DNA from: Pontiellaceae bacterium B1224
GTDB lineage: Bacteria > Verrucomicrobiota > Kiritimatiellia > Kiritimatiellales > Pontiellaceae
Assembly (NCBI GenBank): GCA_029432815.1
Contig: JAROBA010000025.1
Coordinates: 1-64,000, forward strand
DNA length: 64,000 nt
Reading direction: 5' to 3'
Position 1 is the first letter of the stretch. Each line of letters starts with the position of its first letter. Under the pieces are notes generated by a model that searched no databases, was not told the origin of the DNA, and was given only the letters and a program-made list of their open reading frames with translations. Position numbers and translations under genes: made by a program. This document shows, piece after piece, positions 1 to 64,000 of this stretch.

Positions 1-1054
1 CGTCGACCGATCGCCAGTTATGCCCGGCGTTTTTAATGATCATAATTTCAACCGGTGCATTTGCATTCTTCGCCTTTTCCTTCATGTAATAGGCGTGCTT
101 GACCGGAATCGTTGAGTCCTTGTCGCCCTGAATCATGAGTAGCGGCGGACTTTCTTTCGAGAGATAATTAACCGGGCTCATTTCGCGATACAGTCTCAGC
201 TTGTCTTCCGGCTTTGAATCCTTGCCAAGGATGCGTGGTCCGAACCGATCCCGAAAGTTTTCGCGGTCGTCATGATTAAACAGCTGCTCGTCTTCAAAAT
301 CGCACGGCCCGTACCACGAAACACCTGCCACGGTATTATAGGAATAGTTCGCCAACTCCGGATCGCCTTTCAGATTGTCCGGCGGAGACAACAACACCAT
401 CTGTGCAAGATGCCCCCCGGCGGAATCACCGAAGGTGTAAATGCGGTTCGGATCAATGCCCAACTCTTTCTTATACGCCGATACAAAGCGTAGCGCATCC
501 TTTGAATCGATCACACAATCCCGCATCGCCGTCTCACCACTTTTCGGCACAAGACGGTAGCCGGCCGACACCACACAAAAGCCCTGCTTCAAAAGCGCTT
601 TATGCACCACATTGAACGAGGCGTTTCCCGCCCCGTGCCGACTTCCGGCCGCCCATCCGCCACCGTGCGTATAAATGAGCACGGGCTTATGTTTACTTTT
701 ATCCTCATCTGGAAAATAAAAATCCAGATACACATCTTCAGAAGGAGTACGCTTGAAGCGGACATTGCGAAGTTGTTTCCCGGGGCTGTCCACATACTTA
801 ACAGAAAGCCCCTTCAGCTCCTCCCGGTCCAGTGCGTCATCGCCATTTTTATCGAGCTTCCCATTGCGCTTCCACTGCCTCTCATCTTCCGACTTCTCAA
901 AGGAGCCGTTTCCATTTGTATCGACTTTCGCGAGAAAACGATCGATGAAGGCCTCCAGATGATCCGCGTCCGATGACTCCAGCGGTTCAAGGGCACATGC
1001 GGACCCGCTTACCCATGCGAACGCAACGAATAGTACAAAACCTGATTTACCCAT
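1..1054 (-). CDS. Secreted alpha/beta-hydrolase (esterase-like) with EF-hand repeats, 3' end off window
   Basis: The frame is open from the ATG at 1054 to the left edge (about 351 residues seen), so the C-terminus is missing. A signal peptide (MGKSGFVLFVAFAWVSGSACA) comes first. Two EF-hand-like loops follow at about residues 44-80 (DTNGNGSFEKSE and DKNGDDALDREE). The hydrolase domain carries the oxyanion motif HGGGW, the nucleophile elbow GDSAGGH, a late Asp in QGDKDST and the His in NAGHNW, i.e. a complete Ser-Asp-His set. The layout matches BD-FAE/acetyl-xylan-esterase-type alpha/beta hydrolases that remove acyl groups from glycans outside the cytoplasm; the substrate is not known. It is the last visible gene of the operon starting at 5668 and begins two bases after the stop of the small ORF at 1056-1145, so coupled translation is likely. 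Confidence 0.88.
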   Translation of the reverse strand, partial: MGKSGFVLFVAFAWVSGSACALEPLESSDADHLEAFIDRFLAKVDTNGNGSFEKSEDERQWKRNGKLDKNGDDALDREELKGLSVKYVDSPGKQLRNVRFKRTPSEDVYLDFYFPDEDKSKHKPVLIYTHGGGWAAGSRHGAGNASFNVVHKALLKQGFCVVSAGYRLVPKSGETAMRDCVIDSKDALRFVSAYKKELGIDPNRIYTFGDSAGGHLAQMVLLSPPDNLKGDPELANYSYNTVAGVSWYGPCDFEDEQLFNHDDRENFRDRFGPRILGKDSKPEDKLRLYREMSPVNYLSKESPPLLMIQGDKDSTIPVKHAYYMKEKAKNANAPVEIMIIKNAGHNWRSVD

Positions 1055-1055
1055 C

Positions 1056-1145
1056 TCAACCATCCTTCACTGACTCTTCTTCAAAGCACGTTGAATACAT
1101 TCCGCAACTCAGAAAGATCAATATCAGTATCTGTAAACGTTTCAT
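1056..1145 (-). CDS. Possible 29-aa lipoprotein-like small protein
   Basis: A 29-codon ORF fits between the sulfatase stop and the esterase start. It has a purine-rich Shine-Dalgarno-like GGGGGA six to seven bases before its ATG. The peptide begins MKRLQILILIFLSCG, a short basic start, a hydrophobic run and an LSC box like a lipoprotein signal, followed by an acidic tail. Its TGA (1056-1058) is one base before the next ATG (1054). It may be a real small lipoprotein or only a leader that couples translation. No homolog is recognised. Confidence 0.4.
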   Translation of the reverse strand: MKRLQILILIFLSCGMYSTCFEEESVKDG

Positions 1146-1162
1146 TGCTTTCCCCCATCCGG

Positions 1163-2701
1163 TCATTCAAACGGAAGCATCCACTCCGGGTCTTCGAAAT
1201 TCGATTGTTTCGGCCCCGGCGTGCTGCGTCCGTTTTTAACCTGCGCTTCAAACAGTTTGCTTAACTCCCTGATGACTTCCGGATGCTGTTTCAGGAGATT
1301 ATTTTTCTCCTTAATATCATCCTTTAAGTTATAGAGCTCCTGCCTGAACATCTTTGTCTTGCGGTTATAGATAAAGATCAGCTTCCAGTCGCCGCGCCGA
1401 ATTGCATAGCCACCGTCAAAATCATGATGGATCACCGCCGGATGCGCGTTGCGTTCCTTGCCCTGATAGAGTGGCAGGATATTATGGCTATCCGGTCCCA
1501 TCTCATCCGTCAGTTTAACTCCGGCAATGGCTGCGGCCGTCGCCATGAAATCGTTCAGACAGATTGTTTCATCGCAGGTGCTTCCGGCAGGCGTCACGCC
1601 CGGCCATCGGACGATATAGGGCACGCGGTGCCCGCCTTCATAGAGACTGCGCTTTTGACCTCTAAACTGATGCGTCAAATCGGTTCCCAACTTCCGCAAT
1701 TCAGCCAGCTCTTTTCCGGTGCTTCCGTTATCGGTGGAAAAAATGACCAGTGTGTCATCCGCAATGCCCTGCTCTTCCAATGCCTGGAGAACCGCCCCGA
1801 CGGCGGCATCGGTCTGCATGATCCAGTCCGCATAAGGAATCAGCCCGCTTTTCCCTAGAAACTCATCGGAGGGCGCAATGGGCGTATGCGGCGAATTGAG
1901 CGAAAAATAGAGGAAGAAAGGCTTCTCACTTTTTGCCTTCTCCGCAATGTAGCGTCGGGCATCTTTGGTCAGTTCCGGCATCACGGCTTCGAGCGTCCAG
2001 CCCGGCACCATTGGGCCGGCAATCCCGAACATGGTTCCGGGTTTTGGAACCGATGGCAGTCCTTGCAGTTTATTATTCCGGTAAAAAACATAGGGCGGCA
2101 TGTTCGGAATCTCATCCCCGAAATAATAGTTAAACCCATGATCGGTCGGGCCGCCCTTGATGGGTTGCGTAAAATCCAGTTTCTTCCAATCATACTTCAG
2201 GTTGACCGCACTGAAGTCCCCGCAGTTCACAAAGAGATGCTGATCCAGATTCATTTCCTCCGCGATGGTCTGCCCATCCTTATTCGTAAAATCAATCCCG
2301 AGATGCCATTTGCCAACCATGCCGGTGTCATATCCCCCATCCCGCAAAACTTCAGCAACCGTCGTAATCTCCGGTTCAATCAGGGAGGGAAAGAACGCCC
2401 AGGTTACCCCGCTCTTCAGGCCGGAGCGCCAGCTGTAGCGCCCGGTCAGCAGTCCGTAGCGGGTAGGTGTGCAGACCGAGGTGTCCGAATGCGCATCCGT
2501 AAAATTCATCCCCTCGGAAACCAGTCGGTCCAGATTCGGCGTCGGAATTTGGTTTTTCGGGTTGTTGGCCGCCACGGAGCCGTAGCCCATATCGTCCGCC
2601 AGAATAAAAACAATATTCGGACGTTCCTGATTCCCTAAAGAAAGCTGAATCCCCGTTGCGAAGCAAAGAGCTGTGAATACTGCCATATTAAAATTCATCA
2701 T
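1163..2701 (-). CDS. Secreted type I sulfatase (CTPTR active site)
   Basis: About 512 residues with a signal peptide. The metal-binding opening RPNIVFILADDMGYG is present, and Cys77 lies in CTPTR followed by LLTGR, the site converted to formylglycine by a maturase. Later family motifs include GKWHLG, SPHTP and FSTDNGS. It should hydrolyse sulfate esters from a glycan in the periplasm or outside the cell. The ATG at 2701 was chosen over an upstream in-frame TTG because GGGAGA lies five bases before it. It sits 30 bp after the beta-helix/PDZ gene in the same operon and upstream of an esterase, which suggests stepwise removal of sulfate and acyl groups from one polymer. The target position cannot be told from sequence. 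Confidence 0.95.
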   Translation of the reverse strand: MMNFNMAVFTALCFATGIQLSLGNQERPNIVFILADDMGYGSVAANNPKNQIPTPNLDRLVSEGMNFTDAHSDTSVCTPTRYGLLTGRYSWRSGLKSGVTWAFFPSLIEPEITTVAEVLRDGGYDTGMVGKWHLGIDFTNKDGQTIAEEMNLDQHLFVNCGDFSAVNLKYDWKKLDFTQPIKGGPTDHGFNYYFGDEIPNMPPYVFYRNNKLQGLPSVPKPGTMFGIAGPMVPGWTLEAVMPELTKDARRYIAEKAKSEKPFFLYFSLNSPHTPIAPSDEFLGKSGLIPYADWIMQTDAAVGAVLQALEEQGIADDTLVIFSTDNGSTGKELAELRKLGTDLTHQFRGQKRSLYEGGHRVPYIVRWPGVTPAGSTCDETICLNDFMATAAAIAGVKLTDEMGPDSHNILPLYQGKERNAHPAVIHHDFDGGYAIRRGDWKLIFIYNRKTKMFRQELYNLKDDIKEKNNLLKQHPEVIRELSKLFEAQVKNGRSTPGPKQSNFEDPEWMLPFE

Positions 2702-2731
2702 CAATTTCTCCCATTAAAGACGGCATCCAAG

Positions 2732-5668
2732 TCATTGCCCACGTTCCACAGTAAACTCCTGAAATGCTGTATTCTCGCCACCGCCGCGCTCGTGTACCGG
2801 CGAAACGGCCCAGACGATCCATCGGAAGGTGCCCAGCTTTTGACCATCTACCGCACGCAGGGAAGCCGCAGTGAATTTGCCGGCAGTTTTGCCCGTATCG
2901 ATGGTACCCAACGGCGTGTAGTCATCCAGTTCCCAGCCCGGATCAACCACATCATTGCTGCCATACAACGTCAGCTTCTGGACCCCGCGACTTCCATTCT
3001 GATTATGTGTCCAGCTGGTAATGGCATGCACCGGCGTCGGCGCACCGAGATCTATTTTATACAGGCCGTTGTTAACCCCGTTTCCAAAGACAGCTCCAAA
3101 GTTTTCCGCCAGCTTTCCATCCACTAAGGTTTCCAACGGCTCATTATTGGTTTTCGGCTTTGCGGTTACAACAAACGAAGAAGCCCCCCTCAATGGCAGC
3201 TTGGAAAATCCTGACTCAGAATCCGCAGTATCCACCACAACGTAAGCATTTGGTTTAACCTGCACCTCTATAAGCTGCTGATTGCGGACGACCTTAAGTT
3301 TAACCGGCCCGCCCTCTTCCAGGGCTTGGAAAAGCTGATCTGTATTTTTCACCGATTTGCCATTCACACCCTGAATCAAGTCGCCGCTTTTCAGCCCGGC
3401 TTTCGATGCGACGGAATGCTGGGGCACTTTTTCAAGGACCACGCCGCCTTCGTCTTTCGACACACCAAACGCGGAAAACTCTTCGCCTTCCAGGTCCTTC
3501 AGCACGGCTCCGAACAATACGTTCTTAAACGGAGTTTCCTTAGCTTCCATTTTGCCTTTTGCCGGTTTCTTCGCTGGGCTGGCCAGCTCCGGAATAACCG
3601 GCGTTTCAGCAAGGGCCTTCAACGAAGGTTTCTTTACACCGAATTGATCCATCGGGAAATTTACGAATCCGAGCTTTAACGCCGGAGAATCGTCCCTCAC
3701 CCGAAAATCACCATGTACGGGATCGATAAATTCCGGATTCCCAAAAATTGAGTTTTTATCCCAGCCCTGTTTTGCAGCCGCTTTGATCGCCTGGTCATTG
3801 GGCATATTATAGAAATTACGATCCACCATTGTTTCATCGGTGTATGGCTCATTCATGCGAGCGGGCCGATGCCGTTCACTGAAGATGTTGGAGTAGACCT
3901 GGTCCTTACTTTTTTTAAACCAAACGTGTGGATGAAATCCTCCAAATGGGATCACATTATTCCACGCATGGCGACGATACCCCTCACGCAGCTTCAGCCC
4001 TTTACCCAGCATCAGGTTGTTGTAGATGTCATAGTTAGACGAACCATCATCCAGATCGATATCCCAGCCGTGATCGCACCGCCAGCGGCTGTCGCGAATC
4101 ACGGTAGTTTTCCAGGCATCTAGAAACGGCAGGTCAGGATCGGCATCCACTGCAGCCTGCGAAGCGGTCAAATGGTCGGAACGCCAGTACCGGTCGCGCC
4201 CCCAGGAGTTGAATGAACCGTGGTCGTGCGTTTCAAGCACCGTATCGAACACATCGCAACGCTCAATCAGATGCCCGCCGAACGCACCGTCGCCAATGTT
4301 GATGCCGGCTCGGGCGCAATCATAAATGGAACAGTCACGCACCGTAATTTCCGAAGCCATTTCAATCTGTACGCCGGCCGGCTGACGTTCAACACGGCCG
4401 ATCCCGTGAATCAAACAATCCTCAACAGTTCCAAGGCTTGGAAAATTCTGGGTCTTCGGCCCGGGTGTACGGTCGATCTTCGACAGGTCGTTTTTCTCGC
4501 CGTATTCAAACAGCGGATCATAGAGAGCATTCGGATCGCCCACAAAGCAGACGCCGCTCGCGCCCGTGTCATGAATATGACAGCCCTTCACCAGCGTACC
4601 CCGGTTATAATTATTCACAAAAACAGCATTGCCGCCGACCTGATCAAACTCGCAATCGAGAATGCTCACATCCTCGGTACCGGTCAGCATGAAGGCCCCA
4701 CCGCGGTAGATCGCCCAGTCAGAACGGACCATCTGCTCTTTTGTATCCATAAAGGTGCGTGCGGCATGGCGAACCGTGAACCCCTGAAGGGTGATGTGTT
4801 GAACCGGCGTGACTTCCGAACCCTGGAACTCGATCAGGTGGCGCAGACGCACCACTTCCACGGTGGCGTTTTTCAGGTCTGTTCCAGACATTGGAAAATA
4901 GTAAAGCGTCGAGGTTTTTGCATTGTGATACCACTCGCCCGGGGCATCGAGCTCCTCGAAAATATTTTCCACCATGCGGTGATCTTTGTGCATCCCCATC
5001 TTGCGGTTATTCTGCCAACCGCCTTCATAGGTCACTTCGCCGGAAGCATCCTTTCCGGTAATCAGATAATGGTAGCCGCCCCACCCGGAACGATGCATTG
5101 CGTGAATATAGCCCCCCGTCGGATCCGCCCAATCGGCCGCACGTTCCTTTGCAAAAGCATCCGCCGCATAGCCCTGATACGGCTCGGCCTTTTTTGCGGG
5201 ATCATAATTGGGGTAGCGCGCCATGCGCTGGTTTTTCCCGTTTATAAACAGCTGATCAATCACCAGTCCCGCCGGCGTTTTGGCCATAAAGATTCCATCT
5301 CTATAGGGCTTCCATTGCAGATCGAGTTTAGAGCCACCACTTAAAACCGCCCCGCCTTCGGTTTCGGCTTTGTAAATAATCGGGGATTTTTCGGTCCCGG
5401 AATCTTCCGGGGAGAACACCACCGTGTCGGGCAGATAATAGATGCCATCTGAAAAGTGAACGGTGATCGGTGTTTTTCCTGCATGAGGCTGTACTTTTTC
5501 CACCGCCCGGCTCATCGAGGCAATCGGCTTTTCCTGTGTCCCTGGATTTTTATCGTTGCCGCTCGGGCTGACATACAGATCCGCTGCCAGTGCAGCCGAA
5601 CAAAATGCCAGACTTCCAATCATTGGAACTGCGCGCGTGATCAGCGAATTGATTCGGGCTTTTTTCAT
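2732..5668 (-). CDS. Secreted right-handed beta-helix protein with PDZ and C-terminal F5/8-like domains
   Basis: About 978 residues from the ATG at 5668, preceded by GGAGA; an upstream in-frame Met at 5746 lacks this and would bury the signal peptide (MKKARINSLITRAVPMIG..AALA). The mature N-terminus LYVSPSGNDKNPGTQEKP is typical of parallel beta-helix glycan-active proteins (GH110-like and polysaccharide-lyase-like). Helical rungs run to about residue 690. A PDZ domain follows at about 735-815 (VSKDEGGVVLEKVPQHSVA and GDLIQGVNGKSV), then a discoidin-like beta-sandwich to the end. PDZ on a beta-helix is unusual. It is the first gene of the operon reaching the left edge, with a weak operator-like site 81 bp upstream. 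The catalytic activity is unassigned; two exact and one near copy of the window-wide palindrome also lie inside it. Confidence 0.88.
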   Translation of the reverse strand: MKKARINSLITRAVPMIGSLAFCSAALAADLYVSPSGNDKNPGTQEKPIASMSRAVEKVQPHAGKTPITVHFSDGIYYLPDTVVFSPEDSGTEKSPIIYKAETEGGAVLSGGSKLDLQWKPYRDGIFMAKTPAGLVIDQLFINGKNQRMARYPNYDPAKKAEPYQGYAADAFAKERAADWADPTGGYIHAMHRSGWGGYHYLITGKDASGEVTYEGGWQNNRKMGMHKDHRMVENIFEELDAPGEWYHNAKTSTLYYFPMSGTDLKNATVEVVRLRHLIEFQGSEVTPVQHITLQGFTVRHAARTFMDTKEQMVRSDWAIYRGGAFMLTGTEDVSILDCEFDQVGGNAVFVNNYNRGTLVKGCHIHDTGASGVCFVGDPNALYDPLFEYGEKNDLSKIDRTPGPKTQNFPSLGTVEDCLIHGIGRVERQPAGVQIEMASEITVRDCSIYDCARAGINIGDGAFGGHLIERCDVFDTVLETHDHGSFNSWGRDRYWRSDHLTASQAAVDADPDLPFLDAWKTTVIRDSRWRCDHGWDIDLDDGSSNYDIYNNLMLGKGLKLREGYRRHAWNNVIPFGGFHPHVWFKKSKDQVYSNIFSERHRPARMNEPYTDETMVDRNFYNMPNDQAIKAAAKQGWDKNSIFGNPEFIDPVHGDFRVRDDSPALKLGFVNFPMDQFGVKKPSLKALAETPVIPELASPAKKPAKGKMEAKETPFKNVLFGAVLKDLEGEEFSAFGVSKDEGGVVLEKVPQHSVASKAGLKSGDLIQGVNGKSVKNTDQLFQALEEGGPVKLKVVRNQQLIEVQVKPNAYVVVDTADSESGFSKLPLRGASSFVVTAKPKTNNEPLETLVDGKLAENFGAVFGNGVNNGLYKIDLGAPTPVHAITSWTHNQNGSRGVQKLTLYGSNDVVDPGWELDDYTPLGTIDTGKTAGKFTAASLRAVDGQKLGTFRWIVWAVSPVHERGGGENTAFQEFTVERGQ
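3317..3331. repeat. Iterated palindrome copy 1 (centre GGGCT)
   Basis: Exact TTCCA-N5-TGGAA inside the PDZ part of the beta-helix gene; read there as Phe-Gln-Ala-Leu-Glu. Confidence 0.85.
4429..4443. repeat. Iterated palindrome copy 2 (centre AGGCT)
   Basis: Exact TTCCA-N5-TGGAA in the beta-helix gene; read as Pro-Ser-Leu-Gly, a different frame from copy 1. Confidence 0.85.
4882..4896. repeat. Iterated palindrome copy 3 (centre GACAT)
   Basis: Exact copy in the beta-helix gene; read as Pro-Met-Ser-Gly. Confidence 0.85.
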
Positions 5669-5748
5669 AACGTCTCCAACCTCTGCAATTTTTCTATACC
5701 TATTTCTTAGTAAACTGATCCATTGAACCAGATAGCAGGCATCCAACC

Positions 5749-5766
5749 ATCCTCATTTTACACGAC
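5749..5766. promoter_or_regulatory. Weak operator-like site A
   Basis: ATCC-N10-CGAC with centre TCATTTTACA, closest to the site at 34018. It lies 81 bp before the start of the beta-helix/PDZ gene. It matches seven of eight arm bases of the shared motif and is the weakest member. Confidence 0.4.
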
Positions 5767-5804
5767 ACCCTAAGCATTTTTTCATGGAGAGAACAGGAGG
5801 TCAG

Positions 5805-5845
5805 AAAAATGGCTGGCCTGCGGCGGCTCTAACTTTAAAGGCCAG
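5805..5845 (-). terminator. Rho-independent terminator after the GH43/GH117-like gene
   Basis: On the minus strand CTGGCCT pairs with AGGCCAG (arms 5839-5845 and 5813-5819) and is followed by CCATTTTT. It lies directly after the stop at 5853 and before the next operon start at 5668, so it should close the 14044-5853 operon. Confidence 0.65.
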
Positions 5846-5852
5846 AGTTTCT

Positions 5853-6896
5853 CTATTTTCCCTTCCAGTCCACAATCCTGACAAAATATCCGGCCGACGG
5901 TTTGTCATCGTGGCAGGCGAGGAAGAGGTATTCCGGCTTTCCGTCCTTCCATAGAATACTGGGACGTTCGCTACGCGCTAATTCATCCCCGAAATACATT
6001 TCATTTGTCAGGTATCCTACCTCCGGTTCCCCCCAGTCAATCCCGTCCAGAGAGGTGTAAATGAGCCCTGGGCGGACTCCGCCGTTTTTGCGTTTTTTCA
6101 CTGGAATCGGATTGCCCTCCAACAGGTTCTTCACCCCCTGACGATCCTCAACAATCATGTAGTACATGTCGTTGTAATAGAAAGCGTAGGGATCCTCGAT
6201 ATCGACTTTTTGATCCGCATAGCTGATGACCGGATTGTGTTCATAGTTTACATACGGCCCTTCGATGTGATCGCTTTCGGCCATCGAAATTTCGCGGACA
6301 CTGGCTCGGCCGGTATATTGATCGGTCATCGATTTGTAATAGATTCTGAACTTGCCTTCCGGCGTCACAACAAAGGTCGGATTCGAGGCATGGACCATGT
6401 TAAACCCACCCATTTTTCCAGAGGCTGGAATGATTGGATTGAGCGAGCTTTCCGTCCAAGGCCCATACGGCGATTTGGCCGTGGCAATTCCGACTTCCTG
6501 CTTTGAGCCGTTTTCATCCTTGTAACGATTCAGCAGAAAAACCAGTACATAGGTATCGCCCACTTTGGAAACCTGCGGATTATGATAGGCCGCTTCATCG
6601 CTGACAAAAAGGTCGCCTTCCAGCGTATACGGTCCATCGACCGAATCGGCCGTCCAGTGAACTATCTTACTGTTTTCCGACCAGACACCGTCGTTGGGGA
6701 TGACGGAGTTAAAAACGTGGAGTTTACCTTCATCATCGTAGATCGGCGCCATGCCCCACGTCCAATGGTCCTCTCCGGCGGGAAGAATATAGTTGCCCGG
6801 CACCTGCGCCTCGCAAAAAGTCGACACCTCTATCCCCATAGTCTGACCGCACCCGATGGCAGTCAAAACCAAACCCAACTTCCATTTATTCATCAT
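5853..6896 (-). CDS. Secreted GH43/GH117-like five-bladed beta-propeller glycosidase
   Basis: 347 residues with an N-terminal signal (MMNKWKLGLVLTAIGCGQTMG). Repeated blade motifs are visible: HWTWGMAPIYDDEGKLHVF, YHNPQVSKVGDTYVL, NPTFVVTPEGKFRIYYKS and DIEDPYAFYYNDMYYMIVED. Such propellers use acidic residues in the central channel; the Asp/Glu in the IEDPY and early DHWTW blades are candidates, but the catalytic set was not verified. Length and pattern fit GH43 or GH117 enzymes that release terminal sugars. It is last in the operon after a GH29 fucosidase, consistent with trimming the same glycan. The exact CAZy family is uncertain. Confidence 0.75.
   Translation of the reverse strand: MMNKWKLGLVLTAIGCGQTMGIEVSTFCEAQVPGNYILPAGEDHWTWGMAPIYDDEGKLHVFNSVIPNDGVWSENSKIVHWTADSVDGPYTLEGDLFVSDEAAYHNPQVSKVGDTYVLVFLLNRYKDENGSKQEVGIATAKSPYGPWTESSLNPIIPASGKMGGFNMVHASNPTFVVTPEGKFRIYYKSMTDQYTGRASVREISMAESDHIEGPYVNYEHNPVISYADQKVDIEDPYAFYYNDMYYMIVEDRQGVKNLLEGNPIPVKKRKNGGVRPGLIYTSLDGIDWGEPEVGYLTNEMYFGDELARSERPSILWKDGKPEYLFLACHDDKPSAGYFVRIVDWKGK
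6416..6430. repeat. Iterated palindrome copy 4 (centre GAGGC)
   Basis: Exact copy in the propeller gene; read as Pro-Ala-Ser-Gly-Lys. Confidence 0.85.
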
Positions 6897-6924
6897 AATC
6901 CGCTTCTCTAAATTCTGTTTTATT

Positions 6925-8451
6925 CTACTTCTTCAGCTCAATACGGAAACCGCTGACGTATTGGCTGGGCAGTTTCTTCGGCCGTTTGATTTCAAGGGCG
7001 CCCGACGTCTGCTTCCATTTAATTTTTTCATTGCTTCCCATGAGCTCAATGGCTGCAATTTCCTGCTCCAACAATCCGCCTTTCGCCAATGTTTTGATTT
7101 CGACATCATCGGTCGGCGGGGCCAGCACAAATGCATAGAGGTTCCCGTTGTTCGTCGTAAAACGGATGTCCTGCTGACAAAATGCTTTGTGGTTTTCGCC
7201 CTGACGTCCGCCTTTCATTTTCAGCGGACCTTCACCATAGATTTTCCAAGGTCTGGAACCGTAGATGCCTTCGGCGTTTATTTTTAATACTTCACCGAAA
7301 GCCGTCAGATAGGCCGCCTGATTTTCCGGCAGCGTGCCATCGCCGCGCAGCGCGACATTCATCATCACCACACCGTTTTTACTGATCGCATCAATTCCGT
7401 TTCCGATCATTACCGGGATGCTCATCCGGTTTGACGCGCCCTTCCGGTAGAACCAGCCACCGGAAACATCCGTCGCCCACATCCAGGGCTCGGGCTGAAT
7501 GTCCGCCGAACTTCCCCGCTCCAGATTATACGTGAAGGCCTTCTTGTCCAGTTTCCCATTCTTACACGAAAAGACCGTGGTCTGTTGGCCCCCGTTCTCT
7601 TTAAGGTCGCGGTTGATGTAGTCGGAGAACAGTTTAACGCCCAGGTTTTTTCCCCGTTTTTCATCCGGATACGGGCAATCGTTGTTGAACATATCGGGAT
7701 CGTATTTTTCGATAATTTCCCAACAGCGGTCAAACCAGTGCTCGTTCCAGCTGTCCTGAGCGGCGTACCCCGAAGGGTCGAAATCCATATTGATCAGCTT
7801 TCCCTCCAACGTGCCGGCTTCGTAATACTGACGCCCCGTTTTGAAGAAACGCGGCGACCAATACAGATGCGTTGAAACGCCGAACTTCATATCATGCTTA
7901 TAGGCCGCTTCTTTCCACTCCTTCAAGGTGTCGCGCTTCGGTCCCATATCGACGGAGTTCCAGGGATGGGAAGAGTCGTACATATCAAAGTTATCGTGAT
8001 GACACGCCACCGGCATAATAAAGTTGGCCCCGTTCGCCTTGAAAAATTTAACCAACGCCTCGGGATCCCAATTCTCCCCCTTGAACAGAGGGACGAGATC
8101 TTCGTATCCGAATTCCGATGGATGCCCGTACCGCTGTGTGTGGAATGCCGTAAGTTCTTCGGTCATTTTCAGCTGTCCGCCGGTCTCCCCGTCATTCGGC
8201 CCATACATGCGTCGGCCATAGTGTGAGCCGTCATTGGGCCGGTTTTCATCGGTCGCCGACGGAACCCCCCAATGCGCCCACACCCCGATTTTTCCATCCA
8301 GAAACCATTCCGGCACCTGATAGTTCTCGGCCATCGACTCCCAACTTGGTTCGACGAGGCTCACCACAGGCGCTTCAATCTGCGCTTCGCTGTTTAGGCC
8401 TGTGAAACTAAGCAACAGACCTACTGCACGGCCAATTTTAAAATTTTTCAT
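6925..8451 (-). CDS. Secreted GH29 alpha-L-fucosidase
   Basis: About 508 residues. The N-terminal signal MKNFKIGRAVGLLLSFTGLNSEA is followed by the GH29 opening WFLDGKIGVWAHWGVPS and the substrate-pocket motif PVACHHDNFDMY. The segment DPDMFNNDCPYP aligns with the nucleophile strand of GH29 (the Asp in NND), as in Thermotoga-type enzymes. The acid/base residue is not obvious; a Glu in YNLERG is a candidate. The start at 8451 was chosen because its ATG overlaps the stop of the upstream gene (ATGA), implying coupled translation; a Met four codons upstream lies inside that gene. The tight pairing with the preceding hydrolase is striking because the same two modules are fused at 27191-29764. Confidence 0.9.
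   Translation of the reverse strand: MKNFKIGRAVGLLLSFTGLNSEAQIEAPVVSLVEPSWESMAENYQVPEWFLDGKIGVWAHWGVPSATDENRPNDGSHYGRRMYGPNDGETGGQLKMTEELTAFHTQRYGHPSEFGYEDLVPLFKGENWDPEALVKFFKANGANFIMPVACHHDNFDMYDSSHPWNSVDMGPKRDTLKEWKEAAYKHDMKFGVSTHLYWSPRFFKTGRQYYEAGTLEGKLINMDFDPSGYAAQDSWNEHWFDRCWEIIEKYDPDMFNNDCPYPDEKRGKNLGVKLFSDYINRDLKENGGQQTTVFSCKNGKLDKKAFTYNLERGSSADIQPEPWMWATDVSGGWFYRKGASNRMSIPVMIGNGIDAISKNGVVMMNVALRGDGTLPENQAAYLTAFGEVLKINAEGIYGSRPWKIYGEGPLKMKGGRQGENHKAFCQQDIRFTTNNGNLYAFVLAPPTDDVEIKTLAKGGLLEQEIAAIELMGSNEKIKWKQTSGALEIKRPKKLPSQYVSGFRIELKK
7244..7258. repeat. Iterated palindrome copy 5 (centre AGGTC)
   Basis: Exact copy in the GH29 gene; read as Ser-Arg-Pro-Trp-Lys, the third possible frame. 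Confidence 0.85.
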
Positions 8452-9617
8452 TTCTTTTTCCACACGATTTCGGCGGTTTCGTTTTCGATATCCACCGTGA
8501 CGTCAGCGAATTTGAATGATCGTTTGTAGATATATCCCGTCTTCACAGCCGGTTCTTTCGGCGGGCCTAGCGGTTTAGAAAATTCCGGAATATCTTTCAT
8601 CCAGAGCTTGCTGCCCTCCACCCCATATCCATCAGAAATCATAAAGTAGCTATGCTCTTCTGCGCATACCAAAAACAGCGATAGCGCATAGTTCAGCCGT
8701 TCCTGAAACGAAGCCTTTTTGGCTTTCTTTTGTTTGTCCTGCCCCGCATCCATATCGGTATCGGCGTAACTACCAGTTCCGATCGTAAAAGCGATGATCT
8801 TCCCGGAACGCGCGGCAGTCTGAATGGCTCCGATCCCCTTGGCCACATAGTCCGGTTGAGAGACGCCTCCGACGGCATGCTCAAAACCTTCGATGTAGGA
8901 ACCGTCAAAATAGTCCACATATTCCAGTCCGGCATCATCGAACCGGGCGCGGATCACATTGGCGACGACGAGCTCATCTTTGCCGATAGTCCCGGGCAGT
9001 TGCTTCATCATGGTGTGATAGCCCTCCATCGTGGCGTCCTTTTTCTCTTCGCCCACCTGCCGACGGAGATAGCCGGGCTCCAGTGCCTTGATGTTTCCAT
9101 CCACAAAAACGCCGTCGATATACTTGGAAGAGCAAACGAACTTTGCATTATCCAGCCACCATTTCTGAACCTTTTTATTCGAAAGGTCATAGGCCTGAAC
9201 CCGATTCCGGATCAGCTTCGTATTCCCCTTCTGATCGGCAAGGAATGCATCCGGAATATCCTCGAGCTTTTCATCTGCGTGATAGCATGGATAGTGCACG
9301 ATAATATTCCGGTAATAGAGAATCTTGGCATTGGGATTCAGTTTCTTGACCGCCTTGGCTGCCTTTTCTGTACCGGCTTCGGTACTACCGAAATCCTTTA
9401 CTCCCGTTGTCTTTTCAAAGGTGATCAACGGAATCGTTGCTAGAAACTCAATCTCTTCCGGCGTGAAGGCCGTAGCCTTTCTAATATGCATGTAACGCGG
9501 CACCGTATCCCAGCTGAACGCCGGCATTCGGTCTGCAACTGTGCTGATACACATCAATGAAGCTACAGCACAGAGTGCGGTCGCCCGACTTAATATTTTT
9601 AGACTCATTTTCATCAT
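8448..9617 (-). CDS. Putative secreted TIM-barrel glycoside hydrolase (GHL15-like)
   Basis: 389 residues with a signal peptide ending near CISTVADR. The mature protein starts with the signature FSWDTVPRYMHIR and then shows alternating strand/helix segments of a TIM barrel: KILYYRNIIVHY, YIDGVFVDGN, VVANVIRARF, YFDGSYIEGF, GKIIAFTIG and a late SYFMISDGYG. Asp in VFVDG and Glu in YIEGF are possible catalytic acids. The family resembles the hypothetical glycosyl hydrolase group GHL15; the reaction is unproven. Related modules occur at 9680-11896 and at the C-terminus of 27191-29764, so three copies lie in this window. It overlaps the following GH29 by an ATGA junction. The start is uncertain among 9617, 9614 and 9608. 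Confidence 0.75.
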   Translation of the reverse strand: MMKMSLKILSRATALCAVASLMCISTVADRMPAFSWDTVPRYMHIRKATAFTPEEIEFLATIPLITFEKTTGVKDFGSTEAGTEKAAKAVKKLNPNAKILYYRNIIVHYPCYHADEKLEDIPDAFLADQKGNTKLIRNRVQAYDLSNKKVQKWWLDNAKFVCSSKYIDGVFVDGNIKALEPGYLRRQVGEEKKDATMEGYHTMMKQLPGTIGKDELVVANVIRARFDDAGLEYVDYFDGSYIEGFEHAVGGVSQPDYVAKGIGAIQTAARSGKIIAFTIGTGSYADTDMDAGQDKQKKAKKASFQERLNYALSLFLVCAEEHSYFMISDGYGVEGSKLWMKDIPEFSKPLGPPKEPAVKTGYIYKRSFKFADVTVDIENETAEIVWKKK

Positions 9618-9679
9618 TCCATACTAGTTGATCACACGATTGAGAACATCGCTTTTTTAAGGGATATCAATAAATTCTC

Positions 9680-11896
9680 TTACGGCTCCCGTTCCACCGT
9701 TATTTTGTAGAAGCCCTGAGCTTCCTCGTCTGCGGCCGCGTCAATAAACAAACCATCCACCAGATTGCTTCCAATCAACGCAAAACCGCCCACCAAATTA
9801 CTGGACCAATACACATTGTAGAGGCATCCATCAACCGCGGCCCATTCCAGCTGAAGGGACTCATCGAGGGTCAGACTGGAGATTTCAAACGATTCGGGAA
9901 GATTGGGATTGGTGCCGGCACTATATTCTTCGCTGTTAATCAGGTCATCACCATCGGGATTTCCTGAAGGAACTGCATTGGTGATATTGCCGAAATTCCG
10001 AAATTCCCACTGATCATCCAGACCGTCGGCGTCAGCATCCTCCGTATCCCAGGCCAGCACCGCCTCTTCGGTCGCGACATCGACCCACACATCAACGTGT
10101 TCAAATGAGCGAGTATAGACATAGCCGTCTTTGATGGGGCCGTCCAGCGGCGGCCCGAGCGGACGGCTGAACTCAGGCATCCACGACGTTTCCCAATGAT
10201 AACTTGCCGTGTGCGCAGCAACATGGTCCTGAAAAGCAAAATAGGAATAGGGTTCCGCAACAATCAGGTAGAGCGCGAGGTGATACGGCATAGCCGCCTC
10301 CATCTCCTCCTGACTGCTGGCGGCGGAGTTTTCGCCGGTTTTAAAGAAGATCATCTTCCCTTTGGATGAAGCTTCGCGCATCAATTGAATACTCGCACAA
10401 ACGGCATCCGCAACGCTTTGTCCGCTACCGCTATAAGGATAATTCCAGCGTTCCAAATAGGAGCCGTCATAAAACCGCATGTATTCCCGGCCCCCGTTGT
10501 GTCTTTCGTTTCGGATGAAATTGCCAACCATCAACTTCCCATTTGCTTCCAGCACCTGCTCGAGGGCATATTGAGTACCGATATAATCATCAACCGGATC
10601 GCCGTTCCCATCAAAGAAATAGCCGGTCGTCGGCACCAGACATTTATCAGTAAATACACCATCAATCGGATCTACCCCGTTGATGGGCTCATGGAGAATC
10701 ATCGGCAGAGCCGCCTCGTTTACCCACCAATCACGCATGTCGGCCACATCGTAATTATACCAGGGATAAAGATCCTTATGCAGGTCAACCACCTCAACCC
10801 CGTTTGAATCCGTAGTATGCCGGCTCCAGTTCCACTCATCGTATGTGGCATCCGAAGCATAGCCGCCGTAATGAAGCGAGGTATTGCGGTAAAACAGGCT
10901 CTTGATCGATGAGTCAATCGCTTTCACCCGGCTGGACGCATCAAGAATACCCTCTTCAATCGTGGAAAATCCCGCATTGTTTGCCTTTTCCCAGACAATC
11001 ACTTCATAGTTTCCGGCCATGGCTTCAATTTCAGACTGGGTCCACGCACTATTATTCCTGACGATGAGCCAGCGCGGCACGGTGTCCCACGAAAAGTCGG
11101 GATAATTGGTAAAGTTGCTTTGAGCCTCATATTCATCCAGCATATACGGTGCGACTTTGTAACCGGAATAGTCCGTTGGATCCCAGGGCACAAGCGGCCC
11201 CTTAAAACTGAATGCGATCGAGGTGATCGCCCATTCTCTGCCGGCAGCATTACTTCCTGCCCCTGTAACGATGAAGGGATCGGCGTCCGCAGCCTGAATG
11301 GCAAATGAATCTGATGCTGATTTGAAGGTGCCTGATTCCAAGCCCGTACCCAGACCGCGAATATGTTTATGGTCATACCCCGCATTCGTTTCCTTGACCG
11401 CTATCGAAGAAAAACCTTCATACGAAATGGAGCCAACGGAACAGATAATATTTTCCACACTGAACCGGAGGCTTTGTCCCGGACCAATGTCGTAATTTCC
11501 GCCCACGCCCCATGCATTATCAATATCTGTTGCATCCGAAGAAGTACCGAGGCTGCTCATCGACGACGCATTGGCATTGGTGCTGTACGTATACGCGGAG
11601 CCATCGAAACCTTCGACCCGGATGTCAAAAGTCAGCGTGTCATCCGATCCATCCGTGTCCATATCCTGAGTATAGGTTACCGAGTAGATGTAGTCGTCGC
11701 CGGACGAGGAGCGGGTACATGACAGTTGCGTTGAGCTTAAGTCGGCCCCGTTACATATCAGGTCGCCGTTCGACTGCGAGCCCGAACCTGCCCGGGCTTT
11801 TAATGTTCCAGTAATTGGAAAATATATTTTCGCCGCCGGCGTATCGGAGACAAAAAGCAAAATCATCCCCGCAAAGAATACTGCCGTCTTATTCAT
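9680..11896 (-). CDS. Secreted multidomain protein with GHL15-like hydrolase and C-terminal Ca-binding tail
   Basis: About 738 residues from the ATG at 11896, preceded by AAGGGAAAG; the signal MNKTAVFFAGMILLFVSDTPAA begins there, so the upstream 33 codons were dropped. Residues about 20-245 form a beta-rich domain also found at the C-terminus of the upstream gene (YIYSVTYTQDMDTDGSDD; GYDHKHIRGLGTGL). About 265-625 is a GHL15-like barrel starting FSWDTVPRWLIVRN and containing GVFTDK and YLERWNYPY. A calcium-loop segment DADADGLDDQWEF and GNPDGDDLINSEEY follows, then a C-terminal beta module (YNVYWSSNL...GFYKITVE) shared with other secreted giants here. It probably acts on glycans outside the cell, with the tail serving export or attachment (inference). 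Confidence 0.78.
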   Translation of the reverse strand: MNKTAVFFAGMILLFVSDTPAAKIYFPITGTLKARAGSGSQSNGDLICNGADLSSTQLSCTRSSSGDDYIYSVTYTQDMDTDGSDDTLTFDIRVEGFDGSAYTYSTNANASSMSSLGTSSDATDIDNAWGVGGNYDIGPGQSLRFSVENIICSVGSISYEGFSSIAVKETNAGYDHKHIRGLGTGLESGTFKSASDSFAIQAADADPFIVTGAGSNAAGREWAITSIAFSFKGPLVPWDPTDYSGYKVAPYMLDEYEAQSNFTNYPDFSWDTVPRWLIVRNNSAWTQSEIEAMAGNYEVIVWEKANNAGFSTIEEGILDASSRVKAIDSSIKSLFYRNTSLHYGGYASDATYDEWNWSRHTTDSNGVEVVDLHKDLYPWYNYDVADMRDWWVNEAALPMILHEPINGVDPIDGVFTDKCLVPTTGYFFDGNGDPVDDYIGTQYALEQVLEANGKLMVGNFIRNERHNGGREYMRFYDGSYLERWNYPYSGSGQSVADAVCASIQLMREASSKGKMIFFKTGENSAASSQEEMEAAMPYHLALYLIVAEPYSYFAFQDHVAAHTASYHWETSWMPEFSRPLGPPLDGPIKDGYVYTRSFEHVDVWVDVATEEAVLAWDTEDADADGLDDQWEFRNFGNITNAVPSGNPDGDDLINSEEYSAGTNPNLPESFEISSLTLDESLQLEWAAVDGCLYNVYWSSNLVGGFALIGSNLVDGLFIDAAADEEAQGFYKITVEREP
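11806..11820. repeat. Iterated palindrome copy 6 (centre GTAAT)
   Basis: Exact copy near the start of the multidomain hydrolase gene; read as Pro-Ile-Thr-Gly-Thr. Confidence 0.85.
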
Positions 11897-11951
11897 CTTT
11901 CCCTTTCTATAAAAACGGCTTTCCCGGCCGGCCTGAAAACAGGTGATGTCA

Positions 11952-11971
11952 GGCAGCCCTATTTGGCTGCC
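11952..11971 (-). other. Intergenic hairpin between two operon genes
   Basis: GGCAGCC and GGCTGCC are separated by six bases between the stop at 11999 and the start at 11896. No T-run follows on the minus strand, so it is more likely an mRNA-stabilising or processing stem than a terminator. Confidence 0.45.
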
Positions 11972-11998
11972 CAACCTACTGTTCACGTAGTTCACATA

Positions 11999-14044
11999 TT
12001 ATTCGTCCAGGAAGGATCGATAGAACAACTTACTTCCCGAAATATTATTTGTTACGCTGACTTCGCCTCCGGTACCGAGAACGCCCGTCACCGCGTTACT
12101 CCATGGTCCGTATGCCAGATTATCAGTCACCTGCACGCCGTAATTGAACCCGGACTCGGTTGACCAGCGCAATGCAATTTGGGTACTGCCCTGAATGACA
12201 GCACAGGATATCTCTCCGACACTGGTGGGCGGTGCTGAACTCGAGAAAGAGAAAGATAAGTCCACTGTCGATACCCCCCAACGCATTCCGGCACCTGCTT
12301 CAGTTGATGTCACATAAAGCGGATCCATGGAAAAATCTGAAATCTCCAGGAATTCATCGGACCAGAGATATCCATTCAGCCCAGAACCTGCTCCGAGGAT
12401 GGTTGAATGGTTGTAACCCGTTCGTTCTGCAACCACAATGCCGCTGAATCCCAGGAACGAAGCATCAAGCGGGTAGTCAGATCCGATTACGGAAATGTTC
12501 TCTACAGTATAGATCAACGTATCACCCACCGGCATGCCCTGTGCAGCTGTACCACTGACCCATGCCATACCGGACGGATTGTACCCATAGGTGGGAGTCC
12601 CTGTTGTATCACTCACCGTTTCCGATCCCGAACCAATAATCGCTACAGATACACCAGACGTTTCACTGAACGTATAGGTCGTCCCGTTCACTGCGGATAC
12701 ACGAACATCAAAGCTGATTATATCATTTTGGGCATCCCCGTCTAAATCCAGATCTGTATACATGACGGAGTAGACATAATCCCCATTGGTCGAAACTCCG
12801 GACACCGTAAGACCGTTTGTCGAGTCGCCGACATTCAGCAGATTGGAAACCGATGTAATATCCGCAGAAAGCGAGCTGAAGGTCACCTCGGTTCCCGTTG
12901 GAACAATGGTAATAGAAACGGTTGCGGGTTCGCTGTCGAGCACACCGTCATTAACCTTGAAAGTAAAACTATCGTTACCGGTGATTCCGCTATCCGGTGT
13001 GTAGATCAGCACGTTTGTATCGGTGGCAGACACCATTCCGTTTGTTGGCAAGCCAATCACGGAGTAGGTCAGATTACTTCCCTCCGGATCGATTCCGGAA
13101 AGCGTAATCTCGATGGGCATATTCTGTAATGTGCTCACGCTCTGTGCCCCTGCCGTCGGTGGAATATTCGTGACGGTAATTGAAACGCTTGCCTGCACGC
13201 TGGAGTACACTCCATCATCCACCGTAAAGGTTAAGCGGTCCATGCCCTCGAAATCCATATCCGGGGTATAGATCAGGTCCGGCGCCGTTCCCGACAGCGT
13301 CCCATTGGTTGGATAGTCAACCACCTCATAGATCAGGTTCGTTACACCGTCCGAATCAGTTCCTGTCAGTATAATCGCCAGCTCCTGATTAGGTAACGTA
13401 GATACATCCTGGCCATTCGCGATCGGCGCAACATTGGTGATAGTTCCGACCACTTCTGACTGCAGTCCGAAGGTCAGATCCTGCGTGGCACTTGGCACCG
13501 CATCCACAGGAAGATTGGTCGGATTTTTTACCCGAAGAAAGCCGCCGCCGGCATAACCGCTGCCGGTATTCACCGTAAGCGTGTTATTCCCCGCTTCCGG
13601 CCAGAACTGGAAGGCATAATCGCCGGCAGGCAACACTACATCCGCATCCAGATTCAGCGAAAAATAAGAACCATTCGTCAGGGTGATGCCTTCAAGATCG
13701 AACGCTTCCAGTACATTCGTGGAAACCGCCGTGTTATTAGTAGAATATTCCCCAATCCAGAGATAGAGATCATTCGTTCCTCCGGAATAGGTCCAGTTAT
13801 TGGCGCCCTTTACTAGAGTGACTGCTCTCACGGCAGTCTCATTGGCTAAACTGAAGCTTTGTCCCAGTACAACGATGTTGTTTGTTGCCTGGTTCCAGGC
13901 CGAAGATACAGATTCGGTTGTGTTCTGCTGAATAATAAACGTACCATCGGGATCAAATCCCAGATTTTGCTGAACCGTGCCTGCCAGAACACCTCCGGCT
14001 ATCAGGCCGCCCACCGCTATCAAATATGACATCTTCCTGTTCAT
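11999..14044 (-). CDS. Secreted protein with cadherin-like tandem repeats
   Basis: 681 residues; ATG at 14044 is preceded by AAGGAGAA. After the signal (MNRKMSYLIAVGGLIAGGVLA) an N-terminal domain of about 190 residues carries LYLWIGEYS and PAGDYAFQFW; the same module opens the protein at 34990-37326 and is embedded in the giant sulfatase. Two tandem-95/cadherin-like repeats follow (residues about 205-390; IPPTAGAQSVSTLQN, YTPDSGITGNDSFTFKVNDG). A third domain (about 395-615) matches the N-terminus of the next gene. A short C-terminal sandwich ends the protein. No catalytic motif is seen; it is probably a surface adhesin or glycan-binding scaffold. It is first in the operon leading to the two hydrolases, the fucosidase and the propeller. 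Confidence 0.8.
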   Translation of the reverse strand: MNRKMSYLIAVGGLIAGGVLAGTVQQNLGFDPDGTFIIQQNTTESVSSAWNQATNNIVVLGQSFSLANETAVRAVTLVKGANNWTYSGGTNDLYLWIGEYSTNNTAVSTNVLEAFDLEGITLTNGSYFSLNLDADVVLPAGDYAFQFWPEAGNNTLTVNTGSGYAGGGFLRVKNPTNLPVDAVPSATQDLTFGLQSEVVGTITNVAPIANGQDVSTLPNQELAIILTGTDSDGVTNLIYEVVDYPTNGTLSGTAPDLIYTPDMDFEGMDRLTFTVDDGVYSSVQASVSITVTNIPPTAGAQSVSTLQNMPIEITLSGIDPEGSNLTYSVIGLPTNGMVSATDTNVLIYTPDSGITGNDSFTFKVNDGVLDSEPATVSITIVPTGTEVTFSSLSADITSVSNLLNVGDSTNGLTVSGVSTNGDYVYSVMYTDLDLDGDAQNDIISFDVRVSAVNGTTYTFSETSGVSVAIIGSGSETVSDTTGTPTYGYNPSGMAWVSGTAAQGMPVGDTLIYTVENISVIGSDYPLDASFLGFSGIVVAERTGYNHSTILGAGSGLNGYLWSDEFLEISDFSMDPLYVTSTEAGAGMRWGVSTVDLSFSFSSSAPPTSVGEISCAVIQGSTQIALRWSTESGFNYGVQVTDNLAYGPWSNAVTGVLGTGGEVSVTNNISGSKLFYRSFLDE

Positions 14045-14144
14045 ACTGAGGTTCTCCTTTTGTCTTGGTATATTCCATAGAAGAGAGATTTCCGGCCCTC
14101 CCCCTTTCCTGACTTCTAACTCATCTTCTCACGGCATGGATTTC

Positions 14145-14172
14145 TGTATGCCCCTCTTTTGAGGGACATACA
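14145..14172. promoter_or_regulatory. Long inverted repeat in divergent promoter region
   Basis: Arms TGTATGCCCCTC and GAGGGACATACA surround TTTT, pairing at 11 of 12 positions. It sits between the divergent starts at 14044 and 14269. No T-run follows on either strand, so an operator for one or both promoters is more likely than a terminator. It differs in sequence from the shared motif seen upstream of the second kinase copy. Confidence 0.55.
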
Positions 14173-14246
14173 AATCTCCCAAAATTCAGTAGTTTATTCA
14201 GTAATGGTTTTCTATGCGCCTTCATCCATCTGGACTTTGTTTGCGC

Positions 14247-14252
14247 TATAAT
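14247..14252 (+). promoter_or_regulatory. -10 element of the first sensor kinase
   Basis: A perfect TATAAT lies 16 bp before the ATG at 14269. No good -35 hexamer is seen at the usual spacing. If used, the 5' leader is only about ten bases, which fits the absence of a clear Shine-Dalgarno sequence and supports that start. Confidence 0.45.
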
Positions 14253-14268
14253 TTACAAAGAACAACAT

Positions 14269-16287
14269 ATGAACTGGATTCAAAAAACCGCCATCACCGC
14301 TTTGATTGCCGGATACCTCCCCGCCGAGGCTGATCCCAGTGAAAAACCGCTGGACAAAGCTGCCCTGTCCCGATTGGAACAACGCCTAGTGGAAATTGAT
14401 TCCAGTCTCGACCAGCTCGCCCACTTCAGTCTACGCAGTGGCATAGGAGCCATTGGCTATCGATCCTATCGAACCGATATACCTGAAACAGTGGAGTGGG
14501 TTGAAGTGGATCTGGGCGCAGCATTCCCGATCAACGAAGTTGTGTTGGTGCCGACCATATGGAGGGACACCGAAAAGGGCTTCCAGGCCGATGGCTTCCC
14601 GATTGAACTCCGTGTCGTGGCCGGAACCGGGGCCGACACCAATGGTACCGTGATTGCAGAGCGGAGCGCTTCCGATCCCATGCTGCCGCGCATCGCCCCG
14701 CTCATCATTCCAACCTCTGGAACAACTGCATCGTGGATACGAATTGAGGCCACCCGTTTGTCTCCCCGTGCATTTGACGGCCGGCAAGCCTTCCAGCTCG
14801 CAGAACTCCTGGTGTTCAGCGGATCAAAAAATGTTGCCTTGCGGCGCCCCGTCAACGTTTCATCCAGTCAATCAGATGCTCCGGGTGCATGGGATAAACG
14901 ATTTCTGGTGGACGGTTTAACACCGTATCTGATGGATTCTGCAGAAGGAGCTCAAAGCCGGGCATTTGTCAGTGAAATGGGAGAACGCCCCTCCTTAATC
15001 CTCGATTTGGAAAAAGAATATTCCCTATCTCAAATTCACCTGCATGCAGTCGATCAGAGCGACACCGTTCCTCAGGCTTATTCCGGCGATCTGGGCATAC
15101 CCAGCCACCTGCAGATCGAAGGCGCTAACGAACCCGACTTTTCCGACGCCACACTCTTGCTTGATTATCACCGGGAAACCATCAACGACACCGGGCCGAT
15201 CATGATGTGGAATATTCCGGAAAAAAACTGCCGGTTCGTTCGCCTTATTGCCAGAAAAACCGGAGATGCTGCCAATATCGCCGCCGATGAATTCAGAATT
15301 GGGTTTTCAGAAATTGAACTTTTTTCCAATGGACAAAATGTTGCGCTTGGCAAATCCGTCCAGACCACCCAGAGGATCGAGAATCCCCGGCGCTCCCCGA
15401 TGACGCTAACGGATGGCAATAATCTTTATGGAAAAATCCTCCCTATTCGGGATTGGCTTAGCCAACTGGCCCGTCGCCATGATCTCGAAGCGGAACGCCC
15501 GCGCATTTCCGCAGAACTCAACCACCGATATGCCCGGCAGAAAACCAACCTCAACCGGATGAGCTGGCTGACCGCGCTGCTCGTTGTCAGTATCGTCATC
15601 ATTATTCTGCTCGAACGCCTGTACCAGCAACGCCAAGTGGCTCGAATCAAGGAACGCTTCGCGGCGGATCTTCACGACGAACTCGGCGCCAACATCCATA
15701 CGATTGCCATGCTCAGCGATATTGCACAGGCTGCTGAATCACAAGAGGAATGGCAGCAATTGCATCAGCGCATTGAGGAACTCACAGACCGGACCAGCAC
15801 CAGCATCCGCCATTTCACCAACATGCAGGAAGCCGACAACCTCTACATCGGCCTGGTGGCCGATATGCAACGCGCCGCCCAGCGAATCGGCACCAACCTC
15901 AAACACGACTTTTCAATTAAAGGCGAAGCCTGTCTTGACCGTTTAAAACCGCGTACCCGGATCGATCTGTTCCTGTTCTACAAGGAGTGTTTGGTTAACA
16001 TTTGCCGCCACTCCGGTGCGACCCAATTAAAAACCCAATTAACGGCCGATTCAAAAGTACTCTGCCTTATCATCCAGGACAACGGGCAGGGTATTCAGAG
16101 CGCCCCGCCCTCCCTCAAACGACGCGCCCGACTCCTGGGTGCAAAAATGAATATAACCACACCGGATGCAGGCGGAACGTCTATCATGTTGAGCCTCCGG
16201 ATTCGCAGAAAACTGAGGCTCAGTCAAAAGTCGAAAGGTCGAAAGTCCACTATCCCGACCATCGACTCTAGACCGTTAACGTTCTGA
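14269..16287 (+). CDS. Sensor histidine kinase with extracytoplasmic discoidin-like domains (copy 1)
   Basis: 672 residues. A signal/anchor precedes two galactose-binding (F5/8 type C-like) regions at about residues 55-185 and 195-375 (WVEVDLGAAFPINEVVLVP; LILDLEKEYSLSQIHLHAV). A membrane segment lies at about 431-449 (LTALLVVSIVIIILL). The HisKA_3 dimerisation helix holds the phospho-acceptor His in DLHDELGANIHT (about 468), then an N-box ECLVNICRHSGA (about 572) and ATP-lid motif QDNGQGI (about 602). This is the NarL/DesK class that phosphorylates a LuxR-type regulator, here encoded 23 bp downstream. It probably senses an extracellular sugar. A paralog with the same geometry is at 43149-45113. 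The C-terminal 20 residues are Ser/Lys-rich and absent from the paralog. Confidence 0.92.
   Translation: MNWIQKTAITALIAGYLPAEADPSEKPLDKAALSRLEQRLVEIDSSLDQLAHFSLRSGIGAIGYRSYRTDIPETVEWVEVDLGAAFPINEVVLVPTIWRDTEKGFQADGFPIELRVVAGTGADTNGTVIAERSASDPMLPRIAPLIIPTSGTTASWIRIEATRLSPRAFDGRQAFQLAELLVFSGSKNVALRRPVNVSSSQSDAPGAWDKRFLVDGLTPYLMDSAEGAQSRAFVSEMGERPSLILDLEKEYSLSQIHLHAVDQSDTVPQAYSGDLGIPSHLQIEGANEPDFSDATLLLDYHRETINDTGPIMMWNIPEKNCRFVRLIARKTGDAANIAADEFRIGFSEIELFSNGQNVALGKSVQTTQRIENPRRSPMTLTDGNNLYGKILPIRDWLSQLARRHDLEAERPRISAELNHRYARQKTNLNRMSWLTALLVVSIVIIILLERLYQQRQVARIKERFAADLHDELGANIHTIAMLSDIAQAAESQEEWQQLHQRIEELTDRTSTSIRHFTNMQEADNLYIGLVADMQRAAQRIGTNLKHDFSIKGEACLDRLKPRTRIDLFLFYKECLVNICRHSGATQLKTQLTADSKVLCLIIQDNGQGIQSAPPSLKRRARLLGAKMNITTPDAGGTSIMLSLRIRRKLRLSQKSKGRKSTIPTIDSRPLTF
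14708..14722. repeat. Iterated palindrome copy 7 (centre ACCTC)
   Basis: Exact copy in sensor kinase 1; read as Pro-Thr-Ser-Gly. The paralogous kinase has Pro-Cys-Asp-Glu at the aligned place, with no palindrome and no length change. Confidence 0.85.
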
Positions 16288-16310
16288 CCTTTGAGCGGGA
16301 GGCAAACCCT

Positions 16311-16973
16311 ATGAAACGTAAAATTAAAATCATGATGGTGGAAGACCATCCGGAATATCGCGAAACCATCGCCTTGGCACTGGAGAAGGAAAAGGACATT
16401 GAGCTGATCAGCCAGTTTGGCACCGCCGAACAGGCGCTGCGTAGCCTGCAGGACATGTCGACCCGCAAAGTCCCCGACCTGATCCTGCTCGACCTCAATC
16501 TTCCAGGTATGTCCGGAATTGAGGCAATCCCCTGTCTTAGCCAAAACCTTCCTGACACAAAAATCATTGTCCTCACCCAATCCAACAGCGAAGCCGATGT
16601 TCTGGCCGCTATCCGGGCGGGTGCTTCCGGTTATCTCCTCAAAGGCACAAAACGCATTCAGATTGCAGACGGAATCCGCATTGTGATGAACGGCGGTGCC
16701 TCGCTTGATCCCAATATTGCCGAGTATATCCTCACGACCCTGAAACACCTGCAACCAAAACCAACTCTCGAAATGGCTCTATCGGATCGGGAAATGCAAA
16801 CCCTCATTCTAATCAGCGAAGGATATGTAAAAAAAGAAATCGCCGACCGGCTCGGCGTCTCTCCATATACCGTAGCCAGTTTCATCAAGCGAATCTACGA
16901 AAAGCTCAATGTCCCGAATGCACCCTCCGCAGTAAACAAAGCCCATCTCCTCGGCCTTTTTCCGAATCGATAA
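16311..16973 (+). CDS. NarL/LuxR-family response regulator (copy 1)
   Basis: 220 residues, with GGGAGG upstream of the ATG. A receiver domain spans about 5-122 with the acidic pair in MMVEDHPE and phospho-acceptor Asp61 in LLDLNLPG; a LuxR-type helix-turn-helix lies at about 150-215 (LSDREMQTLILISEGYVKKEIADRLGVS). It should bind DNA when phosphorylated by the kinase just upstream. It is about two-thirds identical by eye to the regulator at 45110-45772, with the C-terminal half more diverged. Its stop is only two bases from the convergent stop of the DUF1593 gene, leaving no room for a separate terminator. Confidence 0.95.
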   Translation: MKRKIKIMMVEDHPEYRETIALALEKEKDIELISQFGTAEQALRSLQDMSTRKVPDLILLDLNLPGMSGIEAIPCLSQNLPDTKIIVLTQSNSEADVLAAIRAGASGYLLKGTKRIQIADGIRIVMNGGASLDPNIAEYILTTLKHLQPKPTLEMALSDREMQTLILISEGYVKKEIADRLGVSPYTVASFIKRIYEKLNVPNAPSAVNKAHLLGLFPNR

Positions 16974-16975
16974 GG

Positions 16976-18289
16976 CTACTTTTCTCCCATGGAAGAAATG
17001 TCCTTCAGTGCATTTTCATAACCGTCCTGCCAATCGGCCACGCCGCCTTTGCTGAGCAGCTGCGGGTGATATTGCCGGGAACCGATCTCTGCATAGTTTT
17101 TCCAATGATTGGAAGCGGTTTTTAAATGCTCAACCGCTGCCGCCGGATTCGACTCTTTCAGGTCGGCGGCGCGGAGCTTTTCGGCGTAATAGTTTACAAG
17201 GTGCGCCATGGCCTCAATGTCGCCCAGCGTGCGCGTCCAGGTTTTTCCGTCCGGTGGATTCATCCAATGATCTTGAGCGTCGGAATACATAAAATACGGT
17301 GTCTGCATTTCGTCATCCACGCTCACGCTTTCGTGGCGCGACATGACATCTTTCACCTTTTCTGAAGTATAGCGACCTCCCCAACCGCCCCAGAAAGGAT
17401 GCTCGGTGCTGAATAAACCTCTATTCACCAACCCGATCCATGGGATCGTTCCTCCGCCTTCCATAAAACCAACCCTTTTACCAAAGCTGCGCTCCGGATA
17501 AACGGCACCCAGCGGGCCATGATTCTTAATCACATGTTCCTGAAGCCAGTCATGCTGACCTCGTGCGGTGTAGGCATAGTCGCCCCAAAACTGCGGACCG
17601 ATGGTTGAAATATCCGTTCCGCGCGGTGAGCCCGGCCCTCCGTAGGCGTAGGTCTGGTAATTACTGCGAATCCAATGAATCTCGGGATAGGTTTTGCAAA
17701 TGAAGGCGCCGGCATTGTCCTGCGCACCGTTTTCGAAAACGCGCAGTTTTTTGACCACAGCCTGAAGCTCTTCTTTGGAGTGTGTTTGAGCATAATCATG
17801 CAGCGACTGCGCCAACGTGCTGGATCCCGCGTTCACCGCAATCCAGATCGGGCGCGGGTCATCCCTTTCAAAAACTTCAACCAGCCGTTTAGATCCTTCG
17901 CTGGACTTACCCTCTCCAACGCCGGCGATGCCATATTCCGGCTGACCGGAACAGACGATAGTCCTCAGATAATCCGGTGTATGCCAGCAATCCGAATGTT
18001 GCTGAAGATTTTCATACACCTCGGCATAGGCATCGATGATTTCATGAAAGAGCTCAGGATGTGTTACCTGCCGATATTCATCCTTCATGCCCGGATGAAT
18101 ATATTTGCCCGTCACCGCCATCAGCAGCTCGGGTTCAAACTCGTTCGAGCACATCAGCATATGAACCATCTGCTGCATTTCGTCCGGTTCACATCCCATA
18201 TCTGCCATAACCACCAGCCGCGTTCGTTCCGAAGCAAATACAATACTGACAGCACCGATCAGGCTGATGAGTATCAGACGGCTCTTCAT
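16976..18289 (-). CDS. Secreted DUF1593 nucleoside-hydrolase-like protein
   Basis: About 437 residues; the ATG at 18289 follows a strong GGAGGGAG. The signal MKSRLILISLIGAVSIVFA precedes RTRLVVMADMGCEPDEMQQ, the acidic opening motif of the DUF1593 / nucleoside-hydrolase-like fold, where Asp residues bind calcium in true nucleoside hydrolases. IWIAVNAGSSTLAQ and FMEGGGTIPWIGLVN also fit. Members are secreted and occur in carbohydrate loci of Planctomycetes, Verrucomicrobia and Bacteroidetes; substrates are unclear, probably glycosides. It is last in the operon 19954-16976. Confidence 0.82.
   Translation of the reverse strand: MKSRLILISLIGAVSIVFASERTRLVVMADMGCEPDEMQQMVHMLMCSNEFEPELLMAVTGKYIHPGMKDEYRQVTHPELFHEIIDAYAEVYENLQQHSDCWHTPDYLRTIVCSGQPEYGIAGVGEGKSSEGSKRLVEVFERDDPRPIWIAVNAGSSTLAQSLHDYAQTHSKEELQAVVKKLRVFENGAQDNAGAFICKTYPEIHWIRSNYQTYAYGGPGSPRGTDISTIGPQFWGDYAYTARGQHDWLQEHVIKNHGPLGAVYPERSFGKRVGFMEGGGTIPWIGLVNRGLFSTEHPFWGGWGGRYTSEKVKDVMSRHESVSVDDEMQTPYFMYSDAQDHWMNPPDGKTWTRTLGDIEAMAHLVNYYAEKLRAADLKESNPAAAVEHLKTASNHWKNYAEIGSRQYHPQLLSKGGVADWQDGYENALKDISSMGEK
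17100..17114. repeat. Iterated palindrome copy 8 (centre ATGAT)
   Basis: Exact copy in the DUF1593 gene; read as Ser-Asn-His-Trp-Lys. Confidence 0.85.
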
Positions 18290-18311
18290 GGCTCCCTCCC
18301 CCAGTGACAAC

Positions 18312-18956
18312 TTAGTTCAAAAACTGCTCCGGCGGCACCGGCGCTTCGTATTCTTTAATGCGGATATTGCGGTAATAGATCTCAGCGGTTTCAGATTGGA
18401 AATCAAAAATGCCGGCAGCGGGTTTTAGATTAAATGCCATATTGATGACATCACCATTCAGTTTATGAATGGCATACTGGTCGCCCATCACGATAATTTC
18501 GCATTCATTCCATTGCCCATCGAGGGCGTGATGATGATGATCCGTTTTCGAGGCAAGGTGGAGCCAGCCTTCATCATAGGGTTTGCCCCCGTCATCAGGA
18601 TGTAAATAGGTTCCATCCTCGGTAGCGAACCAATCATAACCTGTGCCCCACTTATAGCCAAAACGCAGGACATAGTTGGTATAGGTTCTTTCGGTATAAA
18701 ACAGCCCGTGTGTGTCGTTGGATCCCGTATTCTGATTATACGCATCGGGAAATTCATCATTAAAAATATGAATCACGCCATCTTCAATGGCGTAGACTTT
18801 TTTAGCCAGTTCCTCATCACCGCTCCGAATCTTCAAATACCAGCCATCCCTGTTTTCACCGTTAAAGATTGTTTTAAATCCCTCTTCCGACTCAGACGCA
18901 GCTGCACCCAGTATTAATCCGAAGGCCAGCATCATTTGAATGGATACATTTTTCAT
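18312..18956 (-). CDS. Secreted DUF1080 family protein (3-keto-disaccharide hydrolase-like)
   Basis: 214 residues with a signal ending near GAAASES. GFKTIFNGENRDGWYLK is the typical DUF1080 opening, and the concanavalin-like sandwich continues through YVLRFGYKW, QWNECEIIVMGD and AEIYYRNIRIKEY. Some members of this fold cleave 3-keto-glycosides, others only bind glycans. It lies 22 bp upstream of the DUF1593 gene and 3 bp after the frameshifted gene, so the three are probably one transcript. Confidence 0.88.
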   Translation of the reverse strand: MKNVSIQMMLAFGLILGAAASESEEGFKTIFNGENRDGWYLKIRSGDEELAKKVYAIEDGVIHIFNDEFPDAYNQNTGSNDTHGLFYTERTYTNYVLRFGYKWGTGYDWFATEDGTYLHPDDGGKPYDEGWLHLASKTDHHHHALDGQWNECEIIVMGDQYAIHKLNGDVINMAFNLKPAAGIFDFQSETAEIYYRNIRIKEYEAPVPPEQFLN

Positions 18957-18959
18957 TGG

Positions 18960-19954
18960 TTATCTCTCGCTCACGCATTTTGATTCTGATTGCTTGGTGT
19001 TCTGCGCTTTATTCGGCTCAACCGATTCATGCCGAAAAACAATCCGGTCCAGTTTATATTTCTGGGACCGACCGGAGACGACCAATTTATAGGTTTCTTC
19101 CGCTTTAAAATTATAGACGGCCACCCGCTTATTGCGGTGCCCTCCGGGATCGATCCGGATCCCGGTAGCCCAAACCAGCGTCATGTGATCGCCTCCAAAG
19201 AACTTGGTATTGTTCTGCAAAGTACCTAGCGTAGCATCTTTCCCGTGTCCGATGAATCGTAGGTCTTTTTTACATTTCTGCTGTATAACCACCGCAAATC
19301 CGGATTGGCCGAATCAAGCATCCACTCGACATTCGTCTGAGCGGTATTCCACTCCGTTTTATTCTGATTCTTAATTCGAATCAGGTTTACACCCAACGCC
19401 CCGAGATCATCCCAGGTGTGTGTCATGCCGACCGCCGGTTTCGTATGCTCTTCGTTAAACGGCGACGAGTGGGATACGCAATAAATAAAAGGCCGATACG
19501 CAGGATCTACCGCATTGATGCAGCGCCACGGCATTTCCATCGGCCCGGCGCACAGAAACCACAACGGATCGTCTGCACTTGATTTTTCGGCCTGGGCTTT
19601 AAAGTTGGCGATTGCCTCATCCTGTGCGGTCTGGATATCGAAAACGATCGAAGGATCAATCTCAAAGCGTTCCACCGCGCCATTCACGCTTTCGAGCATC
19701 TCTGCATACATCTTCGGCTTATTTGCCAAATGGGAGGAATGGTCGTAATGAACCAGTTTGGATTTAAACCCCGTTGCCTCCAGCAGGGCCAGATTCATGG
19801 GCGCCGCAACATAGTCGTCCTTGTCGTAATTATTCCCGTCGTGCGAAATCGCAACCCGCCCGCCGGGGAAATTAACCTGAGCCCGACTGCTATTTGCAGC
19901 CACGCACGAAAGCAAACCCATACAAAACAATACTCTTAAAACTCCTGTCTCCAT
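18960..19954 (-). pseudogene. Frameshifted secreted nucleoside-hydrolase-like protein
   Basis: The first frame starts at ATG 19954 (GGAGAG six bases upstream) with a signal peptide and reads GGRVAISHDGNNYDKDDYVA, a nucleoside-hydrolase-like acidic opening. It continues coherently to SSDTGK and then stops at 19226-19228. The -1 frame continues the chain without a gap as DATLGTLQNNTKFFGG and ends at 18960 with a small beta-sandwich-like tail (YKLVVSGRSQKYKLDRIVF). The simplest reading is a one-base loss in GGGAAAG at 19238-19244, giving a broken gene of about 330 residues. A sequencing error or programmed -1 frameshift at that heptamer is possible. It is the first gene of the three-gene operon and has an operator-like site 58 bp upstream. 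Confidence 0.7.
19238..19244 (-). other. Slippery heptamer GGGAAAG at the frameshift point
   Basis: In the zero frame the codons read G-GGA-AAG, the X-XXY-YYZ pattern used for -1 ribosomal frameshifting. Slipping one base back gives GGG-AAA-GAT and enters exactly the downstream open frame. The zero frame ends three codons later. No clear pseudoknot was identified downstream. Confidence 0.35.
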
Positions 19955-20017
19955 AGTCATCTCTCCGTTCAGTACCTATCAAACTGAGCCATAGAAATGG
20001 ATGACAGGACGCACGCA

Positions 20018-20035
20018 ATCCCGCATATGAAGGAT
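20018..20035. promoter_or_regulatory. Operator-like site B
   Basis: ATCC-CGCATATGAA-GGAT, perfect arms with a ten-base centre. It lies 58 bp before the start at 19954 of the frameshifted gene and its operon. Confidence 0.6.
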
Positions 20036-20080
20036 CTGATTTGAAGGTGAGTAAAGAAAACCTATTACGAGAGGCGGTGT

Positions 20081-23000
20081 CTACAGCACCTCAATTCTCA
20101 GGCGGATGAATTCGTTGGTCCTTCCGATGGTGTCGATGCGGTTGGTGACGGCTTCGTAGTCGGCGTCGAGGTTTCCAGTGATTGGAAGTTCGGTGTAGGT
20201 TCCGGTTTTCCAATCATTGGAAAGCAGGTTGGAACTGAATTCCAGTTCATAGGCCAGTTCGCCTTCGGAGCCGATGCGTCGGGCATGGACATAATCAATT
20301 GTGTCGGCGCCGCTTCCAATCATTGGAAGATAGCCGGTGTCGTTGCCGTTGATTGGATTTCCGCCGAGTGCATATTCATAGAGGTTGTTTGCGGTGTCGC
20401 TGTCCGGGTCGGCGGCGTCGGCCAGATCGGTGCCGTTCAATTCAAAGCCGTGAATCCAGTCGCCGTAGCCCCCCTGTAAATCGGTAGAGGATCCGGAAAC
20501 AATCCGGATGCGCCAGCTTTCCGTCAGATCGAACGAAGGGCGGGTGATGTTGAACACGACATCCATCGTGCCGTCGGCATTCTGCACGCCTTGATAGTCG
20601 TTATTTTCCATCACGCCCGCCGTTTCGAGGGCCACCCATGCGCCGCCCGTCCAGCGTTGCGCTTGCAGGGCAAGGCCGGATTCAATTCCCTTGAGCACAA
20701 CCGGAACGTGGCCGATGCCGCCGCTGTAGATGGTGAAGTCGGCGACCACGGCATTTTCCGATGCTTGGATTTCCAGCGGATAACTACGCAGCAGGCTTCC
20801 TTCATGCACGGCGAGATTCAGTGCAACATTATGTTGAAACTCGTCATAGACTGCGTTCCAGGCATTGGAACCATACGATGCCAGACGGCTTGTAAACTCG
20901 GCATCATAGCCCCAATAATCCGCCGATGCTTTCGGCGGCATAATGAATTCAAATTCACCCTCCACCACATCTCCGGCATTGTAGGAGCGTTCAACCGAAT
21001 CGGCGCTGAAATCGAACAGCAATTTGTCCGTGCCCCAGCTGCGCCCATAGGTATGCATGTAGACGGGGAACGGATTCCCGTTCAGCGTCGAGGAAAGGTT
21101 TAACATTCCGCGACGGCTCCGCGAAACTTTGTCGTAGGACATGACATCATCAATACTCAGCCATTGGTTGTTAAACTGCACCGGTGTGCCCTTATAGGTA
21201 TTCCCGCCCACATCAGCCAGATCAGAGGAAAGCAGTCCGCTCACATCACCGCGATAATAATTGGTGAAGTCCGGCCCGATATAATAATCCGCCGCCATCT
21301 GATGAAACACCAACCGCTCGGGCGATGTCACATTTTCAAGAAACTCATATTTGTATCCGTGGAATCGTCGATGATAGTCGCTCGTGCGCACGGCACGGCT
21401 GGAATAGGTCACACGGATTTTGTCATCGTCCGTCAAACCGGAATAGAGCACCTCCGTCATATTCGGCCCCGTCCAGAGATAGGCGGTTTTCAGCTGTTTG
21501 ATCCAGCGATATTTGTTGGCACTGTCGCGATAAATCAGATAGTCACCACCCCCTGAATTTTCGGTCCAGTTGTGGTCGGTCCCTGAATTCATCGGCGTGG
21601 TGAACGTCGGGCGGATATCATCCATGAATGCCGCACCGGCATGCAGGCAGGGATCGTAGGTACAGGATTCGCCCCATGCGCCCAATGCGCTTTCATCCCA
21701 TTTCCAGTTTTTGCCCCAGCCAATCAGGCTGAGCTGCGAATGGGAAACCGCACCCGCCCCGCCCCAATAGCCGTAAACGACGCGTAGGCGGAAACGTTTG
21801 GTTTCGCTGGCGGCCAACGGCACCATCGTGTAGCCGCGCAACCACGATCCCTGATGCACTGTGGGATTAGCAGCATCCTTATGCCAGTTCTTGGAAATCT
21901 GCACCGGAATGCCGATCGGCCGGCCATCGCTCTCCTCGCACATCAGCATAACAGTTCCCGTAATCGCCCGCGGAGTCGGCTGCTCAAAAATCAGTGGAAT
22001 ATTCTGCGCGATGCCGTCCGGGTTGGTCACCTCAATCACATATTCATCCACCCGATTGGTGTCGGCGGGATAGGAAATGCCAGCCGCCGGCACTTCCACG
22101 TAGAGTGCATACTCATCGGCATCAAACGTGGTTGCCAGTGATGCCGTTGTATCGCGGTCATAGGCATCATTGATATAATCCCCTGCATTCCACGCGGACA
22201 ATGTGGTGTCGTTCTGAGGCTGTATGGCCAGCACAGCGGAATCGCCTGCAACAACGGTTTCATGCAAAACACTTGATGGAGACACCAGACTGACCTTCGT
22301 CTGCGTTACGCCGGACACGCCCGAAAAATCCAGTTTGAACACCACGCGGTCGGCCCAGGCCGTCATTTCAAAACGCCCGGTCGCATTCAGGACATTTCCG
22401 CTGCTGTCTTCAAACACAAGCCCAAGATGATCGAACCGCTGGACAAATCGGTTGCTCTGAATCAGCCGCACCAGTTGGTTGGTGGAGTTTTGAGCTACGG
22501 CAGAGGTGCAGGTGTAATGGGTTCCGTCTTTCACAACGGACAGCGTCAGATCCGCCGGCGTAAAAACCGTGACCTCTTCGTGCAGTGCCGTGCGGTAGTC
22601 CGAACCGGCCAAGGCGTCGTAGCCCGTCAGCTCCATATCATCGCACCCCAGCCGCAAGCTGTAGTATCCCGTCTGGATGATCAGATCCGGATTGGCACGA
22701 GCAACCGTATTCGCTTCGCTCTGAGAGCGGCGGTGTTTCATTGGCGTCGGCAAACCGTATTCAAAATAAAGATAGGTATAGTTCCGATTGTTGTCGGCAA
22801 TGCCCGGTTCCGGCAGGACTTCATTTCCGTGCAGCGCAAAGACCACATCGTTTGCATCGTCTGCAATAGAATCAGTAAACGGAAGAGCTATAGAGCCGGT
22901 GGTCGATAAGTTATAAAGTCGCCCCCCGCCGACAAGGGTTCCCCCGCCGTTTGCCCGACGCCAATTGGAATAGTGGTCAGCGGCGTTGGTCGTCCAGGCG

Positions 23001-25258
23001 ATCTGAAAGGCATAGGTTCCGGCCGGCAGCAGTGTGTCAGAAAAGTCGATGGTATAATATTGCATGCTGGTCATGGAAACACCGGACATGTCGATTACTT
23101 CATGAACCATCGTTGCGCCGGGACTGCTCTCGTAATTACCGATCCAGATAGCCAAATCCTTTCCTTCGCCGGCACCAATCGTTCGATCCACAGCCGACTG
23201 AAGCGTCAACTCCGTTACGAGCGTGGGGCTCGTCAAGGTAAACGTCTGCCCGGCGGCCTGCGTATAGGATGCATCGTCGCGCACCGGCAGGCCGGTTGAC
23301 TCACTGACGGGGTTACCCAAAACAACATCATCCGTCGGATACGATGTTCCCGCATTTGAAATGCTCGCCTCCGGCAGTACAAAAGAAGGCACGTAAGCCG
23401 GAACCACGTCGGAATCCGGCGTGCCAGCCGACAGAATGCCGACATCTTCGGAACTGACTAAAAAATTATTTTCATCGATCATGTTGAATACATAGTGGGT
23501 CGTCCCCTCGGGAATGATCGCTTCAGCCATTCCGTTCTCAGTATCCAGTCGTGCATCCATGCGGAACCATTCTTCATCGACACTGCCGTTGCCGTTTAGG
23601 GTATAGATTAGATCGGCATGAACCACTTCCGCCTTGTTGGTTTCAAAAGTCACCCAGCCTGTACCATTGCTGTGCCCTTTGCTCAGCACCGCCGGGACAT
23701 TTTCTTTGTTCGTCAATGTTTTAGTTGTGGTCGGGTTATAGTGCGGCAGCCGCGCATTCACATTGGTCAGCCAGACGTTCAGTTCAGCTGAGAGCTGTGT
23801 AGCCATCCCCGTTTCAATATTCACCAAGTCAACATTCTCTTCAATATCGCTAGGCGCATTGTTGGTGTCATACAATTTATAAAGCCGGTACGGGTCTAAT
23901 GAGGAATTATCCACATAGTCATAGTTGCGGAACAGTTTCCAACCGTCTTTGCGAATCGTGCTGTGCAGCGCACCGCCATGCGGGAAATGCCAATACATGG
24001 TATCACGCACCGAGCCGTCGAAATGGGTCACCAACGTTTCATCCTGCGGATCGTTCAACAGCAACGGGCTGATGTCACAGCCGTCGAGGCGCTCCGGCAC
24101 AGGAATCTCTGCCAGCGACAACATCGTCGGATATAAATCGAGACCATTCACCATCACGTCGCTGACTTCGTTGGTTGGGACATCGGGGCCGACCACAATG
24201 AACGGCACGCGCGTTCCGCCTTCCTCCGCGCGGATTTTTCCGCGATCCAGCGGATCATTGTCGGTATAGGTTTCCGTCGCGGTTCCCTCCATGCCCCCGT
24301 TGTCGGAGGTCAGGAAAAGATAGGTGTTTTCAATCAGCTTATGCCCCGGCCAACGCGGGTCATCCGTCTCTTCCAGATATTGGATAATTCGCTGAATGTT
24401 AAAATCGAACTCTTCCACCATGGCACCGTAATACGGGTTGATCTGCGCATCGGCCGAAAGATCCTCCATTCCATCCAGCGGCCAGGAATAGCCCATCTTC
24501 AACGCATATTTTTCCAGCAGCCGCTCGGTCCGCGTCTGGATGGGAGAATGGACATACCACGCGGCGTAATAGCTGAAAAACGGCACATTCGAGGAAACGG
24601 CCATGTCCAAAAAATCGATGATGTCCTGCGTGGTCTGATCAAACGCAAATCCATTCGTTGAAGCCAGCCCGTCGAGGTCCTGCAGTTGGTATTCATCCGC
24701 TGCATTCGTGGTGGCAAAGGTGCTCAACCGATCACCGACCTTCTGTGAAATTCCCAGATCATGTTTTGAAAAGTCAAAGCCCTGATCCGTTGGTTGCGGA
24801 AAAGAATTATGATTGACCGCCACATGCCATTTGCCGCTGTGTCCACTCAAGTAGCCGTAAGGTTTCAGCGCCTCGGCGATGGAGATCTCTTCCAGCTCCA
24901 TACGGCCCGTGTAGTACGGATCCATCATGCGGAACGACTGTGTGTAGGGCTTCGGACACTCCCCGCCTTGAACCGAGGTTTTTCCACGCGCCGGAAAACG
25001 ACCGCTCAGGATTCCGTAGCGGCTGGGTCCGCAGACCGGAGCCGGAGAATAGCCCTGCGTGAAACGGACCCCTTCCGTTGCCAGCGCGTCCATGTATGGC
25101 GTTTCATACACCGCATTCGCATCGACATCATAGCAACCGACATCCTGCCAGCCGAGATCATCAGCCAGCAGAATTACAAAGTTTGGCTTTTCCGGCCGCT
25201 GCGCGTTTGCTGCCACAGCAAACAAAAGTGTTAAACCACTTAAAATCCATTTATTCAT
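20081..25258 (-). CDS. Giant secreted sulfatase with large unknown C-terminal modules
   Basis: About 1,725 residues from the ATG at 25258 (AGAGG upstream; signal MNKWILSGLTLLFAVAANA). The sulfatase domain covers about 20-510, with NFVILLADDLGWQDVG and Cys76 in CGPSR for formylglycine. Residues about 525-630 form a beta-domain shared with the sulfatase at 29777. About 650-850 is the same module as the N-termini at 11999 and 34990 (LAIWIGNYES; PAGTYAFQIAW). About 860-1600 is a very large region with no family recognised (KNWH, GSWLRGYTMVPL, YGYWGGAGAVSHSQLSLIGW). The last 110 residues are a Ca-loop tail (DPDSDTANNLYEYALGGNP...) shared with 34990 and 40007. Ordinary sulfatases are 450-600 residues. 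It has its own operator-like site upstream. Confidence 0.9.
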   Translation of the reverse strand: MNKWILSGLTLLFAVAANAQRPEKPNFVILLADDLGWQDVGCYDVDANAVYETPYMDALATEGVRFTQGYSPAPVCGPSRYGILSGRFPARGKTSVQGGECPKPYTQSFRMMDPYYTGRMELEEISIAEALKPYGYLSGHSGKWHVAVNHNSFPQPTDQGFDFSKHDLGISQKVGDRLSTFATTNAADEYQLQDLDGLASTNGFAFDQTTQDIIDFLDMAVSSNVPFFSYYAAWYVHSPIQTRTERLLEKYALKMGYSWPLDGMEDLSADAQINPYYGAMVEEFDFNIQRIIQYLEETDDPRWPGHKLIENTYLFLTSDNGGMEGTATETYTDNDPLDRGKIRAEEGGTRVPFIVVGPDVPTNEVSDVMVNGLDLYPTMLSLAEIPVPERLDGCDISPLLLNDPQDETLVTHFDGSVRDTMYWHFPHGGALHSTIRKDGWKLFRNYDYVDNSSLDPYRLYKLYDTNNAPSDIEENVDLVNIETGMATQLSAELNVWLTNVNARLPHYNPTTTKTLTNKENVPAVLSKGHSNGTGWVTFETNKAEVVHADLIYTLNGNGSVDEEWFRMDARLDTENGMAEAIIPEGTTHYVFNMIDENNFLVSSEDVGILSAGTPDSDVVPAYVPSFVLPEASISNAGTSYPTDDVVLGNPVSESTGLPVRDDASYTQAAGQTFTLTSPTLVTELTLQSAVDRTIGAGEGKDLAIWIGNYESSPGATMVHEVIDMSGVSMTSMQYYTIDFSDTLLPAGTYAFQIAWTTNAADHYSNWRRANGGGTLVGGGRLYNLSTTGSIALPFTDSIADDANDVVFALHGNEVLPEPGIADNNRNYTYLYFEYGLPTPMKHRRSQSEANTVARANPDLIIQTGYYSLRLGCDDMELTGYDALAGSDYRTALHEEVTVFTPADLTLSVVKDGTHYTCTSAVAQNSTNQLVRLIQSNRFVQRFDHLGLVFEDSSGNVLNATGRFEMTAWADRVVFKLDFSGVSGVTQTKVSLVSPSSVLHETVVAGDSAVLAIQPQNDTTLSAWNAGDYINDAYDRDTTASLATTFDADEYALYVEVPAAGISYPADTNRVDEYVIEVTNPDGIAQNIPLIFEQPTPRAITGTVMLMCEESDGRPIGIPVQISKNWHKDAANPTVHQGSWLRGYTMVPLAASETKRFRLRVVYGYWGGAGAVSHSQLSLIGWGKNWKWDESALGAWGESCTYDPCLHAGAAFMDDIRPTFTTPMNSGTDHNWTENSGGGDYLIYRDSANKYRWIKQLKTAYLWTGPNMTEVLYSGLTDDDKIRVTYSSRAVRTSDYHRRFHGYKYEFLENVTSPERLVFHQMAADYYIGPDFTNYYRGDVSGLLSSDLADVGGNTYKGTPVQFNNQWLSIDDVMSYDKVSRSRRGMLNLSSTLNGNPFPVYMHTYGRSWGTDKLLFDFSADSVERSYNAGDVVEGEFEFIMPPKASADYWGYDAEFTSRLASYGSNAWNAVYDEFQHNVALNLAVHEGSLLRSYPLEIQASENAVVADFTIYSGGIGHVPVVLKGIESGLALQAQRWTGGAWVALETAGVMENNDYQGVQNADGTMDVVFNITRPSFDLTESWRIRIVSGSSTDLQGGYGDWIHGFELNGTDLADAADPDSDTANNLYEYALGGNPINGNDTGYLPMIGSGADTIDYVHARRIGSEGELAYELEFSSNLLSNDWKTGTYTELPITGNLDADYEAVTNRIDTIGRTNEFIRLRIEVL
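20173..20187. repeat. Iterated palindrome copy 9 (centre GTGAT)
   Basis: Exact copy in the giant sulfatase tail; read as Pro-Ile-Thr-Gly. First of three copies within about 155 bp. Confidence 0.85.
20208..20222. repeat. Iterated palindrome copy 10 (centre ATCAT)
   Basis: Exact copy 20 bp from the previous one; read as Ser-Asn-Asp-Trp-Lys. Confidence 0.85.
20314..20328. repeat. Iterated palindrome copy 11 (centre ATCAT)
   Basis: Same 15 bases as copy 10 but read in another frame as Pro-Met-Ile-Gly, which shows the constraint is on DNA and not protein. Confidence 0.85.
20856..20870. repeat. Iterated palindrome copy 12 (centre GGCAT)
   Basis: Exact copy in the giant sulfatase; read as Ser-Asn-Ala-Trp-Asn. 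Confidence 0.85.
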
Positions 25259-25334
25259 CCAATCCATCCTCTTGTATTCGGGGGAGACCTTTTCCCGCAC
25301 GAACCACAGAGTATCAGTTCAGAAGGTGTTGACT

Positions 25335-25352
25335 ATCCTGTGTTTACCGGAT
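25335..25352. promoter_or_regulatory. Operator-like site C
   Basis: ATCC-TGTGTTTACC-GGAT, 77 bp before the giant sulfatase start. It lies in the 117-bp gap after the GH29 stop, so this sulfatase probably has its own promoter. Confidence 0.7.
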
Positions 25353-25375
25353 GAAACAATTGCGTCGTTTTCGTA

Positions 25376-27181
25376 CTAATCCACGGGTACCAGCTCGATG
25401 CCTTTCAGCCGGAAATCGTTAAACCAGGAGATGGTATCTTTGGGATAGGCCGTGATCCGCATAATACCCGGTTCATCAATTTCGATTTCACCCACCGGCT
25501 TCTTTGCCATTTTTCCGACCTCGCCTTTAGGATAAACCTGCAGACTGTCGTTCGGTGTCCGAAGTTCATAACTCAGTTTTTCATTTCCGTTATCCTCGCT
25601 GAAAACCTGATAGGTCCCGGGCTCTCTGACGTTAACCGTCCACACCAAACCCTGATTGGTCTTTCCGCCCCAGTTGCGGGTGGTCTGTGCATCATAATCA
25701 TAGCTGATGCGTCGAACGGAAAATTCACAGCGGGCAACAGGCAATGAGATGGTGCCGTCTTCTGTCGGCTGAATGGTTTCATCCATCACCCGGGCTACTT
25801 CATCTTCAATTTCCAGCACAACGACGGTAACCCGTAACTGCTTCAATTCATCTGGAAGCGTAATGCTAAGTTCCTTTTCCTTCTGGATAAAATTGAGCGG
25901 CGCTTTCGATTCGTCGGCGAGAATATAGGCTTTCCGAACCTTGGAAAGCAGACCGGTTAGTTCAACCTGATCGCCTTCGATGTCTTGCAGGTGCAGATAA
26001 ACCTTTCCCGGCTTACTGGTGATTGCATACGGCGGAAATTTGAGCGGGCTCGGGTCCGCGCCGTATATCGCCTCGCCATTTATCTTCAGCCAATCACCAA
26101 TCGCAGTGATACTGTTGATCTGGGATTGAGGAATCGTTCCATCCGGGTGCGGCGCCACATTCAAAAGATACACCCCGCCGAAACTCACCACCCGGCAGAG
26201 GCTGTAAATAAATTCTGTATATTCCTCAGAACGGTCATTTTCTCCGCCGTAACTTGTATAACCCCACCCGTCCTGAGTTACCGACTCGTGCGTCTGCCAC
26301 GGCACCTTCAGATCGGGCAACCAGGTTGCCTTGCTCACTGCGGGCGTTTTTCCATTATCCATCGAAACATCAAAGTGACCGTAGCCTTGGCCCAGTCTGG
26401 AATTCACCAGCGCACCCGGCTGATTTGCTGCTACCACATCCATCATCTGCTGGCACTTTTCATCATCCATCTGCATGGGCGTATCGAACCAGATCATAAA
26501 GATATCGCCGTAGTTCTGTGTCAGCTCTTCCACCTGCATAACGGCCTTCTCTTCAAAATAGGCATCGAACTCTTTCTGAGGTTTAATATTTTTCTCAAAA
26601 TCCCAGTCGTTCCCGAAACCGCCCTCTTCATGCCAGTCCTGACTCTGCGAATAATAAAAGCCCAGTTTCATATCCCGTTTAGCACATTCAGCAGAAAGTT
26701 CTTTCAGCACATCGCGGCCATAGCCTGCAAACTCCACGAGGTTGTAAGGGTGCTTCGATTTATACATGGCAAATCCATCATGATGCTTTGCCGTCAATAC
26801 AATAAACCGCATGCCGGCTGCTTCAGCAATGTCCACCCAGTCGCCGGCATTAAACTTAACCGGCTTAAACTTACCGGCAGCCTCCCGTTCATAATCCTTG
26901 ATCGGGATAAAAGCCCGTTTCATAATCCATTCAGCGGACACTTCCTCGCCATTCCACACGCCTTCCAACTGCGCATAGGGGCCCCAGTGAACAAACAGGC
27001 CGAACTTATCTTCGTAGAGCTTTTCCATATTAGCCCGGACTTCCGGCGTGTACATCGACACCCCGGCGGACCCAAATTCATCACTCCCCGTAATCTTCAC
27101 CACAGAGTCGATTGAGCTCTGTGCAAAAATAGACATCGAACCTATAAAAAGCGCCGCGAAGGCTCCCATTGCTACTTTCAT
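25376..27181 (-). CDS. Secreted GH29 alpha-L-fucosidase with C-terminal beta-sandwich
   Basis: 601 residues. A signal peptide (to about residue 20) precedes the GH29 domain: KFGLFVHWGPYAQ, FIVLTAKHHDGFAMY and the nucleophile segment DIFMIWFDTPMQM, with Asp in WFD as the expected nucleophile. GVYLLNVAPHPDG closes the barrel. Residues about 380-465 form the usual beta domain, and an extra sandwich at about 490-598 ends in WFNDFRLKGIELV, like carbohydrate-binding modules. It follows the GH29 fusion gene by 9 bp, with its AGAGG placed across the upstream stop, so the two are co-translated from one mRNA. It probably releases terminal fucose from sulfated or branched glycans after sulfatase action. 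Confidence 0.93.
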   Translation of the reverse strand: MKVAMGAFAALFIGSMSIFAQSSIDSVVKITGSDEFGSAGVSMYTPEVRANMEKLYEDKFGLFVHWGPYAQLEGVWNGEEVSAEWIMKRAFIPIKDYEREAAGKFKPVKFNAGDWVDIAEAAGMRFIVLTAKHHDGFAMYKSKHPYNLVEFAGYGRDVLKELSAECAKRDMKLGFYYSQSQDWHEEGGFGNDWDFEKNIKPQKEFDAYFEEKAVMQVEELTQNYGDIFMIWFDTPMQMDDEKCQQMMDVVAANQPGALVNSRLGQGYGHFDVSMDNGKTPAVSKATWLPDLKVPWQTHESVTQDGWGYTSYGGENDRSEEYTEFIYSLCRVVSFGGVYLLNVAPHPDGTIPQSQINSITAIGDWLKINGEAIYGADPSPLKFPPYAITSKPGKVYLHLQDIEGDQVELTGLLSKVRKAYILADESKAPLNFIQKEKELSITLPDELKQLRVTVVVLEIEDEVARVMDETIQPTEDGTISLPVARCEFSVRRISYDYDAQTTRNWGGKTNQGLVWTVNVREPGTYQVFSEDNGNEKLSYELRTPNDSLQVYPKGEVGKMAKKPVGEIEIDEPGIMRITAYPKDTISWFNDFRLKGIELVPVD

Positions 27182-27190
27182 TTCAACCCT

Positions 27191-29764
27191 CTATTTCCAG
27201 GTTACCTTTCCCACTTTCTTTTCCGTATCCACCCACACACTGGCATGTTCAAACTCGCGCGTGAATTCCCAACCGTCCGGGGTTATCCGCGTGTAAGCCC
27301 CTTTGGGTTCGCCGAGCGGACGTTGCAGTTCCGGAAAATCATGGAGCGAACCATCGGCCAATTTCCATCCCCATCCATACTGGAAATAGGAATAGGGTTG
27401 CGCGCCGATCAGGTAGCAGGCCTGATAATATTCTAAACGCTCTGTGGCTAGTTGCGCTCGTTGGCGATTGCTCTCCTTTTTATCCTTCTCAGCTTCGACA
27501 CCAATCCGAAAAATCGACATCTTACCCGCCTTGGCGATACGCAGCATATCGTCCCAGTCCTGCAGCACTTTTTCTTTGCTCAAAAGATTACTGTTATAAT
27601 GCTCGAACATGCTGGCATCCATCACGGGAAAAACATGCTTCGCGAGAGACTGATGGGCATTATTCGCCAGCAGTATTTTGTCCGGGCCGATTTTTTCTTT
27701 CAGCGCCCCCAACATTTCACCCATGGCTTTTTCAACTTCAGCGCTCCGGTCTTTCCGCAGCCAGGCAAAGCCGTGCATCTGATCAATAAAGACGCCGTCG
27801 CTCCCCGATTCAGACATGCCTTTGGCCACCGTATCAACCCACCATCTGCGCAAATCGGGATTCAGCACATCAAAGAAAAATACATTATTGCGGTGTTCGA
27901 GTTCTCCGGTTTCCGGGTTGGTAATCAACAGCTTCTTAAGCTCGGGATAGTCGTCGATCATACGATGCCGGAACATTTTGTTGTACGATGTAAACGGCCA
28001 GGCATAAGCCGAGTTATAATAAAACAGCACCTTCATTTCCGGTTTGAGCTTTTTAAAGGCGGCTACCTCGTGCCTGGCTCCCAGCTCGGCCGCGCCCAGT
28101 TCGTTGAGACCATGCGATTTTTCGATGCAGATAAAATCGGTCCGTTGCGAAATAAACTCCACCTCTTCCGGGTGCAGCACGCGTTTGGTTTCTCCGAACA
28201 TGTAATACATCGGCGTGGTGTCCCAGCTAAACTTTGGATAGCATTTTTTCGGAACGAATAGGCTGCCGTCGCTTACGGATAAAGCATCCTTTTTATTAAA
28301 TACAATCTTCACCATATCCGGCAGGTTGGTCTGCAGTTTAGTCGGAACCGCCATGCGCAAGGCACCATCGCGGAACTCATAGTTCAATGCTTCGCCGGTT
28401 CGCAGCAAGGTAACCGATTTCGGTTTCCGAACATTGGAAATAAAGATCACACCATTTTCATCCGGCAGAGAATAATAGGTATCGCCCCTCACCGTGGTGT
28501 AGTTTTGTGTCTTGTCCAAGGTTGGCAGCGGTGCATAAAGATCCACATCATAGACGGCCTCGCGCGAGTGTTTCATCCATCCGGCCATTTCGTCGCAGAG
28601 ATCGTAATACCACTTCATCATGGAGCCGTCGCCGCGCGGTGGGATATTCACCAGCAGGTTGCCGCCCAGCGACCGGCAACGCACCAGTTCAGTCAGTAGT
28701 TTATTGGTATCCCAGTGATTGTTTTCGCACTCAATGCCGTAGTGCCAATTGGGGGTAAACGTGTTTTCCGCTTTCCGACAGCTTTCCCACCACCAATTGG
28801 CTTCGTTCATCACCTTGACCTGTTCACTGGAGCTCTGGTGCTCCCCTTCGGGCGTGGCAATGTTCCCCCGCGCCACAAAAATGGTCGGTTGAATTTCCGC
28901 CAGCTCCTCATCGCTCATTGGAATCGTGCCATCCCACCAGAGCATGTCGATATGACCATACGTTGTAAGCAATTCTCGCACCTGCCCTTTTGTTTCCTCC
29001 CGTTCCTCGGGACCGCTCGGGTGCATCAGGGGTGTTAATGCAGGATCTTTTTCCACCTTTTCCAGCTGATAGTTTACGCTGAACTCCTTTGCCGGCGGCC
29101 ACATAAACTCGCGGGTCTTATAATTGTAATGCCAGTTAGGCCCTGAATAGTAGAAACCGATTTTAAGGTCGTTTTTGCGCGAGGCATTCACATAATCCTT
29201 CACCAGATCCCTACCTTCCATCTTTTCACCGGTATCCCACGTTCCGCATTCACTCGGCCAGAGGCAATACCCGTCGTGGTGTCGCGTTGTCAGCACAGAA
29301 TAACCAAATCCCGCCTTCTTAGCGGCAGCCAGCCATTTATCCGGATCATACCTTTCAGGATTCCAGGTATCGGCCACGGCGAACATTGCTTCAGATCCGA
29401 CCATATACCGATTAGCCCGCTCCTTGCCTTCCGACCAGACCATCGCCCAGGCATCACCGGTATCCGGATTTTCGCTAGTCAGCCCCCAATGTAGAAACAA
29501 CCCCAGACCGCTTTCACGGAACCATGCCCACTCGGGTCGATCCCCTTCATCAATCACCTGCTTGGCGCGCAGTTTATGGTGAAGATTTTTCCTTGCCCAG
29601 ACTCGCACTTCCTCAGGTGTTTTACCCTCCCACGGTCGCTCTCCCGCTGAATGATGCTCCGCTTGATTAAGCGCAAACGGATCTTCTCCCAGGCTCTCTT
29701 CCGCCATCCCCGTCAGTGCAAGTCCCACGCAACCGGCCGCCAAAACCCATTTAATTCCATACAT
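27191..29764 (-). CDS. GH29 fucosidase fused to GHL15-like hydrolase
   Basis: 857 residues with a signal (MYGIKWVLAAGCVGLALTGMA). The GH29 half covers about 60-500: GLGLFLHWGLTSENP, YSVLTTRHHDGYCLWP and nucleophile strand HIDMLWWDGTIPM. The second half (about 515-857) starts FSWDTTPMYYMFGE and follows the GHL15-like pattern: KVLFYYNSAYAW, SDGVFIDQMHGF, ILLANNAHQ and SYFQYGWGW. The same two activities are separate but ATGA-coupled genes at 6925-9617, so fusion and overlap mark a functional pair acting on one substrate. ATG at 29764 has GGGGAA upstream. It lies between a sulfatase and a second GH29 in one operon. Confidence 0.88.
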   Translation of the reverse strand: MYGIKWVLAAGCVGLALTGMAEESLGEDPFALNQAEHHSAGERPWEGKTPEEVRVWARKNLHHKLRAKQVIDEGDRPEWAWFRESGLGLFLHWGLTSENPDTGDAWAMVWSEGKERANRYMVGSEAMFAVADTWNPERYDPDKWLAAAKKAGFGYSVLTTRHHDGYCLWPSECGTWDTGEKMEGRDLVKDYVNASRKNDLKIGFYYSGPNWHYNYKTREFMWPPAKEFSVNYQLEKVEKDPALTPLMHPSGPEEREETKGQVRELLTTYGHIDMLWWDGTIPMSDEELAEIQPTIFVARGNIATPEGEHQSSSEQVKVMNEANWWWESCRKAENTFTPNWHYGIECENNHWDTNKLLTELVRCRSLGGNLLVNIPPRGDGSMMKWYYDLCDEMAGWMKHSREAVYDVDLYAPLPTLDKTQNYTTVRGDTYYSLPDENGVIFISNVRKPKSVTLLRTGEALNYEFRDGALRMAVPTKLQTNLPDMVKIVFNKKDALSVSDGSLFVPKKCYPKFSWDTTPMYYMFGETKRVLHPEEVEFISQRTDFICIEKSHGLNELGAAELGARHEVAAFKKLKPEMKVLFYYNSAYAWPFTSYNKMFRHRMIDDYPELKKLLITNPETGELEHRNNVFFFDVLNPDLRRWWVDTVAKGMSESGSDGVFIDQMHGFAWLRKDRSAEVEKAMGEMLGALKEKIGPDKILLANNAHQSLAKHVFPVMDASMFEHYNSNLLSKEKVLQDWDDMLRIAKAGKMSIFRIGVEAEKDKKESNRQRAQLATERLEYYQACYLIGAQPYSYFQYGWGWKLADGSLHDFPELQRPLGEPKGAYTRITPDGWEFTREFEHASVWVDTEKKVGKVTWK

Positions 29765-29776
29765 GATCGTATTCCC

Positions 29777-31627
29777 CTACTCAGTGATGAGTGCGATAGC
29801 CGAGGTCGTGTAGTTGTTCCCCTTCTTCACCACTTCCGGATAGCTCACGAGGAAGTTGTTTTCATCGATGAGGTTAATAAAGCAGTGCGTCGTGCCCTCA
29901 GGAATTTTGGCCACAACCTTTGATCCGGCAATCTTTGCTGAGGTGCGAAACCACTCTTCATATTTATGCCCGCCATTGAGCGTATAGATCAGATCCGCCC
30001 GTACGACCTTTGCGCCATGCTCCTTGAACGGAAATACGACCGTCTTCTTGTTCACCTGGTGCGAAAGAGCCTCCGGGACCTTTCCAATGTTTGGAAGACC
30101 CGCCTTGCAGGTTGGGTTATACGACGGATAGCTCGCCTCCATTTTCGTCAGCATCTTCGATAGCTGTCGATTCAGCTGCTCCGTCTTTTCCGGCATTTTA
30201 GCGGCAATATTCTTTGCTTCTTCAATATCAACACGCACTTGTTTCCCGCCGCTGGTTTTATACAGCTGGAAAAGCTCCAGTTCAGGTTCATGGCCATTCA
30301 CATGATCATAGTTCCGGATCAGTTTATAGTCCCCCACACGAATGGTACTCTCCAGCGCGGCGCTGTTCGGGAAATGCCACATCATGGTGTCCCGCACCGA
30401 TCCATCAGCCTCTTTCACCAGCTTTGGATTCGTTGGATCGTTGAGCAGCAATGTTGAAATGTCGCAGCCATCGAGGTTCTTATCTTTCGGGCGCTCCGCT
30501 CCAGCCAGCGACAGAATAGTCGGGTAAAAATCGAGCCCGTTCACCATCACGTCCGACTGCACCCCGCTCTTAATGCCGGGCCCGGCAATCATCAGCGGAA
30601 CACGCACGCCGCCCTCTTTGGCGGAAATTTTACCGCGGTCCAGCGGATTATTATCTGTGTACCGTTCCTTCGGGCCGCCCTCCATACCGCCATTGTCCGA
30701 CGTAAAAATAATGTAGGTATTTTCGCTGAGCATGTGTCCGGGCCAGCGCGGATCTTCGGTGGTTTCCAGATATTGGAAAACCTGGCCGACATAATAGTCG
30801 AGCGACTCCACCATCGCGCAATAGAATGGATTCTGCTGCCCCGGAACGTCCTTCTTATTGGGCTGCTTCGGATCAACGCCGAGTCGTTCAACATACTTGT
30901 TGAGCAATGCTTCATTGCGCGTAACCATCGGGCTATGCACGAGCCAGGTGCAGTAGTAGAGGAAAAACGGTTCGTCCTTGTGTTCGCGCAGAAACTCCAA
31001 GGCATCCTCGTTGTTCTGATGACGCGGAAATCCGTTTTCATCCAGCCGGTACGGATCATCGGGGTCATTCGTGGCAAAACCACTGAGGCGATTTTTCATG
31101 CCGGAATGGGCGCCGCGATCCGAGCGCGTCCAGTCGAACCCCACATCCATCGGCTGCGGGAATGCATGGTGGTTGATGGCAATGTGCCACTTGCCGGCAT
31201 GACCGGTGGTGTATCCGTTCGCCTTCATGGCCCGCGCAAGGGTAAAGGTGTCCTCCGGCATGCGACCGCTATACCACGGTTCCATCATGCGCGAGTTCGG
31301 ATTATACGGCCGGGGCGGTGCACCGCCCACCACATGCGTTTTCTGTGCCCGTGCCGGATGGTCGCCACTCATGATGGCGCAGCGCGACGGCGAGCAACTC
31401 GGAGCCGGGGAATAGGCCTGCCAAAACATCGCGCCCTTCTTGGCAAAGGCATCAAGATAGGGTGTATCCATCGGCGAAGGCTCATCGATGTCATAGCACT
31501 TCAAATCCTGCCACCCCAAATCATCCACAAGCAGCAACAGCACATTCGGCTTCTCCGGACGTTCCGCCTGCACAATAGAAACCCCTAACAAAACCACACA
31601 ACCAGCAATAAAGTTTTTAGTATTCAT
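29777..31627 (-). CDS. Secreted type I sulfatase (CSPSR active site)
   Basis: 616 residues with a signal peptide (MNTKNFIAGCVVLLGVSIVQA). PNVLLLLVDDLGWQDLKCYD binds the metal and Cys78 in CSPSR is the formylglycine site. HAGKWHIAINHHAFPQP and IFTSDNGGMEG follow the family. A C-terminal domain from about 520 (IYTLNGGHKYEEWFRTSA; PEGTTHCFINLIDENNFLVS) is shared with the giant sulfatase, and the catalytic domains are also close, so these two are paralogs. It is first in the operon 31627-25376, with an operator-like palindrome only 34 bp before its ATG. Confidence 0.95.
   Translation of the reverse strand: MNTKNFIAGCVVLLGVSIVQAERPEKPNVLLLLVDDLGWQDLKCYDIDEPSPMDTPYLDAFAKKGAMFWQAYSPAPSCSPSRCAIMSGDHPARAQKTHVVGGAPPRPYNPNSRMMEPWYSGRMPEDTFTLARAMKANGYTTGHAGKWHIAINHHAFPQPMDVGFDWTRSDRGAHSGMKNRLSGFATNDPDDPYRLDENGFPRHQNNEDALEFLREHKDEPFFLYYCTWLVHSPMVTRNEALLNKYVERLGVDPKQPNKKDVPGQQNPFYCAMVESLDYYVGQVFQYLETTEDPRWPGHMLSENTYIIFTSDNGGMEGGPKERYTDNNPLDRGKISAKEGGVRVPLMIAGPGIKSGVQSDVMVNGLDFYPTILSLAGAERPKDKNLDGCDISTLLLNDPTNPKLVKEADGSVRDTMMWHFPNSAALESTIRVGDYKLIRNYDHVNGHEPELELFQLYKTSGGKQVRVDIEEAKNIAAKMPEKTEQLNRQLSKMLTKMEASYPSYNPTCKAGLPNIGKVPEALSHQVNKKTVVFPFKEHGAKVVRADLIYTLNGGHKYEEWFRTSAKIAGSKVVAKIPEGTTHCFINLIDENNFLVSYPEVVKKGNNYTTSAIALITE
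30082..30096. repeat. Iterated palindrome copy 13 (centre ATGTT)
   Basis: Exact copy in the 29777 sulfatase; read as Pro-Asn-Ile-Gly. Confidence 0.85.
30764..30778. repeat. Iterated palindrome copy 14 (centre GATAT)
   Basis: Exact copy in the 29777 sulfatase; read as Phe-Gln-Tyr-Leu-Glu. The aligned place in the paralogous giant sulfatase (24371-24385) has one changed base, giving Ile for Phe. Confidence 0.85.
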
Positions 31628-31656
31628 CCGTACAGGTTAGCACGTTGGCAACCCGT

Positions 31657-31682
31657 GCCCATCCCGCATATACGCGATGGGC
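31657..31682. promoter_or_regulatory. Operator-like site D inside a 26-bp palindrome
   Basis: The core ATCC-CGCATATACG-CGAT (31661-31678) lies within outer arms GCCCATC and GATGGGC, so almost the whole 26 bp is self-complementary. It is 34 bp before the 29777-31627 sulfatase ATG, close enough to block initiation if bound by a repressor. Confidence 0.65.
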
Positions 31683-32001
31683 TACAATATTTCGATTATC
31701 ATCAGGATACTCGAGCGCCTACGCACTTTGCAGACGCGCCACCCTTTCTGCGCATCTGCTTTGTCGGGATTGGATTTACAAGGTCTTGGCCACCGTTCTA
31801 CCTATTCCTTACAAAGTTACGGTTTCACCCTAGTGCTGTGTATCACTTAAAATTTCGCAACTCCGGGCTTCCGTATCTTTAAACCACTAATCTTCGCTAA
31901 TTAACACGAACCAACAGTACTTGATTCGCATCCTGAACAATTAGTGGGGATTAGAGTGAATTAGTGGTTTGTTTATCCGAACCTTTAAGGTTTCCCGTGT
32001 A
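31683..32001. other. Non-coding stretch upstream of the sulfatase operon
   Basis: No coding signal is seen. The right part holds a degenerate inverted repeat (listed separately). No terminator was found for the gene ending at 32002. Confidence 0.5.
31881..31971. repeat. Degenerate intergenic inverted repeat (ATTAGTGG type)
   Basis: CCACTAATCTTCGCTAATTAACACGAA on one side and TTAGTGGGGATTAGAGTGAA and ATTAGTGG on the other form imperfect mirrored copies. The wording resembles short intergenic repeats that are common in Verrucomicrobia and Planctomycetes. Confidence 0.45.
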
Positions 32002-33888
32002 CTAGAAGGAGTCTTTAACATTAAGGGCGGGTATCGGGGGGGTGGGAAGGCAGCGGTTGCAATCCTTATCGAAATACCACCCCACTCGTATTTTGCGCAG
32101 GTTGTCCAGATTTCGGAAGAGCCGTTCACTGGGTGTTCGGTAAGCGATGATCTCGCCGCGGCTATCTGTGATCACAACCAGAAAAGTGGCGTACTTCTGC
32201 CCCCTTCGTTCTTCATTGACCACATAGTCAATGAGTTCTACTTCGTTGCCGGAGAACTCGAAGCTTAAGTCATTCTTTTTGGATAACGTGAAGTCCGCGG
32301 TTTGGTAATCGAGCAGAATCTGCTTATCACCGCCGATTTCACCTCCAATCACGTACATATCCGCCGTTAACCCGAAACCGTATGGTTTGATTGAGGTCTG
32401 CCTGATCTTGGTCGTATAGGTATAGACGCTCCCCCTCGTAGTCCGCATTTCTGCTTCGTAGGTATTGCCCCACTGACACTGCCGGGATGCCTTCGACAAT
32501 TCGATTTCCAATTTAGGCGGCATGGATAGTCTCGAAAAATCTATGTCTGCATCTGATACTTGTTTAAAGGGGACTTTCAACTGCCGGCCTGTAACCGTCT
32601 CAAGGATGAGGTTGTTCATAACAACCGTCTTAAATTCAGCTTCAAATGTACGTCCATCGCGCATGGTCCACACCCGGATGGGCGATTTCTCCGGCTCCGG
32701 GCTAACCGGTTCCACCTTTGATTCCCGGTCATCTGTTGGAACAGGTTGAGCCGCAACCGCTGGTTCTTGCGGTGGAGTATAGAAGTCGTTAAAAACCGGC
32801 CCATTGGTAAGCGAGCATTCCCCGGAAGGCAGATAACGGGAGATCTGCGTCAGTTGATCCCATGTAAACTCTTCTGTTTTAAACGCAGGCAGCAAAGGAC
32901 CTCCATAGCGTGACTTGGGATAATCCACGCCATCGACTTCAACCAGAATCTGCCCCGAAAAATCACCGCGCAGATATTCCCCGTAGAGCACCTTCATCTT
33001 CACCGGCTCACCGGCCTTCAGCTCGATCCAGTCTCCCACCGACATATATTTTGTACCCAAAGGATAGGTTCCGCTTCCCGCTGCCGAGCTCCTCCACCAA
33101 TCGAAAATATCATCATGGCCGCTCCAACCATTCGCCAAGACCTCTTTTCCGTCAACGTTGATGAAGAGATATGAATCGCCCATTCCCCAAAACCGGAACT
33201 TGATATCGGTCGCGTGAACCAGTTGCCCCTCGTATTTAACGAACAAATAGTAATCCTCAAGGTCCGGCACCCCGAACGCGCGCGGTGCCATTGCCGTGGG
33301 TATGGACGGCACCATAAAATGTGTTGAATACAGTTTTTTCGGCGAATGGAAATATCTCGCCAGCACCGAATCTTTCCAACCGCTGAGTATATATTTCCGG
33401 AGTACGATTCTAAAGGTTTCCCTGTCGATTGAGCTGCCCGATCCGTTGCGGTCACGTGCCAGGGAATACACCGTCCCCTCAAAGTCGTTCCCGATGGATT
33501 TTCCGCCACCAAAGATGCTGACTTCACCCAAATCCGGCATTAAATCAAATCCGGCATACCCACCGCCGGTGCCGATGCCATCACCAATACCGCTCATTTC
33601 CGGCAGATAAATCTCCGGCATATTCGCCTTCTGCACTTTGGTGACAATTCGTTCTGAAGATTTGGGCTTGGCGTTTTTCTTCACCTTCACCTTCGGCTTT
33701 TTGAGCTTCATTTTCGGACGCTCAACCGGCTTGGGCGGAACAAACTTTTTTTCCTCCTTGTTCACCACATTGAAAACCACCAGCAATCCCGCCAGCATAA
33801 ATGCAGCCGCATGCACCAGCAGGCTGATGACCAATCCGCTGGGCGCTCCTTTATTAACCCGTTGACTCTTTTTAATCTTCGGCTTCAT
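32002..33888 (-). CDS. TonB-like membrane-anchored protein with PA14-like and SHD1-like domains
   Basis: About 628 residues; ATG at 33888 has AGGAGG six bases upstream, so an earlier in-frame start at 34026 was rejected. A membrane helix (LVISLLVHAAAFMLAGLLVVF) is followed by a Pro/Lys-rich stretch (PPKPVERPKMKLKKPK), the layout of TonB-type energy transducers, then a Gly-rich linker. Residues about 150-365 look like a PA14/NPCBM-type sandwich (YLFINVDGKEVLANGW). About 435-495 resembles an SLA1-homology domain (RVWTMRDGRTFEAEFKTV). The C-terminus is not a canonical TonB domain. It may link envelope energy or structure to glycan uptake, but that is inference. It has its own operator-like site 130 bp upstream. 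Confidence 0.6.
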   Translation of the reverse strand: MKPKIKKSQRVNKGAPSGLVISLLVHAAAFMLAGLLVVFNVVNKEEKKFVPPKPVERPKMKLKKPKVKVKKNAKPKSSERIVTKVQKANMPEIYLPEMSGIGDGIGTGGGYAGFDLMPDLGEVSIFGGGKSIGNDFEGTVYSLARDRNGSGSSIDRETFRIVLRKYILSGWKDSVLARYFHSPKKLYSTHFMVPSIPTAMAPRAFGVPDLEDYYLFVKYEGQLVHATDIKFRFWGMGDSYLFINVDGKEVLANGWSGHDDIFDWWRSSAAGSGTYPLGTKYMSVGDWIELKAGEPVKMKVLYGEYLRGDFSGQILVEVDGVDYPKSRYGGPLLPAFKTEEFTWDQLTQISRYLPSGECSLTNGPVFNDFYTPPQEPAVAAQPVPTDDRESKVEPVSPEPEKSPIRVWTMRDGRTFEAEFKTVVMNNLILETVTGRQLKVPFKQVSDADIDFSRLSMPPKLEIELSKASRQCQWGNTYEAEMRTTRGSVYTYTTKIRQTSIKPYGFGLTADMYVIGGEIGGDKQILLDYQTADFTLSKKNDLSFEFSGNEVELIDYVVNEERRGQKYATFLVVITDSRGEIIAYRTPSERLFRNLDNLRKIRVGWYFDKDCNRCLPTPPIPALNVKDSF

Positions 33889-34017
33889 ACCCATCCTCCT
33901 AAAAAAAAAACAGAACAGCCATACAATAGAGGACAAAATACTTAATAACCAGCGTGAATCAGATTTTGCCTTCACCGGGATAACGGACACGATTCTAACA
34001 AAAAATCTCTCCTCCAC

Positions 34018-34035
34018 ATCCCTCATTTACCCGAT
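34018..34035. promoter_or_regulatory. Operator-like site E
   Basis: ATCC-CTCATTTACC-CGAT, 130 bp before the TonB-like gene. A second half-site, TTCACCGGGATA, lies closer at 33971-33982. Confidence 0.5.
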
Positions 34036-34132
34036 GCAGCTTCAGGTCTAAGATCGGGTGTTCGGCGGTGACATCGGAGGTAATGATCAAATTTATCATC
34101 TCATCATTTCTCCAACGTAACTTCTATTTTTG

Positions 34133-34900
34133 TTAGGGAATATGGAGGCAGCGTGAACAAAGGCGCTGAGAAAGCGAAGGCTCGGCTATGAGCCGCAACC
34201 ACAGTCCATCGTCTTCAATGATGGCGGACGGTTCGCGAACATCGAAGCCCACAAATGAAATCTGATTGGTCAAACTACCGGCAAGGTTACTTGCGGATAT
34301 GACCGGGAAGTATCCATCCAGACCTTCGTAGGCCGTGCCATCGATGATGATCTGTCCCGCTGGAGTGATCTGCAATTCAGTTGTCAGAGCTGTTCCCCCC
34401 ACAACGGAAAGGCCGATATTGAGCGTGGAATCGCCGACTTCAAGATCGGTTGCCGAAACCGTACCGCCGGACAAATTATAGGTCCCGCTTGCCAACCCCG
34501 TGGGCCGCAATGAGAGTGTGTTGACATCCAGCGAACCGGCTGTGTGGTTTACGGTTCCGCTGCCGTCCTGCATATTGTGAGCAACATGAAGACGATCCAC
34601 CGTCAGCGTTTTTCCAGACACTGGAAGTTCCAAGGTGGCATCCGTCGTTGCATTCGGAATCCTTAGCCAGTCTGCCCATGCGTTGGTATCCACACTGAGC
34701 ACCTTTCCACCGTTGATCAGAATCGTATCCGATGCGTCTGGAAACTCAATCGCATCGACATAGCCAGAGCCGTCGTGATAATTCCACTGTCCGAGGTTTT
34801 ACCAATTAGAATCGCCGGAATCGCGGGTATAGCTTGCGGCATACGCTGAACCGCCCATCGTCAAACAAAGAACGGTTAAACTATTCAGTAATCGTTTCAT
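34133..34900 (-). pseudogene. Interrupted secreted beta-helix-like protein
   Basis: An ATG at 34900 with GAGGTGAGG upstream starts a signal peptide (MKRLLNSLTVLCLTMGGSAYA). Residue 33 is a TAA (34799-34801) in the context SNW-stop-NLGQWN, after which the same frame stays open to 34133. The downstream part has beta-helix rungs (SLDVNTLSLRP; GTYNLSGGTVSATDLEVGDS) like those at 34990 and 40007. The end is also odd: after LWLRLIA the frame gives a Cys/Arg-rich tail, while a neighbouring frame reads LFTLPPYSLTKIEVTLEK to a stop at 34104, like a glycosidase C-terminus. This suggests decay and fusion of two fragments. It lies just downstream of a strong terminator, so it may be silent. Confidence 0.7.
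34612..34626. repeat. Iterated palindrome copy 15 (centre GACAC)
   Basis: Exact copy in the interrupted beta-helix gene; read as Pro-Val-Ser-Gly. Confidence 0.85.
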
Positions 34901-34932
34901 GCCTCACCTCTTTTACTGCTTATTCTATCTTC

Positions 34933-34967
34933 ACAAAAACATGCCCGTACAGATGGTACGGGCATGT
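34933..34967 (-). terminator. Strong rho-independent terminator
   Basis: ACATGCCCGTAC and GTACGGGCATGT form a 12-bp perfect stem with a five-base loop, followed on the minus strand by TTTTTG. It ends the 34990-37326 transcript. Confidence 0.9.
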
Positions 34968-34989
34968 TCTGCGTTCAATTTAATTTATC

Positions 34990-37326
34990 TCACGGGGCGA
35001 TTACGGCATCGACCTCCACGTGTATGAATCCAGCCGGCTTGCCGGTCATGTCGACCCGGTTTGTTACGGATTCACACTCGGCATCGATGGTGCCTGTATC
35101 AACCTCAACCACTTCCGCTCCGTCCCAATCAGGGATTGCCAGTGATGTAGTGAATTCCGGACGGTACGACAGTTCCGTTTCCTCTTCCGTACCAATGCGA
35201 CGCGCATAGACATACTCAAAGTAGGTTGTTCCGCCATCCTCAATGATTGCTCCGGTCGAAACATATCCCTTAGATGCATTCGTTGTTGGATTACCGCCGA
35301 ATGCATACTCGTAGAAGTTAATTTCGCCATCCAAATCATAGTCTACATCCCAGTCCGCATTGGTACCGGTTAAGCCATAGCTTCCGATCCAGCCATCGTA
35401 TCCGGGAACCGTGACCGTGAGCGTCACAATGTTAGCATCCTGATCCTGAGTAACAACCGCAGTAGCCCCGTCCGGGAAACCGGTAACGGTAACCGCAGTC
35501 GATGTAGACGCAAGGTTAGCACAATCGAGCAAGGTAAATGTGGCAGTCCCTCCGATATATTGCGATCCATCGATCGTAAGCGTATAACTGCCGAGGCTCG
35601 CCCAGCCTCCCCCATTGCCATCGATACCGGAGATGCCGTTTTCACCCATTTCAAAAACTATATCACCGATATTCCCACCCGGAGGTGTATTGATTCGATC
35701 AATACTAATGGTTGCACTATCACCGATCACTTTCAGCAGATTGATGAATTTGTTTTGCCCATTAAGGTCAACCGTACCCCCACTGATTATTACATCAGGG
35801 TATATCGTCAACACATCACTTGCGGCAGGCGCCAGACTTGAGAAGGATCCGGATTGAACCGTAATCGTGCCGCGTCCGTTTAAATTGATATTAGCCGGCC
35901 CGACATCGACGGAAAACGCACCGCCGCTCACATCAAAGACGCTGCCTGTGTTCACGGCGAAGCTGCTGCCTAACAGCCCCAGCGTTCCGCCTTTTAAGGT
36001 ATAAACTGAGTTGCTTGTTGCCGCGCTTATGGACTCACCAATAAGCAACTCGGTTGAGGCACTTACACTACCTGTAGACTGGTTAACAAATCCATACTGC
36101 GTGGTATCATAGCCAACCCGGATGTAAGTCATGTTTAATAAGTCCGCATCAATATTCAAAGTAGCACCACCCCGCACCGTCGTTCCCCAGGGAAACACTC
36201 CGGTAAAGTTTGTTGCAACCGTTGCTGTCAGCCCATCCTGTATGTATGCAGGATCCGATGCCAGCATACCAGGCACGCGATTCAGGTCCCAGTTTAAAGG
36301 GTTGCCCCAGCTTTCGCCGACTGTTCCCAGAAAGGTATTGTCCGCTGCCGCAACCCCATTGGCCACGCTCACCGGCACACTGATTTCGTTTATGGTCGTA
36401 CTGCCGATTTCGTTCCAGGCAATCACAACATTACCCGTTGCGACCTCCCCATTTTCGAGGCCAGCGACAGCATTATCGAACTGGATTTCCACAGGGGTGT
36501 TGGTTGTTATCACCTGCGGGGTGGTCGTCAGAACGGAGAATGCTCCCGGATGCGTCTGATCCGTAATCGAAATCGCTATATTTACATTGGTATCCGATGA
36601 AAATGAGAAATCCATCGATTCTGATACGGCGGTTTCCGGGGGAACCAAAAGCATGTTTATCTCTTCCGGATCGACTGAAGCAGAAGCAATGGTCCCGACA
36701 ACAGAAGAGTGCAAACTGAACACCAGGTCATTTACAACCGGCGAATCCGGATCATCAAATGGAAGGGTTCCGCCGATTGTAGTGTCATACACCCAACTTC
36801 CATTCGTATAGGTGCTGCTGCCGTCAATGCGTTTGGCATACATGAAATTTGCGGGGTCCTGCTCGGTCCAGTTCAACTCAAAACCATAGTTCCCCGCCGT
36901 AAGGCTCACATCGGAATCCAGATTGAACGTGATATAGCTTAACCCGGCAATCGACGTATTCTGCAGATCCACCGTTGTCATAATTTTGGTTGCACCTGCC
37001 ACGAAGTTCGATGCCGATCCATCATTCCCGCCAATCCATAATTCGAGAGCATGTGCACCAGCACCCCAGGTTTTTGCACTATGATTCTGGATAGTAATCG
37101 CCCGCAACGTAGTTGGATTTTCGATTTCAAACGACTGTCCAATGGAAAGGTCTGTCGAAGTTTCGCCAATGAGACGGTCCTGAAGCCCCAACTGACTGTT
37201 CCAATTGGTCTGACTGACAATTACATTAACGTCTGGGAAAACCGTATTTTCCTGAAGCGTCGCCGCCTGAATGGCTGCGCTGGCTAAAAACGCCAGTGTG
37301 ATTGAAACTGAAACTGACTTCCTCAT
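34990..37326 (-). CDS. Secreted beta-helix protein with shared N- and C-terminal modules
   Basis: 778 residues; ATG at 37326 has AGGAGG eight bases upstream. Signal MRKSVSVSITLAFLASAAIQA. Residues about 22-215 are the module also seen at 11999 and in the giant sulfatase (ALELWIGGND; TAGNYGFELNW). About 225-330 is an Ig-like domain matched in the 40007 protein (HPGAFSVLTTTPQVI). About 335-640 are beta-helix rungs (GSFSSLAPAASDVLTIY). The final 120 residues hold DYDLDGEINFYEYAFGGNP and RRIGTEEETELSY, a tail shared with 20081 and 40007. No catalytic motif is seen. It is probably a surface-exposed structural or adhesive protein. It is monocistronic between operator-like site F and a strong terminator. 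Confidence 0.82.
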   Translation of the reverse strand: MRKSVSVSITLAFLASAAIQAATLQENTVFPDVNVIVSQTNWNSQLGLQDRLIGETSTDLSIGQSFEIENPTTLRAITIQNHSAKTWGAGAHALELWIGGNDGSASNFVAGATKIMTTVDLQNTSIAGLSYITFNLDSDVSLTAGNYGFELNWTEQDPANFMYAKRIDGSSTYTNGSWVYDTTIGGTLPFDDPDSPVVNDLVFSLHSSVVGTIASASVDPEEINMLLVPPETAVSESMDFSFSSDTNVNIAISITDQTHPGAFSVLTTTPQVITTNTPVEIQFDNAVAGLENGEVATGNVVIAWNEIGSTTINEISVPVSVANGVAAADNTFLGTVGESWGNPLNWDLNRVPGMLASDPAYIQDGLTATVATNFTGVFPWGTTVRGGATLNIDADLLNMTYIRVGYDTTQYGFVNQSTGSVSASTELLIGESISAATSNSVYTLKGGTLGLLGSSFAVNTGSVFDVSGGAFSVDVGPANINLNGRGTITVQSGSFSSLAPAASDVLTIYPDVIISGGTVDLNGQNKFINLLKVIGDSATISIDRINTPPGGNIGDIVFEMGENGISGIDGNGGGWASLGSYTLTIDGSQYIGGTATFTLLDCANLASTSTAVTVTGFPDGATAVVTQDQDANIVTLTVTVPGYDGWIGSYGLTGTNADWDVDYDLDGEINFYEYAFGGNPTTNASKGYVSTGAIIEDGGTTYFEYVYARRIGTEEETELSYRPEFTTSLAIPDWDGAEVVEVDTGTIDAECESVTNRVDMTGKPAGFIHVEVDAVIAP

Positions 37327-37421
37327 TTGAATTTCCTCCTACTTCGATTTCTTTCCCCAAAGAAGAACGTCCAAGAATTCTTCAATTCGCAATTAACGTT
37401 ATCAAACCCTGTAAACTTGTA

Positions 37422-37441
37422 TATCCCGTGTTCACGGGATA
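37422..37441. promoter_or_regulatory. Operator-like site F (perfect palindrome)
   Basis: TATCCCGTG-TT-CACGGGATA is perfect over both nine-base arms. The ATCC arm starts 97 bp before the ATG at 37326, the same distance as site H from its gene. Confidence 0.75.
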
Positions 37442-37518
37442 ATCCGAAATCGGGAACGATTAAACGGAGAATTCACGTAGAGAAAATCTAATGAAAAAGT
37501 CGGGCGTCCGGCTTCGCA

Positions 37519-39588
37519 TTATGGAGCAAATTCAACTTCGAGCCTGTAATACCCGGAAACTTCGTGTTGATATTGGGTGGGTATATATGGCGAGGCCGTC
37601 CAGGGAATACGAGCTTCCAACAGTTGGAACTCATTTGTTAAGCTTGCGGTCCAGAACACATTGTAAACACGCCCGCTGACACCGCACCAGTGAATCCCGT
37701 CACTCAAGTTACTGATCACGAAGCAGGAAGCCGGGTCTTCCGGATCGAGCCCGGCCACATAGGCATCTTTCACCGAATTGATCCCATTCGCGCAAAGGGC
37801 GAACGGATGAGCATTCGTCGGTCCACCATAATGCAGCCGTTCCCATTGGTCCGGCATTCCATCCGCGTCGACATCCATCACGACATGCGAGTGAATCAGT
37901 TCGATGCCCGCACCGGAATTAAAGTTACCACTGTATAGCTTCTCGGTCGCGTTGTTCCAGTGTTCGTGCACGCCGAGACTTCCCATTCGCACACCATCCC
38001 CCTCGGGATCATAAAACGTGCCCGAAGGCGGGTTGTCCGCAAGCGCGGCTTCATGGAGAAAGTTGTCGATGGCGTCACCGGCGTCCATGACCCCCGCGTC
38101 TTCCTGCATAGTTGGCTCCGAACGTAGAAAATCCAGTGCAACGGAGTCGATGGCCACCGGATCCTGCGACGCGAACAGACTCGACGGCCAGCCACCGTCA
38201 TTGCAAAAGGGCTCGCTTTGCCACATACAGGAAGCGTCCAGGAAACCATTTTGAGTTTTCGATGCATACAAGCCGTCGATCAAAAAGAGCAGCGTCTTTC
38301 TTCCAAGGTGCTCGTGCCCCATCAGGTCCACCAAAGCGTTATAGGTCCCCATCGGTCGCATGGCGAAAGACCAGATGTTATCCACTGTATCACCGCTATC
38401 GTGCGCGGTGATGTAGGGATGCACTCCAGCACTTTTAGGGATGTTCTTTATATTGATGCCACCATCGGCGACAGGGTGCGAAATAAAGCTCCCGAAATGG
38501 TTTTTCGCGCAGGCGGTTACGCCAGCTTTGTTATGCCCCTTGAGATGCGCCACGTTTATGAAATAATCGGCTTCGGTAATGCAGGTGGGAATATAGGCGG
38601 GAGCGCCACTGTTCACCTCGGTGGGTTCCTGCAGATCATCCGACCAGACCACCTTTCCGTTAACAAGATCCTGCACGGCCTGTTCCCGGCCATCTCCACC
38701 TTCCAAATCCGCGAAGCGAATCCCCGGATACGCATTTGTACAATACGTATAAACATAATCGGGAATGTACCGAGAGGGATCGGTAACAGTAATGTGCGCT
38801 GCGGGGACTCCCGCATCATTAATCAACTGATCCAACAATGAGAAGACCGTCTGGGGGGAGAGCAGGTTTCTATTTTTATTAAGATTCGTATCTTCGTGAG
38901 CATAAGACATATTAAAGTTCGGCTTAATCACAACATTCTCACCTGGCTGATAGCCCACATCCCCTTTCCCGGAGTCGGCATTAAAGCTTTTGAACAGCTT
39001 ATCCCATGCACCCGCGAGATTCTCGGCATCCACCAGATCCATCAGCACATCGGAAAGCATTTTATCGATTTCATTCTGATCGATATAATCTACCCATCGT
39101 CCGGTTTCCCCATCCCAGCTGGTCGCATCTGGATTGTAGGACCAAACCACGCGCCCCGGATAGTATCCCCGCGGCGAACCGACCGGGGTGAACGCGGGAT
39201 CGGAAGGAACGTACCAGCTACTATCCGCCGCAGCAGCGATCATGGACGCGACAGGAATGGATACCGCGCCGGTCGCGACGGTGACCGAAAGTGCAACAGC
39301 GACAAACCGGCGATCTTTCAACACAACCCGTACCCGTTTCACTCGCGCCGCGAGAGCGATGAATCCCAGCACCCAAATGACAAAACTGGTCGCCATGGGA
39401 AAGGCCGCTCTTTGGCATGGATAATAGGCGCGACTGGGCTTGGGAACCACGCGCACGAGAAACCAGAGCAACGCTAGAAATCCGGTCAACGGCGCCAGCC
39501 ACCATAGCCAAACGGTACGCAGTTGCTCGCGGAGTGGTTTTTGCTCCGGATCTTTCAGATGCACACGCTTATTTGGGTTCCAAAACAT
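37519..39588 (-). CDS. Membrane-anchored DUF362 protein with Ca-binding C-terminal tail
   Basis: About 689 residues; the ATG at 39588 is preceded by GGAG. Three hydrophobic segments at about 25-50, 65-85 and 95-120 (LAPLTGFLALLWFLVRVV; ATSFVIWVLGFIALAA) anchor the protein. A DUF362 domain follows at about 150-560 (YQPGENVVIKPNFNMSY; HLKGHNKAGVTACAKNHFGSF). DUF362 is a poorly understood family sometimes linked to iron-sulfur proteins; no Cys cluster is evident here. The tail has VMDVDADGMPDQWERLHYG and a C-terminal module (YNVFWTASLTNEFQLL...GYYRLEVE) shared with 9680 and 47027. Its own operator-like site G lies 145 bp upstream. Confidence 0.8.
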   Translation of the reverse strand: MFWNPNKRVHLKDPEQKPLREQLRTVWLWWLAPLTGFLALLWFLVRVVPKPSRAYYPCQRAAFPMATSFVIWVLGFIALAARVKRVRVVLKDRRFVAVALSVTVATGAVSIPVASMIAAAADSSWYVPSDPAFTPVGSPRGYYPGRVVWSYNPDATSWDGETGRWVDYIDQNEIDKMLSDVLMDLVDAENLAGAWDKLFKSFNADSGKGDVGYQPGENVVIKPNFNMSYAHEDTNLNKNRNLLSPQTVFSLLDQLINDAGVPAAHITVTDPSRYIPDYVYTYCTNAYPGIRFADLEGGDGREQAVQDLVNGKVVWSDDLQEPTEVNSGAPAYIPTCITEADYFINVAHLKGHNKAGVTACAKNHFGSFISHPVADGGINIKNIPKSAGVHPYITAHDSGDTVDNIWSFAMRPMGTYNALVDLMGHEHLGRKTLLFLIDGLYASKTQNGFLDASCMWQSEPFCNDGGWPSSLFASQDPVAIDSVALDFLRSEPTMQEDAGVMDAGDAIDNFLHEAALADNPPSGTFYDPEGDGVRMGSLGVHEHWNNATEKLYSGNFNSGAGIELIHSHVVMDVDADGMPDQWERLHYGGPTNAHPFALCANGINSVKDAYVAGLDPEDPASCFVISNLSDGIHWCGVSGRVYNVFWTASLTNEFQLLEARIPWTASPYIPTQYQHEVSGYYRLEVEFAP
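37615..37629. repeat. Iterated palindrome copy 16 (centre ACAGT)
   Basis: Exact copy in the DUF362 gene; read as Phe-Gln-Leu-Leu-Glu. Confidence 0.85.
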
Positions 39589-39953
39589 AACCACTCCAGT
39601 TCTTTGTCATCCAACCGAATCTCATCGAAAGTGACGGTCCATCAACCGTCGCCGCTCATTCCATACCCCGTCGCTCTCACGGCTTGGCCCAATCTATTTC
39701 CTACATATTTACAGAATCGTAATCCCCTTTCTATCGGGCATTTACAGGATACCTAACCCCATCACAACACACATATTATGGCCGGCATAATCATATTTCC
39801 AGCACGCGACTTATACGGTCTGGATATGTATCCAGCATGCTCCTTTTTAATGCCACAAGCGAACCTGGAGCCGGTGGGTTGCCTACGAAAACCGGTGGTA
39901 AAAATCCTAAATATCGAGAGGCTGCAACCGTGCATCCAACGAATCTCCAGCCA
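39589..39953. other. Intergenic region upstream of the DUF362 gene
   Basis: It holds operator-like site G and a degenerate second copy around 39700-39717 (CATATTTACAGAAT). No gene is seen. Confidence 0.5.
39732..39751. promoter_or_regulatory. Operator-like site G
   Basis: TATCG-GGCATTTACA-GGATA. One arm is perfect, the other has one mismatch. It is 145 bp upstream of the DUF362 ATG. Confidence 0.55.
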
Positions 39954-39996
39954 CAAAAAAAGCGCGCCCTCGCAAATCGCGGAGCGCGCTTTTTTC
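39954..39996 (-). terminator. Rho-independent terminator after the 40007 gene
   Basis: On the minus strand GCGCGCTCCGCG pairs with the complementary arm ending GCGCGC, followed by seven T. A run of A upstream means it could also work on the plus strand. Confidence 0.88.
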
Positions 39997-40006
39997 TTGT
40001 TACAAA

Positions 40007-42934
40007 TTAATTGAGCGATTCGACATATAGCCGCATGAAGGCTTCGTCCTTGCCGGTCATATCGACCCGGTTGGTGACGGCCTCAAATTCGCTGTCAATG
40101 GGGGCCACCCCTACTTCAACAACATCCGCACCACTCCAGGTATCGTGAGGAAGCGCGGTGCTACTTTGCACCTCGTAGATAAGTTCGGTTTCCTCCTCCG
40201 TGCCTATGCGGCGAGTAGAAATATACTCGAAGTACGAAGTGCCATCAACATCGACAATTGCGGTCTTCGCTTCATATCCAATGACGGCCGCGTTGGTCGG
40301 GTCTCCTCCCATCGCATACTCATAGAAGTTATTCGCGCCATCGACGTCATAATCGGCATCAAAAGCAGCATCTTCAACAGACAGGCCATAGGTACGAGTC
40401 CAGCCATCATAGCCCGGCCATTCAACGATCAACTTAACCTCATTGATATCCATGTCCTGCGTAACATATGCGTTCACACCGTCCGGGAAGCCGATAACGT
40501 TGATAGCGGTCGACGTAGAGTTTATCGCTCCATCAAACAGGAGGAACTCTCGTGATCCACCGATATAGTCCGTACCATCCACCGTAAGAGAGAGGCCGCT
40601 TAAATGGTTCCAACCGGTAAGGTTGACCGTCGCGATTCCCTGCTCATCGAGCAGCATGTTGATGGTGCAGGTACTATTCATGTACTTGAGGTTGATGACT
40701 GGATCCGAGCCGATAATCGTCAGGCCACCACCACTCCAATAATGCTGATTTCCAACGGTCAAGCTGCCACCGCTGATCTCAAAGGCCGGAGCTATACTCG
40801 AGGCTTGCTGTGCGACCGTACGGGTTGTGCTGAACGAGCCCGACTTGATATTGACGGTTCCCAAGGTGCCAGCGAAGGCAAATCCCGCGTCGGCGTTGTC
40901 GATGATTAAATCGCCACCATCGATGGTCAGCGGTCCATTCAACTCGAACGCATCTTCAACCGTGAACGAACCACCCATCAATTGCATGGAGGAATCCATC
41001 GTCTTCATGGAAAACGCTCCCACACTGGCTGCGCCGTTGGTTTGATTCACAAAACCATCTCCGGAGAAACCGACGGTTAGATCTCCACCGCCCATCAAAT
41101 CCGCATAGATGTTCAGTGTCGAGCCTCCATCCAAGACGTTATCCCACGGGAAAATGCCATTGAAGTCGGATGCGACGGTGACCGTCGCACCGCCGCTGAT
41201 ACTCGCGGCATCAGCCGCGATGGCACCGGGAATCCGACCTTGGCCCCAGTTCGCGGCATCGCCCCAACTCGATCCGTCTCCACTCCCCGCCCAGGGATTG
41301 GCCTGACCAGCAGTATAGGTAACCGCGCCAGTAAGCTCGACGGCCAGTTCGCCGCTATCGCCGCCGCCCAATTCGCTCCACGCGATGACCGCGAGGCCTG
41401 TCGCGGACATTCCTCCCACCAAGTTACTTACCGATGGGTCAAACCCAAACTCCAAGGTCGTCTCACCTTGACTGAACACGACCTGCGGCGTGTCCGAAAG
41501 TACGCTGAACGTTCCCGGATGAGACTCATCCTCAATGGTGATGACCAACTCCAAGTTGGTGCGGGCGTTGAAAATCACATCGGCCTCGTCGGCCACGGCC
41601 GCGCCGCCTTCGCTCACAGTAAAGAGCAGCTCGGTCGGTTCCGCTGCAATAAAGACCTCGTCCGGGTAAGCGTTCGCCTCGATTCGCACATAATCAACCT
41701 CACAACTCGGACCCGGGGTAAACAACGTATGATCAATCGTGGTCCCCGCAGTCGCCGCAGCAGTTGTGATCACCGAGCCAGTCACCGAAAGGCTGCCATC
41801 CGTCAGAATATAATCAACGGTCTTATTATAGGGATCGATCGTGAGTTGCGCGTCGATCATACCCGTTCCAAATCCAGGAACCTCGAGCAAGGAGGCCCCA
41901 TTACCTGGATCAAATATTTTGACGGTCTGCATGTTATCGTTCGTGTTCAACACACTGCTAAGAATGGTGGGATAGTATTCCGGTGTGTCGCCATCGCAGT
42001 TCAGCCAGATGCCCGCGCCATAGTTGCCTTCATGATGGGAGGTGTTTCTCCACCGGAAGTCGACCTTCGTGATGCCGTCAAATCCGTTATAGGGATTGGT
42101 GTCCAGCAGGGTGCCAAAAGCGCCTTCGGCCATGATCAATATGCCGTCACCCATCGTGTAACCATCTTTCCCGTTCCGAACAACCCAACCATCACCCACC
42201 GGATCGGCGGACATATCGTTTTCCCAAGTCACACCAGAGGGAGGAGGTGGCGGCGGTCCGTCCGGCGCAACATACGTTGAAGAGATCAACAGATTATCCA
42301 CGGAAGTCGTTCCGAGTTCACCATCCTCGCTCTTAGCGAATGCGATCTGATAGTAATCGAAGCCAGCAACGGTCTCGATGTCGTCCAGAAGCAGATCCAG
42401 AATATCGATCGAGTTCGTGTAGGTGCCATTACCCGTTACCTGAATAGAGGATAATAACTTATAGGAGGTCATTCCAACGATTCCGCCGGAACTGTCACCG
42501 AGCGCACCACCGCCAGACTGGAAATTGGCCACATTGCCCGAAGGGGTCCCTTCGCCCGAAAAATTATACGCCCAAAAATGCATGAACAGGGTGTCGTTGG
42601 TCGAAACATCATAATCGAAGCTGATGTCAATGACGTTATTGGTATCATCCCCCGTGGTCACCGCCAGACAAGCGGCGCCTTCCGACGGTAAGTAGTCCGG
42701 GTACGCCCCCGTGTTCGTGGCACTGTTTTGCAGCATACCATCCATCAACATCCATTCGGAAGGTATGCTTGACAAGTTAGCGAACCATCCCGAATCAAAA
42801 TCAACGACCCTGAAACGGCCCGATACTTTACCAACAATCCCTGCTTCAAAATCATCCTCAATGATCACGGTTTGCCCTATTGCACCTATTGACAGGGATG
42901 CAGCAAGCCCCAACACACCATATATCTTCCTCAT
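40007..42934 (-). CDS. Large secreted beta-helix protein with Ca-loop C-terminal module
   Basis: About 975 residues from the ATG at 42934, preceded by GGAGGAAATTCAA, the same leader as the 37326 gene. Signal MRKIYGVLGLAASLSIGAIG. Two beta-sandwich regions come first (about 20-225 and 240-445, the second LamG-like: WRNTSHHEGNYGAGIWLN), joined by a PPPPPP linker. An Ig-like domain (HPGTFSVLSDTPQVV) and beta-helix rungs (about 570-840) follow. The tail carries DYDVDGANNFYEYAMGGDP and RRIGTEEETELIY, nearly the same as in 34990. It is probably a surface glycan-binding protein; no catalytic residues are recognised. It is transcribed divergently from the second sensor kinase, with operator-like site H between them. 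Confidence 0.82.
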   Translation of the reverse strand: MRKIYGVLGLAASLSIGAIGQTVIIEDDFEAGIVGKVSGRFRVVDFDSGWFANLSSIPSEWMLMDGMLQNSATNTGAYPDYLPSEGAACLAVTTGDDTNNVIDISFDYDVSTNDTLFMHFWAYNFSGEGTPSGNVANFQSGGGALGDSSGGIVGMTSYKLLSSIQVTGNGTYTNSIDILDLLLDDIETVAGFDYYQIAFAKSEDGELGTTSVDNLLISSTYVAPDGPPPPPPSGVTWENDMSADPVGDGWVVRNGKDGYTMGDGILIMAEGAFGTLLDTNPYNGFDGITKVDFRWRNTSHHEGNYGAGIWLNCDGDTPEYYPTILSSVLNTNDNMQTVKIFDPGNGASLLEVPGFGTGMIDAQLTIDPYNKTVDYILTDGSLSVTGSVITTAAATAGTTIDHTLFTPGPSCEVDYVRIEANAYPDEVFIAAEPTELLFTVSEGGAAVADEADVIFNARTNLELVITIEDESHPGTFSVLSDTPQVVFSQGETTLEFGFDPSVSNLVGGMSATGLAVIAWSELGGGDSGELAVELTGAVTYTAGQANPWAGSGDGSSWGDAANWGQGRIPGAIAADAASISGGATVTVASDFNGIFPWDNVLDGGSTLNIYADLMGGGDLTVGFSGDGFVNQTNGAASVGAFSMKTMDSSMQLMGGSFTVEDAFELNGPLTIDGGDLIIDNADAGFAFAGTLGTVNIKSGSFSTTRTVAQQASSIAPAFEISGGSLTVGNQHYWSGGGLTIIGSDPVINLKYMNSTCTINMLLDEQGIATVNLTGWNHLSGLSLTVDGTDYIGGSREFLLFDGAINSTSTAINVIGFPDGVNAYVTQDMDINEVKLIVEWPGYDGWTRTYGLSVEDAAFDADYDVDGANNFYEYAMGGDPTNAAVIGYEAKTAIVDVDGTSYFEYISTRRIGTEEETELIYEVQSSTALPHDTWSGADVVEVGVAPIDSEFEAVTNRVDMTGKDEAFMRLYVESLN

Positions 42935-43029
42935 TTGAATTTCCTCCAACTTCCTATTGAACATTTAAGGGGCAAGCCATTTGCCTTTCCCGATTCATGG
43001 GAGAATTTACCGAATCCGGAAAGTTTGCC

Positions 43030-43049
43030 TATCCTGTGTTTACAGGATA
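43030..43049. promoter_or_regulatory. Operator-like site H (best match) between divergent genes
   Basis: TATCCTGTG-TT-TACAGGATA; arms TATCCTGT and ACAGGATA pair perfectly. It is 97 bp from the 40007 gene ATG and about 100 bp from the kinase ATG, so it could control both and allow feedback on the sensor. Confidence 0.75.
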
Positions 43050-43148
43050 CGCGCAAACCATTAGATGAAATACGCTTCCAAGCATTGGGAAATCTTTCCA
43101 TTCAATGGTGAATGGACGGGCATTGGCTTCACAGGTATAACTATCAAT

Positions 43149-45113
43149 ATGTATAAAATACGGTCACGAGTTAGAATGCTTATACCTGCCGGGTTGATCG
43201 CGATCCAAACCCTTGCGGCACCGATCGGAACGTATTCTTTGACGGAGCTGGAAAACCGCCTCAACGAGATCGATACCCGGCTGGAACAACTGGCCAGTTA
43301 CAGTCTGGGCATCGGCATCGGGGCCATTGGATATCGCTCGCTCTCCCACGAGTCTCCAGACCATCCTGAATGGATTGAGATCCATTTCGGCCATGCGGTC
43401 CCTCTCGATGAAATCGTGCTGATCCCCGCCATTCGGCGTGACGCGGAAAGCGGATTGCAGGCGGATGGATTCCCGATACATTTCCGGGTTATTTCCGGGA
43501 CGGATCAAAACACCAACAGAAACGTTATTGCCGAGTATACGAGCGATCACGGCATCCTGCCTCGCATTGCCCCCTTCATCATTCCGTGTGATGAAACAAG
43601 CGCATCCTGGATACGGATCGAGGCAGAGCTGCTGTCCCCCCGCGCGTTTGACCAAAGGTATGTTTTCCAGCTCTCGGAAATCCTTGCATTCAGCGGCGGA
43701 GAAAATATTGCACTGCATAAACCCGTCAGAGCCTCTTCAGATACCGCAGCCAGCACCGCCGGCTGGCAATCGGCCTATGCAGTCGATGGATTCATGCCCT
43801 ACCTCATGGATGCCGCCGAAGGCGAACAAAGCATTGCCTACCTATCGCCCGACGGAATTGGCAACCATCCGGCCTTTATTCTTGATCTGAAAGCACCCCA
43901 ACCCATTTCCCGAATCCATCTCCACGCCGTCGACCAAAGCGACACCCTGCCGCAGGCTTTTGCCGGCGATATTGGAATCCCCAAACAGCTGCGGATCGAA
44001 GGTGCAAACAACCCTGATTTTTCTGATGCGGTACTGCTGCAGGATCTCACACCGGAAACGATCTACGAAATGGGCCCGATTATGATGCTGCGTTTTCCGG
44101 AAACTACCTGCCGGTATATTCGGTTTTATGTCGTTGAACCAGCAGCCATTACCCTATATGGCCCGCAGCCTTTCCGGTTCGGGTTTGCTGAAATTGAAAT
44201 CTTTTCCAATGATCGGAACGTTGCGCTTGGCAAACCGGTACAAACCAACTATGAGATCGTGAATCGCTTTCGCGCACTGTCCAACCTCACCGATGGCCGG
44301 AATATGTTCGGAACCATTCTGCCGATTCAAGACTGGCTGAATCAGTTGGCCACCCGGCATCAACTCGAAACGGAACGGCCGGTTATTCTGGAAGAACTGA
44401 ACCGTCGGTATATCCGGCAAAAGACCAACTTGCGCAGAAGCGCCTGGTTCAGTGCCCTGCTGGTGGTTGCAACGGTCATCATCATCCTGGTCGACCGCAT
44501 CATTCGGCAACGTGCAATCTACCGCACCCGCGAACGCATTGCTGCCGACGTGCACGACGAGCTCGGCGCCAACATTCATGCCATCGGCCTGCTGGGCGAT
44601 CTTGCCCAGGCCGCCAAAAGCTCTCCGGAAAAACTGGACCGCCTCCTGCTGCGTATGCGCGGGCTGACCGAGCGCACCGGAGCCGCCGCCCGCTACTGCA
44701 CCAATATGCTTGAAGCGAAGGGCCTGTTCGAAGATCTCGTGGAAGAAATGAAACGGAGTTCCGCCCGGATTATGGCCGATCTGGAGCATGACCTCCTATT
44801 TGAAGGTGAAGAAATTCTTCAAAAACTAAAAGCACGGCGGCGCATCGACCTCTTCCTTTTTTATAAAGAATGCCTGATTAATATTATCCGGCACTCCGGC
44901 GCCACAAAAGTCTCCACCATACTGAAAGCCGATAACAAAAAAATATGCCTGATCATCGACGACAACGGCCACGGACTGAACGGGGAAGTGCCCGGCTCAC
45001 TCAAACGGCGGGCGCGGTTGCTGGGCGGCAGTGTGACCTCCGGAAAATCTACAACCGGCGGCACCCGAATCACGCTGAATGTAAAATTGAATAAAATTGG
45101 AGTTTTTAGATGA
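43149..45113 (+). CDS. Sensor histidine kinase with discoidin-like sensor domains (copy 2)
   Basis: About 654 residues if started at 43149 (MYKIRSRVRMLIPAGLIAIQTLA, a signal/anchor). An upstream in-frame ATG at 43065 is possible but lacks a ribosome site and would put the signal internally. With 43149 all landmarks fall at the same residue numbers as in copy 1: two galactose-binding-like regions, membrane helix at about 430-450 (FSALLVVATVIIILV), phospho-His in DVHDELGANIHA, N-box ECLINIIRHSGA and DDNGHGL. Its stop overlaps the start of its response regulator (ATGA). It probably senses an extracellular sugar and shares the operator-like site H with the divergent beta-helix gene. Confidence 0.9.
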   Translation: MYKIRSRVRMLIPAGLIAIQTLAAPIGTYSLTELENRLNEIDTRLEQLASYSLGIGIGAIGYRSLSHESPDHPEWIEIHFGHAVPLDEIVLIPAIRRDAESGLQADGFPIHFRVISGTDQNTNRNVIAEYTSDHGILPRIAPFIIPCDETSASWIRIEAELLSPRAFDQRYVFQLSEILAFSGGENIALHKPVRASSDTAASTAGWQSAYAVDGFMPYLMDAAEGEQSIAYLSPDGIGNHPAFILDLKAPQPISRIHLHAVDQSDTLPQAFAGDIGIPKQLRIEGANNPDFSDAVLLQDLTPETIYEMGPIMMLRFPETTCRYIRFYVVEPAAITLYGPQPFRFGFAEIEIFSNDRNVALGKPVQTNYEIVNRFRALSNLTDGRNMFGTILPIQDWLNQLATRHQLETERPVILEELNRRYIRQKTNLRRSAWFSALLVVATVIIILVDRIIRQRAIYRTRERIAADVHDELGANIHAIGLLGDLAQAAKSSPEKLDRLLLRMRGLTERTGAAARYCTNMLEAKGLFEDLVEEMKRSSARIMADLEHDLLFEGEEILQKLKARRRIDLFLFYKECLINIIRHSGATKVSTILKADNKKICLIIDDNGHGLNGEVPGSLKRRARLLGGSVTSGKSTTGGTRITLNVKLNKIGVFR

Positions 45114-45772
45114 AACGTAAAATCCGAGTCATGCTGGTGGAGGACAATCCCGAATACCGGAACGTGATCGATCTCGCTCTCGAAGATGAAAAAGACATTG
45201 AATTGATCAGTCAGTTCGGCACCTCCGAAATCGCCTTGCGCAGCCTGCAGGACATGTCCACGCGAAAAGTCCCCGACCTGGTTTTGCTCGATCTGCGCCT
45301 CCCGGGCATGGACGGGCTCGATTCACTTCCCTATTTCCGCACGGCACTGCCCGATGCAAAAATCATGATCCTCACCCAGTCCGATGACGAGGCGGATGTG
45401 CTACGCGCCATCTCGCGTGGCGCTTCCGGTTATCTGCTGAAATCCTCAACGCTGGATCAAATTACCGAGGGCATCTATTCCATCATAGCCGGCGGGGCTT
45501 CGCTTGATTCCGGTGTGGCGCGATTTATTCTCGAAACCCTCAAAACCAATCTGCCCAAAGGAGAAATCGACAACATCCTCACGCCCCGGGAATTGGAAAT
45601 TCTGACCCTGCTCGGGGAAGGCCTCGTGAAAAAGGAAATCGCCGATCAACTCAGCATCAGCTATACGACGGTCGACACCCACGTGGCCCACGTCTATGAA
45701 AAACTGGAGGTCCGCAACGCCCCTTCCGCCATTAATAAAGCGCACCGCCTCGGCCTCTTTTCACTGGAATAG
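45110..45772 (+). CDS. NarL/LuxR-family response regulator (copy 2)
   Basis: 220 residues, coupled to the kinase by ATGA overlap. Receiver with MLVEDNPEYR and phospho-acceptor Asp61 in LLDLRLPG; LuxR helix-turn-helix LTPRELEILTLLGEGLVKKEIADQLSIS. The recognition helix differs from copy 1 (ISYTTVDTHVAHVYEKL against VSPYTVASFIKRIYEKL), so the two regulators likely bind different DNA sites. This agrees with the different palindromes upstream of the two kinases. Confidence 0.95.
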   Translation: MKRKIRVMLVEDNPEYRNVIDLALEDEKDIELISQFGTSEIALRSLQDMSTRKVPDLVLLDLRLPGMDGLDSLPYFRTALPDAKIMILTQSDDEADVLRAISRGASGYLLKSSTLDQITEGIYSIIAGGASLDSGVARFILETLKTNLPKGEIDNILTPRELEILTLLGEGLVKKEIADQLSISYTTVDTHVAHVYEKLEVRNAPSAINKAHRLGLFSLE

Positions 45773-45781
45773 CGGGAAACA

Positions 45782-45842
45782 GGAACGGTTCCTCATTCCA
45801 AAACCCACAGGCAATGATCGACGACCACCGTTCCGTTTTTTT
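45782..45842 (+). terminator. Terminator after response regulator 2
   Basis: GGAACGGT and ACCGTTCC pair across a loop of about 37 bases, followed by G and seven T. The long loop lowers certainty. Confidence 0.5.
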
Positions 45843-45992
45843 CCCGGCACCGCGTCACTCACTCACGCCGGGCCCTTACGCTTGACGGACGGCTCAGCCA
45901 GCGCAATGAAGCAGGAAGCTCCATCTATATTTTCCGCCCTTTGATGGGCATTCGACTTTACCGATTCTCCTGATTCTGGCTTTCTTTTCGTT

Positions 45993-46973
45993 ATGTTGGC
46001 ATCAAAGAAAAAAGACAGTACAGCGCATTACTATCAGGGATACGGATTCGACGATGTCGGGATGACCGTTTGGCCATCAAAAAAGTATAAGTTTAAATGG
46101 GAAAACCTTGAGTCATTTTCCACTCATGTTGATATTGGAAATCATCAAATAAATTCCTATGCAACTACATTGCATTTCTCCGGAAAGAAGAAAACGACAC
46201 TCAACTACTCAACGTTCCCGTTCAAGAAAAGATTTCCATCCTTTGCAACCAGTATTGAGCAATTTGTAAATGCGAGTGAGGGCCGGATTATCATGTGTTT
46301 CAGAACGTGCATGATTGCGCGCTGGAAGGAGTATGAGGATACATATAAGCATGCAAAAGATACCTGTAACGGAATGCCTCCTGCCCCGTCAATCGAACTA
46401 GCTAAAGCATACTGGGTTCGACTTGAGATAAAGCAGGCACGGCAAACTCTGGATTCCTATCTGCAACAAAATCCTGAAGATTGCAGCGCACTGATCCTCC
46501 GCGCTGAACTCGAAGATGAAATATACAAAAACCCGAAAAGGGGGATCGTATTTCGTGAAAAAGCATTGAAGCTGGAACCTGACAACCTGGACCTGCTCTC
46601 CTATTTCGCATATCTCTATGTCGGCAGGAAACAGTATCGAACGGCTTCACAGGTGCTGGAACATATGACCGGAATTAATCCGCATGCTGCGCATGTTTAT
46701 CAAGCATGGGGAAATTACTATTTTGAACAGAAGAAACTGAAAGAGGCACAAAACGCTCTTTGACAAGCCATACAGCTAGAACAGAATGAAATTGCCAGAA
46801 CACACTATCAAAACAACCTGAATCATTATGAGCAGTATGAGACGAATGCAGCATACCGATGGAATCTAAAATTCAAGACGAAAGTCCTGCCCGTCCTATT
46901 ACTAGGCGTAATGGGCCTCTATACTGTCTACTTCATAATTTCCATCTTGTTCAAATTGATTAAGAAGCTCTGA
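45993..46973 (+). pseudogene. TPR protein with in-frame TGA and C-terminal membrane tail
   Basis: The frame runs 256 codons, then meets TGA at 46761-46763 in the context KEAQNAL-stop-QAIQLEQNE. After the stop the same frame stays open for 69 codons and encodes a sensible continuation of the TPR helix plus a membrane helix (VLPVLLLGVMGLYTVYFIISIL) before TGA at 46971. A CGA-to-TGA change would explain it. The N-terminal 90 residues resemble a small beta domain (YGFDDVGMTVWPSKKYKFKWENLESFS); the rest are TPR-like repeats (LELAKAYW-type helices; ALKLEPDNLDLLSYFAYLYV). Whether it is broken, misread or read through cannot be told. It has no operon partners. Confidence 0.7.
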
Positions 46974-47026
46974 CCTGGCCCGTGAACCCGGACAGTTTTA
47001 AACAAACGGTTAGCCAGAACTCCGCC

Positions 47027-50000
47027 CTATTCCATTTCAGCAGTGATGTAGTAATAATTGCACCCATTCGTGGAATGAAGGGGATCGGTATACAGACCGG
47101 CTGAAAGGCCGGAAGCGATGCGAATGAACGGCTGCGCGAGGTCATCGGTCCAGTAGACCGAATAGCTCCGCCCCGGTGCGGCAACCCATTGAATGGACGG
47201 AGCGTCAATGCAATCGATCGCAAAATAGGAGAGTCCGTTCGTCGGGTTGGTTCCGCAGATGCTTTCCTGAAGGTTATTAAACCGGTCGTTATCCAGATCC
47301 TCTGTTTCATCCTGCAAAAGCGACCCGAAATACAAAGTTTCCCAGGCATCGTCCAGCCCATCGGCATCGGAATCCGATGGCGTTGGAACACCCCACGAGG
47401 TCATCGCCCTGCGAACCAGCGGATAGCCGGTTCCATCGGCCTCTTCCGGCCAGGGAGACTGATTAAAATAGTAGAGCTCATCGAGCACGGCCCAGGAAGT
47501 TTCCAATGGTTGGAACGGATCGTCAGAAGCCTGCAGCCATTCGATGGCAACTCGCTCCCCTCCATTGGAAAGGTGTCCTTTATAGGGACCCAAAATAATT
47601 TCCTCTGCCGCGTTGAGGCCGTAAGTGCTGCAGAACAGGTTCAGCAGCGTGGCGTCGGAAGGATCGAAAGAAACCAGCCAGAGTTTTTCTCCTGCCAGCA
47701 GGCTGAAGCCGGATGGGAATGTGTATGAAACGCCGCCGTCGATGCGGAACGGACCTTCTGACGATTCAAAGGGGATCGCATAACCTACCCGATTTTCGAT
47801 TTGAATATATTCAACGATGTCGCCGTTAGCATAACCAGAGGGCGCGGGCGGGTTGTACATCAGTTCACTGATCCAAAGGTAATCCAGCAGATCATTCGGG
47901 GCCTCCGGGGTTGGCAGCGTCATCACCCACGAATCAGCTCCATCGGGATAGCGCCCCAGCGACACTCCATTAAGCTGTCCTTTAAAGCGGACCGAATCTA
48001 CCACGCGGTCGGCCGTCGAGAGCACGACAACTTCGCCCGCCTTATTCAGTCCGAAGCCCGCAATGCGATCCGAATGAAAATCGTCTTCGTCAAACAATAG
48101 AAACCCGTGAGCCGGCACCACCGTGCCATCCGGAATCGCCCATTTCTGCAGCTCATCGAGATCATCGCTCAGATACCACCCGTTCAGGGTCTGATCCGCC
48201 GCCGTCGGATTATAGAGTTCAATCTGATCGTTGGATTCAAAGGGTGGATCTTCGCCGGTGTCCGTATGCGCCGTAATTTCGTTGAGCAGCACGGTGGTCT
48301 GCGGGACCGGATCAGCATAGCCGGGCGATCCGCCGATATAGGAGCTTGCCCGCCAGTTACCGCCATAGTCGAGTGATCCTCGCGCCTCGTCATCCATGGC
48401 CGAGGTCAGCGGCACAAGCGAATGCCCCGCCCCATCTGCGGCCTGCGGCCAGTTCCGAGCATCGGAATAACGGAAGGAGATGAGGTCCTCGTTCCAGAAC
48501 TCCAGATCAACCTTTTCGCCATTGTTGTCAAAATCACCATTGTATTCGCCGGCAATCAGAATTCCGTTAGTGGAATACTGCGAACTGAACTGATCAACAT
48601 CTTTGATAGCCAACAGAAATGCGCCGGGGTCAAGGCTGGGTATCGCACTGTCGCGGAACTGAAAGTCGATGGCGCTGTCGAGCTTGTAGCCATACAGCGA
48701 AACGGTTTCTGAACTTGTGTTCCGGATCTCAATATAATCCTGTGCGTTGCCGTCGGGGGCGTGATACATCAGCTCGGTAACGGCCAGCGGAATGTCATCG
48801 GTCCAGAAAACGGCTTCGCACAGCGCGCTCCATTCATTTCCGTTTTTTGCTCTGGCTTTGAGCAGCGTGGGTTGGGAAAACGACAGCGGAGCTGAATAGA
48901 TGGAACCGGCGACCGCACCGCCCACAGCCCGCGGGTCAGTGCCATCGGTGGTGTAGTAAATGGCATACTCAGATTCGATTCCCACCGCATCCGTCGGAGC
49001 AACCAGCCCGCCATGCAGGGGCGATCCATTCACCGTAAACTCAGGAGCAGCCGTATCAGGATAGAGCCCAGCCGCTTTCAACTGGTTCAAAACCACATCG
49101 TAGCGATAAGGGAAATAGTTATCCCGCAGGTCCAGCATATGGTTGAACCAGTTTGAATAATCATAGTCGCCATAACCAAGATAGGCCTTATTGTCCGCCC
49201 ACCGCGCAGCTTCCCCCAGCATGGCCCGGTCAACCTCTTTTACCCGCGACCAGAATGCGGCGATCACGTTATCGATGGTTAAAATGCCATCGTTAAAAAA
49301 ATGACGATGAATCTGATCCGCAAACCGCAACCGGTATTCGGCACTTCCAGCCGTCAGATTCTGGTGAATCTCCGTCGGGCCACCAGTGTTATTCTTGACC
49401 GTTGAATCATACGCAAGTGCTCCCGCAAGATCGGCATCAAAGAGACTGGTTTCAATAATGTGTTCCGCGTCCCAGCTGTGATAGCGCCAGCGACCGTCCG
49501 GATCGTTACGATTAAACGTGGCATACCAGTTTTTGTGAGCCCAGTCGGTGTTACCCAGATAAAAATTCATCAGCAGATAATCGATCAGATCATCAATATC
49601 CAGCATTTGCTCAAGCGTTTCATAGTTGCTTTGCTGCGACAGATCAGCACGCGCAAGTGCAAACATGGCATGCAGGTTCGCATCGTCGCCGCCGGTGATA
49701 TTATCGTTGAAGGGCAGCCCGTCATAATCGGAATCCGCCTCGCTGGTATCATCGTACAGATGCTTAATGGAATCATAATCCTCGTTGGCACCTCCATAAT
49801 ACTCGGCCGCGAAATGTTCATCGGGCCGCTCGTGCATATCAAACATGCCCCAATACAGGCCGTTGAGATATAGATGTACAAAGCGGCTGTGCGGCGCTCC
49901 CTTTCCATTCCCCATACTGTTCTGAATATCAGAAGAGAGCGCGTCTGAAACAAACTTGGGCGTCGCCCCGATATAGGGTCGTCCCGCATGCGTCCAGCAC

Positions 50001-51841
50001 CAGGCCAGATGGGCATCCAGCACCAGGCCGTTGAATTTCTGTGCGGCATCATCCCCGAAAACCGGATAATTCAGTTTTCCGTCGAAAGCCACCCGCATCG
50101 ATAACTTATCACTTTTCCACCGGCTGGCACTCGTGCCGCCGATTCCCCCGCCGATAACGCTGACCCGCCCGTTTTCGGCAAACGTTTCAGAACCGTCTGC
50201 GGTAAAAAATTCCATGGAGACCGGACGCCGGTCCGCATGCTGCGCAATCATATCGGCATAAATTCCCTGCCAGGGAACCAGCCCGGTGGCCAGCGGCGGG
50301 CCGGGTTCATCGCTCCACCAGTTATCCCAGTCCGTCACCAGCGACACGGTTGGAACGTCGAGAAGGGCATCGGCCAAGGTGAAGGTCTCGCCGTCAAAAT
50401 CAGTAATCACCGCATTGGTCATGGAAGGGTCGACTTCCCAGTCGGGGCCTCCATCGCCCCAATCAGCATAGGGCGGCAACCCGTTTCCATCCTGTTTCAA
50501 CACATCGTCGATAAAAAGATAGGTCTGCGTATTCGGAACACTCGGTTGGTATCCGGGCCGCACCGCCGCCGCACGCAGCAGCGTGGTTCCATCGATCGTG
50601 ACAGGGCCGGTGTACACCGTCCCGTTCAACTCGGTGGGTGCCGAACCGTCGGTGGTATAGCGAATCGTTGCGCCCTCCGAAATATTCGTTATGGAAACCT
50701 GAAACGGAGCATCATAAAAGCCGCGTTCCGGTCCCAGCGTCGGGGTATCGCAATAGCCTAAATAGGTGACCGCAGCATTGGGACCGCCCGGTGTCGAGGC
50801 CTCCAGCAATCCGGTGCCTGCGAGCTCGATCCTGCTTTCCGTCGAAGTGATGAATCCGGTCTGCAATTTAGGTACAAACAGGAGGTCCGAGGACGTCGAT
50901 GTTTCATTGAGTCCATGAATACTCAACACGTTCGCCCCGTCTTGCAAGGCACCCTCGTACGCGGACAGATCAAACCAGATAAAACTGCGCGCCGCTGCGT
51001 CATCATGCAGATCAGTCGAAGCGCTGTTCCACGCCGGGGTCATGGGCGCATTGTATGATGCAACCCACGTCGAATTGATATATGCCACAAAGCCATCGTC
51101 GAACTGCATACCCAGGCGCAGCAAATCAGCCGGATTGCTGCTGTCGTATATGAACGGAACCCGCATGTAGACCGATGCATTCACGCCATGCATGGCTCCC
51201 ACATCAAGGCCGATCAGGAACTCATAGCCAGAGGAGCGTTCGAAACCGACGCCGGTAGTTCCGCTCAGCCATCCTGAATCGTCGAAACCCGGCAGTTTCC
51301 AATCATTGGAATCGCCGGCGCTGCTTGGGATATGAGCCGTGCACGGCGCTCCGGATTCAACCAGCGTGGTCGTCGAGGTGCTGGTCCCGCCGGAAAAACC
51401 ATAGCCATACGAAATATCCTCCTGCTGCTCCGGGAACGAAATTTGGTTTTCAACGGTCGTACCATCAGGTTGAACCAGAGCAACCGTCTCGCCGGATGCA
51501 CTCAGTTTAAAATTGGTGTGCAGTTCCGCTCCGGAGACCGCCCGGTCTTTATCGGAGGCGAATACGACCAGGAATCCTTTGCCCGGAATCGTGACAGCCG
51601 GCAGCGTCCATTTCGTTAAGTTGGTAGTCGTATCCGTCAAGTACCAGCCGGCAAGATTAACCGCATTGGAGGAATTATTGTACAGCTCGATCCAGTCTGA
51701 AAAATCGCCATCGATATCCTGCAGCGTATTGTCATTATCCGCCATACATTCGCTGATATAGACTTCCGCAACACAGGGAATTGCTAGCAGCATTACCCCT
51801 GAGAGCAAAAGCATTCGTTTCATGGTCCGGTTAATACCCAT
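47027..51841 (-). CDS. Giant secreted CotH-type protein with lamin-tail domains
   Basis: About 1,604 residues. ATG 51841 has AAGGA five to six bases upstream; the signal includes MKRMLLLSGVMLLAIPCVA. A lamin-tail domain opens the mature protein (VYISECMADNDN..DWIELYNNSS). Then come a discoidin-like sandwich, a chitobiase-type beta domain (IRYTTDGSAPTELNG) and a CotH kinase-like domain at about 550-950 (VHLYLNGLYWGMFDMHERPDEHF; YHSWDAEH). A second chitobiase-type domain and at least two more lamin-tail domains follow (YIEIRNTSSETVSLYGY; QIELYNPTAADQTLNGWYLSD). The end holds SDADGLDDAWETLYFG and the C-terminal module YSVYWTDDLAQPFIRI. CotH domains phosphorylate secreted proteins in spores; activity here is unproven. 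Confidence 0.87.
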   Translation of the reverse strand: MGINRTMKRMLLLSGVMLLAIPCVAEVYISECMADNDNTLQDIDGDFSDWIELYNNSSNAVNLAGWYLTDTTTNLTKWTLPAVTIPGKGFLVVFASDKDRAVSGAELHTNFKLSASGETVALVQPDGTTVENQISFPEQQEDISYGYGFSGGTSTSTTTLVESGAPCTAHIPSSAGDSNDWKLPGFDDSGWLSGTTGVGFERSSGYEFLIGLDVGAMHGVNASVYMRVPFIYDSSNPADLLRLGMQFDDGFVAYINSTWVASYNAPMTPAWNSASTDLHDDAAARSFIWFDLSAYEGALQDGANVLSIHGLNETSTSSDLLFVPKLQTGFITSTESRIELAGTGLLEASTPGGPNAAVTYLGYCDTPTLGPERGFYDAPFQVSITNISEGATIRYTTDGSAPTELNGTVYTGPVTIDGTTLLRAAAVRPGYQPSVPNTQTYLFIDDVLKQDGNGLPPYADWGDGGPDWEVDPSMTNAVITDFDGETFTLADALLDVPTVSLVTDWDNWWSDEPGPPLATGLVPWQGIYADMIAQHADRRPVSMEFFTADGSETFAENGRVSVIGGGIGGTSASRWKSDKLSMRVAFDGKLNYPVFGDDAAQKFNGLVLDAHLAWCWTHAGRPYIGATPKFVSDALSSDIQNSMGNGKGAPHSRFVHLYLNGLYWGMFDMHERPDEHFAAEYYGGANEDYDSIKHLYDDTSEADSDYDGLPFNDNITGGDDANLHAMFALARADLSQQSNYETLEQMLDIDDLIDYLLMNFYLGNTDWAHKNWYATFNRNDPDGRWRYHSWDAEHIIETSLFDADLAGALAYDSTVKNNTGGPTEIHQNLTAGSAEYRLRFADQIHRHFFNDGILTIDNVIAAFWSRVKEVDRAMLGEAARWADNKAYLGYGDYDYSNWFNHMLDLRDNYFPYRYDVVLNQLKAAGLYPDTAAPEFTVNGSPLHGGLVAPTDAVGIESEYAIYYTTDGTDPRAVGGAVAGSIYSAPLSFSQPTLLKARAKNGNEWSALCEAVFWTDDIPLAVTELMYHAPDGNAQDYIEIRNTSSETVSLYGYKLDSAIDFQFRDSAIPSLDPGAFLLAIKDVDQFSSQYSTNGILIAGEYNGDFDNNGEKVDLEFWNEDLISFRYSDARNWPQAADGAGHSLVPLTSAMDDEARGSLDYGGNWRASSYIGGSPGYADPVPQTTVLLNEITAHTDTGEDPPFESNDQIELYNPTAADQTLNGWYLSDDLDELQKWAIPDGTVVPAHGFLLFDEDDFHSDRIAGFGLNKAGEVVVLSTADRVVDSVRFKGQLNGVSLGRYPDGADSWVMTLPTPEAPNDLLDYLWISELMYNPPAPSGYANGDIVEYIQIENRVGYAIPFESSEGPFRIDGGVSYTFPSGFSLLAGEKLWLVSFDPSDATLLNLFCSTYGLNAAEEIILGPYKGHLSNGGERVAIEWLQASDDPFQPLETSWAVLDELYYFNQSPWPEEADGTGYPLVRRAMTSWGVPTPSDSDADGLDDAWETLYFGSLLQDETEDLDNDRFNNLQESICGTNPTNGLSYFAIDCIDAPSIQWVAAPGRSYSVYWTDDLAQPFIRIASGLSAGLYTDPLHSTNGCNYYYITAEME
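47501..47515. repeat. Iterated palindrome copy 17 (centre ATGGT)
   Basis: Exact copy in the CotH gene; read as Phe-Gln-Pro-Leu-Glu. Confidence 0.85.
51297..51311. repeat. Iterated palindrome copy 18 (centre ATCAT)
   Basis: Exact copy in the CotH gene; read as Ser-Asn-Asp-Trp-Lys, the same 15 bases as copies 10 and 11. Confidence 0.85.
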
Positions 51842-52015
51842 CAAAGTCCTTTAATCTATCGTCACATCAAGCTCTTACTGATTACACAAAATCCTCTCGA
51901 AACGTAAGCTATTCCTGCTGGTATGTGTCTTACCAACACCCGAAATAGATAACGAATAGGCCTTGGTAATACGACGCAGCATATTAAACTATGTTCATTT
52001 ATCAGGAGATTCAAG

Positions 52016-52567
52016 ATGCCGAAAATATTTACAAAAACCGGGGACAAAGGCGAAACCGGACGCTTTGATGGAACACGGGTTCCAAAAAACGATCCCCAGA
52101 TGGAAGTGCAGGGTTCCATCGACGAATGTAATTCCGCCATCGGCCTGGCGCGCGCATATATTAAAGACGAAAAACTGAACGGCATTCTGAAAAACTTCCA
52201 GAGCCTGTTACTGGTTGCCGGCTCCGAAGTCACCAATGTGACACACGACCGACGCCTCCCCTATATTTCAGATGTGAACATCACCGCCATGGAAGAGCTG
52301 ATTGATAACGTAGAAGAAAAGCTGGAACCGCTCACAAACTTTATACTTCCGGCCGGAGGAAAGGCTTCTGCCCACCTGCACGTTGCGCGGGCCGCATCGC
52401 GCAAAGTGGAGCGCCGGCTGGTGACCTTCCGCGACACGGCCGATGTGAATCCGATTCTGCTGGCCTACTTCAACCGCCTGTCCGACACCCTCTTTGTCCT
52501 CGCCCGCTATGCCTCCAAGCTGGCCGGCATCAGAGACGAAGTCTGGGTGAATCCAAAAAACAGTTAA
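52016..52567 (+). CDS. PduO-type cob(I)alamin adenosyltransferase
   Basis: 183 residues; AGGAGA lies before the ATG. KIFTKTGDKGETGRFDGTRVPKNDP is the ATP-binding N-terminus of PduO/MMAB-type enzymes, with later motifs SIDECNSAIGLAR, ILPAGGKASAHLHVARAASRKVERR and YFNRLSDTLFVLAR. The enzyme transfers the adenosyl group of ATP to reduced cobalamin in the cytoplasm to make coenzyme B12. No cobalamin-dependent enzyme is next to it. It is convergent with, and overlaps by four bases, the CPBP gene. Confidence 0.96.
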   Translation: MPKIFTKTGDKGETGRFDGTRVPKNDPQMEVQGSIDECNSAIGLARAYIKDEKLNGILKNFQSLLLVAGSEVTNVTHDRRLPYISDVNITAMEELIDNVEEKLEPLTNFILPAGGKASAHLHVARAASRKVERRLVTFRDTADVNPILLAYFNRLSDTLFVLARYASKLAGIRDEVWVNPKNS

Positions 52568-53340
52568 TCCAGTCCCCAGATTAAGGCCGGCACAACAGCA
52601 ATCATGTTATTCACAACATGGAGCGACAGCGGCAGACACACCGCGCCCGTCCTCAGCCGGGCGAAGCCCAACAGCAACCCGAGCAGCAATAGGTATAGCA
52701 ATTGTCCCAGGTCATACTGTAAACCGTGAATCAACACCCAGAGCAGGGTCGTAATAATCACAGCCCCCTTCGCTCCCATTTTAGAGGCCTCCAATCCGCG
52801 GAACATGAATCCGCGGAAAAACAACTCTTCAACCAACGGAGCGCCGAAGACCATCGTCACGAGCAATAGATGAGGATTCGTTATCTTAAACAGCTCTTCC
52901 ATCACTCCGGCATCCGTCTCCCCGGAAAAGTGTCTAATGATTCCAAAAAGCATCATTAAACCGATCACCCCGCCCATCCACGGCAGCATCGCTTTACCGG
53001 AAACCGATCGCCAGCCTTGCCACCCCAGATACGTTGGAACCGAGAGCCCACGGTAGGAACGTATAATTAAAAACACCATGCCCAGAATAACCGGATAAGA
53101 AAACAGCACAGCCCCCATCAGGACATTCCCGTTCATCGAAGTCTCAAAGTTCGGCGCGGAGTTTCCGATCACCGCATCAACGATTATCCCGACCATAATG
53201 AAAAAGGTCTGGGCAATAACAGAAACCACGCCGATCAGCAGCGTATAGCAAATCGTTGCTCTAACTGATAACGGAGCAACCGTTTTCACCTCTTCAGCAA
53301 CCGCACGCTCTCCCCCACCAATGCCTTCTTCAGAATTCAT
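52564..53340 (-). CDS. CPBP-family intramembrane metalloprotease
   Basis: 258 residues with six or seven hydrophobic segments. The catalytic motifs are EELFFRGFMFRGL, LLWVLIHGLQYDL and HVVNNMI, matching the EExxxR, FxxxH and HxxxN signature of CAAX-protease/bacteriocin-processing (Abi) proteins. It is inserted in the inner membrane; the substrate is unknown. The tRNA-Gly gene lies 18 bp upstream on the same strand, so the two could share a promoter. Confidence 0.93.
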   Translation of the reverse strand: MNSEEGIGGGERAVAEEVKTVAPLSVRATICYTLLIGVVSVIAQTFFIMVGIIVDAVIGNSAPNFETSMNGNVLMGAVLFSYPVILGMVFLIIRSYRGLSVPTYLGWQGWRSVSGKAMLPWMGGVIGLMMLFGIIRHFSGETDAGVMEELFKITNPHLLLVTMVFGAPLVEELFFRGFMFRGLEASKMGAKGAVIITTLLWVLIHGLQYDLGQLLYLLLLGLLLGFARLRTGAVCLPLSLHVVNNMIAVVPALIWGLD

Positions 53341-53358
53341 AACACCCCTTGAAAATAC

Positions 53359-53433
53359 TGGAGCGGGAGACCGGACTCGAACCGGCGACGAATTGCTTGG
53401 GAAGCAATCATTCTACCACTGAATTACTCCCGC
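53359..53433 (-). tRNA. tRNA-Gly (CCC)
   Basis: 75 nt including an encoded CCA end. The acceptor arms GCGGGAG and CTCCCGC pair perfectly; the T-arm holds GGTTCGAGTCC and the D-arm AGTGGTAGAAT. The anticodon stem ATTGC/GCAAT encloses TTCCCAA, giving anticodon CCC (53399-53401). Confidence 0.97.
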
Positions 53434-53454
53434 CCGTATCCATGAGATATACCC

Positions 53455-53469
53455 TTCCAATGTCTGGAA
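53455..53469. repeat. Iterated palindrome copy 19 (centre ATGTC, intergenic)
   Basis: Exact copy between tRNA-Gly and the sulfatase; a one-mismatch copy follows at 53499-53513. Confidence 0.85.
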
Positions 53470-53560
53470 CTCAACCCGCATTTCAGAACACCGGCATTTC
53501 CCAATCTCTGGAACATTTAAACCGAATCCGATGAGAACCGAGCGGCGCTGGTCTTTCCTG

Positions 53561-55189
53561 CTATTCACGTTTGTGAGGAGGAGGTTCAGGAACCTTGTAC
53601 TCGGCCTTGAGGCGCGCGAGCTCCTTTTTCATCGCCGCAATTTGACCCGCGTTTTCCGGATTTCCGTACGTGTTATTCATCTCCGCCGGATCGGCTTCGA
53701 GATCGTAGAACTCCCATTCCTCACCATTGGGAACATCCGTGCCGTAGAAACGGATCAGCTTATACCGTTTGCCCGCCACGCCTTCATGACGCCGCACACT
53801 GTGAATGCCCGGATATTCGTAGTAGTGGTAATAGAGCGAAGTCCGCCAGTCATCCGGGGTTTCCCCTTTCAGCAACGGAACCAGACTGATTCCCTGCATG
53901 TCAGCCGGCACCGGCGCACCGGCGATTTCAAGAAAGGTTTCAGCAAAATCAATATTCTGAACCAGATCGTTATTCACTGAACCCGGCTTCACCTGGCCCG
54001 GCCACCGGGCAACCAGCGGGGTGCGAAACGATTCCTCATACATGAAACGTTTGTCGAACCATCCATGCTCTCCCATGTAGAATCCCTGATCCGATGAATA
54101 GAAGACGACCGTATTTTCAGCCAGACTGTTCGCGTCGAGATAGTCGAGTACCCGACCGATATTTTCATCGAGACTGGCGATGCAGCCCAGGTAATCTTTC
54201 ATATAGCGTTGATAGCGCCACTTGACGCCTTCCGGTGTTTTCAGCCAGGCTTCACCCTTCGCCAGAATTTCCTGATTGCTGGTCTCGCGGGCATCATCCC
54301 AAACCTTGCGCTGCTGATCCGTCATCCGGAAATACGCACCAAACTCCCAGCCCCCCAGCGGCGGGAAAGGTTTCCCCGCCGCAATCAGCCTGGCCTTCTC
54401 GGCTTCGTAGGTGGCCCATGAGTTTGTTGTGAACAGTTTCAAGTCGGACTCCACCGACATTTCATCGCGAATCGTCATGGTGGCACCGGGCGCGGCCACA
54501 CCGCGCGTGGCATAGTCGTCGAACAGACTATCCGGCTCGGGGATCGTGATTTCTTCATACATCCCCACATGGCGCGGAGCCGGCAACCAGCTGCGATGCG
54601 CCGCCTTCTGATGAATCATCAACATGAAGGGCTTATTCTGATCCCGCCCGCTCTCAAGCCACTTCAATGACTTGTCGGTGATGATATCCGTCACATATCC
54701 CTGCTCCATATAGTGCCCCTCTTCATTCCTGAAATAGGGCTGATAATAGTCGCCTTGACCCGGAAGGACCTCCCAATGGTCAAACCCCTGCATCTTTCCA
54801 CTCAGGTGGATCTTCCCGATCATCGCCGTCTGATAACCGTTCTTTTGGAGAATTTTCTGAAACTGCGGCTGATCGTGATCGAACGCTCCGTGATTATCAA
54901 ATTTGCCATGGATGTGACTGTGCTTGCCTGTCAGGAGCGTCGCGCGGCTCGGCGCACAGATTGAATTGCCGACATACGCCCGGGTAAACAGAATGCCCTC
55001 CTCCGCCAACCGATCAATATTCGGCGTAGGATTCAATGGTTTCAGCCGGCCGCCATAGGCTCCGATCGTCTGGAAGGAATGATCATCCGAGAAAATCCAT
55101 ACGATATTCGGTTTCGAAGGCTCGCTCGCCCCAGCCGACCCAACCAGCCCCACAACACTCAAGACCTGCAACAACCGTTTAATTTTCAT
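53561..55189 (-). CDS. Secreted type I sulfatase (CAPSR active site)
   Basis: About 542 residues from the ATG at 55189, preceded by GGGAG; the signal MKIKRLLQVLSVVGLVGSAGA starts there, so 31 upstream codons were dropped. PNIVWIFSDDHSFQTIGAYG binds the metal and Cys78 lies in CAPSRATLLTGK. MIGKIHLSGKMQGFDHW, SSDQGFYMGEHGWFDKR and EESFRTPLVARWPG place it near the glycosaminoglycan and iduronate-type sulfatases, a different branch from the other three here. It stands alone on its transcript; only a half-match to the operator (CGGGATA, 55298-55304) lies upstream. Confidence 0.95.
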   Translation of the reverse strand: MKIKRLLQVLSVVGLVGSAGASEPSKPNIVWIFSDDHSFQTIGAYGGRLKPLNPTPNIDRLAEEGILFTRAYVGNSICAPSRATLLTGKHSHIHGKFDNHGAFDHDQPQFQKILQKNGYQTAMIGKIHLSGKMQGFDHWEVLPGQGDYYQPYFRNEEGHYMEQGYVTDIITDKSLKWLESGRDQNKPFMLMIHQKAAHRSWLPAPRHVGMYEEITIPEPDSLFDDYATRGVAAPGATMTIRDEMSVESDLKLFTTNSWATYEAEKARLIAAGKPFPPLGGWEFGAYFRMTDQQRKVWDDARETSNQEILAKGEAWLKTPEGVKWRYQRYMKDYLGCIASLDENIGRVLDYLDANSLAENTVVFYSSDQGFYMGEHGWFDKRFMYEESFRTPLVARWPGQVKPGSVNNDLVQNIDFAETFLEIAGAPVPADMQGISLVPLLKGETPDDWRTSLYYHYYEYPGIHSVRRHEGVAGKRYKLIRFYGTDVPNGEEWEFYDLEADPAEMNNTYGNPENAGQIAAMKKELARLKAEYKVPEPPPHKRE

Positions 55190-55487
55190 GCCCACTCCCT
55201 TATGTTTCATCGATGCCCGCTGCACCACAAGGGTCTTATAATCCATCCATCCCGCACCCGCAATCAAAACGATGCCTCCCACAAGCCACAGACTAACCGG
55301 GATAATTTTTCAGTACCCATGGAGCTTTACTTGCACAAATATTTCAAAGGAAGGGATTCGTTGCTTTCCATAAATTCGCTGCCGAAATTAAGGCAGAAAA
55401 ATTTGGCGGCAGAAATATGAAATAAAGCGGATGAATAGATAGTTCTGCGAACCATCGTCCTGTTAAAATCTTTGCTACAGAGCGCCG
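55190..55487. other. Non-coding gap with repeat fragments
   Basis: Contains ATTCGTTGCTTTCC and AATTCGCTGCCG (about 55357-55386), related to the larger inverted repeat at 57059-57120, and short A/T-rich pieces after it. No gene is seen. Confidence 0.45.
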
Positions 55488-56372
55488 CTAAGCTTCGATT
55501 GCGGCAGTGACCAATTTGAGCGTTGAGTCGAAGGAGGAGGTTGCGAGAAGGAAGGCCCCTTGATGGCAGAAGATGCCGTCAGGTATGTCGGCGGCTTCGT
55601 TTAATTCGTCATCCATCAATCCGGCCCAGGTCTGGGGAAAATCCTTTCGGTTCGAATATTCACCCGGCGCGGACGGAACCGCTTGGGCAAAACACTTTTT
55701 GCCTTTGGAAAAAATGGCATACAGAATCGATTCATTCCCTTTGCTGTTAAACAGGTGCTCCGTCCACTTGCAGTCTTCCGGAACAATAATATACGCCCGT
55801 TCCTTAGCTAAGGCTTCGTTAAGCGCCTTCTCCAAACCGGCGCGGCTATGTATCCAGCGCTTTGCGTTGGCAATGGCCGCCTGCAGCAATAAACGCGCAC
55901 GCTCCACTTCGCCCGCAAACGCTTCATCGGCCTTAAAGGGATTTTGGGGATTCATCATCGAGATCGAAGTTGTTAATGAGATTTCCCGCACGTCGGCAAA
56001 CTCCTCAATATGCGTCGATAACTTCACCCCGTTATCAATCGCATCAAACTGACGGATCAAACGACGGCACACCCGATCGGCCACATCGGCACATCCGCAG
56101 ATTTCGGCACCATAGTGCGCCCAGATTAAACCCACCGATGACATCTTCAAGCCATCTTCATACATGGGCCCATTCTTAAAGTGATGATCATAAATTTTCT
56201 CCGCATGATCATACCGTCCCCCTACATCCACCAGATAATCGCACGCCGCCCAGACTTCCGGGTCGCGCGAGCGCTTAATCTCATACTCCGGGTGGAGCAG
56301 CGATAAAGCCGCAATGGCAAAAACATCGTCGGCATGAAAATTTCCACTATGTGTTCCAAATATAGTCTTCAA
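55488..56372 (-). CDS. MYG1-family (UPF0160) metal-dependent hydrolase
   Basis: About 294 residues if started at TTG 56372, which has AAGGA nine bases upstream. The longer ATG start at 56462 would translate a dispersed intergenic repeat and was rejected. GTHSGNFHADDVFAIAAL and DVGGRYDHAEKIYDHH are the DHH-like metal-binding motifs of MYG1; KMSSVGLIWAHYG and FPQTWAGLMDDEL also fit. Eukaryotic MYG1 is a 3'-5' RNA exonuclease; bacterial members are little studied. No operon partner is present. Confidence 0.9.
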   Translation of the reverse strand: MKTIFGTHSGNFHADDVFAIAALSLLHPEYEIKRSRDPEVWAACDYLVDVGGRYDHAEKIYDHHFKNGPMYEDGLKMSSVGLIWAHYGAEICGCADVADRVCRRLIRQFDAIDNGVKLSTHIEEFADVREISLTTSISMMNPQNPFKADEAFAGEVERARLLLQAAIANAKRWIHSRAGLEKALNEALAKERAYIIVPEDCKWTEHLFNSKGNESILYAIFSKGKKCFAQAVPSAPGEYSNRKDFPQTWAGLMDDELNEAADIPDGIFCHQGAFLLATSSFDSTLKLVTAAIEA

Positions 56373-56398
56373 AATTAGTGTTCCTTTGTGAGTTGTTG

Positions 56399-56463
56399 AC
56401 CGCAAAGACGCAAAGCTAGAAAGATTTAAACCAGCAGCCTTAGCGACTTCGTGTCTTCGCAAT
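56399..56463. repeat. Intergenic inverted repeat (CGCAAAGACGCAAAG type)
   Basis: ACCGCAAAGACGCAAAG and CTTCGTGTCTTCGCAAT mirror each other. It lies directly before the MYG1 gene. A relative occurs after uvrB. Confidence 0.55.
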
Positions 56464-56729
56464 CATCTCCCCAGCTGTACGGTCCGATCAATCTAATCGA
56501 TTTAAAAAATGAATGCCGCGCACTAAAACATGCAGAGCCCAAAGGGTCAGGTTTAAAGAGTAAACATTTATAACCGTGGCTGGAGCGGCACCGGCCTCGG
56601 TGACCTGCAGACGAGAGGATTTAAGAAAAGGCCCATGCGTTTCCCAGAAACCTTATCACGCCATCCAGTCGCGCCGTAATCGCGTAATCTGGACAACGGA
56701 CTAGCCTTTGAGGTTTTAAGTTCGGCATT

Positions 56730-56744
56730 TCCAAGGCCTGGAAC
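56730..56744. repeat. Iterated palindrome copy 20 (centre AGGCC, intergenic)
   Basis: Exact copy in non-coding DNA; apart from the central base the whole 15-mer TTCCAAGGCCTGGAA is nearly self-complementary. Confidence 0.85.
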
Positions 56745-56851
56745 TCTGGTCAAAAAAAACAAAGACATCAGCCATGATGACCACCCGCTCAAACGGAGTG
56801 CGCATCGCCCCACCAAAGTTTGGAAACGTATGCAGGATACGGCCGGCTCGG

Positions 56852-56870
56852 CCCTTCGACAAGCTCAGGA
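56852..56870. repeat. CCCTTCGACAAGCTCAGGA element
   Basis: A short palindrome-like unit seen between genes in many bacterial genomes (from memory). It occurs once here, in the repeat-rich gap. Confidence 0.45.
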
Positions 56871-57058
56871 CAGGTGTGCCATCCCTGCCTTTTTTTATTC
56901 AGAATTTGTAGCCGATTCGGTAGCGCGGCCTGTGCGGATCAGTGCCATAAATTTTCTCTGCATTCCCAACCTCGACTCACGGGATCTTTACGATCCGGGT
57001 TCAGGCACTCACAAACTTATACCATTTTCTAAAACTTATCGCCTTAAACTATTGGCAA

Positions 57059-57120
57059 CGAATGAATGGAAAGCAGCGAATCCAGACAGGGGGAATCATT
57101 CGTTGCTTTCCATTCATTCG
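57059..57120. repeat. 23-bp inverted repeat pair
   Basis: CGAATGAATGGAAAGCAGCGAAT (57059-57081) and its reverse complement (57098-57120) match at 22 of 23 positions with a 16-base loop. A partial relative is at about 55357. No transposase is present. Confidence 0.75.
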
Positions 57121-57274
57121 CTGCAATTCAACCTTCGTTTATACCGGGATGTTATAATTGGTGGTATTATATCCTAAGCTGGCGTAGCCAGAACCAATAC
57201 AAAACTGAATAGGCAGAATCCGTCGCATACATGATGGGATTTGAATAAAGAGGGACTAAAATGGAATTGAGCCA

Positions 57275-57405
57275 CGGATGAACTCTGATCAGCACAGATC
57301 CTGCAGGAACTTAAAAAATGAAGTCACCTACTTCGAGCAGTGAATGATCCTTGCTATGTAATTAATGGGCAATCCGTGTACATCGGTGTGAATCCGTGGT
57401 TCTAT
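57275..57405. repeat. Degenerate ATCCGTG-type intergenic repeat
   Basis: GAGCCACGGATGAACTCTGA near 57280 and AATCCGTGTACATCGGTGTG and AATCCGTGGTTC near 57370-57400 are mirrored versions of a short unit found between genes in several phyla (from memory). Confidence 0.5.
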
Positions 57406-57500
57406 TTTCCCATCCAGGTATGTTGCTAACAGACCCGTTCAAGGTGTATTCAGTAGGAGCAATGAATCGTTACAAGACGACAGCAACCAAGGAACATAGT

Positions 57501-58919
57501 ATGAGAGATCGCAACCCATTATCGAGCGTCCACACCACCCGCCCCCGGGCTGGATTCCTTTTGTTGATCGTCCTGGCCCTTTTCAGCTTCGACACGGTTT
57601 TTGCGAAAACCGATGTCACCGTGAGCTCCATCAGCGAACTGAGAGTCGCCATGGCCAAGAGCGACCAATCGGTCACGATGAAGCCGGGAACATACACCGT
57701 TCAGGATCGTCATGATGCGACCACCGTATTTGCATTCAGTGGATCGAACAATACCTTCACGTTTACCGGGGTTACCCTTTTGATTCCCACCGAACTTTTG
57801 GCATCGATGGATTTTAATCCCATTCATGCGCATGTTTCATATATTCTCACGGGCGATCACATCACCTTTATAGATGGCACCTTCGAGGACGTTTATCCCA
57901 ATGGAATGAATGATGTCACTGATTTCGCAGCGTATAACCAATTGGAAAGCTACTTTCCCGCACGGCAAATGACCGAATTCAAAATCAAGGGCGACCACAT
58001 TACACTCAACGGGTGCACGATTACGGTTCGCGGCTCCTACCCGTATGGGTACGGTGATATGTGGGGTAAAGGACGGGGATCCGTCGTGGGACTGAAGAAG
58101 CACGCGGGCATTAATGTGATCGGCCCCAACTGTACTATTGAGGGTGTTTCTTTATCCGTTTTAGCCTATGGCCACGGTATTTTTATGCAGGAAGGATCGG
58201 ATAATACGCTCATTAATAACTGCACCTTGCAAGGCCGCATTCGGCTTGGTGCAGAAATGTACGAGGAAGGAGCAGGATCCTTACCTGAAAAATTCGACTA
58301 CACCGTCCGGTTCGGATACCTCGATGGAAAAGCAATCCCCCGCAATAAAGGATTTGCTCTTACAGAAGACGGCATTCGAAACTATAAAAACGCAGGCACC
58401 CTCACCGTGAAAAATACAACCGTTACCAGTTTCCGCGGCGGCATGTCGTTGGCAACGGGAGGAATTGCTCACGTTGAAAACGTAAACTTGGTTAATTGCG
58501 AGCATGGCTACACCCTTCCGGGAAAATCCAAGGTCATCAATTGTACCGGCGACGTAGCCTATGGTCCGGTGATTCTCTGCCCTTATCCTCAGAACAGCGA
58601 TGACGTCTACGAAATAGAGATTATCGATCGCCCCTCAACGGGTGATCATCATGCCGCTGATATCGTGGGTAAAAATACAAAGATCACCTTTACGTATTCC
58701 GGTGGGATGCCCGAAATTTTACGCTCCATCACACTGGGACAAAAGCAAGGGGGAGGCACAGGGAGCTGCATCGGGATCGACATCATAAATGAGACCCCCT
58801 TCCCTATTTCGATCAACCGGGAAGGCTCGAAGATTAGAGGAACAAGCAACGGTGTCGTCACCGACAAGGGCAAAAACAATAAAGTGGTCTACTCCCCTGC
58901 AACCTTTTCCGACCAGTAA
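57501..58919 (+). CDS. Secreted right-handed beta-helix protein
   Basis: 473 residues; ATG at 57501 has AAGGA seven bases upstream and a long Arg-rich signal ending in FSFDTVFA. The sequence is a parallel beta-helix: SISELRVAMAKSDQSVTMKPGTY is a polysaccharide-lyase-type capping start, followed by rungs such as GDHITFIDGTF, GDHITLNGCTI, GSDNTLINNCTL and KSKVINCTGDV. Length and start resemble PL6/alginate-lyase-like and unassigned families; catalytic Lys/Arg residues were not placed. It is a single gene on the plus strand with no shared operator, so it is probably outside the regulon. Confidence 0.75.
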   Translation: MRDRNPLSSVHTTRPRAGFLLLIVLALFSFDTVFAKTDVTVSSISELRVAMAKSDQSVTMKPGTYTVQDRHDATTVFAFSGSNNTFTFTGVTLLIPTELLASMDFNPIHAHVSYILTGDHITFIDGTFEDVYPNGMNDVTDFAAYNQLESYFPARQMTEFKIKGDHITLNGCTITVRGSYPYGYGDMWGKGRGSVVGLKKHAGINVIGPNCTIEGVSLSVLAYGHGIFMQEGSDNTLINNCTLQGRIRLGAEMYEEGAGSLPEKFDYTVRFGYLDGKAIPRNKGFALTEDGIRNYKNAGTLTVKNTTVTSFRGGMSLATGGIAHVENVNLVNCEHGYTLPGKSKVINCTGDVAYGPVILCPYPQNSDDVYEIEIIDRPSTGDHHAADIVGKNTKITFTYSGGMPEILRSITLGQKQGGGTGSCIGIDIINETPFPISINREGSKIRGTSNGVVTDKGKNNKVVYSPATFSDQ

Positions 58920-59374
58920 GCACTGGAACGTCAACGTGACAGATGGGCGGAGCATAAAAAATACCAATGCTAATTCAGCGCATAGAAATAATCATTCTGC
59001 CCTGGCCTTGTTGCTAACAGGGAACAAAGGGCTCTTTTAGGTAAAAACATTCGTTGCCCCTCCCTTTTATTTTTTACCCACAATATTTTACCCACCTTTT
59101 CGGCGGGAGGTTTAGGAAATATTCTGTCCTTAATTTTTCTGTCAAAAAACTCAACAGAAGGTCCGGGCCAGGATTATTTGAAGTAAAAAATGTTTTGGTA
59201 AAAAATTTCCACCCCCCTTCCCTGATATTTTCTGCCCCTACCATTTACCTGCCCGACTTTGCTTCGCGTCATCGCATCTTTGCGGTCCTTTTTTCCAACC
59301 ATTGGAAACGTTCTGGCCATCTGAATCCCCTTGGTTTTGCTTTCTTTCGCAGACAACGTGTATACTCTTCCCCG
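58920..59374. other. Non-coding leader region before uvrB
   Basis: Open in the uvrB frame from 59054, but the codons give no conserved protein and contain an iterated palindrome, so it is treated as non-coding. T-rich tracts and GTAAAAA/TTTTTTAC inverted pieces (59041-59078) may be weak terminators for the upstream gene. Confidence 0.5.
59293..59307. repeat. Iterated palindrome copy 21 (centre ACCAT, upstream of uvrB)
   Basis: Exact copy 68 bp before the uvrB ATG. Its placement suggests a promoter site, but most copies are inside unrelated genes. Confidence 0.85.
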
Positions 59375-61351
59375 ATGGACAAACAATTCCAGTTAGTGGC
59401 GGATTTTGTGCCGACCGGCGACCAGCCGGAGGCGATTGATAAACTGTGCGCAGGACTTTCCAAACATCGGAAGTTCCAGACCTTGGAAGGCGTAACGGGC
59501 TCGGGAAAAACCTTCACGATTGCCAACACCATTGCCCGGCACGGCCGGCCGACGCTGGTGCTATCGCACAATAAAACACTCGCGGCCCAGCTCTATGCCG
59601 AGCTCAAAGCTTTTTTTCCAAACAACGCGGTCGAATACTTCGTCTCCTACTACGACTACTATCAGCCGGAAGCCTATATTCCGCAAACCGACACCTTCAT
59701 AGAAAAGGACTCGTCTATCAACGAAGAGATCGAGCGCCTGCGTCTGGCCGCCACCGATGCCCTGCTGAACCGGGAAGATGTCATCATCGTGGCCTCGATC
59801 TCCTGCATCTATGGTTTGGGATCGCCGGAAGATTATAAAGCGATGGTCGTCAGTGCCGAGGTCGGCGAGTCGGCCAACCGCGACGCCATTCTGAAAAAGC
59901 TGGTTGATATTCAATACGAGCGCAACGACTACGAACCCGGCCCCGGCCGCTTCCGCGTGCGCGGCGATACACTTGATATTTTTCCGTCCTACGCCAAGGA
60001 CTACGGCATCCGCCTTGAATTCTGGGGCGATGAAATCGATGCCATTAAAAAAGTGGATCCGCTGACGGGCGACACGCTGGAAACCTACGAGCACATGATG
60101 ATCTCACCGGCCAAACACTTCGTGATGCCGCAGTTCAAGATCGATGCGGCCCTCGAAGCCATCCGCAGCGAGATGGTTGATCAGGTGGCCGTTTTCGAAC
60201 GTGAAAACCGGCTGATTGAAGCGCAACGAGTGAAGATGCGCACGGAATACGATCTGGAAATGCTCAAAGAGATTGGCTTCTGCGGCGGCATTGAAAACTA
60301 TTCCCGTCACCTCGCCGGGCGCGCAGCCGGCATGCGGCCGGAATGCTTGCTCGACTACTTCCCCGACGACTTCCTCACCATCATCGATGAATCGCACGTC
60401 ACGCTCTCGCAGGTTCGCGCCATGTATAACGGCGACCAGGCCCGCAAACGCACGCTGGTGGATCACGGCTTCCGATTACCTTCCGCCCTCGATAACCGTC
60501 CGATGGATTTCGATGAATTTATGGGCGTGACCAATGAAATGATTTTCCTATCCGCCACGCCCGGCCCTTATGAGCGGGAACACGGTGGCGTTCCGGTGGA
60601 ACAGATCATTCGGCCGACCGGTATTATCGATCCACCCGTTGAGCTGCGCCCCTTGAAAAATCAGATCGACGATCTGATGGAAGAGATCCGCAGCCGGGCC
60701 GAGCGCAATGAGCGCGTTCTGGTGACTACGCTGACCAAACGAACGGCGGAAGATCTGACGGAATATCTGGAGAAGACCGGCCTCAAAGTGAGCTATCTGC
60801 ATTCCGACATCGATGCGCTCGAACGCGTCGAAGTGTTGCGGGAGCTGCGGAGCGGAAAAGTCGATTGCCTGATCGGCATCAATCTGCTCCGGGAAGGTCT
60901 CGACCTGCCGGAAGTTTCACTCGTTGCCATTCTCGATGCTGACAAAGAAGGCTTCCTGCGTTCAGAAACTTCGTTAGTCCAGACCGCAGGACGCGCGGCG
61001 CGCCACATCGATGGCCTCGTGATTATGTATGCGGAGAAGATGACCGACTCTATGCAGCGCATGATGGACAAGTGCGATCATCGCCGAGCCAAGCAGCGGG
61101 CCTACAATGAGGAGCACGGCATTGTTCCGCAAGCGATCAAAAAGGATATTCAGGACAGTCTGAAAACCATCTACGAAACGGCGGAAGATACCGTGGAAGC
61201 CGCCGTGGCCGAAGATGGCGTGGATTACAGCGTCGGCGAAATTATTCACCAGTTGCAGCAGGAGATGGTGGAGGCCGCCGAAAAACTGGAATTCGAACGC
61301 GCCGCCACCCTCCGCGACCAAATCAAGGAACTGGAGAAAAAGAAGAATTAA
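59375..61351 (+). CDS. uvrB: UvrABC excinuclease subunit B
   Basis: 658 residues starting MDKQFQLVADFVPTGDQPEAI; typical UvrB length. The Walker A motif GVTGSGKTF is at 39-47 and the DNA-damage hairpin YFVSYYDYYQPEAYIPQTD follows. Helicase motifs IIDESHVT, FLSATPGPYE, TTLTKRTAEDLTEYL, GINLLREGLDLPEVSLV and QTAGRAARHIDG are present, and the C-terminal UVR motif for UvrA/UvrC binding ends the protein. It scans and verifies DNA lesions with UvrA and recruits UvrC. Oddity: residues 34-38 read FQTLE, where other UvrB proteins have QTLL before GVTGSGKT; the change coincides with an iterated palindrome copy. The ribosome site is weak. Confidence 0.98.
   Translation: MDKQFQLVADFVPTGDQPEAIDKLCAGLSKHRKFQTLEGVTGSGKTFTIANTIARHGRPTLVLSHNKTLAAQLYAELKAFFPNNAVEYFVSYYDYYQPEAYIPQTDTFIEKDSSINEEIERLRLAATDALLNREDVIIVASISCIYGLGSPEDYKAMVVSAEVGESANRDAILKKLVDIQYERNDYEPGPGRFRVRGDTLDIFPSYAKDYGIRLEFWGDEIDAIKKVDPLTGDTLETYEHMMISPAKHFVMPQFKIDAALEAIRSEMVDQVAVFERENRLIEAQRVKMRTEYDLEMLKEIGFCGGIENYSRHLAGRAAGMRPECLLDYFPDDFLTIIDESHVTLSQVRAMYNGDQARKRTLVDHGFRLPSALDNRPMDFDEFMGVTNEMIFLSATPGPYEREHGGVPVEQIIRPTGIIDPPVELRPLKNQIDDLMEEIRSRAERNERVLVTTLTKRTAEDLTEYLEKTGLKVSYLHSDIDALERVEVLRELRSGKVDCLIGINLLREGLDLPEVSLVAILDADKEGFLRSETSLVQTAGRAARHIDGLVIMYAEKMTDSMQRMMDKCDHRRAKQRAYNEEHGIVPQAIKKDIQDSLKTIYETAEDTVEAAVAEDGVDYSVGEIIHQLQQEMVEAAEKLEFERAATLRDQIKELEKKKN
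59474..59488. repeat. Iterated palindrome copy 22 (centre GACCT, in uvrB)
   Basis: Exact copy in uvrB just before Walker A; read as Phe-Gln-Thr-Leu-Glu. A one-mismatch copy sits one base upstream at 59458-59472. Confidence 0.85.
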
Positions 61352-61352
61352 A

Positions 61353-61405
61353 CACGAAGACACAAAGAGCACGAAGTAAATCCTTCTTAGTGTCCTTCGT
61401 GTCTT
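61353..61405. repeat. Intergenic inverted repeat (ACACGAAGACAC type)
   Basis: ACACGAAGACACAAAGAGCACGAAG and CTTCTTAGTGTCCTTCGTGTC are mirrored, immediately after the uvrB stop. It may also end transcription. Confidence 0.55.
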
Positions 61406-61428
61406 AAGCGAAGCGGGTGGTAAAAAAA

Positions 61429-62229
61429 TTAGCGCGTGGCGCGTTTGAGCATTTCGCGTTCGCGGGGCGAGAGTGCCCCCATGCCCTCTTTCCCGATTTT
61501 ATCGAGAATGGCATCTACTTCTTCTTTAGACAGTCTGGGAGGAGTTGAGGTATATGTGCGAGACTGTTGCTTCCGTTTTCCAGCTCCTGACTGTTTTCCT
61601 TTCAGCTCTTTTAAGAAATGCGGATGCTTAATCGACATCGCATAACCGAACCCGGCAATCCCGCCCATGAGATGGGCCGCATTGGCAATCCCACCGAAAA
61701 TGGGATGCACGAAGGTTTGAAAAAATTCAAGCAGGACAATACCCAGAATAAATTTCCAGGCCTTGACCGGAAACATCGGCAGAAAAATGAGTGCGACTTT
61801 TTCATTGGGATAAAATACTGCAAAGGCACCAAGAATGCCCATGAGCGCACCCGATGCGCCCACACAATACTGACCGGGTATTGCCAGCAGCGACCAACCC
61901 AGTCCGCCCAGAATACCACTCAGGTAATAAAGTGTGAAAAACCGATAGGATCCCAGCGTCCGCTCCAACGCAGGACCAATGAAAAACAGCCCCAGCATGT
62001 TCATTAGAATATGTGAAAAACTGGCCGTGCTATGCACAAACATATAGGTGAAAAGCTGCCAAATGTCGTACGTCCGCCACCAGTCCGCCGGCAACGCAAA
62101 CCATTCCGAAAAAGGAATTCGAAAGAATTTTTCTAAAACAAAAACACTGATATTAATAATCAGCAGAAACTTCACGGCAGGCGTGATTGAAGCCATTGAG
62201 CCGATATTTCTTGGTTGGTTATTTAACAT
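61429..62229 (-). CDS. Rhomboid-family intramembrane serine protease
   Basis: 266 residues with six membrane segments. The motif HSTASFSHILMNMLGLFFIGPALE matches the rhomboid HxxxN region, the catalytic Ser is in GASGALMGILGA and the catalytic His in AAHLMGGIAGFGY. It cleaves membrane proteins within the bilayer. A basic linker precedes a short conserved tail (LSKEEVDAILDKIGKEGMGALSPREREML), a form often seen at the end of bacterial rhomboids. It is convergent with uvrB; substrates are unknown. Confidence 0.93.
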   Translation of the reverse strand: MLNNQPRNIGSMASITPAVKFLLIINISVFVLEKFFRIPFSEWFALPADWWRTYDIWQLFTYMFVHSTASFSHILMNMLGLFFIGPALERTLGSYRFFTLYYLSGILGGLGWSLLAIPGQYCVGASGALMGILGAFAVFYPNEKVALIFLPMFPVKAWKFILGIVLLEFFQTFVHPIFGGIANAAHLMGGIAGFGYAMSIKHPHFLKELKGKQSGAGKRKQQSRTYTSTPPRLSKEEVDAILDKIGKEGMGALSPREREMLKRATR

Positions 62230-62407
62230 GTATTCCTTTCAAATTCCGCAGAGAAGACCACAAAGCGCATAAATGGGTCAATATTTCAGCGCATTTAACT
62301 TATCGACACTCTTGTGATTCATCCGTTGAATAACGGACTTGCCCATTTCCAAGGTTTGGATAGGATGGCCCGCGATTTATTAATTCCTCGCAGAGAGAGT
62401 ATACACT

Positions 62408-62824
62408 ATGACCGATGAAACAAAACTGACCGGACTGACCCTGCTTAAAAAGGGCGAAATGCGCTATCCGACCACCCCGGATGAAGCGGAACTGGAAACC
62501 TTTGAAAACGCGAATCAACAGAGGAACTACTGGATCACCTTCCAGACTTCGGAATTCACATCGCTCTGCCCGATCACCGGTCAGCCGGACTTCGCCACCA
62601 TTACGATTGAATATATTCCCGGCAAACTGTGCGTGGAAAGTAAGTCGCTGAAGCTCTATCTCTTCTCCTTCCGCCAGACCGGCACCTTCTACGAAGAAAT
62701 CGTGAACCGGATCTATTCGGACCTGGAAGCCCTGCTGAAACCGCGCCGACTAGTGGTAAATGGCGACTTCACCGCCCGCGGCGGCATCACCTCTGCCGTT
62801 AAGATCGATTCGGAAGAAGCCTAG
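62408..62824 (+). CDS. queF: NADPH-dependent preQ0 reductase QueF (short type)
   Basis: 138 residues, typical of the short QueF form. TSEFTSLCPITGQPDFATI holds the catalytic Cys54, which forms a thioimide with preQ0, and the motif ESKSLKLYLFSFR binds NADPH. It reduces the nitrile of preQ0 to the aminomethyl group of preQ1, the last free-base step before queuine insertion into tRNA. It faces queD and queC, so all three queuosine genes lie within about 1.6 kb. One-mismatch palindrome copies lie upstream and inside (62347 and 62540). Confidence 0.97.
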   Translation: MTDETKLTGLTLLKKGEMRYPTTPDEAELETFENANQQRNYWITFQTSEFTSLCPITGQPDFATITIEYIPGKLCVESKSLKLYLFSFRQTGTFYEEIVNRIYSDLEALLKPRRLVVNGDFTARGGITSAVKIDSEEA

Positions 62825-62836
62825 GCGGCAACGCCT

Positions 62837-62914
62837 TGAATATCGAATAACGAACAAGGAATTTCGAAGGAAGATTAATTCACTTCGAAATTCGACATTC
62901 CTTGTTCAATATTC
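62837..62914. repeat. Intergenic inverted repeat (GAATATCGAA type)
   Basis: A left arm of about 32 bp, starting GAATATCGAATAACGAACAA, is mirrored by a right arm ending CCTTGTTCAATATTCG, with a 13-base loop. It separates the convergent queF and queD genes and could act as a two-way terminator. Confidence 0.7.
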
Positions 62915-62928
62915 GTAATTCTCCGGCG

Positions 62929-63294
62929 CTACGCGCCGCTGTAGATACAAACGTTGGTGGGATTTTCTTTCACGACGACCTGAACCAATTGCGGCAGGTC
63001 CGGTTTGGTTTTATTCCAGAACCAGACCGCAATCATCTCCGCTGTAGGATTCTCAAGACCCTCGATTTCATTCAGAACTTTATGATCCAGCTGATCGACC
63101 AGCGGATCCACCACTTTTTTGACGTCGTTAAAATCGATGACCCAGCCGAGTTTAGGATGCAGCTCCCCTTCCACATGGATTTCAATGTAGTAGGTATGCC
63201 CATGCATATTGGCGCATTTATGATCCGGCGGAACGTGCGGCAGGAAGTGCGCAGAATCAAACTTGAACTCTTTTGAAATTTTCATTTTCGGCAT
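62929..63294 (-). CDS. queD: 6-carboxy-5,6,7,8-tetrahydropterin synthase QueD
   Basis: 121 residues. Zinc ligands His16, His31 and His33 (FDSAHFLP and NMHGHTYYIE), catalytic Cys27, and the LDHKVLNEI and PTAEMIAVWFW motifs identify a PTPS-II/QueD enzyme. It converts dihydroneopterin triphosphate into 6-carboxytetrahydropterin for queuosine synthesis. It begins three bases after the queC stop, so the two are one operon. Confidence 0.97.
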   Translation of the reverse strand: MPKMKISKEFKFDSAHFLPHVPPDHKCANMHGHTYYIEIHVEGELHPKLGWVIDFNDVKKVVDPLVDQLDHKVLNEIEGLENPTAEMIAVWFWNKTKPDLPQLVQVVVKENPTNVCIYSGA

Positions 63295-63297
63295 GGA

Positions 63298-63984
63298 TCA
63301 ATCCTCAACATAGGGGCGCGGATCTGAAGTGCCGGCATCGGCGAATCCTTTTTTGCGCAGTAGGCAGGAATCGCAGTGTCCGCACGCTTTACCATCCGGC
63401 GCCGGGTCGTAACAGCTCGTGGTTTTAGCGTAATCGACCCCCAGTTCAAGCCCGCGTTTAATAATTTCGGCCTTCGTCAGATCAATCAGCGGTGTGTGAA
63501 TCGTCAATTTGCATCCCTGCACGCCAGCCACGGTTGCCAGATTGGCCATCTTTTCGTAGGCCGCGATAAACTCCGGGCGACAGTCCGGATAGCCGCTGTA
63601 GTCCAGTGCATTCACGCCGATAAAAATATCATTCGCTTCCAGCACTTCCGCCCACGCCAGCGCATAAGAAAGAAATACGGTATTCCGGGCCGGAACATAG
63701 GTGACTGGAATTTCTTCAGTCAGATCCTCAACCACATCATGCTTCGGCACATCGATGTCTGCTGTCAGCGCGGAACCGCCGAATGAACTCAAATCGATAT
63801 CAACGGTCTTATGCTGTTTTGCTTTTTCAGCCGCCTGCTCAACAGCACAGTCCAGTTCGATAGAGTGTCGCTGCCCATAACTGAATGAAACGGCATAAAC
63901 CTCATAGCCCTCCGCGAGGGCCATGGCCATCACCGTGGCGGAATCCAACCCACCGCTCAACAGAACTACCGCCTTCTTAGCCAT
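63298..63984 (-). CDS. queC: 7-cyano-7-deazaguanine synthase QueC
   Basis: 228 residues. The PP-loop SGGLDS at 10-15 binds [21 protein letters not shown] is typical, and four Cys ([18 protein letters not shown]) bind zinc. The enzyme turns 7-carboxy-7-deazaguanine into preQ0 with ammonia and ATP. It starts inside a TAATG overlap with a gene whose end lies at the right edge, probably another queuosine gene such as queE (inference). Confidence 0.98.
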
Positions 63985-64000
63985 TAGAGCATCTCCATCA
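63984..64000 (-). CDS. C-terminal end of an upstream gene
   Basis: The edge sequence reads MEML then TAA, and that TAA overlaps the queC ATG as TAATG. This fits the last codons of a co-translated upstream gene. Too little remains to name it. Confidence 0.35.

Follow-up and report, generated by a model that had tools for sequence, protein, structure and literature searches.

The window, i.e., the whole 64-kb stretch of DNA that was analysed, contains a gene for a putative sensor kinase of 672 amino acids (kinase 1; 14269..16287, + strand), which has no Pfam match at 1e-5, but in which an HDELG-type dimerisation motif, ERFAADLHDELGA, can be read. It adjoins a gene for a LuxR-type response regulator with Response_reg and GerE domains (16311..16973, +). 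Inside the kinase 1 gene lies the palindrome TTCCAACCTCTGGAA (14708..14722). A paralogous kinase with 53% amino acid identity (kinase 2; 43065..45113, +) is without the site at the aligned place and carries a one-mismatch site, TTCCAATGATCGGAA, elsewhere (44204..44218). Two sulfatase paralogues also carry copies: an exact site, TTCCAGATATTGGAA, lies at 30764..30778 in the gene at 29777-31627, and a one-mismatch site, TTCCAGATATTGGAT, at 24371..24385 in the gene at 20081-25300. The two pairs of kinase and LuxR-type regulator (14269-16973 and 43065-45772) belong to a large paralogous family, with 26 matching pieces in the genome.

The initial annotation had claimed that kinase 1 codes for IIPTSGTTASW where kinase 2 codes for IIPCDETSASW, with neither palindrome nor gap, and that the near copy at 44204 (FSND) stands opposite FSNG of kinase 1; both claims held in a codon-level alignment. 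The claim that the sulfatase copies at 30764 and 24371 differ by one base held as well, and the difference is an arm base. Because the kinases are old paralogues, however, this pair alone is weak evidence on the mode of origin. The site at 14708 is kept as TTCCAACCCCTGGAA in the orthologue of G008, the nearest relative found, and is therefore older than that split and arose by in-place change. Among about 30 kinase-family matches that were aligned, the TxGTT context is common to the G008 orthologue only.

The palindrome is one of 23 exact matches to TTCCA-N5-TGGAA in the window, where 42 matches with at most one mismatch stand against 2.75 +/- 1.9 expected. Most of the other exact sites are in coding DNA: 3317..3331, 4429..4443, 4882..4896, 5614..5628, 6416..6430 and 7244..7258 (the last two identical in G008), 11806..11820 (five arm substitutions and no indel in G008), 17100..17114, 20173..20187, 20208..20222 and 20314..20328 (all three kept in the G008 homologue, the first and the third with a changed centre), 20856..20870, 30082..30096 (in a sulfatase gene), 34612..34626, 37615..37629, 47501..47515, 51297..51311, and 59474..59488, which has a one-mismatch partner at 59458. 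Three are intergenic: 53455..53469, beside a tRNA gene (53362-53433, -); 56729..56743, between divergent genes; and 59293..59307, 67 bp before a called gene.

Across the genome (5.38 Mb), TTCCA-N5-TGGAA occurs 2,237 times, i.e., about once per 2.4 kb, vs three times for a reversed-pattern control, and one-mismatch copies are likewise in excess. Only a spacer of 5 is enriched, with 109 copies in 218 kb, whereas the other spacers from 0 to 13 give 0-2 copies each. The finer consensus is TTCCAR-NSN-YTGGAA, with A or G at position 6, T or C at position 10, and a G/C centre in 93% of sites; the commonest form, TTCCAAT-S-ATTGGAA, has a 7-1-7 geometry. A distance of 10 bp, roughly one helical turn, separates the two half-sites TTCCAR, and the base at position 6 is independent of that at position 10 (AT 57, AC 22, GT 21, GC 5). 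No sequence is conserved past about 2 bp in the flanks, and the core CCAN5TGG, once sites and near-sites are set aside, is not clearly enriched. In G000, where coding and intergenic DNA were separated with gene calls from a simple script, 78 of 109 sites fall in coding DNA and use all three reading frames without disruption (29/32/17). About a quarter of the sites fall in intergenic DNA, which makes up some 10% of the sequence, a roughly threefold enrichment. No published description of the motif was found in the open-access literature searched, a search that leaves out most subscription journals. The motif appears to represent an undescribed genome-wide DNA code across much of a bacterial class.

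The way in which sites are gained and lost was followed in pairwise orthologue alignments of G000, G008, and G016 (72-101 kb each, 76-79% nucleotide identity), which gave 225 site comparisons, 170 coding and 55 non-coding; these counts pool three overlapping genome pairs and are not independent events. In the coding comparisons, 118 sites are conserved, 46 differ by substitution only, and indels of 1-7 bp are present in the other 6, so that 46 of the 52 non-shared coding sites are explained by substitutions alone. Among the non-coding comparisons, 40 are conserved, 6 are substitution-only, and 9 are gapped; the sole 15-bp gap belongs to a longer unaligned intergenic stretch. No exact insertion or deletion of the site as a unit was seen in the 225 comparisons. 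Sites are thus gained and lost by point substitution in place. The pattern that the initial annotation had named as refuting its reading, consistent deletions of 15 bp or more in orthologues without the site, was looked for and is absent, and the preference for mutation plus selection over a mobile repeat is supported by these comparisons. Gene conversion, which had been offered as an alternative, is not needed, because the differences do not extend beyond the site and the flanks have diverged as much as usual.

The same alignments show that the sites are under strong selection. Between G000 and G008, identity is 0.86-0.99 at arm positions (most at 0.94 or above), vs 0.68-0.82 in the N5 spacer and about 0.78 in the flanks, and half-sites are conserved in 82% of cases within a site vs 44% for isolated TTCCA/TGGAA. 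At third codon positions, arm identity in the three pairs is 0.86, 0.91, and 0.78 vs 0.57, 0.55, and 0.54 for all third positions. Since the arms are conserved even there, protein constraint is not the explanation, and selection is seen at synonymous positions.

The motif is confined to the class to which the window belongs, the Kiritimatiellae. Among 388 surveyed genomes of the phylum, more than 50 copies were found only in this class, in about a dozen families, and no genome of another class exceeded 30 copies. The window's genus spans copy numbers from 5 to 2,297, and TTCCARNNNYTGGAA is present 1-4 times in four congeners of 1.1-1.3 Mb. Phased pairs, for which named species genomes were partially scanned, turned up mostly in metagenome-assembled genomes (MAGs) labelled Kiritimatiellae, Lentisphaerae or Verrucomicrobia, besides a few without a label and single bins under other names. 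That the window's genome belongs to the Kiritimatiellae is an inference from this distribution.

In many lineages of the class, the sites form arrays in fixed helical register. Neighbours within 200 bp lie 31 or 32 bp apart in G048 (80 contiguous kb plus one 20-kb stretch) and G057 (contigs chosen for holding arrays), with a single spacing of 29. A scan over centre-to-centre distances of 20-32 bp, in which any gap from 5 to 17 was allowed, found 61 pairs in G049, all of them at 31/32 bp, since the narrower pattern likewise gave 61. The same scan found 41 pairs in G050, one at 31/32 bp and 40 below 31 bp, and those of the 40 that were inspected all lie at exactly 21 bp. No pairs of the reversed control occurred in the array scans. 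Altogether, spacings of 21 bp or 31/32 bp, i.e., two and three turns of 10.5 bp, were observed in G028, G029, G048, G049, G050, G052, and G057; loci fetched with the 31/32-bp pattern have secondary peaks at 21/22 and 41/42 bp and almost nothing between. In the window's genus, neighbouring sites are not strictly phased, and sites are mostly single and in coding DNA. The 17 site clusters in 100 kb of G048 all lie between genes and occur in every gene orientation.

Linkers within the arrays of G048, G052, and G057 are hardly more alike than linkers of different arrays, so that recent tandem duplication did not produce these arrays. In a mixed set of other MAGs, linkers of one array resemble each other more, with 14 of 79 within-array pairs at a similarity of 80% or more, partly because the set mixes genomes. 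Many contigs of G057 start or stop at an array (L218, L222-L225), as if arrays break assembly. Sites of G050 mostly have TTCCAY half-sites, and this form in place of TTCCAR was noticed at the loci L312 (G050), L003, L009, L057, and L058. It is possible that lineages with TTCCAY have a changed specificity of the recognition protein, which is itself inferred.

The most recurrent gene beside arrays is pheS, encoding the alpha subunit of phenylalanyl-tRNA synthetase. Of the 28 genomes that could be evaluated, 16, spread over families f1, f2, f9, f10, f12, and f17, have between one and five sites with at most one mismatch in the 200 bp upstream of pheS: G000 has three (-101, -58, and -29), G049 four at 31/32 bp, and G050 five at 21 bp. 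Such sites are absent in 7/7 genomes with at most 7 sites, and also in five with 41-201 sites; the motif-poor genomes have no comparable array of alternative palindromes at pheS. Judged by eye, pheS of the window's genus has a sigma-70-like promoter (TTGCCA ... GATAGG), which is common also to several genomes without the sites. In G000, one site fills the promoter spacer and one follows the promoter. Because the putative promoter and the beginning of the message are both overlapped by sites, the placement fits a repressor, and repression of pheS is probable, although inferred from sequence alone. A search of the pheS neighbourhood for a constant DNA-binding gene found none. Directly upstream of pheS in G000 (L302, about 7595), a divergent pair resembling an antitoxin and a PIN-domain (VapC-like) toxin was noticed by eye.

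The explanation considered likely (probability about 0.8) is that an unidentified dimeric protein, an oligomerising regulator or a nucleoid protein, uses the sites as operators; binding is inferred, without a binding experiment. Independent variation of the half-sites and the lack of any preference for RNA pairing point to a protein dimer as the reader of the sites. In this view, each copy would be a double-stranded DNA site for one dimeric protein that contacts two TTCCAR half-sites and leaves the central bases free, save for the G/C at the centre. Sites would come and go by point substitution and be retained through selection on binding, and the protein would work across the genome, either in global regulation or as a nucleoid-associated protein. 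Dimers may, in many lineages, sit side by side on one face of the helix, two turns (21 bp) or three turns (31/32 bp) apart, and an inferred oligomer with such same-face spacing could bend or wrap the DNA. At pheS, sites over the putative promoter and the message start would probably cause repression.

Among known types of binder, the Lrp/AsnC "feast/famine" proteins match best, but this is a hypothesis only and is more likely to fail than to hold. A member of this family is present in 52 of 58 genomes surveyed, nearly always as one copy, and every genome with more than 250 sites has a match; none was found in G002, G006, and G009 (168-241 sites, 59-89% completeness). Presence of the gene is not discriminating, because it is also found in genomes without the motif (G010, G015, G022, G045, and G053). 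No Lrp/AsnC gene was encountered in 3.5 Mb of sequence searched. Although Lrp proteins frequently regulate their own genes, none of the 31/32-bp pairs recorded in G049 lies on the contig that carries the Lrp gene. HTH_8/Fis-like proteins were also considered, but they occur in motif-rich and motif-poor genomes alike and are not discriminating.

Several alternative explanations can be considered. The sites could be a DNA-uptake signal, i.e., a word favoured by biased uptake in natural transformation and built up through molecular drive by point mutation, as for the uptake sequences USS/DUS, for which mutation and uptake bias have been argued to be enough for accumulation (PMC1939737). The density of about one per 2.4 kb, the presence of both coding and intergenic copies, the one-mismatch excess, and substitution in place would all fit. 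However, the palindromic build of two half-sites, the strict phasing at 21 or 31/32 bp, and the recurrence at pheS are unexpected of an uptake word, and 17/17 clusters in 100 kb of G048 are intergenic; this explanation is unlikely.

Also unlikely is a word of the HIP1 type that is maintained by an orphan DNA methyltransferase together with repair bias, although no methylase family was examined. HIP1 is likewise described as a palindrome iterated throughout a class and lost from particular lineages (PMC4390886), and the changed half-site TTCCAY in some lineages would agree with it. The core CCAN5TGG, however, lacks clear enrichment beyond sites and near-sites, and methylation does not account for helical phasing or for the promoter-proximal placement at pheS.

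Sites of a Fur-family regulator, which binds 15-bp 7-1-7 boxes, are very unlikely: TTCCAAT-S-ATTGGAA has this geometry and a Fur-like gene lies 5' of the pheS array in G049, but no Fur match was found in the motif-rich G048 (1,808 sites, 96% complete), nor in G040, G030, and G050. There is hardly more support for a mobile or tandemly duplicating repeat (REP/MITE-like), for which high copy number, arrays, and some look-alike linkers in other MAGs (14/79 within-array pairs at 80% or more) could be cited; the flanks are unconserved, precise indels are missing from 225 comparisons, linkers are not duplicated in G048, G052, and G057, and all reading frames are used undisrupted. An RNA-level hairpin with a role in stability or termination, to which the perfect inverted repeats and the roughly threefold intergenic enrichment in G000 might point, is all but excluded, since A-C mismatches (83) are no rarer than G-U pairs (67) on the coding strand, inner Watson-Crick pairs (78) stay under the expected 96, compensatory changes at positions 6/10 or 7/9 are not favoured, phased arrays occur in all gene orientations, and the sites have no Rfam match.

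The operator reading can be set beside known systems. Sites of the Lrp family are clustered (semi)palindromes that line up on one face of the helix, two or three turns apart, and the DNA is wrapped (PMC2995911); those of BarR are 15-bp semi-palindromes (PMC10201364). The motif shares with Lrp/AsnC operators (e.g., those of Ah-BarR) the clustered 15-bp sites and the same-face spacing of two or three turns, and, if the inferred binding holds, wrapping and amino-acid-linked targets may be common to both; as a 15-bp palindromic site, TTCCARNSNYTGGAA, with independent half-sites, it matches what is expected of an Lrp/AsnC-type dimer site. Unlike such operators, it comprises thousands of near-perfect, selection-held sites in coding DNA, has a G/C centre in place of the AT-rich centres of BarR sites (PMC10201364), occurs as isolated single sites in the window's genus, and has no binder shown. 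With HIP1 of cyanobacteria (GCGATCGC), it shares the character of a highly iterated palindrome found class-wide, lost in some lineages and altered in others (PMC4390886), and the defining property of a genome-wide iterated palindrome is satisfied (2,237 vs 3). It differs in being an interrupted 15-bp palindrome with helically phased arrays and in having no methylase link shown. On present evidence, the element meets the full definition of neither HIP1 nor an Lrp operator; by analogy, its scale may be compared to that of HIP1 (PMC4390886) and its geometry to that of Lrp operators.

USS/DUS are likewise genome-wide, both coding and intergenic, and built up by point mutation (PMC1939737), but the motif is palindromic, has phased arrays, and has a promoter-proximal core target. 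The sites of matS/MatP and Noc are palindromic sites of one protein that are spread over the chromosome, genes included. Compared to these, the motif has far more copies, and its arrays keep a fixed helical register.

A bolder reading is that the Kiritimatiellae own a sequence-addressed system of chromosome organisation, in which one dimeric protein would act at thousands of high-information operators; this is tentative, and the balance tips slightly against it. With the same reservation, many of these operators would lie in genes and be kept at synonymous positions, registers (two or three turns) and half-sites (TTCCAR or TTCCAY) would be specific to families, and pheS would be a shared core target. 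The motif gives a direct readout of selection at synonymous sites. The range from 5 to about 2,300 copies within one genus and the shift in spacing from 21 to 31/32 bp between families amount to a natural experiment on the ways in which the sites of global regulators or nucleoid proteins are acquired, retained, and lost.

In G108, which belongs to another class of the same phylum, the motif is absent and the control pattern AAGGTNNNNNACCTT occurs 55 times, so that this pattern is possibly another over-represented palindrome. Eleven contigs of the viral collection IMG/VR (L352-L363) carry phased palindrome arrays, one of them (L353) with six sites at spacings of 31, 31, 22, 31, and 31; they could stem from Kiritimatiellae phages, integrated or free, or represent DNA of the host.
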